DNA of 47,343 nucleotides from Nitrospirota bacterium (GTDB lineage: Bacteria; Nitrospirota; Thermodesulfovibrionia; Thermodesulfovibrionales; JdFR-85). The notes beneath the pieces are model-generated. The model was given only the letters and a program-made list of their open reading frames with translations, made no database searches and was not told the DNA's origin. Position numbers and translations under genes: made by a program. The stretch covers positions 1 to 47,343 of the forward strand of contig JAYWMQ010000029.1 in NCBI GenBank assembly GCA_035873375.1, read 5' to 3'. How positions within the stretch are numbered: the stretch's first letter is position 1; each line of letters opens with the position of its first letter. Positions 1 through 47,343 of the stretch are shown piece after piece.

Positions 1-540
1 GGCGGCCACGTTCCAGCGGTATTGCCTGCCGGTATCAAGGCTGGCGCTGTAGGACGAACCACTGACGGAAGTGCTAACCACCAGTACACCTGATGCAATA
101 TCACGCACACCCACGCCGTAGGATGTTGCCCCGCTGACTGCCGACCAACTCAGGCTCACAGTTGAGCTGCTCGTTACCGGGCCGGGACTGGAGGTGATTC
201 CGGGAAAAGTGTTGGTGGGAGTGGCAGGTATCGTAACAGTAGTACCTGGTGTCTGGAAATACAGGGGGGTTGTGTAAGTGGAGCAACCGGCACTATTGCA
301 GGCGGCCACGTTCCAGCGGTATTGCCTACCGGCTTCAAGGCTGGCGCTGTAAGACGAACCACTGACGGAAGTATCCACTATCAGTACACCTGTGGCAATG
401 TCGCGCACTCCCAGGCTGTAGTATGTTGCCCCATTGACTGCAGACCAGCTCAAACTCACAGTTGAGCTGCTTGTTATTGGGCCGGGGCTGGAGGTGGTTC
501 CGGGAGAGGTGTTGGTGGGAGTGGGGGGTATCGTGACAGG
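1..540. repeat. 300-bp tandem coding repeat (FnIII-like units)
   Basis: Bases 1-60 and 301-360 are almost identical, and the similarity continues to about 240 and 540, giving a 300-bp period that encodes exactly 100 residues per unit. The repeat lies inside the lipoprotein gene and continues beyond the left edge. High nucleotide identity between units points to recent duplication or gene conversion. Confidence 0.9.
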
Positions 541-2529
541 TGGGTTAACTACAATGATAAAAGTTTTTTGTGCTTCCTGCTGTGGCGAACTGCTGTCAGT
601 AACTTTTGCTGTGAATGTATATGTCCCTGCTGTTGTGGACGTGCCGCTGATTATGCCTCCTGTACTCATGGTTAAACCAGGAGGCAGGTTACCACTGAGT
701 ATTGACCAGCTATAAGGGGCTTTACCACCAGTAGCTGATAAGTTCGTGGCAGTATATGAAATTCCTACTGTTCCTGGTGATAGGGAAGTTGGTGTAATGG
801 TAAGAAGTTCAGTTTGTTCACTAACCTTAATATCTACGCTTTTTGAATCAGTGCCACCTTTGCCATCTGAAACATTGCAGGTAATCGTATAAGTTCCTGC
901 TGTGGAAGGTGCAGTCCATGTTACTATTGGACCTGAGCCTGGAATATTACCCCCTGTTTTATCCCACGAAAAGGTTAAATTGTTGTTATCAGGGTCTGTT
1001 GCATAGCAAAATAGACTTATACTCACTCCTGTTTCAAAAGATAATGGATTGGATGATGGATTTGTTGTTAATGAATCTATTTCGGGTGCTTGATTCGCAA
1101 GAATCCTTTGGATAGAAACCTCTAAAATACTATCTCGATCTGCGAAAGTCGAAACATTATTGATTTCATTTATCACGTAACCATCTTTGTAGACAGTTAA
1201 GTCATGGCCCCCCTCCTTTAGATTAAGAGAGCATAAACCATTTGACAAGGTTGTTTGGCTATCGTCATAACGGTTGGTATCCGTATCGTAACTGGATACG
1301 AAAACACCCTCAAGAGGCTTACCACTAAAGGCGTCTTTAACTGTAATGCCTAAGTTACGGAATTGTGCAAATGAATCGTATGGTGTAAGAGTAAAATCCT
1401 GAACCCATACTTCGCTCGCAGCGATAGTTATTTTACCCGAAGTCGCAGCCTCATACTGCAGGCTCTTTACCGTAAGTTGATAATCCGCAGTATCTCCAGG
1501 TACAGGAATATTATTTAAAAAGCGATAATAACCATCGGCATCAGTCCAAATAACGCCAACTCCAGGATTAGGAACAAGAGAAACTTCTACACCTGGAAGA
1601 GGTCTCCCCGTATCTTTGTCGACGACCCGACCATTTATTGAGGCGTTCCGCAAGGGGTTAGGAAGTTCATCCTTTGGGACAATAATATAATATAGGCCAT
1701 GACCACAGCGTTCGGGACAACTAAATAAGGCAACTTCACTATTACCATCATAACCTAAATCTTTGTAGTATTTTTCTTTAGCATACTTACCAACCTGGTA
1801 AGCGACATCTGCGGTTGAAAGCATAACCCCTACAGTTGCGCTGAGGCTAGCTTTACCTGTAGTCATTATAATTCCAAGATAGTCATCTGATAATTTAAGA
1901 GTTGACTTTAATAACTCACCAAAGTGAAAGAGATCCTCTACTTTGATGGTTGCTTTATACGTGACGTTATTGTCTAAAAAATATTGCCAAAGTCTGCTTT
2001 CGACTTTATCTTGAGCTACAGGTATTTCATTATCTTTATCCTCACCGTCATCCCTTATCAATACTTGTCCCCACCTTGAGAGAAAAGCTTTTGGCATCTC
2101 TTCATTTGCCTCAGCACGGATAGAGGTGTTCTTTGCTGATTGTGAACCACTTATGTTAGCACTCACTACCTTATTAGGTATGTTTGTACTAATTATACTA
2201 AATGTATGATCATCATCTCCTGAAATAAAGAAAAATCCTCTTTTTTCATCAAAGGTTAGAGTTACCAGAATACCTAAGATAGGATCCCCGCTTTGTTCAT
2301 CTACTACTTGAAGTGTTTTGACACTTCCATCAGGCAAAGTGAACGTTGCTATCCCATTAGATTCAGTATATGTTTCATATGATTTTATCTCACTGGTACT
2401 ATTTCCGTCAGCTATTCCTCCGTCATCTCTGCCTTTATTACTGCTTTTTCCTCCACTACCACAACTTCCCAGAATAACCACAAATAAAAACATTACAATT
2501 ACTGCCAGTAGTCTTTTTGTTTTAAACAC
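1..2529 (-). CDS. Multidomain surface lipoprotein with FnIII-like repeats (3' end off the left edge)
   Basis: The reading frame is open for 843 codons and runs off the left edge, so the C-terminus is missing. I chose the GTG at 2529. It gives a lipoprotein signal peptide with a Lys/Arg n-region, a hydrophobic core and the lipobox LGSC, and an in-frame TAA lies just upstream. The alternative ATG at 2493 would lose the positive n-region. After a Ser/Gly/Asp-rich linker come a region of unknown fold, two carboxypeptidase-regulatory-like beta domains (residues about 290-460, including GRPLPGVEVSLVPNPG), a PKD/Ig-like domain, a putative-Ig (He_PIG-type) domain with LSPGTVGISY, then FnIII-like repeats of 100 residues. 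It is probably an outer-membrane-anchored adhesion or scaffold protein on the cell surface. The family architecture is recognised. The specific ligand is unknown. Confidence 0.85.
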   Translation of the reverse strand, partial: MFKTKRLLAVIVMFLFVVILGSCGSGGKSSNKGRDDGGIADGNSTSEIKSYETYTESNGIATFTLPDGSVKTLQVVDEQSGDPILGILVTLTFDEKRGFFFISGDDDHTFSIISTNIPNKVVSANISGSQSAKNTSIRAEANEEMPKAFLSRWGQVLIRDDGEDKDNEIPVAQDKVESRLWQYFLDNNVTYKATIKVEDLFHFGELLKSTLKLSDDYLGIIMTTGKASLSATVGVMLSTADVAYQVGKYAKEKYYKDLGYDGNSEVALFSCPERCGHGLYYIIVPKDELPNPLRNASINGRVVDKDTGRPLPGVEVSLVPNPGVGVIWTDADGYYRFLNNIPVPGDTADYQLTVKSLQYEAATSGKITIAASEVWVQDFTLTPYDSFAQFRNLGITVKDAFSGKPLEGVFVSSYDTDTNRYDDSQTTLSNGLCSLNLKEGGHDLTVYKDGYVINEINNVSTFADRDSILEVSIQRILANQAPEIDSLTTNPSSNPLSFETGVSISLFCYATDPDNNNLTFSWDKTGGNIPGSGPIVTWTAPSTAGTYTITCNVSDGKGGTDSKSVDIKVSEQTELLTITPTSLSPGTVGISYTATNLSATGGKAPYSWSILSGNLPPGLTMSTGGIISGTSTTAGTYTFTAKVTDSSSPQQEAQKTFIIVVNPPVTIPPTPTNTSPGTTSSPGPITSSSTVSLSWSAVNGATYYSLGVRDIATGVLIVDTSVSGSSYSASLEAGRQYRWNVAACNSAGCSTYTTPLYFQTPGTTVTIPATPTNTFPGITSSPGPVTSSSTVSLSWSAVSGATSYGVGVRDIASGVLVVSTSVSGSSYSASLDTGRQYRWNVAA

Positions 2530-2618
2530 ATCCTCCCCCTTATACGGACATTATTTTAACCAATTTGTTTAACCCTTTTGGGGTTACATCGTTCTGCTGG
2601 AGTCGAAAGGAGAGGTGA

Positions 2619-2810
2619 TTGATAAGTCCGAATGTGAGCAAAATATTCCCCCCTTTATCTATGAATACGAGTCAGAACCCTGGAGACGAAATTAATTCAA
2701 ACCCTTTCCCTAATAGTTCCTTGAGGTTGATTTATAAAACCTTAGTTCCAGAAGGTAAAGAGCAAATGCCGGAAATTGAAGTGGAAGTCCGTTTTAGCTC
2801 ACTAAATTAA
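2619..2810 (+). CDS. Possible small protein, TTG start
   Basis: This is a 63-residue ORF whose only strong argument is the ribosome site: an AAGGAGAGGTGA sequence sits immediately before a TTG at 2619. The product is Pro/Asn/Ser-rich at the N-terminus and ends in an acidic beta-like stretch (EIEVEVRF). I recognise no family, signal peptide or membrane segment. It lies divergently from the lipoprotein gene, in a region otherwise without genes. It could be a fragment of a larger lost gene. Confidence 0.3.
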   Translation: MISPNVSKIFPPLSMNTSQNPGDEINSNPFPNSSLRLIYKTLVPEGKEQMPEIEVEVRFSSLN

Positions 2811-2933
2811 TACCACATATTATGCTATTTGTCAATAATAAAAAATATCGTTACAAAATGATACGGTGGCAACGAGTAAAGGCTATCAGCCATCTGGCCA
2901 GAGAATATCTGGGATATCGTACCAGGAAAACCT

Positions 2934-3206
2934 TTACTCTTGCTCTGCTTCATTGTCTTGGTGGTCTTCATCTCCCTCAATCTGTACACAAATCTCGTGA
3001 GGGGCCGATTTTAAAATGTCCTGTTTCCAGCCATCACAAACGTATCCTTGTTCTTCTATATTAAAACTTATCCCCTGCGGTCTCATACACCAGGTGCCTA
3101 AATCTCCACCTTTAATAGCATAATAGCAATTCCAGCAAGATCTGCTCGATTTTCTCTTTTTCTTTCTGAAATTCCTTGGTCGTGCTCTTGGCTTACGATT
3201 TTTCAA
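2934..3206 (-). CDS. Small basic zinc-knuckle protein
   Basis: This 90-residue protein starts with a very basic stretch (about 15 Lys/Arg in the first 25 residues) that could bind nucleic acid. A cysteine set follows: CWNC, then C in GTWCMRP, then C in GYVCDGW, which resembles a single zinc-binding knuckle. The C-terminus is acidic (GDEDHQDNEAEQE). The start is a TTG at 3206 preceded by GAAAGGA. Short zinc-binding proteins of this kind are frequent in phages and plasmids, and several others occur in this window. The function is unknown. Confidence 0.6.
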   Translation of the reverse strand: MKNRKPRARPRNFRKKKRKSSRSCWNCYYAIKGGDLGTWCMRPQGISFNIEEQGYVCDGWKQDILKSAPHEICVQIEGDEDHQDNEAEQE

Positions 3207-3412
3207 GGTTTTCCTTTCTCCAATTCATACCAACTCAATAGAGATGCAAGATACTTCATATATTACTATCAATGTGATGTCAGGTCAAATCTGATTCCTC
3301 CTGTTTCAATTCTTCCTGTAGAAAGAATAGAGGCTAAGAGCATCTGCAAATAGTTTCTCTAACATTGCAGGACTGCAATATGCATAGCTGCTTACAGGAC
3401 AAAAAGGATCAG

Positions 3413-4639
3413 TTAGAACAATGTAAGCACTTCAATCTCTGCTTTTGGTGGATGGGGAATTTCTTTTCCCGTGTCTTCTTTTTCAGACTCTTTCAGGTTT
3501 TGACCTTTATCTTTTGCTTTCAGTTCAGTACCTTCAATGTCACAGACACAGTCAGAACTTCCAGTACAGTACTGTTCCGAGGCCGAGACCAAGTGGCTTA
3601 TCAGGTAATCACTCACCCATTTTCCCGAGATTATATCGTAGATATCTTCAACATCATTTTCATTGAGCCACTCACAGAGTTCGTCACCATAAAAGGCATA
3701 TATGCAGACATTGGGAATCACGGTTCTAACTACGGGGTTATATACGGCAGCTACTGTATTGCCGCGCAGCATATCTACAGCGGAGTATCTTATAAATAAC
3801 TGATTTGCCTCTGGTGTTGGTAAGTAATAAGCTCCATGTACTATCAGCCCCGGTATCATCACAGAGCTTACTGCAGTACGTAGGTTTGTAAGTATTTCGT
3901 AATCGAGGGGATGTGGATTCAAGGATACCATACAGTCTTGGCCGTTGCAGTTCTTGCCGGTCTCAAGAACAATTTTGTAAGTGTCTGTCACAATACCGGT
4001 TTTATTGAAGAATTCCTTCTGTAATACATATACATTATGATGGCTGTACTGTGATAAGTGAAGTTTTTCTGCGTCATTGTGGAAATAATCATTTGGACAG
4101 CGAGTGTAAGCAGTGTTTTTTAATGACATCCATAATCTTGCCTCAGTGTAACATTCAATGGCTGTGCCTCTGTTTGTATAGTACAATTTTCTGTATGTTT
4201 GCAACTTCTTTGCTATCTCGGTATTTTTCTTTGGAAGCTTGTTGCTGATCTTTAAGCTTATACATTTACCAGAGAATCCGGAATTTGGCATGTAGTGATC
4301 CAGGAGAATTTCAAAATAATCTCCATAAGCATTAAGCCTCATTCCTGTAAGATGAGGGGCTGAAAGGTTGCAGCCGGTATATACCATTCCTCCCTCGTCT
4401 TTACAGTCAATGTATACCTTGCTGTTTAATACTGCAATGGAAGCTTTTTTGAAGTGGTACGGATACCGGGCGGCCAGATGGTAGTCAAGAATCCCAAAGT
4501 GTGAGGTGTCAGAAATAGTGATTCCGTGGACAAATAACAGGGCTTTGTAGATGTTCTCTTTCTCGATGGAAAAAGAGCTGTTACCTATCTCTTTGTAAGG
4601 AACGTTTTCTAAAATTGCTCTGAGTATAACTTTCGCCAT
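3413..4639 (-). CDS. Hypothetical protein, 408 aa
   Basis: I do not recognise this protein. It has an ATG start with a strong AGGAGG site in the overlapping purine tract GGAGGGAGGAT. The sequence is a globular alternation of beta- and alpha-like segments with scattered cysteines and histidines but no clear nucleotide-binding or catalytic motif. The last 50 residues are charged and probably disordered. It has no signal peptide and no membrane segment. It lies at the downstream (left) end of the minus-strand block after two other unknown genes, so it may belong to the same transcript as the SNF2 helicase, though a terminator-like hairpin at 5638-5667 intervenes. Confidence 0.75.
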   Translation of the reverse strand: MAKVILRAILENVPYKEIGNSSFSIEKENIYKALLFVHGITISDTSHFGILDYHLAARYPYHFKKASIAVLNSKVYIDCKDEGGMVYTGCNLSAPHLTGMRLNAYGDYFEILLDHYMPNSGFSGKCISLKISNKLPKKNTEIAKKLQTYRKLYYTNRGTAIECYTEARLWMSLKNTAYTRCPNDYFHNDAEKLHLSQYSHHNVYVLQKEFFNKTGIVTDTYKIVLETGKNCNGQDCMVSLNPHPLDYEILTNLRTAVSSVMIPGLIVHGAYYLPTPEANQLFIRYSAVDMLRGNTVAAVYNPVVRTVIPNVCIYAFYGDELCEWLNENDVEDIYDIISGKWVSDYLISHLVSASEQYCTGSSDCVCDIEGTELKAKDKGQNLKESEKEDTGKEIPHPPKAEIEVLTLF

Positions 4640-4703
4640 ATCCTCCCTCCTTTCCGGAGTTTTTAATAAATGAACTCATGTTTGCTTATTGATATTGATA
4701 AAC

Positions 4704-5117
4704 TTATGCCGCCAGTTCTTCCAATCCCTCCGTAACGAGATTGTCCACAGCTGATTCTGCAAGTGATTCAGCTTCTTTTTCAGTAGTAACCGGCATATGA
4801 AAAACGGGGAAGCATCCTTTCCCGTGGTTACTGTTTTTTTCAAAAACTACTACAACTTTTTCTTCAGGGTTGTTCCTGTTCGTCCAGAGTTCTGCAAGGA
4901 ACGCTCCTTTAATACAGAGGTCCTTATTTTCTATATTCCATCCTCTTGTAACGTTACACAGCTCAAAGCATATCTGTAATTTCTTGGAATATTGTTTCTT
5001 TTCTGTTTTAGGGGGTGAACCAGTGTTCACTCTCTCTATCAGTAGTTCGTGAAGGCTTGATAAAAGAACCGATACATTATATCCGATGGTGTTTTTACGT
5101 TTAGGGAAAATGTCCAT
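4704..5117 (-). CDS. Hypothetical protein, 137 aa
   Basis: Unrecognised soluble protein. The first third is basic (PKRKN and KTEKKQYSKK). The middle is beta-rich, with KVVVVFEKNSNHGKGCFPVFHMPV, and the C-terminal helix is acidic, ending GLEELAA. It lacks a signal peptide, membrane segment and cysteine cluster. It sits between two other unknown genes on the same strand. The short gaps suggest one transcript. Confidence 0.7.
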   Translation of the reverse strand: MDIFPKRKNTIGYNVSVLLSSLHELLIERVNTGSPPKTEKKQYSKKLQICFELCNVTRGWNIENKDLCIKGAFLAELWTNRNNPEEKVVVVFEKNSNHGKGCFPVFHMPVTTEKEAESLAESAVDNLVTEGLEELAA

Positions 5118-5162
5118 ATTAGTTGCTCTCCTTTTATATGGAATTGCCTGTGCAACAAAGTG

Positions 5163-5624
5163 TCATGCTGACCGGTATATCCGTTTCTTTTTTGCATTAT
5201 TAATGACAACAGTTTTACCTTTAATGTTTTTAATTATCATCGGGTAGAGCTGTTTAACCTTTTTAATGCTTTCGCATTTATCGCAGCCCGACAGAACGTT
5301 CCTGATCCTGTCAGCACAGATACTGCATACGTTGTCAATGTCAATGACTTTCCCGTTTTCCACACGGTATAACAGCTTTTCAAAAACGTTTTTCACCTTG
5401 GAGATTGCATTTATTGGGAATGCAATATAGCGCCCGTCTGATACCTCTGCCATTGCAAAGCTGTTCAAAGGCATAAACCGCTCTAAGGCCTGTTTTTTGC
5501 TTCCGTAATATTCGTAGACATAGACTACGGGAAGATCCTTGATTACTCCGGCATGTTTGTAAGTAATCAGGTTTTCTATATCGCTTGTCTTGTAGGCCAG
5601 GCGATGGAGTGTAATATCCTTCAC
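5163..5624 (-). CDS. Hypothetical protein with CxxC pairs, 153 aa
   Basis: The longest frame begins with an ATG at 5657, but that ATG lies in the loop of a terminator-like hairpin. A canonical ACAGGAGG site sits seven bases before the GTG at 5624, so I place the start there (VKDITLHRLAYK). The protein has a beta-rich N-terminal half and a central zinc-binding candidate, CSIC followed about 13 residues later by CDKC. The C-terminus is basic (KKKRIYRSA). I recognise no family. The cysteine arrangement suggests a structural metal site, possibly for nucleic-acid or protein binding. Confidence 0.7.
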   Translation of the reverse strand: MKDITLHRLAYKTSDIENLITYKHAGVIKDLPVVYVYEYYGSKKQALERFMPLNSFAMAEVSDGRYIAFPINAISKVKNVFEKLLYRVENGKVIDIDNVCSICADRIRNVLSGCDKCESIKKVKQLYPMIIKNIKGKTVVINNAKKKRIYRSA

Positions 5625-5637
5625 TGCAACCTCCTGT

Positions 5638-5667
5638 AAAATAATAAGGGACGGCATTAACCGTCCC
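5638..5667 (-). terminator. Rho-independent terminator after the SNF2 gene
   Basis: On the minus strand a perfect 7-bp stem GGGACGG/CCGTCCC (5661-5667 with 5648-5654) encloses a 6-base loop and is followed by TTATTATTTT. It lies just past the SNF2 stop codon and before the preferred start of the next gene. Confidence 0.75.
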
Positions 5668-5679
5668 TATATGATTAAG

Positions 5680-8600
5680 TCAGAACAGGTTTATCTGTTG
5701 GTAATGGACGACCGGCTCGATGGCTGGCCAGGATATGTGGCTATCTTCAACGGTTTTTGCGGTAAAAGAACTTCTTTTGATAATCATCTCAGCAGGTTTT
5801 TCCTCCATCAGACGTCTTGCTACCTGTACCTGGATAGCCTCCTGGATCGCATCAGCAGGCTGGTAGATGGCCCTTCTGTCCAGCACGTTCTTTATTGCTT
5901 CCCCTTTCTGGACAATCAGTTCAAACATGTGCTCGTCGATTGTCTTCCTGCTGAGAAGGAAATAGACCTTCACGGGTTTTCTGGAAATAAGCCGGTGAGC
6001 CCTGTCCATGGCCTGCTCGTGTTCCTCCGGAGTCCATCCTACGTCAGTAAAGATAACGTTGTTAGCCCCGTCAATATCATAGCTTCTGCCAATCAGTTCA
6101 GGGGAACTGATAAGTGCCGTACTGGAATCCGTGTTGAACCTCTGGATTATCTCGAATCTCTTTTTAGTGCCCTGTTTTATGTGTATATTCTTTATCCCCA
6201 GATTGTTCAGGGTCTTCCTGACGTAATCAGCCATATCTACAAGCGTGGAGAATACAAGAACTTTCTCGCCCTTGGCCTGAATCTCCCTGATCTTATCTGC
6301 AATCCAGAGGATTTTGGGCCATACGCCATGGTATTCCATGCCGACAGGAGGAAGGTAGCGTTCAGCTACCGGGATTGTGGATGCTGCTTTCAGGGACCAG
6401 AGGTTTGCGCCGATAATCCTGGCATCAGGATTGTCTTTTTCAAGTTCTGTGGCAAGCTCTTCCAGCTTTCTGTTCAGCACAGCCTGATAAAGCAGTTCCT
6501 GTTCTTCGTCCATATCAATGGTAACCGCTTCTATATTCTTTGATACCGTACCGCTTACATCATTCTTCAGTCTTCTTACCATAAATGGAGCAAGCAGTTT
6601 CCACAGTATTGTCAGGTTTGAGACCTCGGGAGTCTTACGCCATACCGGAACAGAACGGCCTGAATCGTCAGCCTTATAGCCCTTGATTATCTGCGTTCCA
6701 AACTGCTTTTCAAAGAATGAAAAACCTCCCAGGTACTGGTAGGGAAACATGGGATTATTGAACCCAAGCAGCCAGGAGACGGGCCAGAAGAGCTCGTAAG
6801 GATAGTTCTTCATCAGGTTTGCCGTTACCAGCAGCCTTCCCTTTGCATGCAGACTCCGCACAGCTGTGGATCTCAGGGTGTTTTTGTTCTTTACAAGCTG
6901 CGCTTCGTCAATAATTACACAGGAAAACAGTTTTTTCAGTTTCTTGTATGCCGGATACGTACCGGATGAACCCTTCTTCTCCTTTGCTTCTTCAGTAATC
7001 AACCGGCATTTCTCAGGAGTCAGAGGGTGTTTCCTTTTGTAAGTATATGTGGGTCTTTGACACTCAAAGCAGTACCTGCCCGTATAGTTCCTTGAGCCAC
7101 ATAACGGGCAGACCTTCCGTGCCTGTTTAACCGTCTTGCCGCAGCTTGGGCACTTTCTGGATTTGATTTCCCTGACAACTGCTTTCAGTCCTTTGTTGTC
7201 CCCATACTCTATACAGGTCCAGGGATCCAGGTACAGATCAGATTCATGGCCGAGAAATTCGAAAGAACTGATATAGAAAACAGAGCCGTTGTTTTTAATC
7301 CCGGCCTTGATCTTCTCCTTAAGCTTTCTTACTGCCGGCCAATCATTGAGTGCCTCCACATTGAATCCGAACTTCTTCAGTTCATGCAGCCACTTATCAA
7401 CATACTGGTTTTGTACGGCAACAAGGACCCTTTTATACCCTCTGAGTTTAGCCCAAGCTGCTGACATAAAGGTCTTTCCAAGGCCTCTGTCGTGGGCAAA
7501 GTAAACAGACGGTTTGGTAGCGGCAAGGGCAACGTCCTGTAGCTGAAAGTCCTGGAATTCCGGAAACATTTTTCCTGCCTTCTTCTTCCATCCTGACAGC
7601 ACTGCCGGGTATTGTTCCTCTATTGAGTTTACAACCGGCAGACCGAAAGCCCTTATGAAATCCTTAATGTCTTCGTCATCGTCTTCCCAGAGAGTATGGT
7701 CATTCACCGAAACAGTCATGAATCCACGTTTAACGTCTCCGTCGTTCCTCTTTTTCCAGCCAACATGCAACTTATACCGTTGTCCTTTATTTATTCCGAG
7801 TCTGGGAATATCGTTTAATGCCGTATGCTCTCCTTCCTTTATATAGGCAAGGGTCTGCTGAGGAAGCACCGGCATCAGAGGAGTAGTCAAATACCGGTAT
7901 TTTTCATGCTGCCGCTCTGACAGAACCTTTGCTTGGGGCTCGACATTAACATCAAACCCGAATTCCTTCAAAACCTCTATTCTTTTATCAAGAGATACAA
8001 ATGCTGTAACCGGAAACTTCTGGTATGCATCTATGACACCGGTGTAAGTCGTATACAAAGGGTTATATACGTTTATTGTCTTGTTGTAAAGGGTTAGAAG
8101 ACCTGAAGTTGCCTCTGATGAACAGCGTATTCCCTTGTGGGTAACAGTAACGGCATCCTGAACGTCCACCTTGCATATTCTGTCTATATTAGGAAGATAT
8201 ACCCTCTCGATGCTTTCGTCAGATACCGGAATTAACAGTTTGATGCGCTCCTGAAACTCCCGGGAAAACTCACTGTCGCTCAACTCCGCTTGCCCATACA
8301 TGTCTTTACCCAGCAAGGCACAGAGAAAGTCTTTGTTGAATATGCCCGCGGCATTTTTAGGCATCTCAAGTACCCGAGTAAGATAGCCCCCATAGCTGTT
8401 GCAGAATTCCAGATGGGAGGAGTTGTACTCTCTGGAGATTACAAAGTCGAACTTATCACGCAGCAATTCCCTGTAGTCATCGAGCCTGTCAATGGGCTTC
8501 CAGCGTGTATGAATTCTGTCTACATCCGTAAAGTAATGAACATTGGCCCCAGACATGGCAAGAACTCTGCATCCGTTCAGTTTGCCTATAACGAGAACGT

Positions 8601-8700
8601 TTAACCCTTCGAATCCCCTGGTAAAGACTGCTTTGGTAAGAAGAACAGTAAAAGGGTCTGTTGTCTTCTTCTTCCTTGTGGCTTCTTCAGTCAATAACAC
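5680..8700 (-). CDS. SNF2-family DEAD-like helicase with an inserted zinc ribbon
   Basis: This 1006-residue ATP-dependent DNA translocase or remodeller has an N-terminal domain of about 380 residues of unknown fold, then the ATPase core. Helicase motif I is RGLGKT (near residue 405), motif II is IIDEAQ (near 620), and the C-terminal lobe carries SSPELIGRSYDIDGANNVIF and AMDRAHRLISRK, matching SNF2 motifs V and VI. Between motifs Ia and II sits a cysteine-rich insertion (about residues 515-555) with CPSC, CPLC and CFEC, probably two zinc ribbons. The GTG start at 8700 overlaps the upstream stop by 14 bases and uses AGGAGG, which implies translational coupling. Its place with SSB, RecG and SbcCD suggests a role in replication or recombination on the element. 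Confidence 0.9.
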   Translation of the reverse strand: MLLTEEATRKKKTTDPFTVLLTKAVFTRGFEGLNVLVIGKLNGCRVLAMSGANVHYFTDVDRIHTRWKPIDRLDDYRELLRDKFDFVISREYNSSHLEFCNSYGGYLTRVLEMPKNAAGIFNKDFLCALLGKDMYGQAELSDSEFSREFQERIKLLIPVSDESIERVYLPNIDRICKVDVQDAVTVTHKGIRCSSEATSGLLTLYNKTINVYNPLYTTYTGVIDAYQKFPVTAFVSLDKRIEVLKEFGFDVNVEPQAKVLSERQHEKYRYLTTPLMPVLPQQTLAYIKEGEHTALNDIPRLGINKGQRYKLHVGWKKRNDGDVKRGFMTVSVNDHTLWEDDDEDIKDFIRAFGLPVVNSIEEQYPAVLSGWKKKAGKMFPEFQDFQLQDVALAATKPSVYFAHDRGLGKTFMSAAWAKLRGYKRVLVAVQNQYVDKWLHELKKFGFNVEALNDWPAVRKLKEKIKAGIKNNGSVFYISSFEFLGHESDLYLDPWTCIEYGDNKGLKAVVREIKSRKCPSCGKTVKQARKVCPLCGSRNYTGRYCFECQRPTYTYKRKHPLTPEKCRLITEEAKEKKGSSGTYPAYKKLKKLFSCVIIDEAQLVKNKNTLRSTAVRSLHAKGRLLVTANLMKNYPYELFWPVSWLLGFNNPMFPYQYLGGFSFFEKQFGTQIIKGYKADDSGRSVPVWRKTPEVSNLTILWKLLAPFMVRRLKNDVSGTVSKNIEAVTIDMDEEQELLYQAVLNRKLEELATELEKDNPDARIIGANLWSLKAASTIPVAERYLPPVGMEYHGVWPKILWIADKIREIQAKGEKVLVFSTLVDMADYVRKTLNNLGIKNIHIKQGTKKRFEIIQRFNTDSSTALISSPELIGRSYDIDGANNVIFTDVGWTPEEHEQAMDRAHRLISRKPVKVYFLLSRKTIDEHMFELIVQKGEAIKNVLDRRAIYQPADAIQEAIQVQVARRLMEEKPAEMIIKRSSFTAKTVEDSHISWPAIEPVVHYQQINLF

Positions 8701-9226
8701 CTGTCATGCCTCCTGTAAAGAATAGGGGATTTTTCGGCTCGGTTTTAAATTCCTCAAGTATATCGTCCCCCCTCCTTCTTCTCCTCCTTCTCCTGCCTGG
8801 ATGCATTTGACTTACTACAAGAGCTACTCTGTCAGAGTTCTCACATTCGTCCTCCAGTGCTGAGATAGAGAAGTACTCATCCATTAATACCTTATCGTAT
8901 ATACCAACCAGTTTTTGCAGGATCATCTCTGCAGCCTCAATACATGGTGCAACAATGGCCCAGCTTGTATTTTTAGGGATCGGGAATTTATACCGGAACC
9001 TGTCCTTGAACCACAGTGTATAGAGATTGTTTCTACTGTCGATCTTTATACGCTCAACTGCATACCCAGGCCCCAGGAATCTTTTTGGACTAGTCTGTCC
9101 GATTAATTGAGCAAAGAACGTATTGCTGTCCCTGAACAAACTTACAAGCGAATATTCCTCGTACCTTGTCAAAGCGGGATTTGAAAGGATGGCGATCTTC
9201 CCATCCCTTGTATTTTCAACACGCAT
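8687..9226 (-). CDS. Hypothetical protein with an eight-arginine run, 179 aa
   Basis: Unrecognised 179-residue protein. It begins with a beta-rich region and has an aromatic basic stretch (LWFKDRFRYKFPIP) in the middle. Near residue 145 there is a run of eight arginines encoded only by AGG and AGA codons. The tail ends GGMTGVID, with its TGA overlapping the GTG start of the SNF2 gene, so the two proteins are translationally coupled and may work together. The arginine tract could bind DNA or RNA. No enzymatic motif is visible. Confidence 0.75.
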   Translation of the reverse strand: MRVENTRDGKIAILSNPALTRYEEYSLVSLFRDSNTFFAQLIGQTSPKRFLGPGYAVERIKIDSRNNLYTLWFKDRFRYKFPIPKNTSWAIVAPCIEAAEMILQKLVGIYDKVLMDEYFSISALEDECENSDRVALVVSQMHPGRRRRRRRRGDDILEEFKTEPKNPLFFTGGMTGVID

Positions 9227-9290
9227 ACAACCTCCCGGAAATCAATCAGGATTTTATACAGACAGGATCTTTTCGGCAGATGCCAGGGTT

Positions 9291-10652
9291 TCAGTGTGGA
9301 AGAAAGAGTGTATGCCCCCAGGCCACAGGCTTTCTTCCGTCTGGTGAGACCACCCATAGCACAGGGCATTTCCTGAACGGAGGTGGATTATCGCCATAGC
9401 CGTCTGTAAGATATATCACGGCATCAGGTGATAAGAGGTTAAGAGGATCCTTCAGGTAATCAAATGCAGGGGTAAAAGCAGTGCCACCATTGCCCTTGAA
9501 CGATTTTTTAAGCCTGGTTTCATCAAATTCGTATACAGCCTGAACAGCTGCGTCTACCTCCATCACAGTAAGAGTATCGCATTCCCTGGCCACCCCGGTG
9601 ATTTCTGCCAAAAACATATCACGCACTGGAAAGGTAGACATTGACGTATCAGCAATCAGCACCAGGTTGAACCTGTCGTGCCGCTTCTTCCCCTTGATTA
9701 CATGCGGAAGCCGCCTGTTAAGCCTTGACCACGTTCTCACTGTATCACACGATTTACAGGAGCTGATGAACGTCCTCAAAAATGCTTTCCAGTTTACTTT
9801 AGGCTGAAGAATGTCCTTGACGATACTCTCCATACTTCCAGGAAAAACCCCTCTTTTGTGACATTCCTTAACGATTACAACAGTCTGTGCAGTGGCAGTT
9901 TCCCTGTCTGCTTCAAAGCCATCCCACATCGAATGGTCATCCACTAACCGTTTTCCTTTGATTCCGTTGGTGTTACCGCAAATACTGGATGACAAGGAAC
10001 ACCCGGTACAGCATTCAGAACGATTGTCACCGTTACCTGAGCATCTTTCTGAAACAGGCTGCTGACTGGAGGGCTGTCCAGTCCCTCCAGCACCTTTATC
10101 GGCAGAGTTGTTGTTTGGACCGTCTGTTGATTGCTGTTTTGAGTCTTTAATCAGGTTCTCAACAAGCGATACAAAATATTCTTCAGTAGACAGTCCATCG
10201 GGAAGATTGAAATCAGAGGGGAACAGGCTATCTTCGGATATATCCGCAATGTACTGGTTTATGGCCATGTCGGCAGCGTAATTGTAGAGGCGTTTAAAGC
10301 AATCATCCGGGATCTTCTGCACTTCTGCCATCAGGAGCGGAGTTGTTATCTTCAGTATTGTCTGGTTGTTTCTCAGATCAGTTCTTCTTGCAAAATGTCT
10401 GTTCAGTATATGCAGGACCTCGTGTTTCAAATCCGCCAGTCTTTGAGGGGCTTCGTATTTAATTAGGTGTGCAGGGTTATAATACAGGGTGAGTCCCCCC
10501 TGAATACCCACTGCCATGGTTGTCTCAAGGTCTCTTCTTTCCTCCCGTCTTAATTGCAGGACGACATGACCGTAAAAATAGTCTTTTTTCAGCAGGTTCA
10601 TAATGTCGTCCTGCAACGAATAAGCAGTAGCTTCTCTTAATGGAGTAGACAT
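9291..10652 (-). CDS. DUF2201-type putative metallopeptidase with VWA-like domain
   Basis: The 453-residue protein has an N-terminal metallopeptidase-like half with the zinc motif HEVLH in DLKHEVLHILNRH (about residue 80), followed by YAADMAINQYI, typical of DUF2201. A Ser/Gly/Gln-rich linker (about 190-235) leads to a C-terminal von Willebrand A-like half with the MIDAS-type IADTSMST and YLTDGYGD. The ATG start follows AAGGAG by five bases. The stop of the MoxR-family ATPase gene is nine bases upstream, which is the usual pairing for VWA proteins: the ATPase remodels a target and the VWA protein acts as adaptor. The substrate is unknown. The operon context suggests DNA-replication complexes. 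Confidence 0.85.
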   Translation of the reverse strand: MSTPLREATAYSLQDDIMNLLKKDYFYGHVVLQLRREERRDLETTMAVGIQGGLTLYYNPAHLIKYEAPQRLADLKHEVLHILNRHFARRTDLRNNQTILKITTPLLMAEVQKIPDDCFKRLYNYAADMAINQYIADISEDSLFPSDFNLPDGLSTEEYFVSLVENLIKDSKQQSTDGPNNNSADKGAGGTGQPSSQQPVSERCSGNGDNRSECCTGCSLSSSICGNTNGIKGKRLVDDHSMWDGFEADRETATAQTVVIVKECHKRGVFPGSMESIVKDILQPKVNWKAFLRTFISSCKSCDTVRTWSRLNRRLPHVIKGKKRHDRFNLVLIADTSMSTFPVRDMFLAEITGVARECDTLTVMEVDAAVQAVYEFDETRLKKSFKGNGGTAFTPAFDYLKDPLNLLSPDAVIYLTDGYGDNPPPFRKCPVLWVVSPDGRKPVAWGHTLFLPH

Positions 10653-10661
10653 ACCAACTCC

Positions 10662-11708
10662 TTATGCTGCCTTTCTGTTACTGAGGATATTCAGCAGACT
10701 GTCATCTTCAGAAAGACAACCTGCTGCAAAATCACATGTTTTTTCGTTTTCGTGCAGGCCCTTAAACAGAGAGAACATGAAATCACGGGGCAGTCTGCCT
10801 GCAAACCTGTTAAACTCCTCAATACTGTAAGTCCCACCTTCAGCCACGTAGTCGATAATGGTATCCAGAAATGCGGCAATCCTGTCGTTTTTGCCTTTCC
10901 GCCTCCACCTGTCTATGATATTCCCGGCATATTTCAGGTCTGAAGGGTCTGGAAGCGCCTCATACTGCTTGTCTATGTAATTCAGCAGCATAATTGCAGC
11001 CTCAAGGCCAATTACGCCTGACAAGGCAATCTTTCTTGTTTCCTTGTCGTCCGTTGCCTTAAGAATATGAGACGCCTGTTCCCAAGACCTGCAGGTCGGG
11101 TAGGGTTTGTCATCCGCTGCCTCTGTTAATAGGAGGTTCCTGTGTATACTGAGAAAACTTATAATTTCGTGTGCTATCCCATTCGCCAGTGCCCACTGCT
11201 TCCACTCGTCATAAGTAGGCCCGGTGTAGTAGATGGTTACAAACCTGTTACGAAGGGCAGGGTCGAGTTCCTGTACAAAGTAGTTAGCCTCACCCCAGTT
11301 GCCTGCAAACAACATTCTCCACTCTTTAGGGAAAACATAATTGAAATACTGTTTATCCAGCACCAACTGGAACAGACATTGAAGCATGCCTTTTGTGGCC
11401 CGGTTAGGCTCGTCAAAAAACAAGAGGCCAGAACCTTCTGTAGGCCAGAAAAAAGGAAGTGCATAGGAGGTTCTACCTTCTTTTATATGCGGAATACCGA
11501 TAAGATCCTCCTCCTGCATCTGTCCGAGTCTGATGTCTATCATGACGTTATTGAACAGGGACTCTGCCAATTGCCTGCCTATACTGCTCTTGCCTACACC
11601 TGCAGGACCAAGTACAAGTGGAACAAGATCAGTCCTGGTTAAAATAACTGTAAGAGTTTTAATCAACGGCAAGGTTGTTACTTTTAAAATTCCGCTATCC
11701 TGACTCAT
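10662..11708 (-). CDS. MoxR-family AAA+ ATPase
   Basis: A 348-residue AAA+ ATPase of the MoxR/RavA type. Walker A is GPAGVGKSS (about residue 37), Walker B is LLFFDEPNRA (about 97), and the sensor/arginine-finger region is FAGNWGEANYFVQELDPALRNRF. A C-terminal helical lid follows. The ATG at 11708 has AAGGAG five bases away. It lies directly upstream of the VWA/DUF2201 gene and ends nine bases before it. MoxR ATPases act as chaperones that load or remodel partners presented by VWA proteins. A terminator separates it from the SSB gene upstream, so a promoter may lie in the 100-base gap. Confidence 0.88.
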   Translation of the reverse strand: MSQDSGILKVTTLPLIKTLTVILTRTDLVPLVLGPAGVGKSSIGRQLAESLFNNVMIDIRLGQMQEEDLIGIPHIKEGRTSYALPFFWPTEGSGLLFFDEPNRATKGMLQCLFQLVLDKQYFNYVFPKEWRMLFAGNWGEANYFVQELDPALRNRFVTIYYTGPTYDEWKQWALANGIAHEIISFLSIHRNLLLTEAADDKPYPTCRSWEQASHILKATDDKETRKIALSGVIGLEAAIMLLNYIDKQYEALPDPSDLKYAGNIIDRWRRKGKNDRIAAFLDTIIDYVAEGGTYSIEEFNRFAGRLPRDFMFSLFKGLHENEKTCDFAAGCLSEDDSLLNILSNRKAA

Positions 11709-11733
11709 GAGCTCTCCTTGTTAAGTTGGAATT

Positions 11734-11780
11734 TTTAAAAAAAGCCCCCTACAATCTCCTGCGGTTGCAGAGGGCTTTCT
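11734..11780 (-). terminator. Terminator after the SSB gene
   Basis: Read on the minus strand, AAAGCCC (11772-11778) pairs with GGGCTTT (11741-11747) around an internal CTGC/GCAG hairpin. A run of seven T residues follows. It is placed 30 bases after the SSB stop and before the MoxR start. Confidence 0.75.
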
Positions 11781-11809
11781 CGTTGGAATTATTATGAATA
11801 CAGCAAACT

Positions 11810-12199
11810 TTAGAACGGCTCCAGTTCGGCTCCTTCATCTGGTGCAGGAAAACCTTCTGAAGCATTTTCTCCTGAACTGTTACCTTTTGGCAGAAACGTC
11901 ACAGTATTGGCCACTACTTCGAATTTACGTTTCTGCTGGCCTTCATGCTCCCACACGTTTTCTTTCAATCTCCCTTCCACCAGCACACGTTTTCCTTTGA
12001 CCAGATACTGGTTGATATTTTCAGCCAGCCTGCCGAATGTTACAGCATTTATGAAAAGCACTTCATCCTTATACTCATCCCCCTGCCTGACACGGGAATT
12101 GACAGCAATACGTATATTCCCTACAGGGGTACCCTGCGGGGTGTATCTCAGCTCGGGGTCTTTTGTAAGATTTCCTATAAGTATTATCCTGTTGAACAT
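11810..12199 (-). CDS. ssb: Single-stranded DNA-binding protein
   Basis: At 129 residues this is a short bacterial-type SSB. The N-terminus MFNRIILIGNLTKDPELRYTP is the standard OB-fold start, followed by GTPVGNIRIAVN and VEGRLKENVWEHEGQQK. The C-terminus, DEGAELEPF, is an acidic tip ending in PF, the peptide through which SSB recruits RecG, helicases and exonucleases. The SSB start overlaps the RecG stop region by 16 bases, so the two are co-translated. SSB coats single strands in replication and repair. A plasmid or phage copy usually serves the element's own replication. Confidence 0.95.
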   Translation of the reverse strand: MFNRIILIGNLTKDPELRYTPQGTPVGNIRIAVNSRVRQGDEYKDEVLFINAVTFGRLAENINQYLVKGKRVLVEGRLKENVWEHEGQQKRKFEVVANTVTFLPKGNSSGENASEGFPAPDEGAELEPF

Positions 12200-14091
12200 T
12201 CAACAGCCTCCTTACTGTGAAGTGATTTATAAATCTCTACATCCTCATTCACCATTTCGATAACTTTCTTGTAGATCTCAATGCCTGGCAATTTGAACTT
12301 ATGACCTGACTGAGCAGTTCCGAAGGCGTCCCCCCACCCTCTTCTGTCTGCATCCAGTTCAGCAAGTTCAAATCCGGTGTTGATAGTTTCCAGGGGTTTG
12401 ACCTTATCCTTGCCGATGTCTTTCTTATACATGAAATAGCAGTAAGCTTTGTTGCCTCTGCGACCAACTCGTCCGCGTAACTGATGAAGCTGGGACAATC
12501 CGAACCTTTCGGCGCCTGATACCACCAGGATGGAAGCCTCCGGAACGTCAATCCCTATTTCAATTATAGAGGTGGAAACAAGGATCTTCTTCTTCGGATT
12601 CTTCCTGAACTCGCTGACTATATCCTGTTTCTCCTCAAGCCTTCCATGAACCCACAGAACACAGTCCGGAAACATTCTCTCCCAGATGGCCTTCTTTTCT
12701 TCAACTGATTTGTATTCTCCCTTATCTTTCTCTACCAGGGGGAATATAACCAGCGCCTTCCCCCCGCTGTTAATTATCTGACGCAGGTGCTTCATGATAA
12801 AGGGAGTCTCCTCTTTGGACACCACTTTGGTCAGAACGTCCCTCTTGTATGGCGCCTGCTTCAGGACAGACAACTCAACAGCTCCCTGCATAAGCAATGA
12901 AACGGTTCTCGGTATTGGAGTTGCTGTCATCTGAAGTGCATGAACATCACCAAGAAGCTGCTGCCGCTGGATGACTCCATACTTGTGCTGCTCATCCAGG
13001 ATCACCAGTCCGACCGCAGAGAACTCCCTGTACATTAAGGCATGAGTACCAACGATGATCAGAGATGGGTCACCCTTGGTGCTTCCTGTATAAAGACTTA
13101 CCAGAGATTCACCAAAGACTTCCCTGAACTTGTCATAAAGTTGTTCGGCTAAAACAATGGTAGGCGCCAACACCAGGGTTCTGTAACCGGACTGACAGCA
13201 AATATAGGCTGCAGCCTGAGCCACAACAGTCTTGCCGGTCCCGACGTCTCCTATAATGATTCTTCTCATTGCCGTATCAGAGGTAAGGTCTTTGGATACC
13301 TCCTCTATTGCGTTCTTCTGGTCTTTGGTTAACTGAAACGTGAGCTTCTCGTAGAAACCTGCAAGATTGGCGTTCAGTTTTTGAGCTGTATTTCTTGGAT
13401 ATTCTCTGATCTTCTGCTTCATTTCGAAGAGCTCTCTGTAAGCAAGCCGCATAAACGGCTTTTCCGAGGGGAGTTCTGACGGGTGGTGAATCTGTCTTAA
13501 CGCATCTGCAATAGTGGGGAGTCCTCTTTGCTTAAGGACTTCCACAGGCACTTCATCATGGAGATGATCCATTAACTGTTGTGCGGTATGCCATACATGC
13601 TCTCTCATTCGTTTCTGTCCTATGCCTTTTGGACATTTATAGACAGGGTATATCCGTCCGGTCTCATCTGGAAACTCGGGGTGGTAAAAGCTCCAGTATT
13701 CACCTCTGTACTGGTCAAACTCTCTCCTGGGAGCCCCCCAAAGGTAAACCTTACGTCCGTTAGGTCTAAAGACTACCTCGTGAAATCTCGTAAAATTAAA
13801 GAATTTTGCATAGAAATATCCGGCTTCGTCACGTAAGGTTACAACCGTTACATCCCCGATGCTGTCATAACTAACAGGATGCCCTGCAGCCAGAATTTTT
13901 ACATCTGGGACGAACTCTTTAGAAAACACAGGAGATCTCCTGTCCTCATACCTTACCGGGAGAAAGGACATAGGATCTACATCTGGAAGTTTTCTCGCCA
14001 TCAAGCCTCCTACTCTGTCTAATTTATCTGGTTCAGCTTTTGGTAACGGTATATAAACTATTTTCATCAGAAAGCTGTGCTGCAACAGCAT
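12184..14091 (-). CDS. recG: RecG-like ATP-dependent DNA helicase
   Basis: About 635 residues. An N-terminal wedge/OB region contains FLPVRYEDRR, then the SF2 helicase core: IIGDVGTGKTVVAQ (motif I), LVLAPTIVLAEQL (Ia), ILDEQHKYG (II, the RecG-type DEQH), MTATPIPRT (III), STSIIEIGIDVPEA (V) and LHQLRGRVGRRG (VI). RecG reverses stalled forks and branch-migrates Holliday junctions. The start is uncertain: the frame extends to a TTG at 14109, but ATG 14091 lies 11 bases after a GGAGG and ATG 14067 begins the clearly family-like sequence. It is shorter at the N-terminus than E. coli RecG. It is coupled to ssb downstream, consistent with the known RecG-SSB interaction. Confidence 0.92.
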   Translation of the reverse strand: MLLQHSFLMKIVYIPLPKAEPDKLDRVGGLMARKLPDVDPMSFLPVRYEDRRSPVFSKEFVPDVKILAAGHPVSYDSIGDVTVVTLRDEAGYFYAKFFNFTRFHEVVFRPNGRKVYLWGAPRREFDQYRGEYWSFYHPEFPDETGRIYPVYKCPKGIGQKRMREHVWHTAQQLMDHLHDEVPVEVLKQRGLPTIADALRQIHHPSELPSEKPFMRLAYRELFEMKQKIREYPRNTAQKLNANLAGFYEKLTFQLTKDQKNAIEEVSKDLTSDTAMRRIIIGDVGTGKTVVAQAAAYICCQSGYRTLVLAPTIVLAEQLYDKFREVFGESLVSLYTGSTKGDPSLIIVGTHALMYREFSAVGLVILDEQHKYGVIQRQQLLGDVHALQMTATPIPRTVSLLMQGAVELSVLKQAPYKRDVLTKVVSKEETPFIMKHLRQIINSGGKALVIFPLVEKDKGEYKSVEEKKAIWERMFPDCVLWVHGRLEEKQDIVSEFRKNPKKKILVSTSIIEIGIDVPEASILVVSGAERFGLSQLHQLRGRVGRRGNKAYCYFMYKKDIGKDKVKPLETINTGFELAELDADRRGWGDAFGTAQSGHKFKLPGIEIYKKVIEMVNEDVEIYKSLHSKEAVECSTG

Positions 14092-14250
14092 CAATGCTTC
14101 TGCCTCCAAACCTCGAAAAACAGCCTTCTACGAGCCTCTGTAAGGCCATTTCGCGGGCAGACAAAGGGATAGATATACTCCTTAAGCCCAGAGAAATGCC
14201 CGGAGAAGAAGTCCTGCTGCTGTGAAAAAGACCACCATGCATGCAATCTG

Positions 14251-14835
14251 CTACTGTAACCGTTTTATTGCCTCATCCTTGACCCCTTGGAGACTTGCCT
14301 TGTCTGGTCCCTTCAAAAGCTTGTCCGCAGCCACCTCTTTCCATATCTGGGCAATCTCCTCCCTGCCCTTGGCGTTATTCATGCCGTTGGTATACATCTC
14401 TATTCTTTTGGCTACACCATCTTCAGAACCTGAATTGTCGTCAGAAGGAGTCGCTGTGCTTTGACTGGCAGGCTTTTGGGTTGTATCCGGGATGGTAGCT
14501 GGAGCAGGTTTGGCCGCAGCGGACCCGTTATCAGGTCTAACTGTAGCGTTAATCTGGCCCTCTATTTTTGTTGACAGGGCATTTAGCTCCGGAGCTAAGG
14601 AAACGTCAAGACTCCGGGCCAGGGCAAACAAGTTCAGTATGGCCCTGCCTATATCGTAAGCTACTGCCCTTTCCCCTCCAAATACGTCTATTTTCCCGAG
14701 TATTTCTGCCTCATCGGTCTGGCTCATAAGGACGATAAGGTTTTTTCTGATTTTGTCGAGAAAGAGTTTCGGAGAAGCGTTTGGGCTGTTTTTTACGTAC
14801 TGCTCAATTATTGATTCAATCCTGCTTATATCCAC
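14251..14835 (-). CDS. Hypothetical protein, 194 aa, two helical ends joined by an Ala/Pro/Ser/Thr linker
   Basis: Unrecognised protein. The first 95 residues are helical and acidic-amphipathic (DEAEILGKIDVFGGERAVAYDIG). A low-complexity linker rich in Ala, Pro, Thr and Ser runs from about 100 to 140, and a short helical end (NAKGREEIAQIWKEVAADKLLKG) follows. The GTG start at 14835 lies six bases after AAGGAGG. It sits between SbcC and RecG in the recombination block, so a DNA-metabolism accessory role is plausible but not shown. Confidence 0.75.
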   Translation of the reverse strand: MDISRIESIIEQYVKNSPNASPKLFLDKIRKNLIVLMSQTDEAEILGKIDVFGGERAVAYDIGRAILNLFALARSLDVSLAPELNALSTKIEGQINATVRPDNGSAAAKPAPATIPDTTQKPASQSTATPSDDNSGSEDGVAKRIEMYTNGMNNAKGREEIAQIWKEVAADKLLKGPDKASLQGVKDEAIKRLQ

Positions 14836-14916
14836 GGTTAAACCTCCTTAACGGTGAATAGACATGACGGGATATTCCTGTCATTTATATATTACTTTTA
14901 TCATTTCTGAGCAGCA

Positions 14917-14956
14917 AAAGGGGAGGCCCCTTGTTCGTTGACCTCCCCTCCCCTTT
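14917..14956 (-). terminator. Terminator after sbcC
   Basis: A perfect 10-bp stem, AAAGGGGAGG (14917-14926) with CCTCCCCTTT (14947-14956), closes a 20-base loop. It begins 16 bases beyond the sbcC stop. The T tract on the minus strand is short, so termination strength is uncertain. Confidence 0.65.
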
Positions 14957-14971
14957 CCTGCCAAACCAGTG

Positions 14972-17572
14972 TTAAACCAGCACTTCAACCCTACTGCAGG
15001 TTCCCTCTTTAGTCACAAGGATTTTCTGCTCAAAGATGTCCTTCAGGACTTCTTCATGAGCCATCATGATTCCCTTTTTAAACATGCCTGCTTCTACAAG
15101 TTTGATAAACATCCGGCCAAAATCAACAAGGCCCTGCTTATCGAGTCCGGCTGGCTCATCAATAAACAGGGTGTTAACTTTAACTCCGGCCTTTCGTGCA
15201 CTGAGCTCTGCCAGGCCGACAGCAATAGCCAGAATCTGCCTTGTATTCTCTCCGCCTGAATAGAGCTCAATAGGCCTCTCACCGGCAATATCCGAGACGA
15301 TGATATCGAGAGTATCCTTCACATTACTGTTTGACTTGTTCGATTTTTCCGTTTTGAACTCAAGTCTCATGCCGGTGCTGCTGATTTCCTCAAGGACTTT
15401 ATTGGCCTCTTCCTCCATTATCTCTATAACGTTATCGAGTATATAGAAAGGAATCTTTTCGTAAGCTTCCTCGAGGATTTCACAGACCTTGATCTGAAGC
15501 TTAAGGTCTTCGGACTCTTTTCCGGCCTTCTCCCCCTCTGCTTCAGCACTCCGGCACTTCATTACTTCCGCCTCAAGACGTGATATCTCCTTCAGAGCAG
15601 CCTGTTCCTGCTCTTTCAGGGTTTTCAGCTGTACTGTTAGTGCCTCTACCTCTGTTTCAAGCGCTCGGATGGTTTTACTGAATTCTTCAAGGGCCCCTGC
15701 TTTGGTTTTTGCCTGGCTGATTTCCTTGTTCAACCTGTTGATGTCTGCCTGAAGCCTCCTCACATCACTGAATGTCTTGAGTCTCTCAACAACTGCTTTA
15801 GCCACTACTATGCTTGTTTTGAGCCGGAGAAGTTCTTCCTTCTGTCTCTCGATTTCCGTTATTTTCTTCTTGACACCATCCAGTTCTTCAGTAGCAGACT
15901 TGACAGCTGCGTCGGCCCTTCTGATTTCAGCTTCAGCGTTATCAATCTCCGAGGCCTGCTTTGTCCATGTGGAAATGACATCAAGGCGTCTCCGTAACGA
16001 GGACACCTCGTCTTTGGCTGCCGTCATCTCCTGCTCGATATTTTTAAGCCTTATCTTCAGCTTCGGCTCATCAAGAGACTCGATCTGTTTCCTGATCTCT
16101 TGGATCTTTTGTGTCTCATCATACTCCACGTTTCTGCTCAGGGCCTCCGTCTCAGCTTTAAGTCCCGGCAGGTTCTGCTTTGACTCAACAGCCTTCTTGA
16201 TGAGTGGACATTCCGCATACTGCCCTTCACCCTTACAGGTTGTCTGCTCAATCATACCAGCTTCTTTTTCAGCAGCAACGAGTTTATGCCTGACTATCTT
16301 GAGGCTTGCCTCCCTGTCCTTCTCCTTTTTACTGAGCAATGCTTGAAGCCTGGCTATCGCCGTCTCCATATCCGATACCTTCCGGAGGTCTTTATTTATC
16401 TGCTCGGCCTCCTTCTGAAGGTTTTCTGTCTGGACATTTAAGCCCTGTATCCTCTTATTACCTACTTTCTCCTCTTCAAGGAGCTGCAGAATCTTCTCCC
16501 TGTTGCTGAAAATCTTTCTGTACCTCTCTACGTGATCCTCGGTCTCCTTAACCTGTTGTAGCAGTGCGTTTTTTCTTTGGACAAGATCGCTTAATGTCTT
16601 TTCAAGCTCTCTTACCCCCTCAAGCTTCGCCTCCATGCCGGCCTGTTCGGTAATTGCCTGCTGCAAGCCTGAGTCGTCTGAAGGCAATTCGGCCAGCCTT
16701 TGATTCACCTGCACCACAATGCCGGACGGAAGATTTTCAAATGAATGTTCAAGGGCATATTTCTCAACAATCAACTTCTCTTTCTGTTTTTCAAGCTCTT
16801 CAACTTCCTTCAGTACATTGTGTAACTCTGCAACCTTGTTCGAGATAACCGCAAGATCCGCACGTTTAACAGCAAGAACAGCCTCCTGTTTTTCTATACA
16901 ACCCGTTGCTTCTTTAAGCCGGCTTTCTGCTTCTTCCTTTCCTTTCAGAAAGACTCTCAGATGCTGAGCCTTCTCGCTGACCGCCATGATATTCTTCATA
17001 ACTACTTCCAGCTGACCTTCCAGCTGGTTTCTCTGCTTTGCAAGCCTTTTCTTATACTCGCAGTAGATATCAAGGCCCATAATGTCAAACACTACCTTGT
17101 ACCTTTCGGAAGGCTTTGCAGTAATAAGCCGTTCCCCCTGCCCCTGCAGGAGAAATGATGACGAAGTGAAAGTTTTAAAATTTCTTCCTATTATCTGCAG
17201 TATCCTCTTTTTAGCCTCATCTCCCGTAGCAACAGGCACCCATTGACCGGAAGAGCCGTTACTGCCCATGGCAAAAAGTTCAACAACGTTTTTCCCTCTT
17301 CCTGTGGTTGTCTTCTTTCTGACAACCCTGTAGGACTGCCCTGCCTGCTCAAAATCGTATACAACGGTCATCTCTGTTTTACCGAGCTTAACAATATCGT
17401 CTGACCTTCCCCTTGATGTCTCACCAAACAGAGCAAACAGGATCGCATCGGCAAGGGCACTTTTCCCTGCCCCGTTGGCTCCCTGAATACAGGCAGCCCT
17501 GATAATTCGCCAGTCAAGCTCTGTATCCTCATAAGAGAGGAAATTATGCATCCTCAAATACAAAGGCTCCAT
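14972..17572 (-). CDS. sbcC: SbcC/Rad50-family SMC-like ATPase
   Basis: An 866-residue Rad50-like protein. The N-terminal ATPase half carries the P-loop GANGAGKSALADA (about residue 33) and the Q-loop region FLLQGQGERL. Two long coiled-coil arms follow. The C-terminal half has the ABC signature YSGGENTRQ and Walker B TLFIDEPAGLD. At the apex the usual CxxC zinc hook is replaced by CKGEGQYAEC, cysteines eight residues apart. With SbcD it forms a nuclease complex that opens hairpins and processes double-strand ends. The ATG at 17572 follows the sbcD stop by eight bases, so the two are co-transcribed and probably coupled. Confidence 0.93.
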   Translation of the reverse strand: MEPLYLRMHNFLSYEDTELDWRIIRAACIQGANGAGKSALADAILFALFGETSRGRSDDIVKLGKTEMTVVYDFEQAGQSYRVVRKKTTTGRGKNVVELFAMGSNGSSGQWVPVATGDEAKKRILQIIGRNFKTFTSSSFLLQGQGERLITAKPSERYKVVFDIMGLDIYCEYKKRLAKQRNQLEGQLEVVMKNIMAVSEKAQHLRVFLKGKEEAESRLKEATGCIEKQEAVLAVKRADLAVISNKVAELHNVLKEVEELEKQKEKLIVEKYALEHSFENLPSGIVVQVNQRLAELPSDDSGLQQAITEQAGMEAKLEGVRELEKTLSDLVQRKNALLQQVKETEDHVERYRKIFSNREKILQLLEEEKVGNKRIQGLNVQTENLQKEAEQINKDLRKVSDMETAIARLQALLSKKEKDREASLKIVRHKLVAAEKEAGMIEQTTCKGEGQYAECPLIKKAVESKQNLPGLKAETEALSRNVEYDETQKIQEIRKQIESLDEPKLKIRLKNIEQEMTAAKDEVSSLRRRLDVISTWTKQASEIDNAEAEIRRADAAVKSATEELDGVKKKITEIERQKEELLRLKTSIVVAKAVVERLKTFSDVRRLQADINRLNKEISQAKTKAGALEEFSKTIRALETEVEALTVQLKTLKEQEQAALKEISRLEAEVMKCRSAEAEGEKAGKESEDLKLQIKVCEILEEAYEKIPFYILDNVIEIMEEEANKVLEEISSTGMRLEFKTEKSNKSNSNVKDTLDIIVSDIAGERPIELYSGGENTRQILAIAVGLAELSARKAGVKVNTLFIDEPAGLDKQGLVDFGRMFIKLVEAGMFKKGIMMAHEEVLKDIFEQKILVTKEGTCSRVEVLV

Positions 17573-17579
17573 TCTATTA

Positions 17580-19277
17580 TTACCCCCTGACTATCTCGTA
17601 GTGTTTTTTAAGGCAGAGATGGATCGTGTCTTCTTCCACCTCCATCTGTTCCAGGTACCTTTTTACGGCTTCATCTTCCTTGAGGTCCTCCGTCATCTTC
17701 TCATCCCTGACTCGTATTCGACGTTTGACGGTCAGTTTGTTTACGATTGGAACAGGAGCGTTTCTCAGAAAAGGCTTCAGCTCCTCATACTGCTCTTTTG
17801 ATACTTCCCCCTTGATCCGGTAGATCGTATCCCGCTCAAGCATTTCCGCCCGGTTTTCCAGCATGAAAAACTCCGGAGTAAGGGTCTTGAACTTTCGGGC
17901 AGGCGTTTCTACAAACTGCACCTCAGGAGTCCTGCCATTGAACTCAACCAGGATGAACCCCTTCTTGTCTTCTTCCTCGTTGAAATCCATTCTGTCGATA
18001 GACCCTGAGTAGTAGGCATTGAGTCCATCGATCTTTTGATATTTATGGATGTGCCCAAGTGCCACGTAGTCAAACTCCCTGAACTCATCAGGGTGTATAT
18101 GCGGATCATACATAAGCATTTCGTCACTTTCAGCCCCCAGGGCGCCATCAACCGTAATGTGTGCAAGCAGGATATTGGGGACCCTCGGATCTATTTCTGT
18201 CTTGAAGTAGTCGATAATGCTTTTCAGCTTCAAACTGACAGCCTTATTCAGCTCTGCTATGGACTTGTTATCCCCCGTGCTCTCAACTATGGATTTACTC
18301 GGAAACGGCAGCACGAATATCTTTGCACAATCCTTTTGTGGCCACCGGCCGGACGGAGTGCTGTTTACAGACATCCCTTCCTGGTAAAAGATGGAGGGCT
18401 TGTCCACAACAAAGATATTCTGCCTTCCTCTGAGAAACTCCAGCGCATTGGCATCCCTGGGGTTTTTGCTGAGGCCGTGGTTGCCCGGCTCAATAAATAC
18501 GGGCATATACCTGGCAAGTTTTTGTAGCTCCACCAGCAACACATTCTGTTCATTCGGAGTAGGAGCATGCGTTTCGGTAGCATCCCCCGGGATAAAGCAG
18601 GCCCTGCAGTTTGCGGAGATCATAGTATCCACCGCAAACCTGATACACCTGTGGATATCAAGGAGTCTCACGTTTTTCCCTGATTCCGGATCGATCTCCT
18701 CCTTGCCTGCAACAGTAAAATGCTCATATACCTGTAGGTCCGCCATATGACCGACCCTGTAATTGCCTTCAAGTATCTGTCTGCCGTCCCGGGTTTGGTC
18801 ATCATGTATGTAAAAGAGAAGGCCCTTCAGCTGTTCCTTGACATCCGCGGGCAAATTATCTGCGTTGACTGCAAGGGCATCAACCTGGCCCAGAGTTTTC
18901 TCTATCCGGGTTAAAACCCTCTCCCAGTACAGACCGGCCTCTTCCGTATTTCCTTCCGGGGCTTTAGTGCAACTGTTTACCAGAAACCCCCAGGACAGCC
19001 AGCCGTTCAGTTTGGATTGCAGCTCCTTCAATTTCTGCTCACTTTTTAGGGACCTAAAAACCCTTGCAGCATCAAACAGAAACCCCTCCGACACGGGAGG
19101 AGCGTCTTTGGATAAAGCAATCGAGAGCTCTTTTACTGCACTCTCCCCTTTTTTCTCAACAAGAGTCTGAACCAGCCGGCCAAGCTGGAAATTTGCTTTT
19201 ATGCCAACGAAGCTGGTCCCCCGGGAACGTTTCAGGAGTTTCTTGCAATCCGCTATAACGTCTCTTAAATCTTCCAA
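17580..19277 (-). CDS. sbcD: SbcD/Mre11-family nuclease with a DUF1016-N-like N-terminal domain
   Basis: 565 residues, much longer than bacterial SbcD at about 400. The Mre11 phosphoesterase motifs begin only near residue 178: HMADLQ, then IPGDATETHA, EPGNHG (normally GNHD/E), LAHITVDGA and ALGHIH. The capping region follows. The extra first 170 residues are helical and resemble the DUF1016/YhcG N-terminal domain, with NFQLGRLVQTL, KELSIALSKD, FLFDAARVFRSL and LSWGFLV in the expected order. The start is a TTG at 19277 with AAGGAGG five bases away. It precedes sbcC by eight bases. The complex would process DNA ends, and the added domain may be a DNA- or protein-docking module. Confidence 0.9.
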   Translation of the reverse strand: MEDLRDVIADCKKLLKRSRGTSFVGIKANFQLGRLVQTLVEKKGESAVKELSIALSKDAPPVSEGFLFDAARVFRSLKSEQKLKELQSKLNGWLSWGFLVNSCTKAPEGNTEEAGLYWERVLTRIEKTLGQVDALAVNADNLPADVKEQLKGLLFYIHDDQTRDGRQILEGNYRVGHMADLQVYEHFTVAGKEEIDPESGKNVRLLDIHRCIRFAVDTMISANCRACFIPGDATETHAPTPNEQNVLLVELQKLARYMPVFIEPGNHGLSKNPRDANALEFLRGRQNIFVVDKPSIFYQEGMSVNSTPSGRWPQKDCAKIFVLPFPSKSIVESTGDNKSIAELNKAVSLKLKSIIDYFKTEIDPRVPNILLAHITVDGALGAESDEMLMYDPHIHPDEFREFDYVALGHIHKYQKIDGLNAYYSGSIDRMDFNEEEDKKGFILVEFNGRTPEVQFVETPARKFKTLTPEFFMLENRAEMLERDTIYRIKGEVSKEQYEELKPFLRNAPVPIVNKLTVKRRIRVRDEKMTEDLKEDEAVKRYLEQMEVEEDTIHLCLKKHYEIVRG

Positions 19278-19306
19278 GGCTACCTCCTTTTAATAAAGTA
19301 TGAATA

Positions 19307-19337
19307 CCGGGCATGGACGTAAAACTCCCATGTCCGG
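19307..19337 (-). terminator. Hairpin after the resolvase gene
   Basis: An imperfect 10-bp stem (CCGGACATGG with CCATGCCCGG on the minus strand) lies between the resolvase stop and the sbcD start. No T tract follows on this strand, so it may be an mRNA structure or a weak terminator. Confidence 0.35.
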
Positions 19338-19382
19338 TTAAAAAGTTGATTGCTAAAAGATGATTACTGCTCAGCGGGCAGA

Positions 19383-19898
19383 TCAGAAATACAGTGCAGC
19401 CATACAGATAGCCTCTGCCTCATGATGAGACAGCTTGACGTTTTTCAGTGCAGGGTAAACACTTCTGGCAAGTGATACCATCTCTGTTTTGCCAAAGTTT
19501 TTGCCGTAACATTTTTTCCAGAGATGAGCAAGCACTTCTTCAACCGCTACGTTGTATCTGCCAAGCGTTGTTATAATTACGGTGGTAGCCGCATTATTCT
19601 TGAGTATATCGGCAAGATTCAACGGCTTTCCCTCTTCCTTTGCCGACGGGTCAGGGCTAAATGAAGGCAGTTTTTTTGTAGCCCGGCGATAGGGAAAAGG
19701 AGGTGGTTTTTCTACCACCCCCTTGGACGGAGCATACTGTTGTATCAGCTCCTCTACCCGAGACATGAGAGAGGTAAACCGGCAGCTGTCTGTAGGCCCT
19801 ACAACTTTAATGACACCGTAAGCGATCAGCTTTTGCTGCCTGATTACGGCATAACCGGTGTCATTATACGACGGGTCAAAAGCTATTACTGTGCGCAT
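19383..19898 (-). CDS. RuvC-like Holliday junction resolvase
   Basis: A 171-residue RNase H-fold nuclease. The first catalytic Asp is in IAFDPSYNDTGYAV (residue 8), the second acidic residue is in KGVVEKPP, and the C-terminal acidic/His cluster is LSHHEAEAICMAALYF, matching the RuvC layout (D-E-HxxE/D). The central insertion is rich in Pro, Arg and Lys. RuvC enzymes cut four-way junctions made by recombination or fork reversal. The start overlaps the 3' end of the upstream 334-residue gene by 23 bases. It fits with the RecG and SbcCD genes downstream. Sequence divergence means it could be a phage- or plasmid-type resolvase. Confidence 0.85.
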   Translation of the reverse strand: MRTVIAFDPSYNDTGYAVIRQQKLIAYGVIKVVGPTDSCRFTSLMSRVEELIQQYAPSKGVVEKPPPFPYRRATKKLPSFSPDPSAKEEGKPLNLADILKNNAATTVIITTLGRYNVAVEEVLAHLWKKCYGKNFGKTEMVSLARSVYPALKNVKLSHHEAEAICMAALYF

Positions 19899-20880
19899 GA
19901 ATCTCCCCCTGTTTGAGCTTGTTAAACAGCTCCATCAATTCTCTGCTGTCAAGACTGTCTATGGGAAAAGTATCGGCAGGGATGTTTCGGAGGTCTATTA
20001 TTTTCTTGATTATCCTAACCTGGAAAGCACGGGGATAATCGATAAAATCCTCCTCTACAAGGTTTTCACTGTTACTACTGCCGGTATGTGCTGTATCCCT
20101 GTCACTCTCTTCAGGGTAAAACACAGGAGGGGCAGCACAGTCAGGGGCAGGGTCGTTATTAGGCCGGCTGGTGTTTGGGTATAGCTGCTCTGAAAACCCC
20201 AACATTCGGGCAGTAACCATCCTCTTTATTTCGGGGTCATTCTTGTCCCAGTCCGGCACCATGGCAACAATAACAAATGGTCTCTTGAGTTCTTCAAGTG
20301 TATAAGTACTTTTCAATCCAAGCAATTTGGACACCACTCGGGACTGTGCACCGGTCAGAGCTATTTCGTATTTGAACTTGTTCTGCGACAAAATATAGTT
20401 TTTGGTGCTTTCCTCCACCCGCCTTCTCTTCTTCTCCTCTGACCAGTCCTTATGTTCCTGGTCAATCTTTTTGCGGGACGTAAGCCTTTTATCTTCCTCC
20501 CTGGCTTCAAGGTCGATCATTTTCCCGTCAACCTCTATCTTTGTATTTCCGTCCGGGTCGAACCTCCGTCCCATGGCCCTGACCAGGATTCCGTTCCTGA
20601 TAGGAACATAGTCGCCTCCCGGGTGCCCTACGAACTCAATACCGCCAGCTATACGGAACTTTTGAATGCCGTCTCTTGAGAAGGCGTATTTGCCACCCCC
20701 TACGGGGTAAATGTCCTTTGAGTGATAGCTTGTATCAATGTGGACAATTTTTATAACGGGGGCAAGATGTGGTGGCTTAACAACCAGGGTGGAAATTCCA
20801 GGAATGTTATATCCCGTCTTTCTGTACTCAGCCAGTCTGTGGTTGAGTTCACTTATAACTTCCTTGTCTTTGTTGTTCAA
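19876..20880 (-). CDS. Hypothetical protein, 334 aa, possibly recombination-associated
   Basis: Unrecognised soluble protein starting at a TTG (20880) with AGGAGG five bases upstream. The N-terminal 130 residues contain DIYPVGGGKYAFSRDGIQK followed by RIAGGIEF, and DGNTKIEVDGKMIDLEAREED. A basic, charged helical section follows (SRKKIDQEHKDWSEEKKRRR). The pattern is reminiscent of phage-borne single-strand-annealing accessory proteins, but I cannot name a family. A low-complexity Asn/Pro/Asp region near residue 240 leads to a short helical C-terminus. Overlap with the resolvase gene suggests coupled expression and a shared recombination role. Confidence 0.75.
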   Translation of the reverse strand: MNNKDKEVISELNHRLAEYRKTGYNIPGISTLVVKPPHLAPVIKIVHIDTSYHSKDIYPVGGGKYAFSRDGIQKFRIAGGIEFVGHPGGDYVPIRNGILVRAMGRRFDPDGNTKIEVDGKMIDLEAREEDKRLTSRKKIDQEHKDWSEEKKRRRVEESTKNYILSQNKFKYEIALTGAQSRVVSKLLGLKSTYTLEELKRPFVIVAMVPDWDKNDPEIKRMVTARMLGFSEQLYPNTSRPNNDPAPDCAAPPVFYPEESDRDTAHTGSSNSENLVEEDFIDYPRAFQVRIIKKIIDLRNIPADTFPIDSLDSRELMELFNKLKQGEIHAHSNSF

Positions 20881-20992
20881 TTCTGCCTCCTTTCTTTCGA
20901 TTATGGTGTTGATCTAATGCGTCTGTTGATTTTGTCTTCGAATTATGATATTATCGTTCAATTGTTGGCACTACAGCATGCTCTTCAGGTAT

Positions 20993-21514
20993 ATGCAATT
21001 ACTGAATGAAATTGAGATTGCAAAATGGTTTCTATCAAGGTCGGATTCATTGAGAGAGTCACTGACTACACGATCCACCCTTGTAGTTGCATCAAATGCA
21101 TTCCTTCTAACCAGCATTGGAATTATCGTTGCCCAGCAACCTGCAGTATCTTCTATCATCACGTTTAAATTGATAATTCTTGTCGCACTGGCATGCATTT
21201 CGGTTTCTGTAGTTTTAGCAGTTATGGCTGCAATAAAAATCAGACCTAGCCACCATGAGGTTTCATACACTGGCCCTGATAGGATTTTCCTTAATCCAAG
21301 AGACACATTTAAGAATCTTAATAGCGTGGAAGATTTTGTGGCTTGCATTAAGGAAGACAAGCCGGAGAATTTATTAAACTCTATTTGTGGCGAGCTATGG
21401 GTGGACCTGAAACTCCAGCACAAAAGATATCGCTATCAGAGAGCATCAATGAGAATGCTATTGCCAGCATTTATGATAACGATCTTTGCTTTAATCCTTG
21501 CTCTATGGTTTTAA
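20993..21514 (+). CDS. Three-helix membrane protein resembling PycTM/S-2TM effectors
   Basis: The only rightward gene in the minus-strand block. The frame opens at 20945, but I favour ATG 20993 (MQLLNEIEIAKWF), giving about 173 residues; the ribosome site is weak. Transmembrane segments appear at STLVVASNAFLLTSIGIIVA, at KLIILVALACISVSVVLAVM and at the C-terminus (RMLLPAFMITIFALILALWF). The cytosolic part between helices 2 and 3 carries IRPS and a helix with QHKRYRYQRAS just before the last segment. This layout resembles membrane effectors of Pycsar/CBASS-type defence. No cyclase gene adjoins it. It may be an independently acquired cargo gene. Confidence 0.65.
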   Translation: MQLLNEIEIAKWFLSRSDSLRESLTTRSTLVVASNAFLLTSIGIIVAQQPAVSSIITFKLIILVALACISVSVVLAVMAAIKIRPSHHEVSYTGPDRIFLNPRDTFKNLNSVEDFVACIKEDKPENLLNSICGELWVDLKLQHKRYRYQRASMRMLLPAFMITIFALILALWF

Positions 21515-21631
21515 TGTACCAACAAGTTGCTGGAGATTTGATGGGAAAACACTGGCGTGTTTAGAAACCTCTGGGGTCTATCCTGGTTTAACAAGTCAAA
21601 CACCGAAATGGTAGCCCTTCCTTCGAATGAA

Positions 21632-23767
21632 TTATGAACACTTGTTGTATTCGCAACTTGAGCATTTAATGCATCCCTCTGCCATCACAAGCACTCCACC
21701 ACACTGGGGGCAATTATTAAAATCCGTCAAGGCAGTATCAATACCGATTCGTGCTACTGCTTTTCTGACAGCTCGCTCCAGATAAGCCAGCATGGAAGAT
21801 ACGTTTCCGTACTTTAGCAGGGACTCTTTTATCTGTTTTAAAACTACATTGGGATCCACGTTACACCTGAGGCCTATACTCATAAGACGAGTTACAGCCT
21901 CCAAAAACTCTGATGTCTTTGAGTCTGCAGGAGTAATGGCAAAAACCTCACGAGGAGCATTTTCATGAACTGTAACACTGATATACATCTTCCCCTCTGG
22001 TGTGTCCACCTCTTCCGCGTACATATTTCTGCTTGCAGGTAGTTTTATTGGCTGAACGTACCTGTCCTCTTTGGATTTTATAACACTCTTGATCTTCCCC
22101 GAATCCCTGTAGACCGTACAACCCTTCAGTCCTCGCTCGTATGCCCGGAGATACGTATCTCTGAACTGCTTAAAAGAGGTGTTGGGATCAAAATTGATGG
22201 TCTTCGAGATACTGGCATCAAAATACTTCTGCCAGACGGCCTGCATCTCAATGTGCTGGCTGGCATTAATCTTAGGTGCAGTCAACACATCCGGAGCTCT
22301 GTTATCACCAGCAATCTCCCTCCAGACGTAGTAAGCATAGTCTTTCACCTGTACAGTCTTCATCTCTTCGTTATCCTTGATCTCTCTTTTCACCTCGAGA
22401 TCAAAGATCGGCTCAATCCCGGAAGAAATATTACCCCACAGCAGGCTGGTAGTACCTGTTGGGGCAATGGAAAGCAGATGACTGTTTCTGACTCCGTATT
22501 TCTGCATATCATTCCGTATGTCTGCAGGCAGGTCCTTGACAAATTCGCCTGCAAGATACTTTTTCGGATCAAACAAGGGAAAACATCCCTTTTCCTGTGC
22601 AAGTTCGACAGAAGTCCTGTATGCAGTATCTCTCATTAACCTTGCAAGGTTATCACTGAACACAAGGGCCTCCGCAGAGCCGTACTGAATCCCCATCATC
22701 CAGAGCATATCGGCAAACCCGGTAATACCAAGCCCTACCCGTCTTTTGCTTACAACCTCGTCCCTTTGTTCCTTAAGTGGCAGCCGGGCCACATCAATCA
22801 CGTTATCAAGGAACCTTACAGCTGTCTTTATCGTCTTCTGAAACAAATCATAATCAAATTCCGGGTTTTGGAAAGGGGACCTTACGAACCTGGTAAGGTT
22901 TATGGAGCCGAGGTTGCATGCTCCATTTGGTGGCAACGGCTGCTCACCGCATGGATTGGTAGCATGAATTTCCTCGCAGTAATAAAGGTTGTTAAGCCTG
23001 TTGAGCCGGTCGATAAAGAGTACGCCAGGTTCGGCATAATCATAGGCATGAGCAAGTATCTGATCCCACAACGCTCTTGCCGATACGGTTTTGTAGACTT
23101 TACCCCCGAAGACAAGCCTCCACTCTCCGTTGTTCTTTACTGCCTCCATGAACCTGTCCGTAATCAGGACAGAAAGATTGAAATTAACCAGGGCATTGTT
23201 TTCAGATCCTCTTTTGGCCGTAACGAACCGTTCGATATCAGGGTGGTCAACTCTCATCACAGCCATCATGGCCCCTCTTCTGTGCCCACTTGACGATATT
23301 GTCCTGCACATAGCGTCATACACCTGCATAAAGGAGATAGGGCCTGAAGATGTTGACCCAACCCCTAAAACGGGAGCGTCTTTAGGCCTGAGAGTGGAGA
23401 AATCAAACCCTATCCCACCGCCAGCCTGCATGGTAAGGGCAGCTTTGTGAAGTACAGAAAAAATCCCCTCCATACTGTCTTCAATTACAGGGGATACAAA
23501 ACAGTTCATGGCAGTACATTTCGACCGGGAAGTTCCCAGGGCATTCATGACACGGCCACCTGGAAGAAAGAAATCCAGGAGCCAGCGGAATTTCTCCTCC
23601 CACACCGCCGGAGCCTCTTCTGCAGAGGCAGCAGTCCTGGCAACTCTGCACTTGGTATCATCCAGAGACCCGTCTGACCGGTACTTGTACTTTTTGCGCC
23701 AGATGTAGTCAACTACTTCCTGCAGATCAGCATCATCTACATCTGTTATTTCCTCTACAGCTAACAC
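21632..23767 (-). CDS. nrdJ: Class II (adenosylcobalamin-dependent) ribonucleotide reductase
   Basis: A 711-residue B12-dependent ribonucleotide reductase that makes deoxynucleotides without oxygen or a second subunit. The expected motifs are present: TAMNCFVSP (first redox Cys), GGGIGFDFSTLRP, NPCGEQPLPP with the thiyl-radical Cys, ACNLGSINL (partner Cys), RRVGLGITGFADML and IAPTGTTSLLWGN. The C-terminus has a zinc-ribbon tail with CPQC, C and CSSCEYNKC, as in NrdJ proteins, including the terminal redox cysteines. The start is a GTG at 23767 after AAGGAGG. It is adjacent to dUTPase, forming a nucleotide-supply pair common in large phages and plasmids. The host must have or import cobalamin. 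Confidence 0.96.
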   Translation of the reverse strand: MLAVEEITDVDDADLQEVVDYIWRKKYKYRSDGSLDDTKCRVARTAASAEEAPAVWEEKFRWLLDFFLPGGRVMNALGTSRSKCTAMNCFVSPVIEDSMEGIFSVLHKAALTMQAGGGIGFDFSTLRPKDAPVLGVGSTSSGPISFMQVYDAMCRTISSSGHRRGAMMAVMRVDHPDIERFVTAKRGSENNALVNFNLSVLITDRFMEAVKNNGEWRLVFGGKVYKTVSARALWDQILAHAYDYAEPGVLFIDRLNRLNNLYYCEEIHATNPCGEQPLPPNGACNLGSINLTRFVRSPFQNPEFDYDLFQKTIKTAVRFLDNVIDVARLPLKEQRDEVVSKRRVGLGITGFADMLWMMGIQYGSAEALVFSDNLARLMRDTAYRTSVELAQEKGCFPLFDPKKYLAGEFVKDLPADIRNDMQKYGVRNSHLLSIAPTGTTSLLWGNISSGIEPIFDLEVKREIKDNEEMKTVQVKDYAYYVWREIAGDNRAPDVLTAPKINASQHIEMQAVWQKYFDASISKTINFDPNTSFKQFRDTYLRAYERGLKGCTVYRDSGKIKSVIKSKEDRYVQPIKLPASRNMYAEEVDTPEGKMYISVTVHENAPREVFAITPADSKTSEFLEAVTRLMSIGLRCNVDPNVVLKQIKESLLKYGNVSSMLAYLERAVRKAVARIGIDTALTDFNNCPQCGGVLVMAEGCIKCSSCEYNKCS

Positions 23768-23786
23768 CTTATTCCCTCCTTCTCTT

Positions 23787-24245
23787 CTATACCCCTGTTG
23801 ACCCTATTCCTCCAGTTCTTTCAGCATCAGCCTCGTCCCCATCGGCCAGCAGGTACTTTTTAAAAATTCCCTGTGCAATCCTCTCACCTTTTTTAATCGT
23901 TACAGCCCTGGACGAATGATTTACAATTCCGACAATTATATGCCCCTCATTGTCCGGATTGTTGTAATAGTCTGAATCGATAATTCCTTCATCATTAAGT
24001 AAGGAAAGACTGTTTTTAAAGGAAATACCGCTTCTTATGTGAATACCGAGGTATTCGTCATCCTGCATGTAAGCCTTTAGGCCCGTAGGAATACTCACCT
24101 GCCCATGCGGCGGAACCACTACATCTTCGGCTGCCTCGATATCATAAGCAGCCGATCTTGCGGTTTTCCTTTTCGGAAGAGCAATCCCCCTGTCTTCATA
24201 CTCTGCAACTACCTCAAACCCTCTTTTTCTGATGTTTTCTGTCAT
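23787..24245 (-). CDS. dut: dUTPase
   Basis: A 152-residue trimeric-type deoxyuridine triphosphatase, hydrolysing dUTP to dUMP and pyrophosphate. All five motifs are visible: ARSAAYDIEA (1), RSGISFKNSL (2), GIIDSDYYNNPDNEGHI (3, the uracil-binding region), KKGERIAQGIF (4) and TGGIGSTGV (5, the C-terminal glycine-rich arm). Motif 3 is longer than in E. coli Dut. The gene ends 19 bases before nrdJ and is in the same operon. It keeps uracil out of the element's DNA and feeds dTMP synthesis. Confidence 0.94.
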   Translation of the reverse strand: MTENIRKRGFEVVAEYEDRGIALPKRKTARSAAYDIEAAEDVVVPPHGQVSIPTGLKAYMQDDEYLGIHIRSGISFKNSLSLLNDEGIIDSDYYNNPDNEGHIIVGIVNHSSRAVTIKKGERIAQGIFKKYLLADGDEADAERTGGIGSTGV

Positions 24246-24254
24246 ACAGACCTC

Positions 24255-24548
24255 CTATTCCGGGATGGAAGCTATTATATCCAGGATTTTGTCTTTTTTC
24301 TCAAACCCTGCATAACTCAGGTAGTGTTCATCTATTTTCCTGAGAAACCTGACATTATCCCTATATATCTGTTCAGCATCCTCCGCCGTAGTGTTTGGAA
24401 TCACTCCCTTCTCCCTATAACTCAAACATTCTACTATACTATCAAGAACCAGCTGCTGCAGAAGTCTTTGCTCCGGGGCCAGCCTCTGCTCTGTCCCTGT
24501 CGGAGCATTTAGCGTATTGTTTAACTTATTCACATCTCCCACTAACAT
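24255..24548 (-). CDS. Hypothetical helical protein, 97 aa
   Basis: Unrecognised small helical protein with an ATG start and a TAGGAGG site. It is acidic overall, with a central helix (RLLQQLVLDSIVECLSYREK) and a C-terminal helix ending DIIASIPE. It is located nine bases upstream of dut on the same transcript. The spacing suggests coupling, but I can assign no function. Confidence 0.7.
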   Translation of the reverse strand: MLVGDVNKLNNTLNAPTGTEQRLAPEQRLLQQLVLDSIVECLSYREKGVIPNTTAEDAEQIYRDNVRFLRKIDEHYLSYAGFEKKDKILDIIASIPE

Positions 24549-24568
24549 GGGACCCTCCTAAGTATATA

Positions 24569-24805
24569 TTACTTTTTGAGGTTATACTCTTTACGAGCAT
24601 ATAACTTCCCTGGATTACACGTAATTCGATCCCTGAAAGGCGGGGTTTTTGCCAACTTACCAGGGCATTCAGGCTCGATCCTTCTTGACTTGCAATCCCT
24701 GATCCTCTTACTTATAACCCTGATACGTTGAGCCCTGAAGTATGCCTTCCCCCTACCCTTTCCTGTATTGCTGTTGCTGCTAACAGAAAGGACCATTTCA
24801 CACAT
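24569..24805 (-). CDS. Small very basic protein, 78 aa
   Basis: The frame extends to 24832, but AAGGAG lies seven bases before ATG 24805 (MCEMVLSVSS), so I start there. The protein is strongly basic from residue 15 on (GKGRGKAYFRAQRIRVISKR) and has four cysteines after the initial one, including IEPECPGK and RITCNPGK. It probably binds nucleic acid. It lies between the helicase gene and the 97-residue gene on the same strand. Confidence 0.6.
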   Translation of the reverse strand: MCEMVLSVSSNSNTGKGRGKAYFRAQRIRVISKRIRDCKSRRIEPECPGKLAKTPPFRDRITCNPGKLYARKEYNLKK

Positions 24806-24855
24806 CTGCAATCTCCTTTTTTTGAAGTTCAAGGGGTTTTTAGGTGAGATAACGG

Positions 24856-26691
24856 CTACATTAAGGAAATCTGAACCGGCTTGTTCCTTCTTTTTCCTTT
24901 TGTAGCAGCAGTCTTTAGAGCCATCGTGGTATTTTTCAGCCAGTTCAGCCCCGGCGCCGTCTGATGAATCCGGTACTTCACCATATCATTCAGCATTCCG
25001 ATCCATCGTTCAGCATCCCGCAGTTGATAAGGCAAAAAGGGCGGAATTGCGGAAGGTCTGTTAAGGTAGTATTTCAGCAGTCCTGCTTTGGTATGAGATA
25101 CGGATTTATCAAGTTCAAGTTGTATAAGTTTCATCAACATATCCTTTTCATACCTGGCAGGACAGTTCCGATAACCCCCTAACGGCAACAGCCCGGACAA
25201 CAGCATACAGCCTTTATCAACATCCGGAAGCTCTACCGCATCCAGCCTTCTTGCAAGTGTAATATAGCCCATGTATGCCTTTGGAGAGAGATAATACCTG
25301 GAAATCAGGGCCCCCTCTTTTGTCAGGGTGAGCTTACCATCCCTTTCAACCAGAATATTGCAGGCCTTCAGAAACCGTATGTAGCTGTCAACCGTTTCTG
25401 TAATCTTTTGACTGTTTGAGTAAGTAGCGGCAAAAGTCATTCCCAGGGCCTGATAAAGGTCATCCCTGGTAGCAGCGTTCAGAGAGAGCAATGTAAGTAC
25501 CATGGATTCAACGGGCAGTGGAAGGGATTTAGCCATTACATATTTTTTGGCATGAAAGAGCTCAATCTTGTCTCCTATTATGTATGCAGTGGCTTCCGGT
25601 TTTCCCCTGCCGGCACGGCCTATCATCTGGCCAACATCCATAAAATCCAGGTAATAGTTCCCTCGTCTGATTCCACATACGATCACCACATCAGCCGGGG
25701 TATTTATTCCTTGAGACAGGGTATTAGTTGCAAGAAGTGTTTTTAACTCCCCCTTCCTGAAATCCGCAACTATTTTATCCTTATGTGCCTCATCGATATC
25801 AGCGCAATGGAAAGGGGCAACCAGGGATTCACTTAAACAGAACCCTGCTGCCTTTGTAGGCACAAAAACCAGAACACTTTCACCATGATGTTTATTCAGG
25901 ATATCCTTCAGCACCTTCACCCTAACCGACTCCTTGTTATATGCCAGGCCAACGGTAGTGACTATCAGGTTGGAAGATGGAGTCTTTGGAGCTGGCAAAG
26001 CATCTATATCGTCGGGGGCATGAATTTCGTGCAGGCTGATTTTGGTTGACCTGTACCTTGATATAAACAGGTCGGCATTCAGCAGATCAGCCACTGCATC
26101 TTTATTAGGAAAAGTGCCTGACATAAGAAGCACCTTCCCCCCTTCCCTGATAAACATCACGATGGCAACATCAAGCTCACCACTTCTGGAAGGGTCCAGC
26201 AGGTTATGCGCCTCGTCCACAATCAGCAGGCCGGCTTTAGTCCATTCCTTTCCGCTCCGGACTGCACTTATATATCCCTCAGGGGTGGTCACGATAACGT
26301 ATTTACCGGCAACATTCTTGTCGTAACCGGTATTCATCCCAACGACCTTCGCACCCCATACCCCTTTAGAGTCGGCATACAGGTTCTTCACGAGCTCACG
26401 AGTAGGAGCAGTAAGAACAACCCTTTTGCCTTCATCGAGAAAATACCTTGATGCAATATAGGTAAGAGCAGTTTTACCGGTACCTGTTCCACTTTCAACA
26501 ACAGAGTTGCGTTTTGGACTATACAAGTCTCTGAAGCAGCTCTGTAATGGATTGAGCATAGGGAACGGAATATCGGGGTCAGGCTCTGTACTGCATGGGT
26601 AATCTTCCGTGATCTCTATTCTTTGAGGGAGCTCTTCAGAGCTGGTAACCCTGCGCATAAACCGTTTTAAAACATTTCTAAATTTAAACAC
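24856..26691 (-). CDS. Ski2/Hel308-like superfamily 2 helicase
   Basis: 611 residues. The SF2 core has motif I ESGTGTGKTA (about residue 67), Ia TAPTRELVKNL, II IVDEAHN, III LMSGTF, V LLATNTLSQGINTPADVV and VI MIGRAGRGK. This Gly-Ile-Asn motif V and the GRAGR motif VI are those of the Ski2/Hel308 branch. A winged-helix-like and helical C-terminal region follows (about 400-611), ending in a basic tail. Such helicases unwind forks or RNA duplexes from 3' ends. The GTG start at 26691 follows AGGAGG by eight bases. The protein is shorter than Hel308 (about 700), so the ratchet domain may be reduced. Confidence 0.88.
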   Translation of the reverse strand: MFKFRNVLKRFMRRVTSSEELPQRIEITEDYPCSTEPDPDIPFPMLNPLQSCFRDLYSPKRNSVVESGTGTGKTALTYIASRYFLDEGKRVVLTAPTRELVKNLYADSKGVWGAKVVGMNTGYDKNVAGKYVIVTTPEGYISAVRSGKEWTKAGLLIVDEAHNLLDPSRSGELDVAIVMFIREGGKVLLMSGTFPNKDAVADLLNADLFISRYRSTKISLHEIHAPDDIDALPAPKTPSSNLIVTTVGLAYNKESVRVKVLKDILNKHHGESVLVFVPTKAAGFCLSESLVAPFHCADIDEAHKDKIVADFRKGELKTLLATNTLSQGINTPADVVIVCGIRRGNYYLDFMDVGQMIGRAGRGKPEATAYIIGDKIELFHAKKYVMAKSLPLPVESMVLTLLSLNAATRDDLYQALGMTFAATYSNSQKITETVDSYIRFLKACNILVERDGKLTLTKEGALISRYYLSPKAYMGYITLARRLDAVELPDVDKGCMLLSGLLPLGGYRNCPARYEKDMLMKLIQLELDKSVSHTKAGLLKYYLNRPSAIPPFLPYQLRDAERWIGMLNDMVKYRIHQTAPGLNWLKNTTMALKTAATKGKRRNKPVQISLM

Positions 26692-26703
26692 TATAGGTGC
26701 CTC

Positions 26704-26982
26704 CTATCTAATATAGTTTTCATGAGGCCTGACTCTTTCTACAGTAACTACAGTAGAACCATCAACTACAAACCTCCAGCCTTTTGCTACCCGGTATTCG
26801 GTTTCTCCATGCAATATCTGTCTTACAAATATGTTCCAACGGGTAGATCTGCGGTCAGGTTTTTCCGGCTTTGCTTCCCTGAAAGTCTTTTCCAGCTCCT
26901 CGATGCTGTCGTCAACCCCCAGACATGCGGCTAATCTTCCCCATTGTGTTACTGCATGACGTGCGAATCGGTATTGCAACAT
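26704..26982 (-). CDS. Hypothetical protein, 92 aa
   Basis: The open frame continues to 27204, but that upstream part would overlap the divergent gene and its promoter. AAAAAAAGGAG lies five bases before ATG 26982 (MLQYRFARHAV), so this is the start. The product has an N-terminal helix with basic residues, a Lys/Pro/Asp-rich middle (REAKPEKPDRRSTRWN) and a beta-rich C-terminus (RFVVDGSTVVTVERVRP). It resembles small toxin-like or phage house-keeping proteins only in size. The family is unknown. It is the first gene of the leftward helicase transcript, back to back with a rightward gene. Confidence 0.7.
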   Translation of the reverse strand: MLQYRFARHAVTQWGRLAACLGVDDSIEELEKTFREAKPEKPDRRSTRWNIFVRQILHGETEYRVAKGWRFVVDGSTVVTVERVRPHENYIR

Positions 26983-27009
26983 CAAACTCCTTTTTTTCAA
27001 TTCATTTGT

Positions 27010-27038
27010 TTGACATTTTTTCTGTAAAATCCTTATAT
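27010..27038 (+). promoter_or_regulatory. Sigma-70-type promoter for the 27059 gene
   Basis: TTGACA at 27010-27015, a 17-base spacer, and TTATAT at 27033-27038. It is placed 20 bases before the ribosome site of the next rightward gene. The spacer end TAAAATCC recurs in the promoter candidate at 28063. Confidence 0.8.
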
Positions 27039-27058
27039 TTACAACAGGAGGGGCAACG

Positions 27059-27295
27059 GTGATAGATGTAGAAGAAAAATTGTTAAGAATGATTTCTTTG
27101 GAGCAATTGAGTAAGGCAGTAAGGCAGGAGACTCCGGTATGTTCCCGCTGTCTTTTAACGATTGATGTAATAGATAAAGAAATACTGGCGGAATACAGGG
27201 ACATAAAGGTAGGAGGAACACGCTATACTTTAGTAGAGCCTTACTGCCCTCGATGTGGCAGACTGGTTAAAGCCAAGCACTACATAATTAATTAA
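27059..27295 (+). CDS. Small double-CxxC zinc-ribbon protein
   Basis: A 78-residue protein with a GTG start (27059) seven bases after AGGAGG, driven by a near-consensus promoter. The middle and end carry CSRC and CPRC about 40 residues apart, a typical zinc-ribbon pairing, joined by a charged helix and the beta hairpin GGTRYTLVEP. The N-terminal 25 residues form a helix. It may be a DNA-binding regulator or an adaptor. It is one of only two rightward genes in the 27-34 kb belt, both with their own promoters. Confidence 0.75.
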   Translation: MIDVEEKLLRMISLEQLSKAVRQETPVCSRCLLTIDVIDKEILAEYRDIKVGGTRYTLVEPYCPRCGRLVKAKHYIIN

Positions 27296-27299
27296 CTTC

Positions 27300-27515
27300 T
27301 CAGACAGGAGAAGGCGTTAGCTGAGCTAACGCCTTCCTCGTTATCCTCTTGATCTCCGGAGAACTCCTGTCTGAATAATCCAGCTCTGATATCTTCTCTA
27401 ACACGAGAGCCGGGTTTGTGTTAACCAGCTCATACAGCCTTGCTCCTGGATTAGCAGGACCGATAAGACCTCTGGCCCTTGCAATAAACCTTGCTGATTT
27501 ATGTCTTTTGCACAT
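27300..27515 (-). CDS. Small basic protein, 71 aa
   Basis: The start is ATG 27515 (MCKRHKSARFIARARG), preceded by AAGGAGG and six bases. The frame extends upstream to 27602, but that part lacks a ribosome site. The product has a basic N-terminal arm and a helical end (VLEKISELDYSDRSSPEIKR) whose last codons include the 12-bp hairpin. It could bind DNA. No family is recognised. The upstream 97-residue gene is about 90 bases away on the same strand. Confidence 0.6.
   Translation of the reverse strand: MCKRHKSARFIARARGLIGPANPGARLYELVNTNPALVLEKISELDYSDRSSPEIKRITRKALAQLTPSPV
27310..27336. terminator. 12-bp perfect hairpin between convergent genes
   Basis: GAAGGCGTTAGC (27310-27321) and GCTAACGCCTTC (27325-27336) form a perfect stem with a 3-base loop. 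It follows the rightward zinc-ribbon gene and lies inside the last codons of the leftward gene. No long T tract follows on either strand, so it may end rightward transcripts only weakly. Confidence 0.5.
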
Positions 27516-27607
27516 AAGAAACCTCCTTTTTGGGATAGGATATTTTTTGAGAGAACATCTCACCGGACTTCTGTATACCAGATCCCTCGCCACAGTCCAC
27601 ACAGGTG

Positions 27608-27901
27608 TTAGATATATTCAGAGAGAATGCTCTTTAAGGCCGTCTCGATATGACTGTCGTTCAGCCCTTGATCATGTAACCAGCGATATTTCCGTCCTGT
27701 ATAAGACAGAAAACGGGGTCTTACCTTATAAGTAGGATGGTCATGATAAGCCCTGTCTAAATTGACAATGCTTAAAAGACTAAACCCTACCCTGACAATA
27801 TTGCTTTTTTGAACAGCATCCGCAACGTCAAACCCGGCCCTGGAAATCACAGTGTCAATATCCTCCTTCAATTCCTTAAACGTCTCGGGCCTGATTTTCA
27901 T
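27608..27901 (-). CDS. Hypothetical protein, 97 aa
   Basis: Unrecognised protein with ATG 27901 and a GGAGGAAACAAG ribosome site. It has an N-terminal acidic helix (ETFKELKEDIDTVI), a central beta-like part (VRVGFSLLSIV) and an aromatic C-terminal half (RKYRWLHDQGLND). It is part of the small-gene belt. No signal or membrane segment is seen. Confidence 0.65.
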   Translation of the reverse strand: MKIRPETFKELKEDIDTVISRAGFDVADAVQKSNIVRVGFSLLSIVNLDRAYHDHPTYKVRPRFLSYTGRKYRWLHDQGLNDSHIETALKSILSEYI

Positions 27902-28023
27902 CTTGTTTCCTCCTTACTTAACCTCTCGGTTATCTGATCACCAGTCGCTGCCCCAGGAGCCGCCCTCGCATGTATTTCTTTTGGTGTGTGTGGCCGATGG
28001 AACCAGCTCCGGCAGTATCCTCA

Positions 28024-28059
28024 TCCCGTTTGCACCTGTTGGATGAGAGGCAAACGGGA
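28024..28059. promoter_or_regulatory. Inverted repeat beside a promoter (candidate operator)
   Basis: TCCCGTTTGC (28024-28033) and GCAAACGGGA (28050-28059) are perfect 10-base arms separated by 16 bases, ending four bases before a TTGACA hexamer. The spacing suits a dimeric repressor or activator site controlling the rightward gene. It could also be a hairpin. Confidence 0.5.
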
Positions 28060-28062
28060 CAC

Positions 28063-28091
28063 TTGACAAAATGGTTAAAATCCTTTTAAAT
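28063..28091 (+). promoter_or_regulatory. Promoter candidate overlapping the annotated start
   Basis: TTGACA (28063-28068), 17 bases, TTAAAT (28086-28091). It shares the internal TAAAATCCTT with the promoter at 27010. If real, transcription would begin near the ATG at 28098 and give a nearly leaderless mRNA. Confidence 0.5.
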
Positions 28092-28346
28092 AAAGCAATG
28101 GCAGAACGTGAAAACATAAGGGAAAGGATCAGGAAAGTTAACCCAGGAGCTGTCCATCTAATCAGGAGAATGGACAGACAACTACTGAACGCTGGATATC
28201 GTGGAGCTATAGTTGATACTACAGAGGACATGACAGAGGATGAAGAGTGGATGGCGCTTTTTGAAGGATTCCTGAGAGAGGGGTATGCAGAAGCAGAGGC
28301 TCAAGCGAAAGCTACACAGTGGTTAGAGCTTTCCAAGAAACTTTAG
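28071..28346 (+). CDS. Small acidic helical protein
   Basis: 91 residues from ATG 28071, or 82 from ATG 28098. Neither start has a good ribosome site, and the promoter at 28063-28091 covers the first, so I favour 28098 (MAERENIRERIRK). The product is helical, with a basic front (RERIRKVNPG) and an acidic middle (DTTEDMTEDEEWM). It ends in a helix (AEAQAKATQWLELSKKL). The gene ends inside the oppositely oriented 81-residue gene (24-base tail-to-tail overlap). The family is unknown. Size and promoter suggest a regulator. Confidence 0.55.
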   Translation: MVKILLNKAMAERENIRERIRKVNPGAVHLIRRMDRQLLNAGYRGAIVDTTEDMTEDEEWMALFEGFLREGYAEAEAQAKATQWLELSKKL

Positions 28347-28568
28347 TCCCCGGTCGAACATATTGAAAACTTCCTTGATAAAGGTACTCCTTTCGGCCTG
28401 AGGAACATTGCCGAAATAAAACTCTACAGCAGTTACAAAGGTCTCTTCCACCAGCTTCTGCTCATAAGCACCATTTAGCTCCTGAGCAGCTTTGACTATC
28501 GCCTGCTTGGCAATATCCTCGTCTGACATAATAACTACGCTTGTCCTTGTTGATCTTCTATACAGCAT
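28323..28568 (-). CDS. Hypothetical helical protein, 81 aa
   Basis: The ATG at 28568 follows AAGGAGG by eight bases and is preferred to the GTG at 28577, which abuts the ribosome site. The protein has a basic N-terminus and amphipathic helices (SDEDIAKQAIVKAAQELNGAYEQKLVEETF). The 3' end overlaps the convergent rightward gene. Transcripts from both strands could form antisense pairs there. The function is unknown. Confidence 0.6.
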   Translation of the reverse strand: MLYRRSTRTSVVIMSDEDIAKQAIVKAAQELNGAYEQKLVEETFVTAVEFYFGNVPQAERSTFIKEVFNMFDRGLKFLGKL

Positions 28569-28592
28569 CAGATACACCTCCTTTTCAGTTTT

Positions 28593-28718
28593 TTAATCTT
28601 TTTCCTTCTTTACAGTACGGCCAAGCCTCTTATTCCTCTCAGCCTCCATAGCGACAAGAAAAGCCGTCCTTGCAGATACATTCAGCTGTCTCATGTTGAA
28701 ATATACACTGATGTTCAT
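28593..28718 (-). CDS. Very small protein, 41 aa
   Basis: ATG 28718, preceded by GAGGTG and four bases, opens a 41-residue frame ending in TAA at 28593. The product begins MNISVYFNMRQ and ends in a basic tail, RLGRTVKKEKD. It has one amphipathic helix (ARTAFLVAMEAERNKR). The ribosome site and its fit between neighbours on the same strand support it as a gene, with no known function. Confidence 0.5.
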   Translation of the reverse strand: MNISVYFNMRQLNVSARTAFLVAMEAERNKRLGRTVKKEKD

Positions 28719-28741
28719 AAAACACCTCTGGCAGACTGATT

Positions 28742-28760
28742 AAGCCATCAAGGATGGCTT
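28742..28760 (-). terminator. Small hairpin between two minus-strand genes
   Basis: AAGCCATC and GATGGCTT form an 8-bp stem with a 3-base loop immediately after the cysteine-rich gene at 28782. It has no real T tract. Confidence 0.4.
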
Positions 28761-28781
28761 TAAGCACATGAAGGTTAAAGG

Positions 28782-28988
28782 TTAGGCATGATATTCAACG
28801 CACTTGAGATCCCGTAGCCTGGGAAGACCTTTGTGATTGCCGCATGTATCTAAAAAAGCCTTCTCCTTGCAGCGCCTGCAGGCGGACGGACCTGAACTGC
28901 ACCCCCTCTCCCTGCACTTTCCGGCAACGCATCCGCAACTATAGCAGTAAATTTTAAGTCCGGCCTCTCTCTCTGTTCCTACTAACAT
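28782..28988 (-). CDS. Cysteine-rich small protein, 68 aa
   Basis: Eight cysteines fall between residues 15 and 49 (CYSCGC, KCRERGC, CRRC, DTCG), suggesting two zinc-binding loops, and one more near the end (LKCVEY). The ATG at 28988 is seven bases after GGAGG. The protein has a Met-Leu-Val-Gly start like the unrelated 97-residue gene at 24548. It could be a zinc-finger regulator or a metal-binding adaptor. No family is recognised. Confidence 0.65.
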   Translation of the reverse strand: MLVGTEREAGLKIYCYSCGCVAGKCRERGCSSGPSACRRCKEKAFLDTCGNHKGLPRLRDLKCVEYHA

Positions 28989-29013
28989 GTTTTTTACCTC
29001 CGTTGTTGTAAGA

Positions 29014-29040
29014 AATTAAAAATTGCCATCCAAAGGATGG
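29014..29040 (-). terminator. Terminator after the 47-aa gene
   Basis: CCATCC and GGATGG (29035-29040 with 29026-29031, loop of 3) are followed on the minus strand by CAATTTTTAATTT. It lies just past the stop of the 29058 gene. Confidence 0.6.
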
Positions 29041-29057
29041 GTGGAAAGGAAGGAACA

Positions 29058-29201
29058 TCACATTTGCAATAACCTGTAAGCCCTCTTGACAAGGTCTTCA
29101 TCTTTGGAAAGGTCACAATCCGGCCAGCCACCTCTTACTGCGCAAATGTAACAGAGACACTTAAGCTTTTCTGGCCGGACTTCATACATACGGCAGCTCA
29201 T
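29058..29201 (-). CDS. Small cysteine-containing protein, 47 aa
   Basis: I start at ATG 29201 because AAGGAGG lies seven bases before it. The longer frame to 29267 has no ribosome site and overlaps the upstream terminator. The product has CLCYIC in the middle and a further C (WPDCDL), perhaps one metal site. The C-terminus is a helix (DEDLVKRAYRLLQM). It belongs to the small-gene belt and the function is unknown. Confidence 0.55.
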   Translation of the reverse strand: MSCRMYEVRPEKLKCLCYICAVRGGWPDCDLSKDEDLVKRAYRLLQM

Positions 29202-29217
29202 AAAAAAACCTCCTTTT

Positions 29218-29248
29218 TGAAAAAAATCCCTTACAAGGGACTTTTTTA
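29218..29248 (-). terminator. Terminator after the 99-aa gene
   Basis: TCCCTT/AAGGGA with a 2-base loop, flanked by A and T runs on both sides. On the minus strand the T run of seven follows the stem, so it can act in both directions. Confidence 0.75.
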
Positions 29249-29283
29249 TAAGCAAGGATTGAAACAATTGAGTCTCCCATGAA

Positions 29284-29583
29284 CTACTCCTTTAATTTGC
29301 TCAACGCATCCCGGAGAGCATCAAAAAGACTACCCGTCCCAGCATATTCTTCAGCCTGCCTTAAAACATCCTCACAGGCCTTGATCAAATTCTCTATAGC
29401 TCCACTATTCAGCGCTTCAGTGCTGATACCAACGCAAGCATTAACACAGGCAACGATACGACGAACATTGGCTTCCTGCCTTTTCAGGTCAAACGGGGAT
29501 GCCATAATAGCAATCTTCTTCCCGTCTGCCCCCAGGATGGTAATGCTCTCATTTCTCCACGGCTCAGGTGAATGTTTAAACAT
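29284..29583 (-). CDS. Phage-type conserved small protein, 99 aa
   Basis: The sequence follows a layout common in small phage proteins: an N-terminal HSPEPWR, then ITILGADGKKIAI, then EANVRRIVACVNACVGI and a helical end (LLIKACEDVLRQAEEY-like). ATG 29583 lies after GCGGGAGAT. I recognise the layout from many phage genomes but know no established activity. Its presence supports a phage or plasmid nature for this belt. It ends 17 bases before the terminator-flanked 47-residue gene's upstream extension. Confidence 0.7.
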   Translation of the reverse strand: MFKHSPEPWRNESITILGADGKKIAIMASPFDLKRQEANVRRIVACVNACVGISTEALNSGAIENLIKACEDVLRQAEEYAGTGSLFDALRDALSKLKE

Positions 29584-29648
29584 ATCTCCCGCCTTTTTTC
29601 GGATATTTAATATTGGTACCTGTCTGAGTGGTGGTGGAAAAGAAACTC

Positions 29649-29777
29649 TCAGGAACGACAGCAGCCTCGGTTACCATCACAGTCATGGCATGGAGCAGCA
29701 ACATCCGGATCTTCTTTTCCGTAGATGGCTGAAAAGTTTGCTGCAGGCAGGTCTTCAGGCAAATCTTCTCCTTTCAT
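29649..29777 (-). CDS. Tiny Cys-rich acidic protein, 42 aa
   Basis: ATG 29777, six bases after GGAGG, opens a 42-residue frame. It is acidic at the start (MKGEDLPEDLPAAN) and ends CHDCDGNRGCCRS, four cysteines in eleven residues. It may bind a metal. The ribosome site is good and the gene fits the spacing of its neighbours. The function is unknown. Confidence 0.5.
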   Translation of the reverse strand: MKGEDLPEDLPAANFSAIYGKEDPDVAAPCHDCDGNRGCCRS

Positions 29778-30022
29778 GTTTTACCTCCATATTGATGCTA
29801 CGAACCAACAAGACCAGGAACTTCCCGGCTCTCTAAAGGCAGAACATCCCACACATGCATGAATAAAAGGCAAACTACACAGAAGGGAGTTGTTGTAGCA
29901 GATAAGAATGGCAGGTGTTTCTGACGTGAAGAGAGGAAGGTAAGACTACGGCAGGGATAAAACTGACAAACATACTACAGGGGGGCGAGGAATGGCTTTT
30001 GCAGACAAACAGACAAACTCTA

Positions 30023-30451
30023 TTACTTGTTACGTGCGTTCCACTTATTACCGCAGGGGCATCTGCGCAAACTATTAGACACCCAGGTTGACTCTTTGCC
30101 GCAGCATGGACTCGGGTAAGCAATAAACGGTATGCGTATCCGTTGAGGCTGATAGAATCTTTTTCCATCCCATCTCATTTCCACCCTGTCAAATGTATCT
30201 TTTCCAACACTTGGAAGGGGTGGGTAGTGCTCTATCCAGGTGATGTTTTCCACGGGAATATCGGAAAGGAATTGATGATATACCATGGTGGCAAGCTGCT
30301 CAACCATGTTCGTAACTGACGTCCCCGGGTTATGATCAAGCTCCGTAAGGACCACCGTTATCTTCTCACCATATCGTTTAATTTCCAGGCCACATAGGCT
30401 ATCGCAGTTCCAGAAGTCTTTGTAACAGTAAACCGTACTGATATCCTCCAT
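30023..30451 (-). CDS. Hypothetical zinc-binding protein, 142 aa
   Basis: 142 residues, ATG 30451 with a GGAGGGAT-type site. The first two thirds are a beta-alpha fold with scattered cysteines (CYKDFWNCDSLCGLEI). The C-terminus has a likely zinc ribbon: SPCCGKESTW and RRCPCGNKW. A mostly soluble protein of unknown function, unlike any family I can name. The 190 bases between its end and the 42-residue gene contain nothing I can support. Confidence 0.65.
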   Translation of the reverse strand: MEDISTVYCYKDFWNCDSLCGLEIKRYGEKITVVLTELDHNPGTSVTNMVEQLATMVYHQFLSDIPVENITWIEHYPPLPSVGKDTFDRVEMRWDGKRFYQPQRIRIPFIAYPSPCCGKESTWVSNSLRRCPCGNKWNARNK

Positions 30452-30475
30452 ACCATCCCTCCTTTTTTAAAGAAT

Positions 30476-30889
30476 TTACTCCAGACTTACAACCTTCCAC
30501 TTGAAATTCAGGTTACTCTCTGCATATTCACACGCTTCATCATGATCATCAAACTGCATTACCATACCGGAGCGATCCGTAACTGGCTGGACATCAAGGC
30601 TATCTCCGAATCCCCAGTTGAGGATCATGTACGGTCCTGCTGCTTTTCTCCCGGTTACAGATTCCAATGCCGCCTTGATATACTCAGCACCTTCTTTGCT
30701 ATCACAATCTGCAAGACACCTGACTCCGCCCTCCGGCAGATGCCCATAGACGGACCAGAAATCTGCATCCTCTTCTTCACATATCTCCACTGCTTCCCGC
30801 TTACAAACCGCGACCATATCTTTAGGGTGTAGCGGAAGATATGCAACGGGATGGACCTCAAACGCATCAAACCGTTCCAGTGTACTCAC
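30476..30889 (-). CDS. Hypothetical protein, 137 aa
   Basis: A 137-residue acidic protein. The GTG at 30889 directly abuts the ribosome site (GAGGAG then GTG), so the true start may be the CTG a few codons later. The sequence has beta-like elements (FDAFEVHPVAYLPLHP), EGGVRCLADCDS and a C-terminal DDHDEACEYAESNLNFKWK. Small acidic proteins of this kind occur on large plasmids and phages. No function is assigned. Confidence 0.6.
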   Translation of the reverse strand: MSTLERFDAFEVHPVAYLPLHPKDMVAVCKREAVEICEEEDADFWSVYGHLPEGGVRCLADCDSKEGAEYIKAALESVTGRKAAGPYMILNWGFGDSLDVQPVTDRSGMVMQFDDHDEACEYAESNLNFKWKVVSLE

Positions 30890-30925
30890 CTCCTCTTACA
30901 TCAAATATTGTTGCATCACTCATGA

Positions 30926-31303
30926 TTACACCCAAACAAAGTGCTTTCCTCCGAGTTTGTTAATTCTGCCTATGATTTCCGATAACCTTTTACAATCATC
31001 GTTAGCTCCAGTGTACTCAGCCGCATCTCTTTCCTTGATAAGTTTCATAAGGAGATCATCGCAGCAGGGAACCATAAACTCATACTCGAAGTTGTATATC
31101 TTTTGGCCTTCATACTTCACTAAATACGGAACACCCTCGTCTTTCTTATAGCAGTTGATCCTTCCAAGCCATACATCGTTGTGCTCTTGGACAAACTCCT
31201 TAATTTCTTCACGAGTCGCTGCATTGACCCATTCTGCATCAAGCTCTGTCAGGTCCCATAAGTTTTTGATGCCACGTTTCTGCATCTCTTTGGTTAATCC
31301 CAT
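30926..31303 (-). CDS. Hypothetical protein, 125 aa
   Basis: The frame extends upstream to a GTG at 31351, but ATG 31303 has AGGGAG six bases before it and lies one base after the stop of the 59-residue gene, so it is the start. The product is helical at the front (TKEMQKRGIKNLWDLTELD) with an aromatic charged centre (NCYKKDEGVPYLVKYEGQK), and it ends NKLGGKHFVWV. No family is recognised. Confidence 0.6.
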   Translation of the reverse strand: MGLTKEMQKRGIKNLWDLTELDAEWVNAATREEIKEFVQEHNDVWLGRINCYKKDEGVPYLVKYEGQKIYNFEYEFMVPCCDDLLMKLIKERDAAEYTGANDDCKRLSEIIGRINKLGGKHFVWV

Positions 31304-31304
31304 T

Positions 31305-31484
31305 TCAAACTCCCTTTTCTTCCAACAAGTCAATTGTGAATATCTCGCCACTGTCAGTGTCTATAACTTCAAACACGACTGCTTCTGAGCCAGGATCGCG
31401 CTGAATAGACAGGGCTTCTTTAGCAGCTTCCCGGGGACTATCTGCCGCTATGTCTATTTCCCATTGAACTCTGTATTCCGGCAT
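31305..31484 (-). CDS. Small acidic protein, 59 aa
   Basis: ATG 31484, ten bases after AGGAGG, gives MPEYRVQWEIDIAADSPREA and ends in DLLEEKGV, with the TGA one base before the next gene's ATG. A beta strand, two amphipathic helices and another strand suggest a compact domain. The tight spacing with the 132- and 125-residue genes makes a single transcription unit. Proteins of this size with this layout are common in phages. Confidence 0.6.
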   Translation of the reverse strand: MPEYRVQWEIDIAADSPREAAKEALSIQRDPGSEAVVFEVIDTDSGEIFTIDLLEEKGV

Positions 31485-31487
31485 AGA

Positions 31488-31886
31488 TTAATTGCCTCCT
31501 TTCTTGTGTGTGTCTGGATAGATATTACAGATAGCCTCCGTAATCTTCACGCCACACTCTTTACACGCTACAGTTAGCCACGGCTTGTCATCAGTCCTAA
31601 ACCCGAAACATTCCTCTTCAATGGTTCCAGTTGTTACAGCATAGGCTGACTCACCATTTTTAATCTCTACGCCACAGACTGAGCAATAAACTGAAAACCT
31701 CTCATCCTCTTCTTCTGCTGCTACATTATGCTCACCTGGATAATAGGGCATAGTGTATATGCAGTCTTTGTTAGGACAGCCCCAGAATTTTCCAACCTCC
31801 TCACCTTCATATAAGGTAAGATGCGGGGTATTGCTGCATCGAGGGCATGTCCAGCCGGATACTACGTCGGGAAAATTCTTAATCAT
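31488..31886 (-). CDS. Hypothetical zinc-ribbon protein, 132 aa
   Basis: The sequence holds two Cys-rich modules. CPRC with a later CPNKDC makes a first ribbon, and CSVC with CKEC makes a second, separated by an acidic loop. ATG 31886 lies six bases after GGAGG. It is the first gene of a three-gene unit, with a 300-base untranslated region in front that contains a hairpin (31933-31953). It could be a nucleic-acid-binding adaptor. No family is known. Confidence 0.65.
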   Translation of the reverse strand: MIKNFPDVVSGWTCPRCSNTPHLTLYEGEEVGKFWGCPNKDCIYTMPYYPGEHNVAAEEEDERFSVYCSVCGVEIKNGESAYAVTTGTIEEECFGFRTDDKPWLTVACKECGVKITEAICNIYPDTHKKGGN

Positions 31887-32195
31887 TGGTTGCCTCCTCT
31901 TGTTTGAAAAGTCTTCTGAGCCTCCCCATGGATAAATCCAGGGGCCTTAAAAGTCGTTTTTGGGGTCATGTTTGGGGGTAAACAGAAGAAGGGTTCGAAA
32001 AGTTAAGGTAACGATAGTGGTGGGTGGATAGACAATAGACGTATCCATCCAATGGTTATATAAGAGGCTAAGATTGAAGGATACAGAAACGGGCAGAGAA
32101 GAGGGGTTGTAGGTGTAGGAATTAGGAGTATGGACGCTGAAGGTTCAGATAGAAGAAGAAAGCCTGTTCCACAGCCCCATATTGCAGGATTGCTT
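31887..32195. other. Intergenic leader of 309 bases
   Basis: No gene supported. On the minus strand CCCC(T)GGAT-TT-ATCCA(T)GGGG (31933-31953) forms a strong imperfect hairpin 50 bases before the ribosome site of the 132-residue gene. A 16-residue frame from inside it has no support. The remainder, from about 31960, is purine-rich with no clear promoter. Confidence 0.4.
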
Positions 32196-32714
32196 TTACT
32201 GTAACTCTACTTGGACAGAGGCGGTTTCACAGCTATCAAACAGTGCATTACAAGCCTCCATGATTAGATAAGCAGCCTTGGGTATTTGGTCCAGAAATGG
32301 AGTTATGTCCTTCTCCGGATTATAGATTGATATCGTACCGCAGGATATTTTGTTCTGGGTTGTAAATCGGCAATCAACTGATCCATTTTGTTTGCAAGCA
32401 GTAGATATGCTGCCACAATTCCGACCAAAGAAGTCCACATCTGTATCTCTTGATAATTCATCATCATTGCTTAAGTACAACTCAATGTGGTAAATATCGT
32501 CCGATGAAACACTCCAGCTAACCTTGAATACACCATCGTTCACGATAGAGTTAATAGGAACTACACCATCAGAGGCCGGGGATGTTCCTTCAACGGAATA
32601 TGAGGTTATCTTTATTGATGACGACTCTTCTCCATCGTTACCACCGTTGCCACATGCAGTCAAAAAGATAAAGCAGAGAATCAATATTACCAATATCTTA
32701 TTTATTGGCTTCAT
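32196..32714 (-). CDS. Small lipoprotein, 172 aa
   Basis: The N-terminus is a clear lipoprotein signal: a basic MKPINK, a hydrophobic helix ending in FLTACG with the lipobox cysteine at residue 21. A Ser/Glu/Gly linker follows, then a beta-rich domain with six further cysteines that probably form disulphides (FGRNCGSISTACKQ, VDCRF, ISCGT, EACNALFDSC). The ATG at 32714 follows AGGAGGGAACAC. It is probably surface-exposed or periplasmic. The function is unknown. It may be a surface-exclusion protein, but I cannot show this. Confidence 0.8.
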   Translation of the reverse strand: MKPINKILVILILCFIFLTACGNGGNDGEESSSIKITSYSVEGTSPASDGVVPINSIVNDGVFKVSWSVSSDDIYHIELYLSNDDELSRDTDVDFFGRNCGSISTACKQNGSVDCRFTTQNKISCGTISIYNPEKDITPFLDQIPKAAYLIMEACNALFDSCETASVQVELQ

Positions 32715-32768
32715 GTGTTCCCTCCTGTTTCGAGAAAATGTTCCTATATAATTAATAATACATCAACA

Positions 32769-33896
32769 CTATAATAATCTACACCATTCACCAAACACAG
32801 GATCTGTAACTCTATATGTACCGTCCTGTACTTTTTCGATCAGATCCTTGTTAAGTAAATTTTTTATCGCCCTTTGAGCGCCTCCCAGGGAGAGTTGATA
32901 CCGTTCAAGGTATTCTCTCGTATACGGGGAGGCCGTGGGTTCTTTTGCAATAGCCCTCAGAACCGCCTTATTTGTGAGTGTCAAACTGCTCCAGATACCC
33001 TCGAAATCTATGCCTTCGGTTTCCAGAAGAAGCCTGTATGCCTGCTGGAGGATTTCAGAGTCACACTGTTTTGTTGTTAAATCCCAGACAATTGATGACA
33101 ATTTCTGGACATAATAGGGATAACCTCGCACCATCTCATATATGCCTTCAGCAATTTCAGATGGACAGTTCTTGCCCGATTCTTTAAACCTGGCAACAAT
33201 ACATTTTATAAATTCATCTTCGGGTATCTCTTTTAACGCATAGGAGAATGCACTTTTATAAAAGGGCCGTTTTTTTGAAAACATGTCCTTCAGTATTCTC
33301 CTTCTGCTTCCGACAAAGAGATACGATATCTCTTTGTGGTGCTGAATGTGTGAACGCAGGATGCCCTCGATCTTTTTCGACTCCGGAAGCTCCGTTATCT
33401 CCTGGAACTCATCAAGTGCGATACACGCTTTTATCTTCTTTTCCTTGACATATTTATAAATCCCATCCATGAGGTCATCAAGAAGCAGATCAGCATCTGT
33501 AGATCTGTCCACTTTGACAGAAATCCCCACTCCGTCAGGCTTAACCTCAAACGAAGGGATAAGCCTTGTAAACATATTCAGCACTTTTCTGCCGATTGTC
33601 CTTGGATCTGCGCCCCGTCCTATCCCTTTAAATACACCAACGGAGAATCTCTCTATAAAATCCCGTTCCGAGATGACAGGAAAGAGGTCGACGTAGACAC
33701 ACAAAAACCCTTCCCGTTCGAGTACCTCAAGTGTTTTATATACGAGGGAAGATTTACCGAACCTTCTTGGCGACAATAGAACAACGTTATTACCGCCACG
33801 TGCATGCCTTAGAAGAGTCTCTAACTCCTCGCTTCTGTTACAAAAATCTTTTTTAGAAACAATCCCTAATGTAAACGGATTAGAGATAACCATCAC
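32769..33896 (-). CDS. STAND-like ATPase with C-terminal winged helix (AAA ATPase domain 2)
   Basis: 375 residues. The sequence begins NPFTLGIVSKKDFCNRSEEL, the usual opening of this AAA/STAND group. P-loop SPRRFGKSSL lies near residue 42 and Walker B ACIALDEFQEI near 158, followed by VGSRRRILKDMF (sensor 1). The last 80 residues form a winged-helix (YLERYQLSLGGAQRAIKNLLNKDLIEKV) for DNA or protein contact. Proteins of this class act as NTP-dependent switches. Two copies of an ATTCAATTYGAAT palindrome lie 28-54 bases upstream of the start, suggesting its own winged helix or another repressor controls it. Confidence 0.8.
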   Translation of the reverse strand: MMVISNPFTLGIVSKKDFCNRSEELETLLRHARGGNNVVLLSPRRFGKSSLVYKTLEVLEREGFLCVYVDLFPVISERDFIERFSVGVFKGIGRGADPRTIGRKVLNMFTRLIPSFEVKPDGVGISVKVDRSTDADLLLDDLMDGIYKYVKEKKIKACIALDEFQEITELPESKKIEGILRSHIQHHKEISYLFVGSRRRILKDMFSKKRPFYKSAFSYALKEIPEDEFIKCIVARFKESGKNCPSEIAEGIYEMVRGYPYYVQKLSSIVWDLTTKQCDSEILQQAYRLLLETEGIDFEGIWSSLTLTNKAVLRAIAKEPTASPYTREYLERYQLSLGGAQRAIKNLLNKDLIEKVQDGTYRVTDPVFGEWCRLL

Positions 33897-33923
33897 CTCC
33901 TTTTGTATTATTCATTATAAATT

Positions 33924-33950
33924 ATTCAATTTGAATAATTCAATTCGAAT
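33924..33950. promoter_or_regulatory. Tandem palindromic operators
   Basis: ATTCAATTTGAAT (33924-33936) and ATTCAATTCGAAT (33938-33950) lie one base apart, 28 to 54 bases upstream of the ATPase gene. The first is a perfect inverted repeat and the second has one mismatch. Centre-to-centre spacing is 14 bases. Confidence 0.65.
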
Positions 33951-33963
33951 ACAGGAAAAGAAT

Positions 33964-34000
33964 AAGGCGGTTAGCTCTTGATTGAAAAGCCAACCGCCTT
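33964..34000 (-). terminator. Terminator after the 151-aa gene
   Basis: AAGGCGGTT pairs with AACCGCCTT around a further GGCT/AGC stem, then ATTCTTTT on the minus strand. It lies 23 bases beyond the stop of the DUF3232-like gene. Confidence 0.75.
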
Positions 34001-34023
34001 CGCAGGGTTCACTCTAAGTCGGG

Positions 34024-34478
34024 CTATCGGGCACGATCAGAAAAGAAAGAAAGAACAACTTCACCTGCCCAGTCGCCTATGGCAATACGGTTAGTCTCGC
34101 CGGACAGGTGCATAGGGTCCTTCGAATAGACTCCTCCTACAGGGATATCCTGCCCATATGTCTTGAAGAGATAACGATTACAGATTCGTATTGAATCTAT
34201 CAGAGCATTATGTGCAATTCTGCGCAGTCTATCCAACCTCTCTGTTAGCTCACGCAGCTCTTCTCCCTCCAAGCGGTACCGCTGAGTAACAAGCGTTGTC
34301 TCCATCTTGAAAACCGCACTAACATATCCAACAGCCTTGTCAAGAACTTCCTGGACGAGGGAAGAAACTTTTTCGTCACCACTTGTAATATCAAGAATCT
34401 CCGTCACTCTTTTTTTTGCCTTCATCCCCTTAACTCCATCAACTCCATGCTTTTGCAAATATTTTATCAATTGTATCA
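34024..34478 (-). CDS. DUF3232-like protein, 151 aa
   Basis: ATG 34478 (MIQLIKYLQKHGVDG) lies eight bases after GGAGG. The GTG at 34488 overlaps the ribosome site, so I reject it. The protein has a basic front, then a helical core with RLDRLRRIAHNALIDSIRICNRYLF and an end with GDWAGEVVLSFFSD. This core is close to the DUF3232 family found on plasmids and in some Gram-positive bacteria. The family has no known activity. Expression would end at the strong terminator downstream. Confidence 0.65.
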
Positions 34479-34504
34479 TAAAAATCACCTCCGTGAAAAA
34501 TTAA

Positions 34505-34523
34505 TCTCCTGCAAGGCAGGAGA
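34505..34523 (-). terminator. Terminator after the 51-aa gene
   Basis: TCTCCTGC/GCAGGAGA with a 3-base loop, then TTAATTTTT on the minus strand. It is seven bases past the stop at 34530. Confidence 0.75.
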
Positions 34524-34529
34524 AATCAA

Positions 34530-34685
34530 TCAGTTGCTCTTTAATGTAGTTTCTGCTTCTTCAGCGGGCAAGGTTCCATCAAAAAGATTTTCCAATGTAA
34601 CTCCAGACGAGGCCAGAAGAAAGGCAGCATCTCTGTCATTCGGCAGTCCCATCGTTATGGTATCAACCAACACACTGTTATACAT
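34530..34685 (-). CDS. Small protein, 51 aa
   Basis: ATG 34685 follows AGGAGG by six bases (MYNSVLVDTITMGLPND). The longer frame to 34808 lacks a ribosome site. The protein has a C-terminal acidic end (PAEEAETTLKSN). It is the first good gene downstream of the perfect leftward promoter at 35562-35590, about 870 bases away. The function is unknown. Confidence 0.5.
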   Translation of the reverse strand: MYNSVLVDTITMGLPNDRDAAFLLASSGVTLENLFDGTLPAEEAETTLKSN

Positions 34686-35036
34686 AACAAACCTCCTGTT
34701 AAAGAGAACTACTAAACGTTGGAAGCCTCTACAAGGCAGAGAACCTCCAATCGTCTTGGGGTGGCAAAGGTAGGCTGGGGATAGGAATACATGAGAATTT
34801 TTTTTCAAAAATACGGTAACGGGATTTTCCGGCAGGCCATGGATGAGCCATGAGTGACATTTAACGGCAGACTCGACACAGCAGGTCGCAGACTGGCATA
34901 AGCCATTTCAGGGGTATTCTTCGGACAGAAGGAAGCGCTTGCAACGACCTTGGGAAAGGCGTGGATAAATCAGGAAGGGAAACTGCTGCAACTATTGCAA
35001 CGACAAAAGCTGTTGACGCGCTGACAAGACTGTTCC

Positions 35037-35069
35037 TCAACTTGAAACAGACGGTTTTATCCTATCCAT
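35037..35069 (-). other. Possible 10-codon leader ORF
   Basis: GGAGGTTTGTTATG at 35069 is identical to the ribosome site plus start of the 34685 gene and opens a 10-codon ORF (MDRIKPSVSS). It is downstream of the perfect promoter. It could be a leader peptide or the relic of a duplicated start. Confidence 0.3.
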
Positions 35070-35160
35070 AACAAACCTCCCAAACAAAGAAGTTGATATA
35101 CCATCAATGATCGATAGACCTGTAAAGGGAAAACCTTAAATCCTGGAAATCTGCATCTAA

Positions 35161-35519
35161 ATGCCCGGTGAAAAAATGGAAAGTCTGGAAGGTTGTGAAA
35201 GGTTAGATTCGTCTAATCTTGATAATTCTCTGAACATAGGTAATGTACAGAAAAGGAAGGAGCTGAGAGATATGTTCGGGGTAAAAGGGAAGGAGACATA
35301 TATAATTAAATGTCCGGATTTTGTTTCACTTCCAGGCAGTAATTAAAAAAATACGGTAAACGTGCAAAGCAAGAATACAAAAAGATACAAAATGCACAAA
35401 CTCGTGCAAATTCGAGGATCGTTAAAATGATTGATTGGATTTTAATAGAAATGGCTTTAAATCAGGGATTGCTGAAGATAAAAAATGGGGATATATACTG
35501 GAGGGCTTTTTCAGCTTGA
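35161..35519 (+). pseudogene. Possible frameshifted or broken rightward ORF
   Basis: A 61-residue frame (35161-35346) ends in TAA just before an A7 run. In the -1 frame a second open stretch without a good start continues at once (LKKYGKRAKQEYKKIQNAQ) to a TGA at 35519. Together they would encode about 118 residues with protein-like composition. Either a damaged gene or a -1 slip at the A run is possible. There is no strong ribosome site at the first ATG. Antisense transcription from the perfect leftward promoter would cover it. Confidence 0.3.
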
Positions 35520-35561
35520 AACCGGGTTAAATATGTTGGATAAATTAGGTTTTATACTACT

Positions 35562-35590
35562 ATTATACAGTCGAAATCAGTAACTGTCAA
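35562..35590 (-). promoter_or_regulatory. Perfect consensus sigma-70 promoter, leftward
   Basis: TTGACA (complement of 35585-35590), 17-base spacer, TATAAT (complement of 35562-35567). It is the best promoter in the window and points into the gene-poor region. No clear gene start follows within 480 bases. Confidence 0.85.
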
Positions 35591-35597
35591 GCAAAAG

Positions 35598-35632
35598 CCC
35601 CTTAACTATTTGATATTAAAGGGAATTTTTTT
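35598..35632 (+). terminator. Rightward terminator before the iteron region
   Basis: CCCCTTAA pairs with TTAAAGGG (one mismatch) around a 10-base loop and is followed by seven Ts (35626-35632). It would stop rightward reading into the ParB operon. Confidence 0.55.
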
Positions 35633-35896
35633 ACGTCGTTTTTTTCAAAAAAAACAGCTACCCCCTTTTTGTTCCCGGCCACATATGATTTCAATAAATA
35701 AACTTACAAATCACTAATAAAATCAAGAGGTTAGCGTCAAAAAAGGCACTATACAAACACACATTTCTACACACTCAAAAGGCATACAAATAAACAGGTC
35801 ATCTCAAAACAGTGTCCAATACAGGGTAGTCACCTTGCTTGGGCAGCTACTAAGTCCTTGAAATTATTAACAAAATCGACAATTTTGAAAAAAAGG

Positions 35897-35980
35897 TTTT
35901 AACGGGGTTTTTGACGGGTATTTTGACGGGTATTTTGAGGGGGGTTTTGAGGGGGTAACTGAGGGGGGTTTTGAGGGGGG
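35897..35980. repeat. Seven contiguous 12-bp G-rich iterons
   Basis: Units: TTTTAACGGGGT, TTTTGACGGGTA (twice), TTTTGAGGGGGG, TTTTGAGGGGGT, AACTGAGGGGGG, TTTTGAGGGGGG. They follow each other with no gaps for 84 bases, consensus TTTTGAsGGGGn. They lie about 150 bases before the ParB-like gene and next to an AT-rich tract. They may be binding sites for a replication initiator or the ParB-like protein. The run of G blocks could also form a G-quadruplex. Confidence 0.85.
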
Positions 35981-36011
35981 TGTAAGCTACCTGATTTCAG
36001 CCAACCATGAC

Positions 36012-36026
36012 GGGACATCATGTCCC
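36012..36026. promoter_or_regulatory. Perfect 15-bp palindrome (candidate operator or partition site)
   Basis: GGGACAT-C-ATGTCCC lies between the iterons and the ParB-like gene's promoter. The position suits autoregulation by the ParB-like protein, or a parS-like site. Confidence 0.6.
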
Positions 36027-36080
36027 AAGAATCTGCATTCATTTTATTAAATTTAAATATCTGCAAAAATCCCTTTTTCA

Positions 36081-36108
36081 TTGAAAAGCTCAAGGTAATA
36101 TTTATATA
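36081..36108 (+). promoter_or_regulatory. Promoter of the ParB-relaxation-rpoC operon
   Basis: TTGAAA (36081-36086), 16 bases, TATATA (36103-36108). AAAGGAGG follows at about 36119, then the ATG at 36133. It is the only promoter I see for the three-gene unit. Confidence 0.6.
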
Positions 36109-36132
36109 AACAGCAAACAAAGGAGGCCGTCA

Positions 36133-37047
36133 ATGGAAGGAACTTTTAACTCAGAGAAGTATCTCGATGAAGCAATTGGTAATCTTGAGAGGACTACCGG
36201 CAGGGACGAGGTCGTTAGCATTCCAGTTGGAAAGATTTGTCCAAACAGGCTACAGCCAAGAAAATATTTTGATCCTAAGGCCCTAAAGGAACTGGAAACT
36301 TCCATCCGTGAAAACGGGTTGTTGCAGCCCATTCTTGTAAGAAAGATTGAAGAGCCAGGATCTGAGTTCATGTTTGAACTCATTGCTGGCGAAAGGAGAT
36401 GGCGCGCTTCAATAGCTGCAGGCTTAAGCACTATTGCTGCAATAGTGAAAAAAGATGTAACGGACCGACAGCTACGTACATTTGCGTGTATTGAGAATAT
36501 GCATCGGGATGATCTTAATCCACTCGAGAAAGCAGCCTCAATAGCCGGGATTAAAGAGGATTATGGAGATGATGACAGCGTTGCAAAGGTCTTGGGATAC
36601 AACAATAAGAAAACTGTTACACGATATCTGAAGATTCATACAGCATCAAATCTCACCCCTGAGATAAATAAAATCTTTTGGGACAATACTCCTGCTCTGG
36701 ATTTCAAAACAGCATCTGAATTCTCTGAGCTCTCGTTTTCACTTGCCAAACTCAAGAAATCCAACAACAGAGAATACCGCAGAATAATCAGACGATTAGA
36801 GAAAAAGGGTATTAAAGACAGTATTTCCTACCTCACAAAATACTTTGCCGTACCGGAAACCAAAACAACTCCTGCTGCTGCAGCAGTGCCTGAGATGTTT
36901 AGGGAAACAAATAACGAGTACGTATTAAAGATAAAGGTGAACAAGGACAAGAAACTCACTTTCGAGCTTAGAAAAAACATTCAGGAAAATATAAATCAGT
37001 TTCTGGAAAAAATCGATACGCTCAAGGCTGAGCTGCAACCGGAATAG
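36133..37047 (+). CDS. ParB-like partition protein
   Basis: 304 residues. The ParB/Srx domain is clear: LQPRKYFDPKALKELETSI, then the nucleotide-binding ELIAGERRWRAS (about residue 85), then CIENMHRDDLNPLEKAA. A helix-turn-helix region follows (VAKVLGYNNKKTVTRYLKIH), and a helical C-terminus ends in a Lys-rich dimerisation-like tail. ParB proteins bind parS sites, and some act as CTP-dependent clamps in DNA partition. No ParA gene is in the window. The ATG at 36133 follows GGAGG. The iterons and palindrome upstream are its likely DNA targets. Confidence 0.88.
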   Translation: MEGTFNSEKYLDEAIGNLERTTGRDEVVSIPVGKICPNRLQPRKYFDPKALKELETSIRENGLLQPILVRKIEEPGSEFMFELIAGERRWRASIAAGLSTIAAIVKKDVTDRQLRTFACIENMHRDDLNPLEKAASIAGIKEDYGDDDSVAKVLGYNNKKTVTRYLKIHTASNLTPEINKIFWDNTPALDFKTASEFSELSFSLAKLKKSNNREYRRIIRRLEKKGIKDSISYLTKYFAVPETKTTPAAAAVPEMFRETNNEYVLKIKVNKDKKLTFELRKNIQENINQFLEKIDTLKAELQPE

Positions 37048-37064
37048 ATTCGGAGGCACAGAAT

Positions 37065-37841
37065 ATGGCAGATATAACCGATAGAGACCTGGATATTTTC
37101 AGAATCCTATCCAGCGGACCTGCAACCTTCGTTCAAATAAAGAGTCTTCTTAAAAGAGTCTACAAGAGTGAGGTATCTCAACACGCTCTTTATAAAAGAC
37201 TGTCTATCTTACGCAAGGACAAACTCATCATGTCTCAACAGTATCGCAACAGGGATGGCAAAGGAAGATTCGTTCTCTACGGTATAACCCCCCTTTCTGT
37301 ACAAACTCTTGTAACCCAGGGATACGCTGTAGAGAGAATAAGGACGAATATGCCAAGCGAACTTACCGTTGCTCACGAAATGGCTGTAACTGATGTAGTA
37401 AGAACAATAAAAAGAGAAAGCGCAAAGTATCAGTATGATTTTTCGTTCCTGGATGAGAATACTCTGAAGGAAATGTATAGGGGCAAGAGGAGGAAAATCG
37501 TATACCCGGATCTGCTGGTTAATTTGGTCTTTCACACAAAACCCGAGCCAACGAAGAAACAACTTGCTGTAGAGATAGATAACAGCACTATTTTAGCATC
37601 GAAATTATTTGAGAAAATGAAGGAAATGAAGTGGACAACTTTAATGTTGTGTACCACCACGATGAGAATCAACGCACTCAGAAAGAAATTTATGATTGAT
37701 GAGGATTTGTATGGCAAGGTATTCTTTGCCCTTCTGTCAGAGTTTTGTCCGAAGGGCTTTATTGGGACAAACTGGTTGACGGTAGAAGGTGGCAATGCAA
37801 CGATATTATCACCAAAACTGAACCTGAAAGCCGTAGGTTAA
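37065..37841 (+). CDS. Replication-relaxation family protein
   Basis: 258 residues. An N-terminal winged helix (ITDRDLDIFRILSSGPATF, KRLSILRKDKLI) is followed by an alpha/beta domain with a PDDEXK-like run: YPDLLVNLVF and QLAVEIDNSTI. This matches the replication-relaxation family known from plasmids, whose members act in plasmid maintenance by an unclear mechanism. The ATG at 37065 follows the ParB stop by 17 bases, with GGAGG. It forms an operon with the ParB-like gene upstream and rpoC downstream (100 bases later). Confidence 0.75.
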   Translation: MADITDRDLDIFRILSSGPATFVQIKSLLKRVYKSEVSQHALYKRLSILRKDKLIMSQQYRNRDGKGRFVLYGITPLSVQTLVTQGYAVERIRTNMPSELTVAHEMAVTDVVRTIKRESAKYQYDFSFLDENTLKEMYRGKRRKIVYPDLLVNLVFHTKPEPTKKQLAVEIDNSTILASKLFEKMKEMKWTTLMLCTTTMRINALRKKFMIDEDLYGKVFFALLSEFCPKGFIGTNWLTVEGGNATILSPKLNLKAVG

Positions 37842-37940
37842 TGATGCCCTGCCCTACCGTCAATTGCCTTTCACTTGCGGCAAGAGGGCTTCCCGGCCTG
37901 GAAATCCGGAACAAATATTACAGGTATTCAGAAAACTATC

Positions 37941-40900
37941 ATGAAAAAAAGCAGTAAAATCAACAACATAAACAACCTGACAATAAGCCTGCTGAATCCC
38001 AGAAGGATCATAAAATTATCGTATGGGGAGATAGACAATGCAAAAACCATAGATATCATCACAAAACGTCCTGAAATCGGTGGGTTATTCTGTGAAAAAA
38101 TATTTGGACCTGTTGAAGCCGGGAGATGCCATTGTGGAAAATACAAAAAAGCATATCATAAAAAAGGCACTATTTGTGAAAAATGCGGCGTTGAGATCAA
38201 TGACCCCATTGTCAGAAAGAGGAGGTTCGGGCATACTTCTCTTGCTGCTCCTGTAGTACATATATGGTTCAGAAGCATCATTGCCAAACTGCTGGATATA
38301 CCGCCGAAAGCACTGGACAGGATTATCAGCTATCAGTCATATATAGTGCTCGCCCCTGGAGAGAGCCGGCACCAAAAACATGAAGTTATCTCAGCAAATG
38401 ATTATTTTGCAATCAAATCATCAAAATCCGAGGCATCTGCCCGCTTCAGAGCAGCTACAGGTGCGGGTATAATCAAGTACCTGCTGAAGAGCCTGAAAAT
38501 AGACCCCCTGGTTGAGCATCTAAAGGAAAGGGAGTCCTCCAGAAGGGTAACCAAGAGACTGCAGATAGCAAGAGACTTTCAGAAATCCGGGAACAAACCT
38601 GAATGGATGGTACTCGATGTTCTGCCGGTGTTACCTGCAGATCTTCGGCCCATACTGTTCCTGGAAGACGGGACGGTTGCTTCCTCTGACCTTAACGATT
38701 TGTATATCCGGATAATGAACCGCAACCAGCGCCTGAAACGTCTGCTTAGGCTTGGTGCTCCTGAGCTGATAATAAACACTGAAAAAAGATCCTTGCAGGC
38801 CTCTGTAGATGCCTTATTCGATAACGGTCGTAAATACACAGCCAAAGACAGGTCAAACAAGAGAGTCCTGAAATCACTCTCTGAAATGCTGCGGAGTAAA
38901 AAAGGGAGACTTAGAAGAAATCTCTTGGGCAAGAGGGTGGACTATTCCGGCCGTTCTGTAATAGTGGTTGGTCCGGACTTGAAACTCCATCAGTGCGGTA
39001 TTCCAAAAGATTTAGCTATGGATATATTCAGGCCTTTTGTATACGGACAACTCATGAGACTTGGATATGCCTCCAGTCTGAAACACGCAAAACTGCTTGT
39101 TGAAAAGAAACAACCTGAGGCCATGGAAGCACTTGAACATGAAATCAGGGAGAAAACCATCTTATTAAACAGAGCTCCATCACTTCATAGAATGAGTATT
39201 CAGGCATTTGATCCGGTTTTGGTTGAAGGCAAGGCAATACGGCTACATCCTCTGGTATGCTCTGCATTTAATGCCGATTTTGATGGAGATCAGATGGGGG
39301 TCCACCTACCTGTTTCGATTGAAGCACAAATAGAGTCAAGAGTATTAATGTTGTCAGTATACAATATCCTTTCTCCTGCCAACGGGAAACTCATAATGAG
39401 TCCTTCACAGGATATGGTACTTGGGATATATTACCTTACAAAAGAAAAGAGGGGCTGTAAAGGAGAAGGAAAGATATTCGCCGACCCCGAGGATGCAGTA
39501 ATTGCCTATGATGGTGGAGTAGTTGATTTACAGGCGAAAATAAAAGTAAGAATTAATGATGAATTGATAGACACCACTCCCGGAAGAGTTGTTTTTAGTG
39601 AAATATTCCCCCCTCAAATTCCTTTTGAGGCTTTGAATAAAAATATCAGGAAAAAAGACTTAAACAAATTGATAGAGTTATGTTACGACAAGGCCGGGCA
39701 CAAGGAAACAGTTGTTTTATTGGACAAAATCAAGGATACAGGTTTTAAGTTTGCAACCCTTTCAGGTATTTCATTGTGCATTGATGACCTCTCTATTCCA
39801 GGGGAGAAAGAGTCAATCATTAAAAAAACCGAAGGCCAAGTTAAAGATATTCAGGAGCAATATAGCAGTGGAACGATTACAGACAAGGAAAAACATAATA
39901 AAATCATAGACTTATGGATGAAAGCCTCTGACAGGATTGCAACGGCAATGATGGAAAACTATGGAATCCCTGACAATGACTTGCTCACACCAGAGGAAAA
40001 ACAGGAGAGGAAAGCATTCAATTCTGTATTCATGATGGCAGATTCAGGAGCAAGGGGTTCAGTTCAGCAAATAAGGCAAGTTGCAGGAATGAGAGGCCTT
40101 ATGGCAAAGCCTACCGGAGAGATAGTAGAGGTTCCGATAAAATCAAACTTCAAGGAAGGGTTGAGCTACCATGAATTCCTGCTTTCCTCTCATGGTGCTC
40201 GCAAAGGAAGAGCTGATGGAGCATTAAAGACTGCCAATGCCGGCTACTTTACAAGAAAGCTTGTTGATGCCGCACACGATGTGGTGATTAATGAATATGA
40301 TTGTGGTACCACAAAAGGGATCACAATATCGGCACTGACGGATAATAATACTGTTATGGTCCCGATAGAAGAGAGAATCTATGGCAAGATTGCAGCAGAA
40401 AACATTGTCGATCCTGGTTCGGGCAGCATCATTGTACAAAGAAATAACGAAATTGGCAAAGCTGCCGTTACTGAAATAAAGGCCGTCGGGATAACATCGG
40501 CACGGGTGCGTTCCCCCATCACGTGCGACTCCAGAGAAGGAATATGTGCCATGTGCTATGGATATGACCTCTCGTCAAGAAGAATAATAGACATAGGGAG
40601 TGCGGTAGGCATTATAGCTGCTCAATCCATTGGAGAGCCAGGCACACAGCTTACTTTAAGAACGTTTCACTCCGGGGGCAGTGCTTCAGGAGCAACAGCA
40701 AGGTCCTTAATCGAAGCAAAAGAAAGCGGCATTGTCAAATTCTCTGATATTAAGTGTGTAGACAACAAAGACGGCAAATCCGTGGTAGTTAATAGAAATG
40801 GACGGCTGTTGATCAAAAATCAAGCCGGGGCAGAAAAAGATATGGGGGCTATCCCTTACGGAGCAGTTTTATATTTTAATGAAGGCACGTCAGTAAAGTC

Positions 40901-41903
40901 CGGACAGATAATTGCTGAATGGGACCCCTTTAATATGCCTGTTATAGCTGTAAACAACGGGACTGTTACTTATATGGATATCGTCAATGGGTTAACTATG
41001 AAGAAAGAAACTGATGGTGAAACAGAGATATCGAGAGTGGCTATAACCTCTATCACAGAAAACCTCATTCCCAGGATTATAATTGACGACAGGGAGTATT
41101 TTTTACCTATCGGAGCAACTCTTACAGTCAATGAAGGCAATAACATAGAAGCCGGAGATGTTATTGCAAAGATCCCCAAAAAGGCAACCAAAAATGTTGA
41201 TATAACCGGGGGGCTTAACAGAGTGCTGCAGGTTCTCGATGCAAGGAAACTTGATCGTGCTGCGATACTTGCAGATATAAATGGAACTGTCAGAATTCAT
41301 CCTCCAAAAGGCAGATATATGACTGTTGAAATTCTGGGAGAGCATGGTGACTCAAAAAAACATTCTGTATCAATCGAACGGCAGTTCAATGTTTATAACG
41401 GAGACTATGTAAAAGCCGGGGACATATTGGTAGATGGAATAGTGGATGCAAGGGATATACTTCGAGTATTGGGGCCTGAGAAGGCTGCAATCCATGTCAT
41501 TAACGAGATCCAACTGGTATACAGAAGCCAGGGGGTTACTATAAATGACAAGCATCTGGAAATATTGGTCAGAAAAATGCTTGGAATGGTTCAGATAGTT
41601 GAGCCTGGGGATACAAGCTTTATTCCCGGGGAGATAGTCTCTAAATGTAGATTTACAGAAGAAAACAGTACTGTAAAAATGGAGAAAGCGATTGCAAAGC
41701 CGATACTTTTAGGGATTACAGCAGTAGCTTTATTATCTGAAAGCTGGCTGTCTGCAGCTTCATTTCAACGAACAACGTCTGTCCTTGCACAATCTGCTAT
41801 ACAAGGAAAAACGGATTATTTTAAGGGGTCAAAAGAGAACATAATTGTAGGCAATATAGTACCACTTGGGACTGCTCATCCAGAAAATATCCCACATAAG
41901 TGA
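37941..41903 (+). CDS. rpoC: Stand-alone DNA-directed RNA polymerase subunit beta'
   Basis: 1320 residues from ATG 37941 (a longer frame begins at TTG 37875; neither has a good ribosome site). The order of domains matches a bacterial beta': zinc ribbon 1 (CHCGKYKKAYHKKGTICEKCG), clamp and coiled coil, lid (GKRVDYSGRSVIVVGP), catalytic NADFDGDQM, bridge helix (DSGARGSVQQIRQVAGMRG), zinc site 2 (DCGT, then CDSREGICAMC), trigger loop (GEPGTQLTLRTFHSGG, Leu replacing the usual Met), an SI3-type insertion and the C-terminal KENIIVGNIVPLGT. The last about 35 residues of the E. coli tail are absent. It has no adjacent rpoB. It would pair with host beta, alpha and omega. It follows the ParB-like and replication-relaxation-like genes on the same transcript. 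Confidence 0.95.
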   Translation: MKKSSKINNINNLTISLLNPRRIIKLSYGEIDNAKTIDIITKRPEIGGLFCEKIFGPVEAGRCHCGKYKKAYHKKGTICEKCGVEINDPIVRKRRFGHTSLAAPVVHIWFRSIIAKLLDIPPKALDRIISYQSYIVLAPGESRHQKHEVISANDYFAIKSSKSEASARFRAATGAGIIKYLLKSLKIDPLVEHLKERESSRRVTKRLQIARDFQKSGNKPEWMVLDVLPVLPADLRPILFLEDGTVASSDLNDLYIRIMNRNQRLKRLLRLGAPELIINTEKRSLQASVDALFDNGRKYTAKDRSNKRVLKSLSEMLRSKKGRLRRNLLGKRVDYSGRSVIVVGPDLKLHQCGIPKDLAMDIFRPFVYGQLMRLGYASSLKHAKLLVEKKQPEAMEALEHEIREKTILLNRAPSLHRMSIQAFDPVLVEGKAIRLHPLVCSAFNADFDGDQMGVHLPVSIEAQIESRVLMLSVYNILSPANGKLIMSPSQDMVLGIYYLTKEKRGCKGEGKIFADPEDAVIAYDGGVVDLQAKIKVRINDELIDTTPGRVVFSEIFPPQIPFEALNKNIRKKDLNKLIELCYDKAGHKETVVLLDKIKDTGFKFATLSGISLCIDDLSIPGEKESIIKKTEGQVKDIQEQYSSGTITDKEKHNKIIDLWMKASDRIATAMMENYGIPDNDLLTPEEKQERKAFNSVFMMADSGARGSVQQIRQVAGMRGLMAKPTGEIVEVPIKSNFKEGLSYHEFLLSSHGARKGRADGALKTANAGYFTRKLVDAAHDVVINEYDCGTTKGITISALTDNNTVMVPIEERIYGKIAAENIVDPGSGSIIVQRNNEIGKAAVTEIKAVGITSARVRSPITCDSREGICAMCYGYDLSSRRIIDIGSAVGIIAAQSIGEPGTQLTLRTFHSGGSASGATARSLIEAKESGIVKFSDIKCVDNKDGKSVVVNRNGRLLIKNQAGAEKDMGAIPYGAVLYFNEGTSVKSGQIIAEWDPFNMPVIAVNNGTVTYMDIVNGLTMKKETDGETEISRVAITSITENLIPRIIIDDREYFLPIGATLTVNEGNNIEAGDVIAKIPKKATKNVDITGGLNRVLQVLDARKLDRAAILADINGTVRIHPPKGRYMTVEILGEHGDSKKHSVSIERQFNVYNGDYVKAGDILVDGIVDARDILRVLGPEKAAIHVINEIQLVYRSQGVTINDKHLEILVRKMLGMVQIVEPGDTSFIPGEIVSKCRFTEENSTVKMEKAIAKPILLGITAVALLSESWLSAASFQRTTSVLAQSAIQGKTDYFKGSKENIIVGNIVPLGTAHPENIPHK

Positions 41904-41970
41904 CCACCACAATTAAGTATAATTTTTTATTGTAGAAACCCCAAAGACGATACCTGAAGTAGAGCAACTT

Positions 41971-42229
41971 TCATTGAGGCATATCTCTACTTGTCTTTAC
42001 GATCTTTACTGCAAAGCCTTCCGCCTTACTGTCGTTGCATAGCTTGCAAAATGTCTCAAACAAAAAGAACGATATAACCACACAGTAATAAAATGCTCTG
42101 TTGGCTGCAAACCTCTTAAATGGCAACGCTTCAAATCCAAAATCCTTTATCTCACAATGTGAGAATTCATCCGCTCCGCACTGATGATGACTATTTATGT
42201 GTATAGCGGCAATCAGGTATGCTAAAATG
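41971..42229 (-). pseudogene. IS1380-like transposase C-terminal remnant
   Basis: The minus frame reads ...QCGADEFSHCEIKDFGFEAL and LPFKRFAANRAFYYC, followed by a hydrophobic helix and a TGA. This matches the C-terminal end of IS1380-family DDE transposases (the H-x-E-IKDFGFE region). There is no start, catalytic N-terminal part or terminal inverted repeat, so it is a truncated relic. It marks the boundary between the replication operon and the defence-like cluster. Confidence 0.7.
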
Positions 42230-42333
42230 TGGAATGAAATTAATTGATATAAAAGAAAATGATTTGAACCGGGAATACGAAAGAGAACAGATTGATTCTA
42301 AAAAGGAACCAGCAAGTATTAAGTGGAGGCAAG

Positions 42334-42585
42334 ATGGATGATTTAGATAACGAGACACTTGAACGCCTTGCCGAGGCAGCGCATAAAGTATGGATGGAAG
42401 GAAAACTTCGTGACGGCTGGAAATACGGGCCTGAGACGGATAAAGCCAGAAAGATTCATAACTGTCTTGTTCCTTATGATCAATTGAGTGAGTCTGACAA
42501 GGAATCAGATCGTGATATGATTCGGGGCATTCAAGAGATACTTAAGGCTGCCGGATATAAGATGGTGAAGGCTGATAAACAATGA
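42334..42585 (+). CDS. RyR-domain protein, 83 aa
   Basis: ATG 42334, after GGAGGCAAG, is preferred to 42292, which lacks a ribosome site. The sequence matches the prokaryotic RyR domain along its whole length: AAHKVWMEGKLRDGWKYGPE, CLVPYDQLSESDKESDRD and ILKAAGYKMV. RyR domains in bacteria are predicted nucleotide- or nucleotide-derivative-sensing modules in conflict systems. It lies 63 bases before the PfkB-like/AAA gene and is probably its partner. Confidence 0.85.
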   Translation: MDDLDNETLERLAEAAHKVWMEGKLRDGWKYGPETDKARKIHNCLVPYDQLSESDKESDRDMIRGIQEILKAAGYKMVKADKQ

Positions 42586-42648
42586 TTAACATTATTATAC
42601 TTTCTTCATAATTAAAAATAATCGCTGCATGTAAAAAAGGGGGAGGAT

Positions 42649-44733
42649 ATGGCAAGAAAGTCCGTAGCTAAAAAAACGTCATCAACTAACTCAAATAGAA
42701 AAACAAACTCAAAGCCAAACCCTGGAATATTGGTTGCCGGTGATAATAGTATTGACAGTTTTATCTATCTTGAAGGTTTTCCGGATAAACCGGCTGATCT
42801 GCGTGAAGCATGGGTTGATGCTGTTCGATTCTGGAGTGTCAAGCTGGACGGAGGAGCCGGGAGCCTCAGACAGTATTTAAAGGCAACCGGAATAAACGCT
42901 GAAGACCCCTGTCCTTTGTCCGGAGACATTGCCGAATCCATTTATTTCCTGACGCGGAAGAATAATAAGAAGGGCCAGGACTGGAGTGTAGAGCAGGCCA
43001 TAACAGCAGGTGAACATGAATATCCTTCAGGTGAACTAAACAAGTGCGATTTCAAGAAAATCTCTAAAAGCATACCGGCAGTTATTCTTGATTTCAATCA
43101 GGGATGGTTGGCAAAAAACAGAGAGACCGTTCCGGAATTTCTTCAAAAGAGAAAATATATAGTCCGTACTCACGACCCATTGAAAGAAGAGTGGAAAAGC
43201 GTTAGAAAGACGGGAACCGGAAGAGGTATATGGTTTTCTCCTGTGCAGGATATGGCTAACGGTTCTCTCTGGTTTCCGGGCAACTGGGAAAGCCTGCGAG
43301 AGCGGTTAACAGATTATCTTCAGACAGATGACACAATCTGGAAAAAAGGGAAGTGGCTGCATTATGTTGTGATTCAGATTGCATATGACGGGGCTTTGAT
43401 CGTTGGGCCGGGTATTCCAGGGCAAGGTAAGCTATTGATTTATAAAGGTGACCAACCAGATTCTTTCTCAAGGGAAGGTTACGGAACTGTTGTTGCAGGC
43501 GGTATAGTTTTTGTATATTCCTTAACTCAGGCTTTGCTCTCATCAACATCGTTGAATACAAAACACGTTCTTGAGTGTTCAACAACAGGTCTTGCACGCC
43601 TGCGTGCAGTAGTGAAAAAAGGATATGATGGACCAATGGAAGGACAGGTCAACTGGGAACAAACCACAACAACAAACCTTCCGGTAGCATCACTGGAAAA
43701 TGTTGATACAAAAAACATTATTACATACAGCAAGCCTCCTGCGGCAAACTGGAAAACCGCCTGTGAAATTATCTGCTGCAGTGACGATGAGCTTCGAGAA
43801 AGGACAGTTTTCAGACTCGGGAATCTTCTTACATCATCTCCTGAATATGCAGACACCCTGCTCCGTCTCGCCAGCAGGGTGGAAACCCATGTCAATAATG
43901 GAAAGGGAGTGCTTTCCTTTTCAATCTTTGGTGGTCCGGGATCAGGCAAAACTTTTGTTGCAGAACAGATAGCGGAAGCAATTGATGATCCTTCGAAGAA
44001 CAGGTTTGAATATTTAACATTTAATCTTTCACAGTTCAATGATTCCTTACGCCTTGTTGATGCTTTTAAACAGATTCAGACAGCAAGCTTACAGGGTAAA
44101 ACCCCCCTGGTATTATGGGATGAATTCGATACTTCTTATAACGGATCAGAGGCGGGCTGGATATCTTCCTTCCTTATGCCGATGCAGGATGCCGAGTTCT
44201 TTGATGGCATGACAAACAGGGCGCTCGGCAAATGTATCTTTGTATTTATTGGCGGCACCTTTAAAGATGATGCGGAATTCAATGCATGGGCATCTACGGG
44301 GAAAGGTAAAACCATGAAAGGACCGGACTTTCACAGCCGGCTTAACAACAGTTTAACCGTTCCGTCAGTAGACCTTGCCCTGAACATTGATAAGTCAACA
44401 CAGGGAGATGACCCGGCAAAGCTTGTAAGGGCTGTATTGATACGAGCCTTCCTTAAAAAACAGCAAAAGGTCAAGGTAATATCACAGGATGTACTTGCCT
44501 TCCTGTTACACGTTCCCCTGCAGCACGGAGTACGCAGTCTTGAAAAAATCATCTCTACGAGCGCATTGGGCAAGACAAGACATTTTCAGGCATTTCATCT
44601 GCCGCCTTTGGATGTCCTGCAATTACACGTTGACGAATCTAAAATAAATTCTAAAAAGATAAACAGTTACTTAAGAGATATGAAACTTACTTATTATCAG
44701 GAGCCTTCTCTTGAGCTTAAGTGGAGGAGATAG
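42649..44733 (+). CDS. PfkB-like plus AAA ATPase fusion
   Basis: 694 residues. After a Lys/Ser/Thr-rich front (about 30 residues) comes a domain resembling ribokinase/PfkB enzymes: PGILVAGDNSIDSFIYLE, GGAGSLRQYL, AVILDFNQGWL and GYGTVVAGGIVFVYSLTQAL. I cannot confirm catalytic residues. The second half is an AAA ATPase: IFGGPGSGKTFVAEQIAEA (about residue 425), PLVLWDEFDT and FIGGTFKDDAEF as sensor. The C-terminus is helical. The ATG at 42649 follows GGGGGAGG. Its last codons overlap the RyR-tail ORF. With the RyR and DUF4062-NACHT genes it looks like a sensor-effector unit. The activity is unknown. Confidence 0.75.
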   Translation: MARKSVAKKTSSTNSNRKTNSKPNPGILVAGDNSIDSFIYLEGFPDKPADLREAWVDAVRFWSVKLDGGAGSLRQYLKATGINAEDPCPLSGDIAESIYFLTRKNNKKGQDWSVEQAITAGEHEYPSGELNKCDFKKISKSIPAVILDFNQGWLAKNRETVPEFLQKRKYIVRTHDPLKEEWKSVRKTGTGRGIWFSPVQDMANGSLWFPGNWESLRERLTDYLQTDDTIWKKGKWLHYVVIQIAYDGALIVGPGIPGQGKLLIYKGDQPDSFSREGYGTVVAGGIVFVYSLTQALLSSTSLNTKHVLECSTTGLARLRAVVKKGYDGPMEGQVNWEQTTTTNLPVASLENVDTKNIITYSKPPAANWKTACEIICCSDDELRERTVFRLGNLLTSSPEYADTLLRLASRVETHVNNGKGVLSFSIFGGPGSGKTFVAEQIAEAIDDPSKNRFEYLTFNLSQFNDSLRLVDAFKQIQTASLQGKTPLVLWDEFDTSYNGSEAGWISSFLMPMQDAEFFDGMTNRALGKCIFVFIGGTFKDDAEFNAWASTGKGKTMKGPDFHSRLNNSLTVPSVDLALNIDKSTQGDDPAKLVRAVLIRAFLKKQQKVKVISQDVLAFLLHVPLQHGVRSLEKIISTSALGKTRHFQAFHLPPLDVLQLHVDESKINSKKINSYLRDMKLTYYQEPSLELKWRR

Positions 44734-44846
44734 AGTGGAGGGACCTGCCTGATGAAATTAAAGAGTATGACAAAGATGCTGTGCGAGCAATTCCCGAGAT
44801 TTTAGCAAAAGCAGGGTTTGAGGTATATCGTTTGAAAGAAAAATAA
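44721..44846 (+). CDS. Short RyR-tail ORF, 41 aa
   Basis: In a frame different from the preceding ATPase, GTG 44721 opens VEEIEWRDLPDEIKEYDKDA, ending in GFEVYRLKEK. This matches the C-terminal half of an RyR domain (LPDEIKEYDKDAVRAIPEIL). The GTG overlaps the ATPase's last codons by 13 bases. Either a translationally coupled small protein, or the remnant of a second RyR domain broken by deletion or frameshift. Confidence 0.45.
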   Translation: MEEIEWRDLPDEIKEYDKDAVRAIPEILAKAGFEVYRLKEK

Positions 44847-44905
44847 ATCAGAAAGTGAATAAATCATAAACTGATTCAAGCTCATCTTGTAATGAAAGAT
44901 AAACT

Positions 44906-47343
44906 ATGTCTAAAAAACAAACACCTGAATCTATAAAACCACGAGTCGTCCGTGTCTTCGTCTCCTCCACATTCCGAGACATGCATAATGAGCGGGAGGA
45001 ACTTGTAAAGTTCACTTTTCCTAAGCTAAAAGAGAAATGCAGGGAGCGGGGTGTTGAGTTTGTGGATGTAGATTTGCGGTGGGGAGTGACAGATGAGCAG
45101 AAGGCCGAAGGGAAGGTACTGCCAATCTGTCTTGCAGAAATCGAGCGCTGCCGTCCTTATTTTATTGGATTACTCGGAGAGCGGTACGGGTGGCTGCCGG
45201 AAGATATTCCTCAAGAGCTTATAGAACAACAGGATTGGCTAAAAGATCACAAGAAGAAGAGCGTTACCGAGCTTGAGATAATTCATGGTGTGCTTGAAAA
45301 CCCGGAGATGGAGAAATTCTCTTTCTTTTACTTCCGCAATCCTGCGACGTCAGCTGAAGTAGAAGAAGACCTCTCCAAAAAGCCGGATTACCTTCCTGAA
45401 CCGGAAACTTCCCTTAATAAGCTGAAATCACTGAAAGGCAGGATACTTGAGCATGAGCAAAACTATCCAGTGCCTGTCCGAAAGGATTTCCATAATGCAG
45501 AGACACTGGGACAGCAGGTTCTTGATGACCTCTGGGCAGCTATTGACAAAAGGTTTCCGGAAAGAGAAACGCCCTCGCCTCTTGAACGGGAGCGGATGGA
45601 CCATGAGGCATTTGCCGAGGCAAGGAGAAAAGTCTATATAGGGCGGGATGAGTATTTCAATAAACTTGATGAACATGTAAACAGCGAAGATCCTCCATTA
45701 GTAATCCTTGGTGAATCAGGATCGGGTAAGTCGGCACTGATTGCGAACTGGACAGAAAGATACCGGCAGGATAATCCTGATGAATTTATAATCACCCACT
45801 TTATCGGCGGTACCCCTGACAGTGCTGATTATGTGCGAATGCTCCGGAGAATCATGGAGGAGATACAGGAGAGGTATGAGACTGGACGAGCAGAGAATAT
45901 TCCCTCTCCCCTTGCGGGAGAAGGTCAGGGTGAGGGGGCAATCCCGACTGATCCAAAGAAGATAGTTGAGGCGTTTCCGCTCTGGATTGCAAAGGCATCT
46001 GCAAGAGGTAAATTAATCCTTATCCTTGACGCTTTAAACCAGCTTGAAGACAGGGACAATGCTCTGGAACTCGGCTGGCTGCCGGTGTATTTCCCGCCCA
46101 ATGTGAGGGTAATACTATCCACTTTGCCGGGGAAAAGCCTTGATGCCTTAAACAGAAGAAACCTTTCCTCAATGAATGTTGGATTGTTTGATCTGGAAGA
46201 GAAGAAGACTTTAATTCCTCAGTATCTGCAGAGATTTTCAAGGTCATTGAGTCCAAGGCACCTGAATCTCATTACGGATACTGAACACACAAACAACCCC
46301 CTTTATCTAAAGACTCTGCTTGATGAGCTGAGATATCACGGTGATTATTTTACTCTTGAAGAGAGAATAAAACACTATCTGAAAGCTAGGACAGTTGATG
46401 ATCTCTACGAGAAAATCCTTGCCCGATATGAAGATGATTATGAACGGGACAGCGCTGGATTAGTGAGAGATGCTATGTCGCTGATATGGGCATCGAGGCG
46501 GGGGCTGTCTGAGACAGAGCTTTTGGGGATGCTTGGCCTAAAGGATAAACCTCTTCCAAAGGCTGTATGGTCACCATTGTACCTTGCAGCAGAGGAATCA
46601 TTGATAAGCCGCTCAGGATTATTAAACTTTGCCCATGATTTTCTGAGAAAAGCGGTTGAAGAAAAGTATGTGGTGAATAAGGAGACGAGCAATGATTATC
46701 ATTTGAAAATTGCGGATTACTTTGAAGATGAAGAATTGACAGACAGAAAGGTTGATGAACTGCCGTGGCAATTTAGGGAAGCAGAAAGTTGGGAAAAGTT
46801 GAAAGACTGTATTACAAAAACAAGGATGTTTTTAAATCTCCGCACAGATAAAAAACAATATGAACTTATGGGGTACTGGCTTAAACTTGAGAACAGATTC
46901 AATATTGTAGAAGTACACAATGAAATGATCATTACATATGAGAAATCAGTAACAGACGAACAGGAATTATCATACCTGTTGAATCAGACAGCGCTCTTTC
47001 TTAATCTTAACGCCAGATACGAAGGGGCAGAACCTCTATACAGAAGGGCGCTTGAGATAAGGGAAAAGGTGCTTGGCAGAGAGCATCCTTCTACGGCAAC
47101 AAGCCTGAACAACCTGGCAGAACTGTTTAAAAGCAAAGGGGATTACGAAGGGGCTGAGCCTCTATACCGGCGGGCGCTTGAGATATATGAAAGGGTGCTT
47201 GGCATGGAGCATCCTTCCACGGCAGCAAGCCTGAACAACCTGGCAGAACTGTTTAGCAGCAAAGGGGATTACGAAGGGGCTGAGCCTCTATACCGGCGGG
47301 CGCTTGAGATATATGAAAGGGTGCTTGGCATGGAGCATCCTTC
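44906..47343 (+). CDS. DUF4062-NACHT-TPR protein (3' end off the right edge)
   Basis: Begins MSKKQTPESIKPRVVRVFVS, with the DUF4062 signature VFVSSTFRDMHNEREEL and GVEFVDVDLRWGVTDEQ. A NACHT/STAND NTPase follows: VILGESGSGKSALIANW (about residue 275), then LILILDALNQL as Walker B. The C-terminal half has helical linker, then tandem 42-residue TPR units (YEGAEPLYRRALEI). It runs off the edge, so length is unknown. A REP-like palindrome (45902-45938) is inserted in frame before Walker B, adding PSPLAGEGQGEG. NACHT-TPR proteins are regulated oligomerising switches. DUF4062 would be the effector or recruiting domain. This is likely a defence or signalling protein. Confidence 0.85.
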   Translation, partial: MSKKQTPESIKPRVVRVFVSSTFRDMHNEREELVKFTFPKLKEKCRERGVEFVDVDLRWGVTDEQKAEGKVLPICLAEIERCRPYFIGLLGERYGWLPEDIPQELIEQQDWLKDHKKKSVTELEIIHGVLENPEMEKFSFFYFRNPATSAEVEEDLSKKPDYLPEPETSLNKLKSLKGRILEHEQNYPVPVRKDFHNAETLGQQVLDDLWAAIDKRFPERETPSPLERERMDHEAFAEARRKVYIGRDEYFNKLDEHVNSEDPPLVILGESGSGKSALIANWTERYRQDNPDEFIITHFIGGTPDSADYVRMLRRIMEEIQERYETGRAENIPSPLAGEGQGEGAIPTDPKKIVEAFPLWIAKASARGKLILILDALNQLEDRDNALELGWLPVYFPPNVRVILSTLPGKSLDALNRRNLSSMNVGLFDLEEKKTLIPQYLQRFSRSLSPRHLNLITDTEHTNNPLYLKTLLDELRYHGDYFTLEERIKHYLKARTVDDLYEKILARYEDDYERDSAGLVRDAMSLIWASRRGLSETELLGMLGLKDKPLPKAVWSPLYLAAEESLISRSGLLNFAHDFLRKAVEEKYVVNKETSNDYHLKIADYFEDEELTDRKVDELPWQFREAESWEKLKDCITKTRMFLNLRTDKKQYELMGYWLKLENRFNIVEVHNEMIITYEKSVTDEQELSYLLNQTALFLNLNARYEGAEPLYRRALEIREKVLGREHPSTATSLNNLAELFKSKGDYEGAEPLYRRALEIYERVLGMEHPSTAASLNNLAELFSSKGDYEGAEPLYRRALEIYERVLGMEHP
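45902..45938. repeat. REP-like palindromic element inside a coding region
   Basis: CCCTCTCCCCTTGCGGGAG followed by GGTCAGGGTGAGGGGG is an imperfect inverted repeat that I recognise from many environmental bacterial genomes, where its six-frame products include SPLAGEG and TPTLS peptides. Here it is in frame in the NACHT domain. Only one copy is in this window. Confidence 0.7.
47030..47343. repeat. 126-bp tandem repeat (TPR units)
   Basis: Units at about 47030-47155, 47156-47281 and 47282 on. The second and third are identical over their visible length (47158-47217 against 47284-47343). The period encodes one 42-residue TPR. The array continues off the right edge. High identity suggests recent copy-number change. 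Confidence 0.9.

Follow-up and report, generated by a model that had tools for sequence, protein, structure and literature searches.

A conserved array of 12-bp direct repeats upstream of a parB-Replic_Relax-rpoC operon, a likely maintenance region of a mobile element family

A run of 12-bp direct repeats, joined without spacers, stands upstream of a gene for a ParB-like protein in the DNA analyzed here, and the question was what such an array might control. The window (the whole stretch of DNA that was analyzed, 47,343 nucleotides) is the complete contig C29 of a 2.67-Mb genome in 63 contigs. Control of replication and partition is the most likely function of the array region, and the repeats likely mark the maintenance region of a family of mobile elements.

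The repeat array and the surrounding non-coding region

Tandem Repeats Finder placed one array at 35895-35981 (forward strand), with a period of 12, 7.2 copies, no indels, and a score of 83. The units run head to tail, and six overlapping 36-base copies are offset by exactly 12 bases each. At lag 12, 60 of 75 positions in the array are identical, compared to a maximum of 38 in 40 simulated Markov windows and 39 at the runner-up site of the real window; the gap-free array described in the earlier note was thus borne out at a level far above chance. In the register common with relatives, the consensus is YTKASGRGGNNN, and the units (35899-35982) are, in order, TTAACGGGGTTT, TTGACGGGTATT (twice), TTGAGGGGGGTT, TTGAGGGGGTAA, CTGAGGGGGGTT, and TTGAGGGGGGTG. 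Two of these do not fit the pattern originally given for the unit, TTTTGA(C/G)GGG, namely unit 1 (TTTTAAC) and unit 6 (AACTGAG). The array consists of tandem direct repeats of uniform length, as is expected of an iteron origin.

The array ends 151 bp upstream of an operon composed of parB, the gene for a Replic_Relax-like protein (RR), and rpoC. It is located in a non-coding region of 1324 bp (34809-36132), which is the largest gap in the window and at which both the gene strand and the GC skew switch. The flanks of the array are moderately AT-rich (60-73% AT), in agreement with the AT-rich neighborhood described earlier. Between the array and parB, there is a perfect 15-bp palindrome, GGGACATCATGTCCC (36012-36026), a proposed parS or ParB operator that occurs once in the window even when up to three mismatches are allowed. 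A promoter-like motif, GTAATATTT, follows on the forward strand at 36095-36103, 37 bp before parB. The earlier note had recognized the ParB-like and RR genes in this context but had overlooked the palindrome, the TAATAT motif that is conserved, and the presence of rpoC in the operon.

A switch in GC skew had been looked to as a sign of an origin. The cumulative skew does have its minimum at about 35 kb, at the change in gene strand; however, in the relatives G141 and G061, plus-strand genes to the left of the site are skewed positive and minus-strand genes negative. Since the switch tracks gene orientation in these relatives, GC skew was rejected as evidence for an origin or for the direction of replication. 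A search for the DnaA box (TTWTNCACA) within 34.8-36.2 kb yielded none. Such a box is not needed by every iteron-regulated origin.

On the reverse strand, the contig carries a conserved divergent backbone, the gene order of which is common to several related elements. It includes ssb and RecG-like helicase, SMC/SbcC-like, SbcD-like, and RuvC-like genes (11810-19898), nrdJ (B12 ribonucleotide reductase) with a dUTPase gene (21632-24245), and a DEAD-box helicase gene (24856-26691). Past the operon, rpoC is directly followed by a gene for a 97-aa RyR-domain protein (42292-42585) and then by one for an AAA protein. At the contig end, a 126-bp tandem repeat (47018-47343) is located within a DUF4062/NTPase/TPR gene; this repeat is probably the point at which the assembly broke.

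Distribution and conservation of the control region

RR was found in 19 of the 199 relatives searched (a count that includes the genome of the window). Members of other families in this order, namely G165, G061, G141, G079, G057, G152, and G128, retain the parB-RR-rpoC operon. In each of the 11 related elements compared, which likewise come from other families of the order, the RR gene is either co-operonic with parB or divergent from it; the divergent arrangement is found, without rpoC nearby, in L110, L111, L112, and L113. Two contigs from different families, C17 of G061 (L165-L167) and C34 of G141 (L144-L158), are about 96% identical over blocks of 20 kb and 18 kb that include the operon, which suggests recent horizontal transfer. 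The second of these is a 294-kb contig that carries, along with the operon, F-type conjugation genes (TraD, TraC, TraH, TraG, and TraN), BREX-like PglZ/DUF6079, and metal-transport genes (FeoB, RND efflux, and P-type ATPases). Viral contigs scanned with ParB and RR gave no matches, and no RR homologue was found in plasmid records. No report of rpoC-bearing elements of this kind was found in the open literature searched, outside of which most subscription papers lie. The family is apparently undescribed so far and has been seen in one bacterial order.

Most of the 11 elements combine 12-bp-spaced units (consensus CTGAGGGG-NNNN) with the TAATAT motif, and a palindrome is usually present as well; the sequence between these blocks drifts. 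The units lie upstream of parB in L109 (GTGAAGGGGGTG), L116 (CTTACGTGGTTT), and L103 (CTCAAGCGGTAT), and also in the rpoC-less L110-L113 (CTGAGGGGTAAC in L110 and L113, CTGAGGGGCTGC in L112). In the latter four, they occupy the intergenic region that separates the divergent RR and parB genes, accompanied in most by a palindrome such as CCGACATGATGTCGG (L110) or GCGACACGGTGTCGC (L113). Other palindromes are GCGACACTCTGTCGC (L109), GCGAAATGATTTCGC (L116), and GGGAAACTGTTTCCC (L107). Their sequence varies from element to element; they are present in most elements, although for an individual sequence a palindrome by itself is often no more than chance would give. There are two to seven copies of the unit per element, with the highest number in the window. 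In L116 and L103, the 12-bp period is kept with almost no G-runs.

Upstream of parB, lag 12 was enriched relative to segments drawn at random from those contigs (p = 0.001 with the window left out) and had the largest mean excess among lags 8-40. In a leave-one-out PWM analysis, pairs at lag 12 scored 11.8 on average, compared to 3.0-6.4 at lags 9-11 and 13-15, and the expected pair was the best pair of the held-out element in most cases; because the units for this analysis were picked by eye and the set includes related elements, the significance should not be read as exact. The pairs in L105 and L108 were weak, with 76 and 109 of 429 controls, respectively, being equally good. TAATAT or TATTAT was located at -35 to -49 of parB in 11 of 12 upstream regions. 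The notion that GTAATATT is a general promoter motif of the host was rejected, as GTAATAT occurred at -60 to -20 in 0 of 120 host upstream regions. When the close trio G061/G141/G079 was aligned, the cores of the repeats were largely fixed, as were GTAATATTT and part of the palindrome, and the remainder varied.

A scan of 176 genomes of the order for two strict units gave matches in nine genomes, fewer than did the reversed control. Those at L203, L202, and L207 (outside of the window) are inside genes and, upon inspection of their flanks, look like chance; ParB or RR relatives were encoded at none of the eight strict-unit loci. Judging from the sequences compared, the control region is conserved in spacing and core across the mobile element family. 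The expectation of an iteron-like region conserved beside parB and the Replic_Relax-like gene therefore held for most of the 11 elements, weakly so for L105 and L108.

Products of the operon

The first gene of the operon, parB (36133-37047, forward strand), encodes a protein that matches ParB_N with an E-value of 3.4e-29 and that, from its sequence, is classed as a CTPase-type ParB (motifs GERRWRA and ENMHRDDL). Proteins of this class normally act at palindromic sites. No ParA gene was recognized adjoining parB, and no AAA_31 genes were found on C29, though they are present elsewhere in the genome.

The second gene (37065-37841, forward strand) encodes RR. The match of this protein to Replic_Relax (PF13814) has an E-value of 2.7e-5 and a score of 24.8 bits, slightly below the Pfam cut-off of 25.3; the earlier note had called the two genes ParB-like and replication-relaxation-like. 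AlphaFold modeled RR (mean pLDDT 91.8) with a predicted winged helix (residues 1-90) and a predicted restriction-endonuclease-like domain. The predicted winged helix is close to PadR/MarR regulators (Z of 10-12). The second domain, modeled alone with a pLDDT of 89.2, resembled mostly restriction-endonuclease-like folds with Z-scores in the middling range of 5-8 (PaqCI, Can2, BsaWI, N.BspD6I, and FokI), and Foldseek returned nothing for it with an E-value below 0.001. P148, D149, E170, and D172 were invariant in the 12 sequences aligned. This pattern (P148-D149 ... E170-x-D172) is akin to PD-(D/E)XK except that D replaces the K, which renders catalysis uncertain. The window proteins scanned gave no match to a known plasmid Rep family; the remainder of the element may reside on other contigs.

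The third gene, rpoC (37875-41903, forward strand; start codon uncertain), encodes a complete bacterial-type RNA polymerase beta-prime subunit that matches TIGR02386 over its full length with 1410 bits (cut-off 963.5). Its NADFDGD motif and zinc-binding cysteines are intact, which suggests a working subunit under selection. The rpoB and rpoC genes of the host are located on contig C2; the window copy of rpoC is 53% identical to that of its own host, and a profile search detected no second rpoB in this genome. In a phylogenetic tree, the 10 element copies of rpoC formed a single clade (support 100) apart from 20 other rpoC rows, nearly all of them from hosts; one row, G079_C432, had a very long branch and is probably a bad translation. 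The clade includes the window gene and those of L103, L105, L106, L107, L108, L109, L116, and L120, most of which are in an operon with parB and the Replic_Relax gene. Viral contigs scanned with RpoC contained just distant phage subunits (27-32% identity), and the matches listed from plasmid records were rpoC genes of 45-46% identity, many in records of chromosome size. Separately, an rpoC-like frame on C135 of G165 (L187) is merely 65% identical to the copy of the window's host, and the normal host copy of that genome is located on C108; this frame is possibly a third rpoC or contamination.

It was unexpected that bacterial mobile elements should encode a copy of the largest RNA polymerase subunit themselves. 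As a tentative extension, it is possible that this conjugative/mobile family maintains a beta-prime gene of its own in one operon with the genes for partition and replication, all governed by a dedicated iteron-palindrome-GTAATAT control region. The encoded subunit might then take the place of the host beta-prime in a fraction of the polymerase, so that the element would gain a separate transcription program or protection from inhibitors of the host subunit. Intact cellular RNA polymerase catalytic subunits on mobile elements would be rare, and the linked rpoC, as one such case, would make plasmid-driven polymerase swapping directly testable.

Function of the array and comparison with known systems

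With a probability of about one half, the array is read here as the iteron cluster of a region (origin/partition/operator) that controls the maintenance of a mobile element. This reading draws upon the array being far beyond chance, the lag-12 enrichment and leave-one-out PWM result, the placement of units and palindromes between divergent RR and parB genes in L110-L113, the fixed blocks in G061/G141/G079, the predicted winged helix and nuclease-like PD...ExD pattern of RR, the CTPase-type ParB, and the failure of the window proteins scanned to match a known plasmid Rep family. Weighed against it were the lack of a DnaA box, a skew that follows the strand, the lack of a recognized ParA gene beside parB, the weak pairs in L105 and L108, and single palindromes that are often within chance.

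From these features, we infer the protein-DNA contacts, origin activity, nicking, and autoregulation that follow. The winged helix of RR would bind the in-phase 12-bp units to form an ordered nucleoprotein array, which would open or nick the DNA such that replication starts; RR may also autoregulate the operon promoter at 36095. ParB would bind the adjacent palindrome as parS, load as a CTP clamp, and couple copy control to segregation.

The foremost alternative is a centromere, in which ParB itself would occupy the direct repeats (and the palindrome) and the array would be a partition site, not an origin. In Deinococcus radiodurans, the direct repeats that precede parAB are bound by ParB and are both ori- and parS-like (PMC7671480), and repeats are found upstream of parB in most of the elements compared. 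However, a separate palindrome of the type used by CTPase ParBs lies between the array and parB, which would leave the repeats to another protein, and RR is an equally constant partner (same operon or divergent in 11 of 11 related elements). A centromere is thus considered unlikely.

It is also rather unlikely that the repeats are an operator only, i.e. that their role is confined to binding a protein that regulates the parB-RR-rpoC operon, without any part in replication. The location of the array upstream of the conserved TAATAT, which is 35-49 bp before parB, the resemblance of the RR winged helix to PadR/MarR regulators, and the variable copy number (2 to 7) would all suit an operator, but the array, palindrome, and strand switch jointly fit a maintenance region, and in L110-L113 the array sits between two divergent genes of the module.

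Were RR a nickase-like relaxosome protein and the repeats its oriT sites, the array would be a transfer origin. The nuclease-like fold of RR, with the nickase N.BspD6I among its matches, and the F-type conjugation system of one relative (TraD, TraC, TraH, TraG, and TraN) point in this direction; yet on that 294-kb contig the transfer genes occupy 2-50 kb, whereas the array is located at 86 kb, a search of the window's own genome did not find TraN, and RR has ExD where active PD-(D/E)XK enzymes have ExK. This explanation is therefore quite improbable.

The telomere or quadruplex function suggested earlier by the likeness to T4G4 repeats is scarcely credible: the sole G3+N1-7 motif of the contig is indeed in the array (35939-35980, forward strand), but the array is internal, and the homologous arrays CTTACGTGGTTT (L116) and CTCAAGCGGTAT (L103) maintain the 12-bp spacing without G-runs, so such a function is not the conserved property. 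Just as remote is a functionless chance expansion of a simple repeat, which the high copy number in the window element and the ability of slippage to expand repeats might favor; it is countered by the recurrence of the spacing and core at the same place in elements of other families. The maintenance-region reading would provide a sequence handle for origin finding and vector building, comprising the 12-bp CTGAGGGG units, the parS-like palindrome, and GTAATATTT.

Iteron-type origins with clustered direct repeats are known for plasmids and secondary chromosomes (e.g. Vibrio cholerae ori2/RctB). The present locus is like them in its cluster of direct repeats, spaced at roughly one helical turn, beside genes for a predicted winged-helix protein and a partition protein. 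It is unlike them in that no initiator of the Rep_3/RepA/RctB type was recognized and no DnaA box was found; the candidate initiator is instead a Replic_Relax protein with a predicted nuclease-like domain. With parABS systems that use a CTPase ParB (Spo0J/Noc), it shares the ParB N-terminal domain, the GERR and EN-x-x-R motifs, and a palindromic candidate parS beside parB; unlike in those systems, no parA neighbor was recognized, and the palindrome differs among elements. Jumbo phages with multisubunit RNA polymerases are also mobile elements that encode a homologue of the catalytic subunit, and their subunits are split and divergent (PMC7598289, PMC4666361); here, there is one intact cellular-type beta-prime, and the profile search found no second rpoB in the genome.

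The cisII/cisMP regions of Deinococcus radiodurans feature 18-bp iterons (11 and 8), 14-bp repeats, DnaA boxes, and a parAB pair, and their direct-repeat arrays upstream of a par operon have been proposed to be ori plus parS (PMC7671480). By comparison, the present locus has spacer-free 12-bp units, a separate palindrome, rpoC, and no parA in the operon. Since direct-repeat arrays serving as ori and parS upstream of par genes are known in Deinococcus (PMC7671480), the general kind is familiar; the features that make this locus new are its 12-bp unit, its pairing with RR, and its linkage to rpoC.
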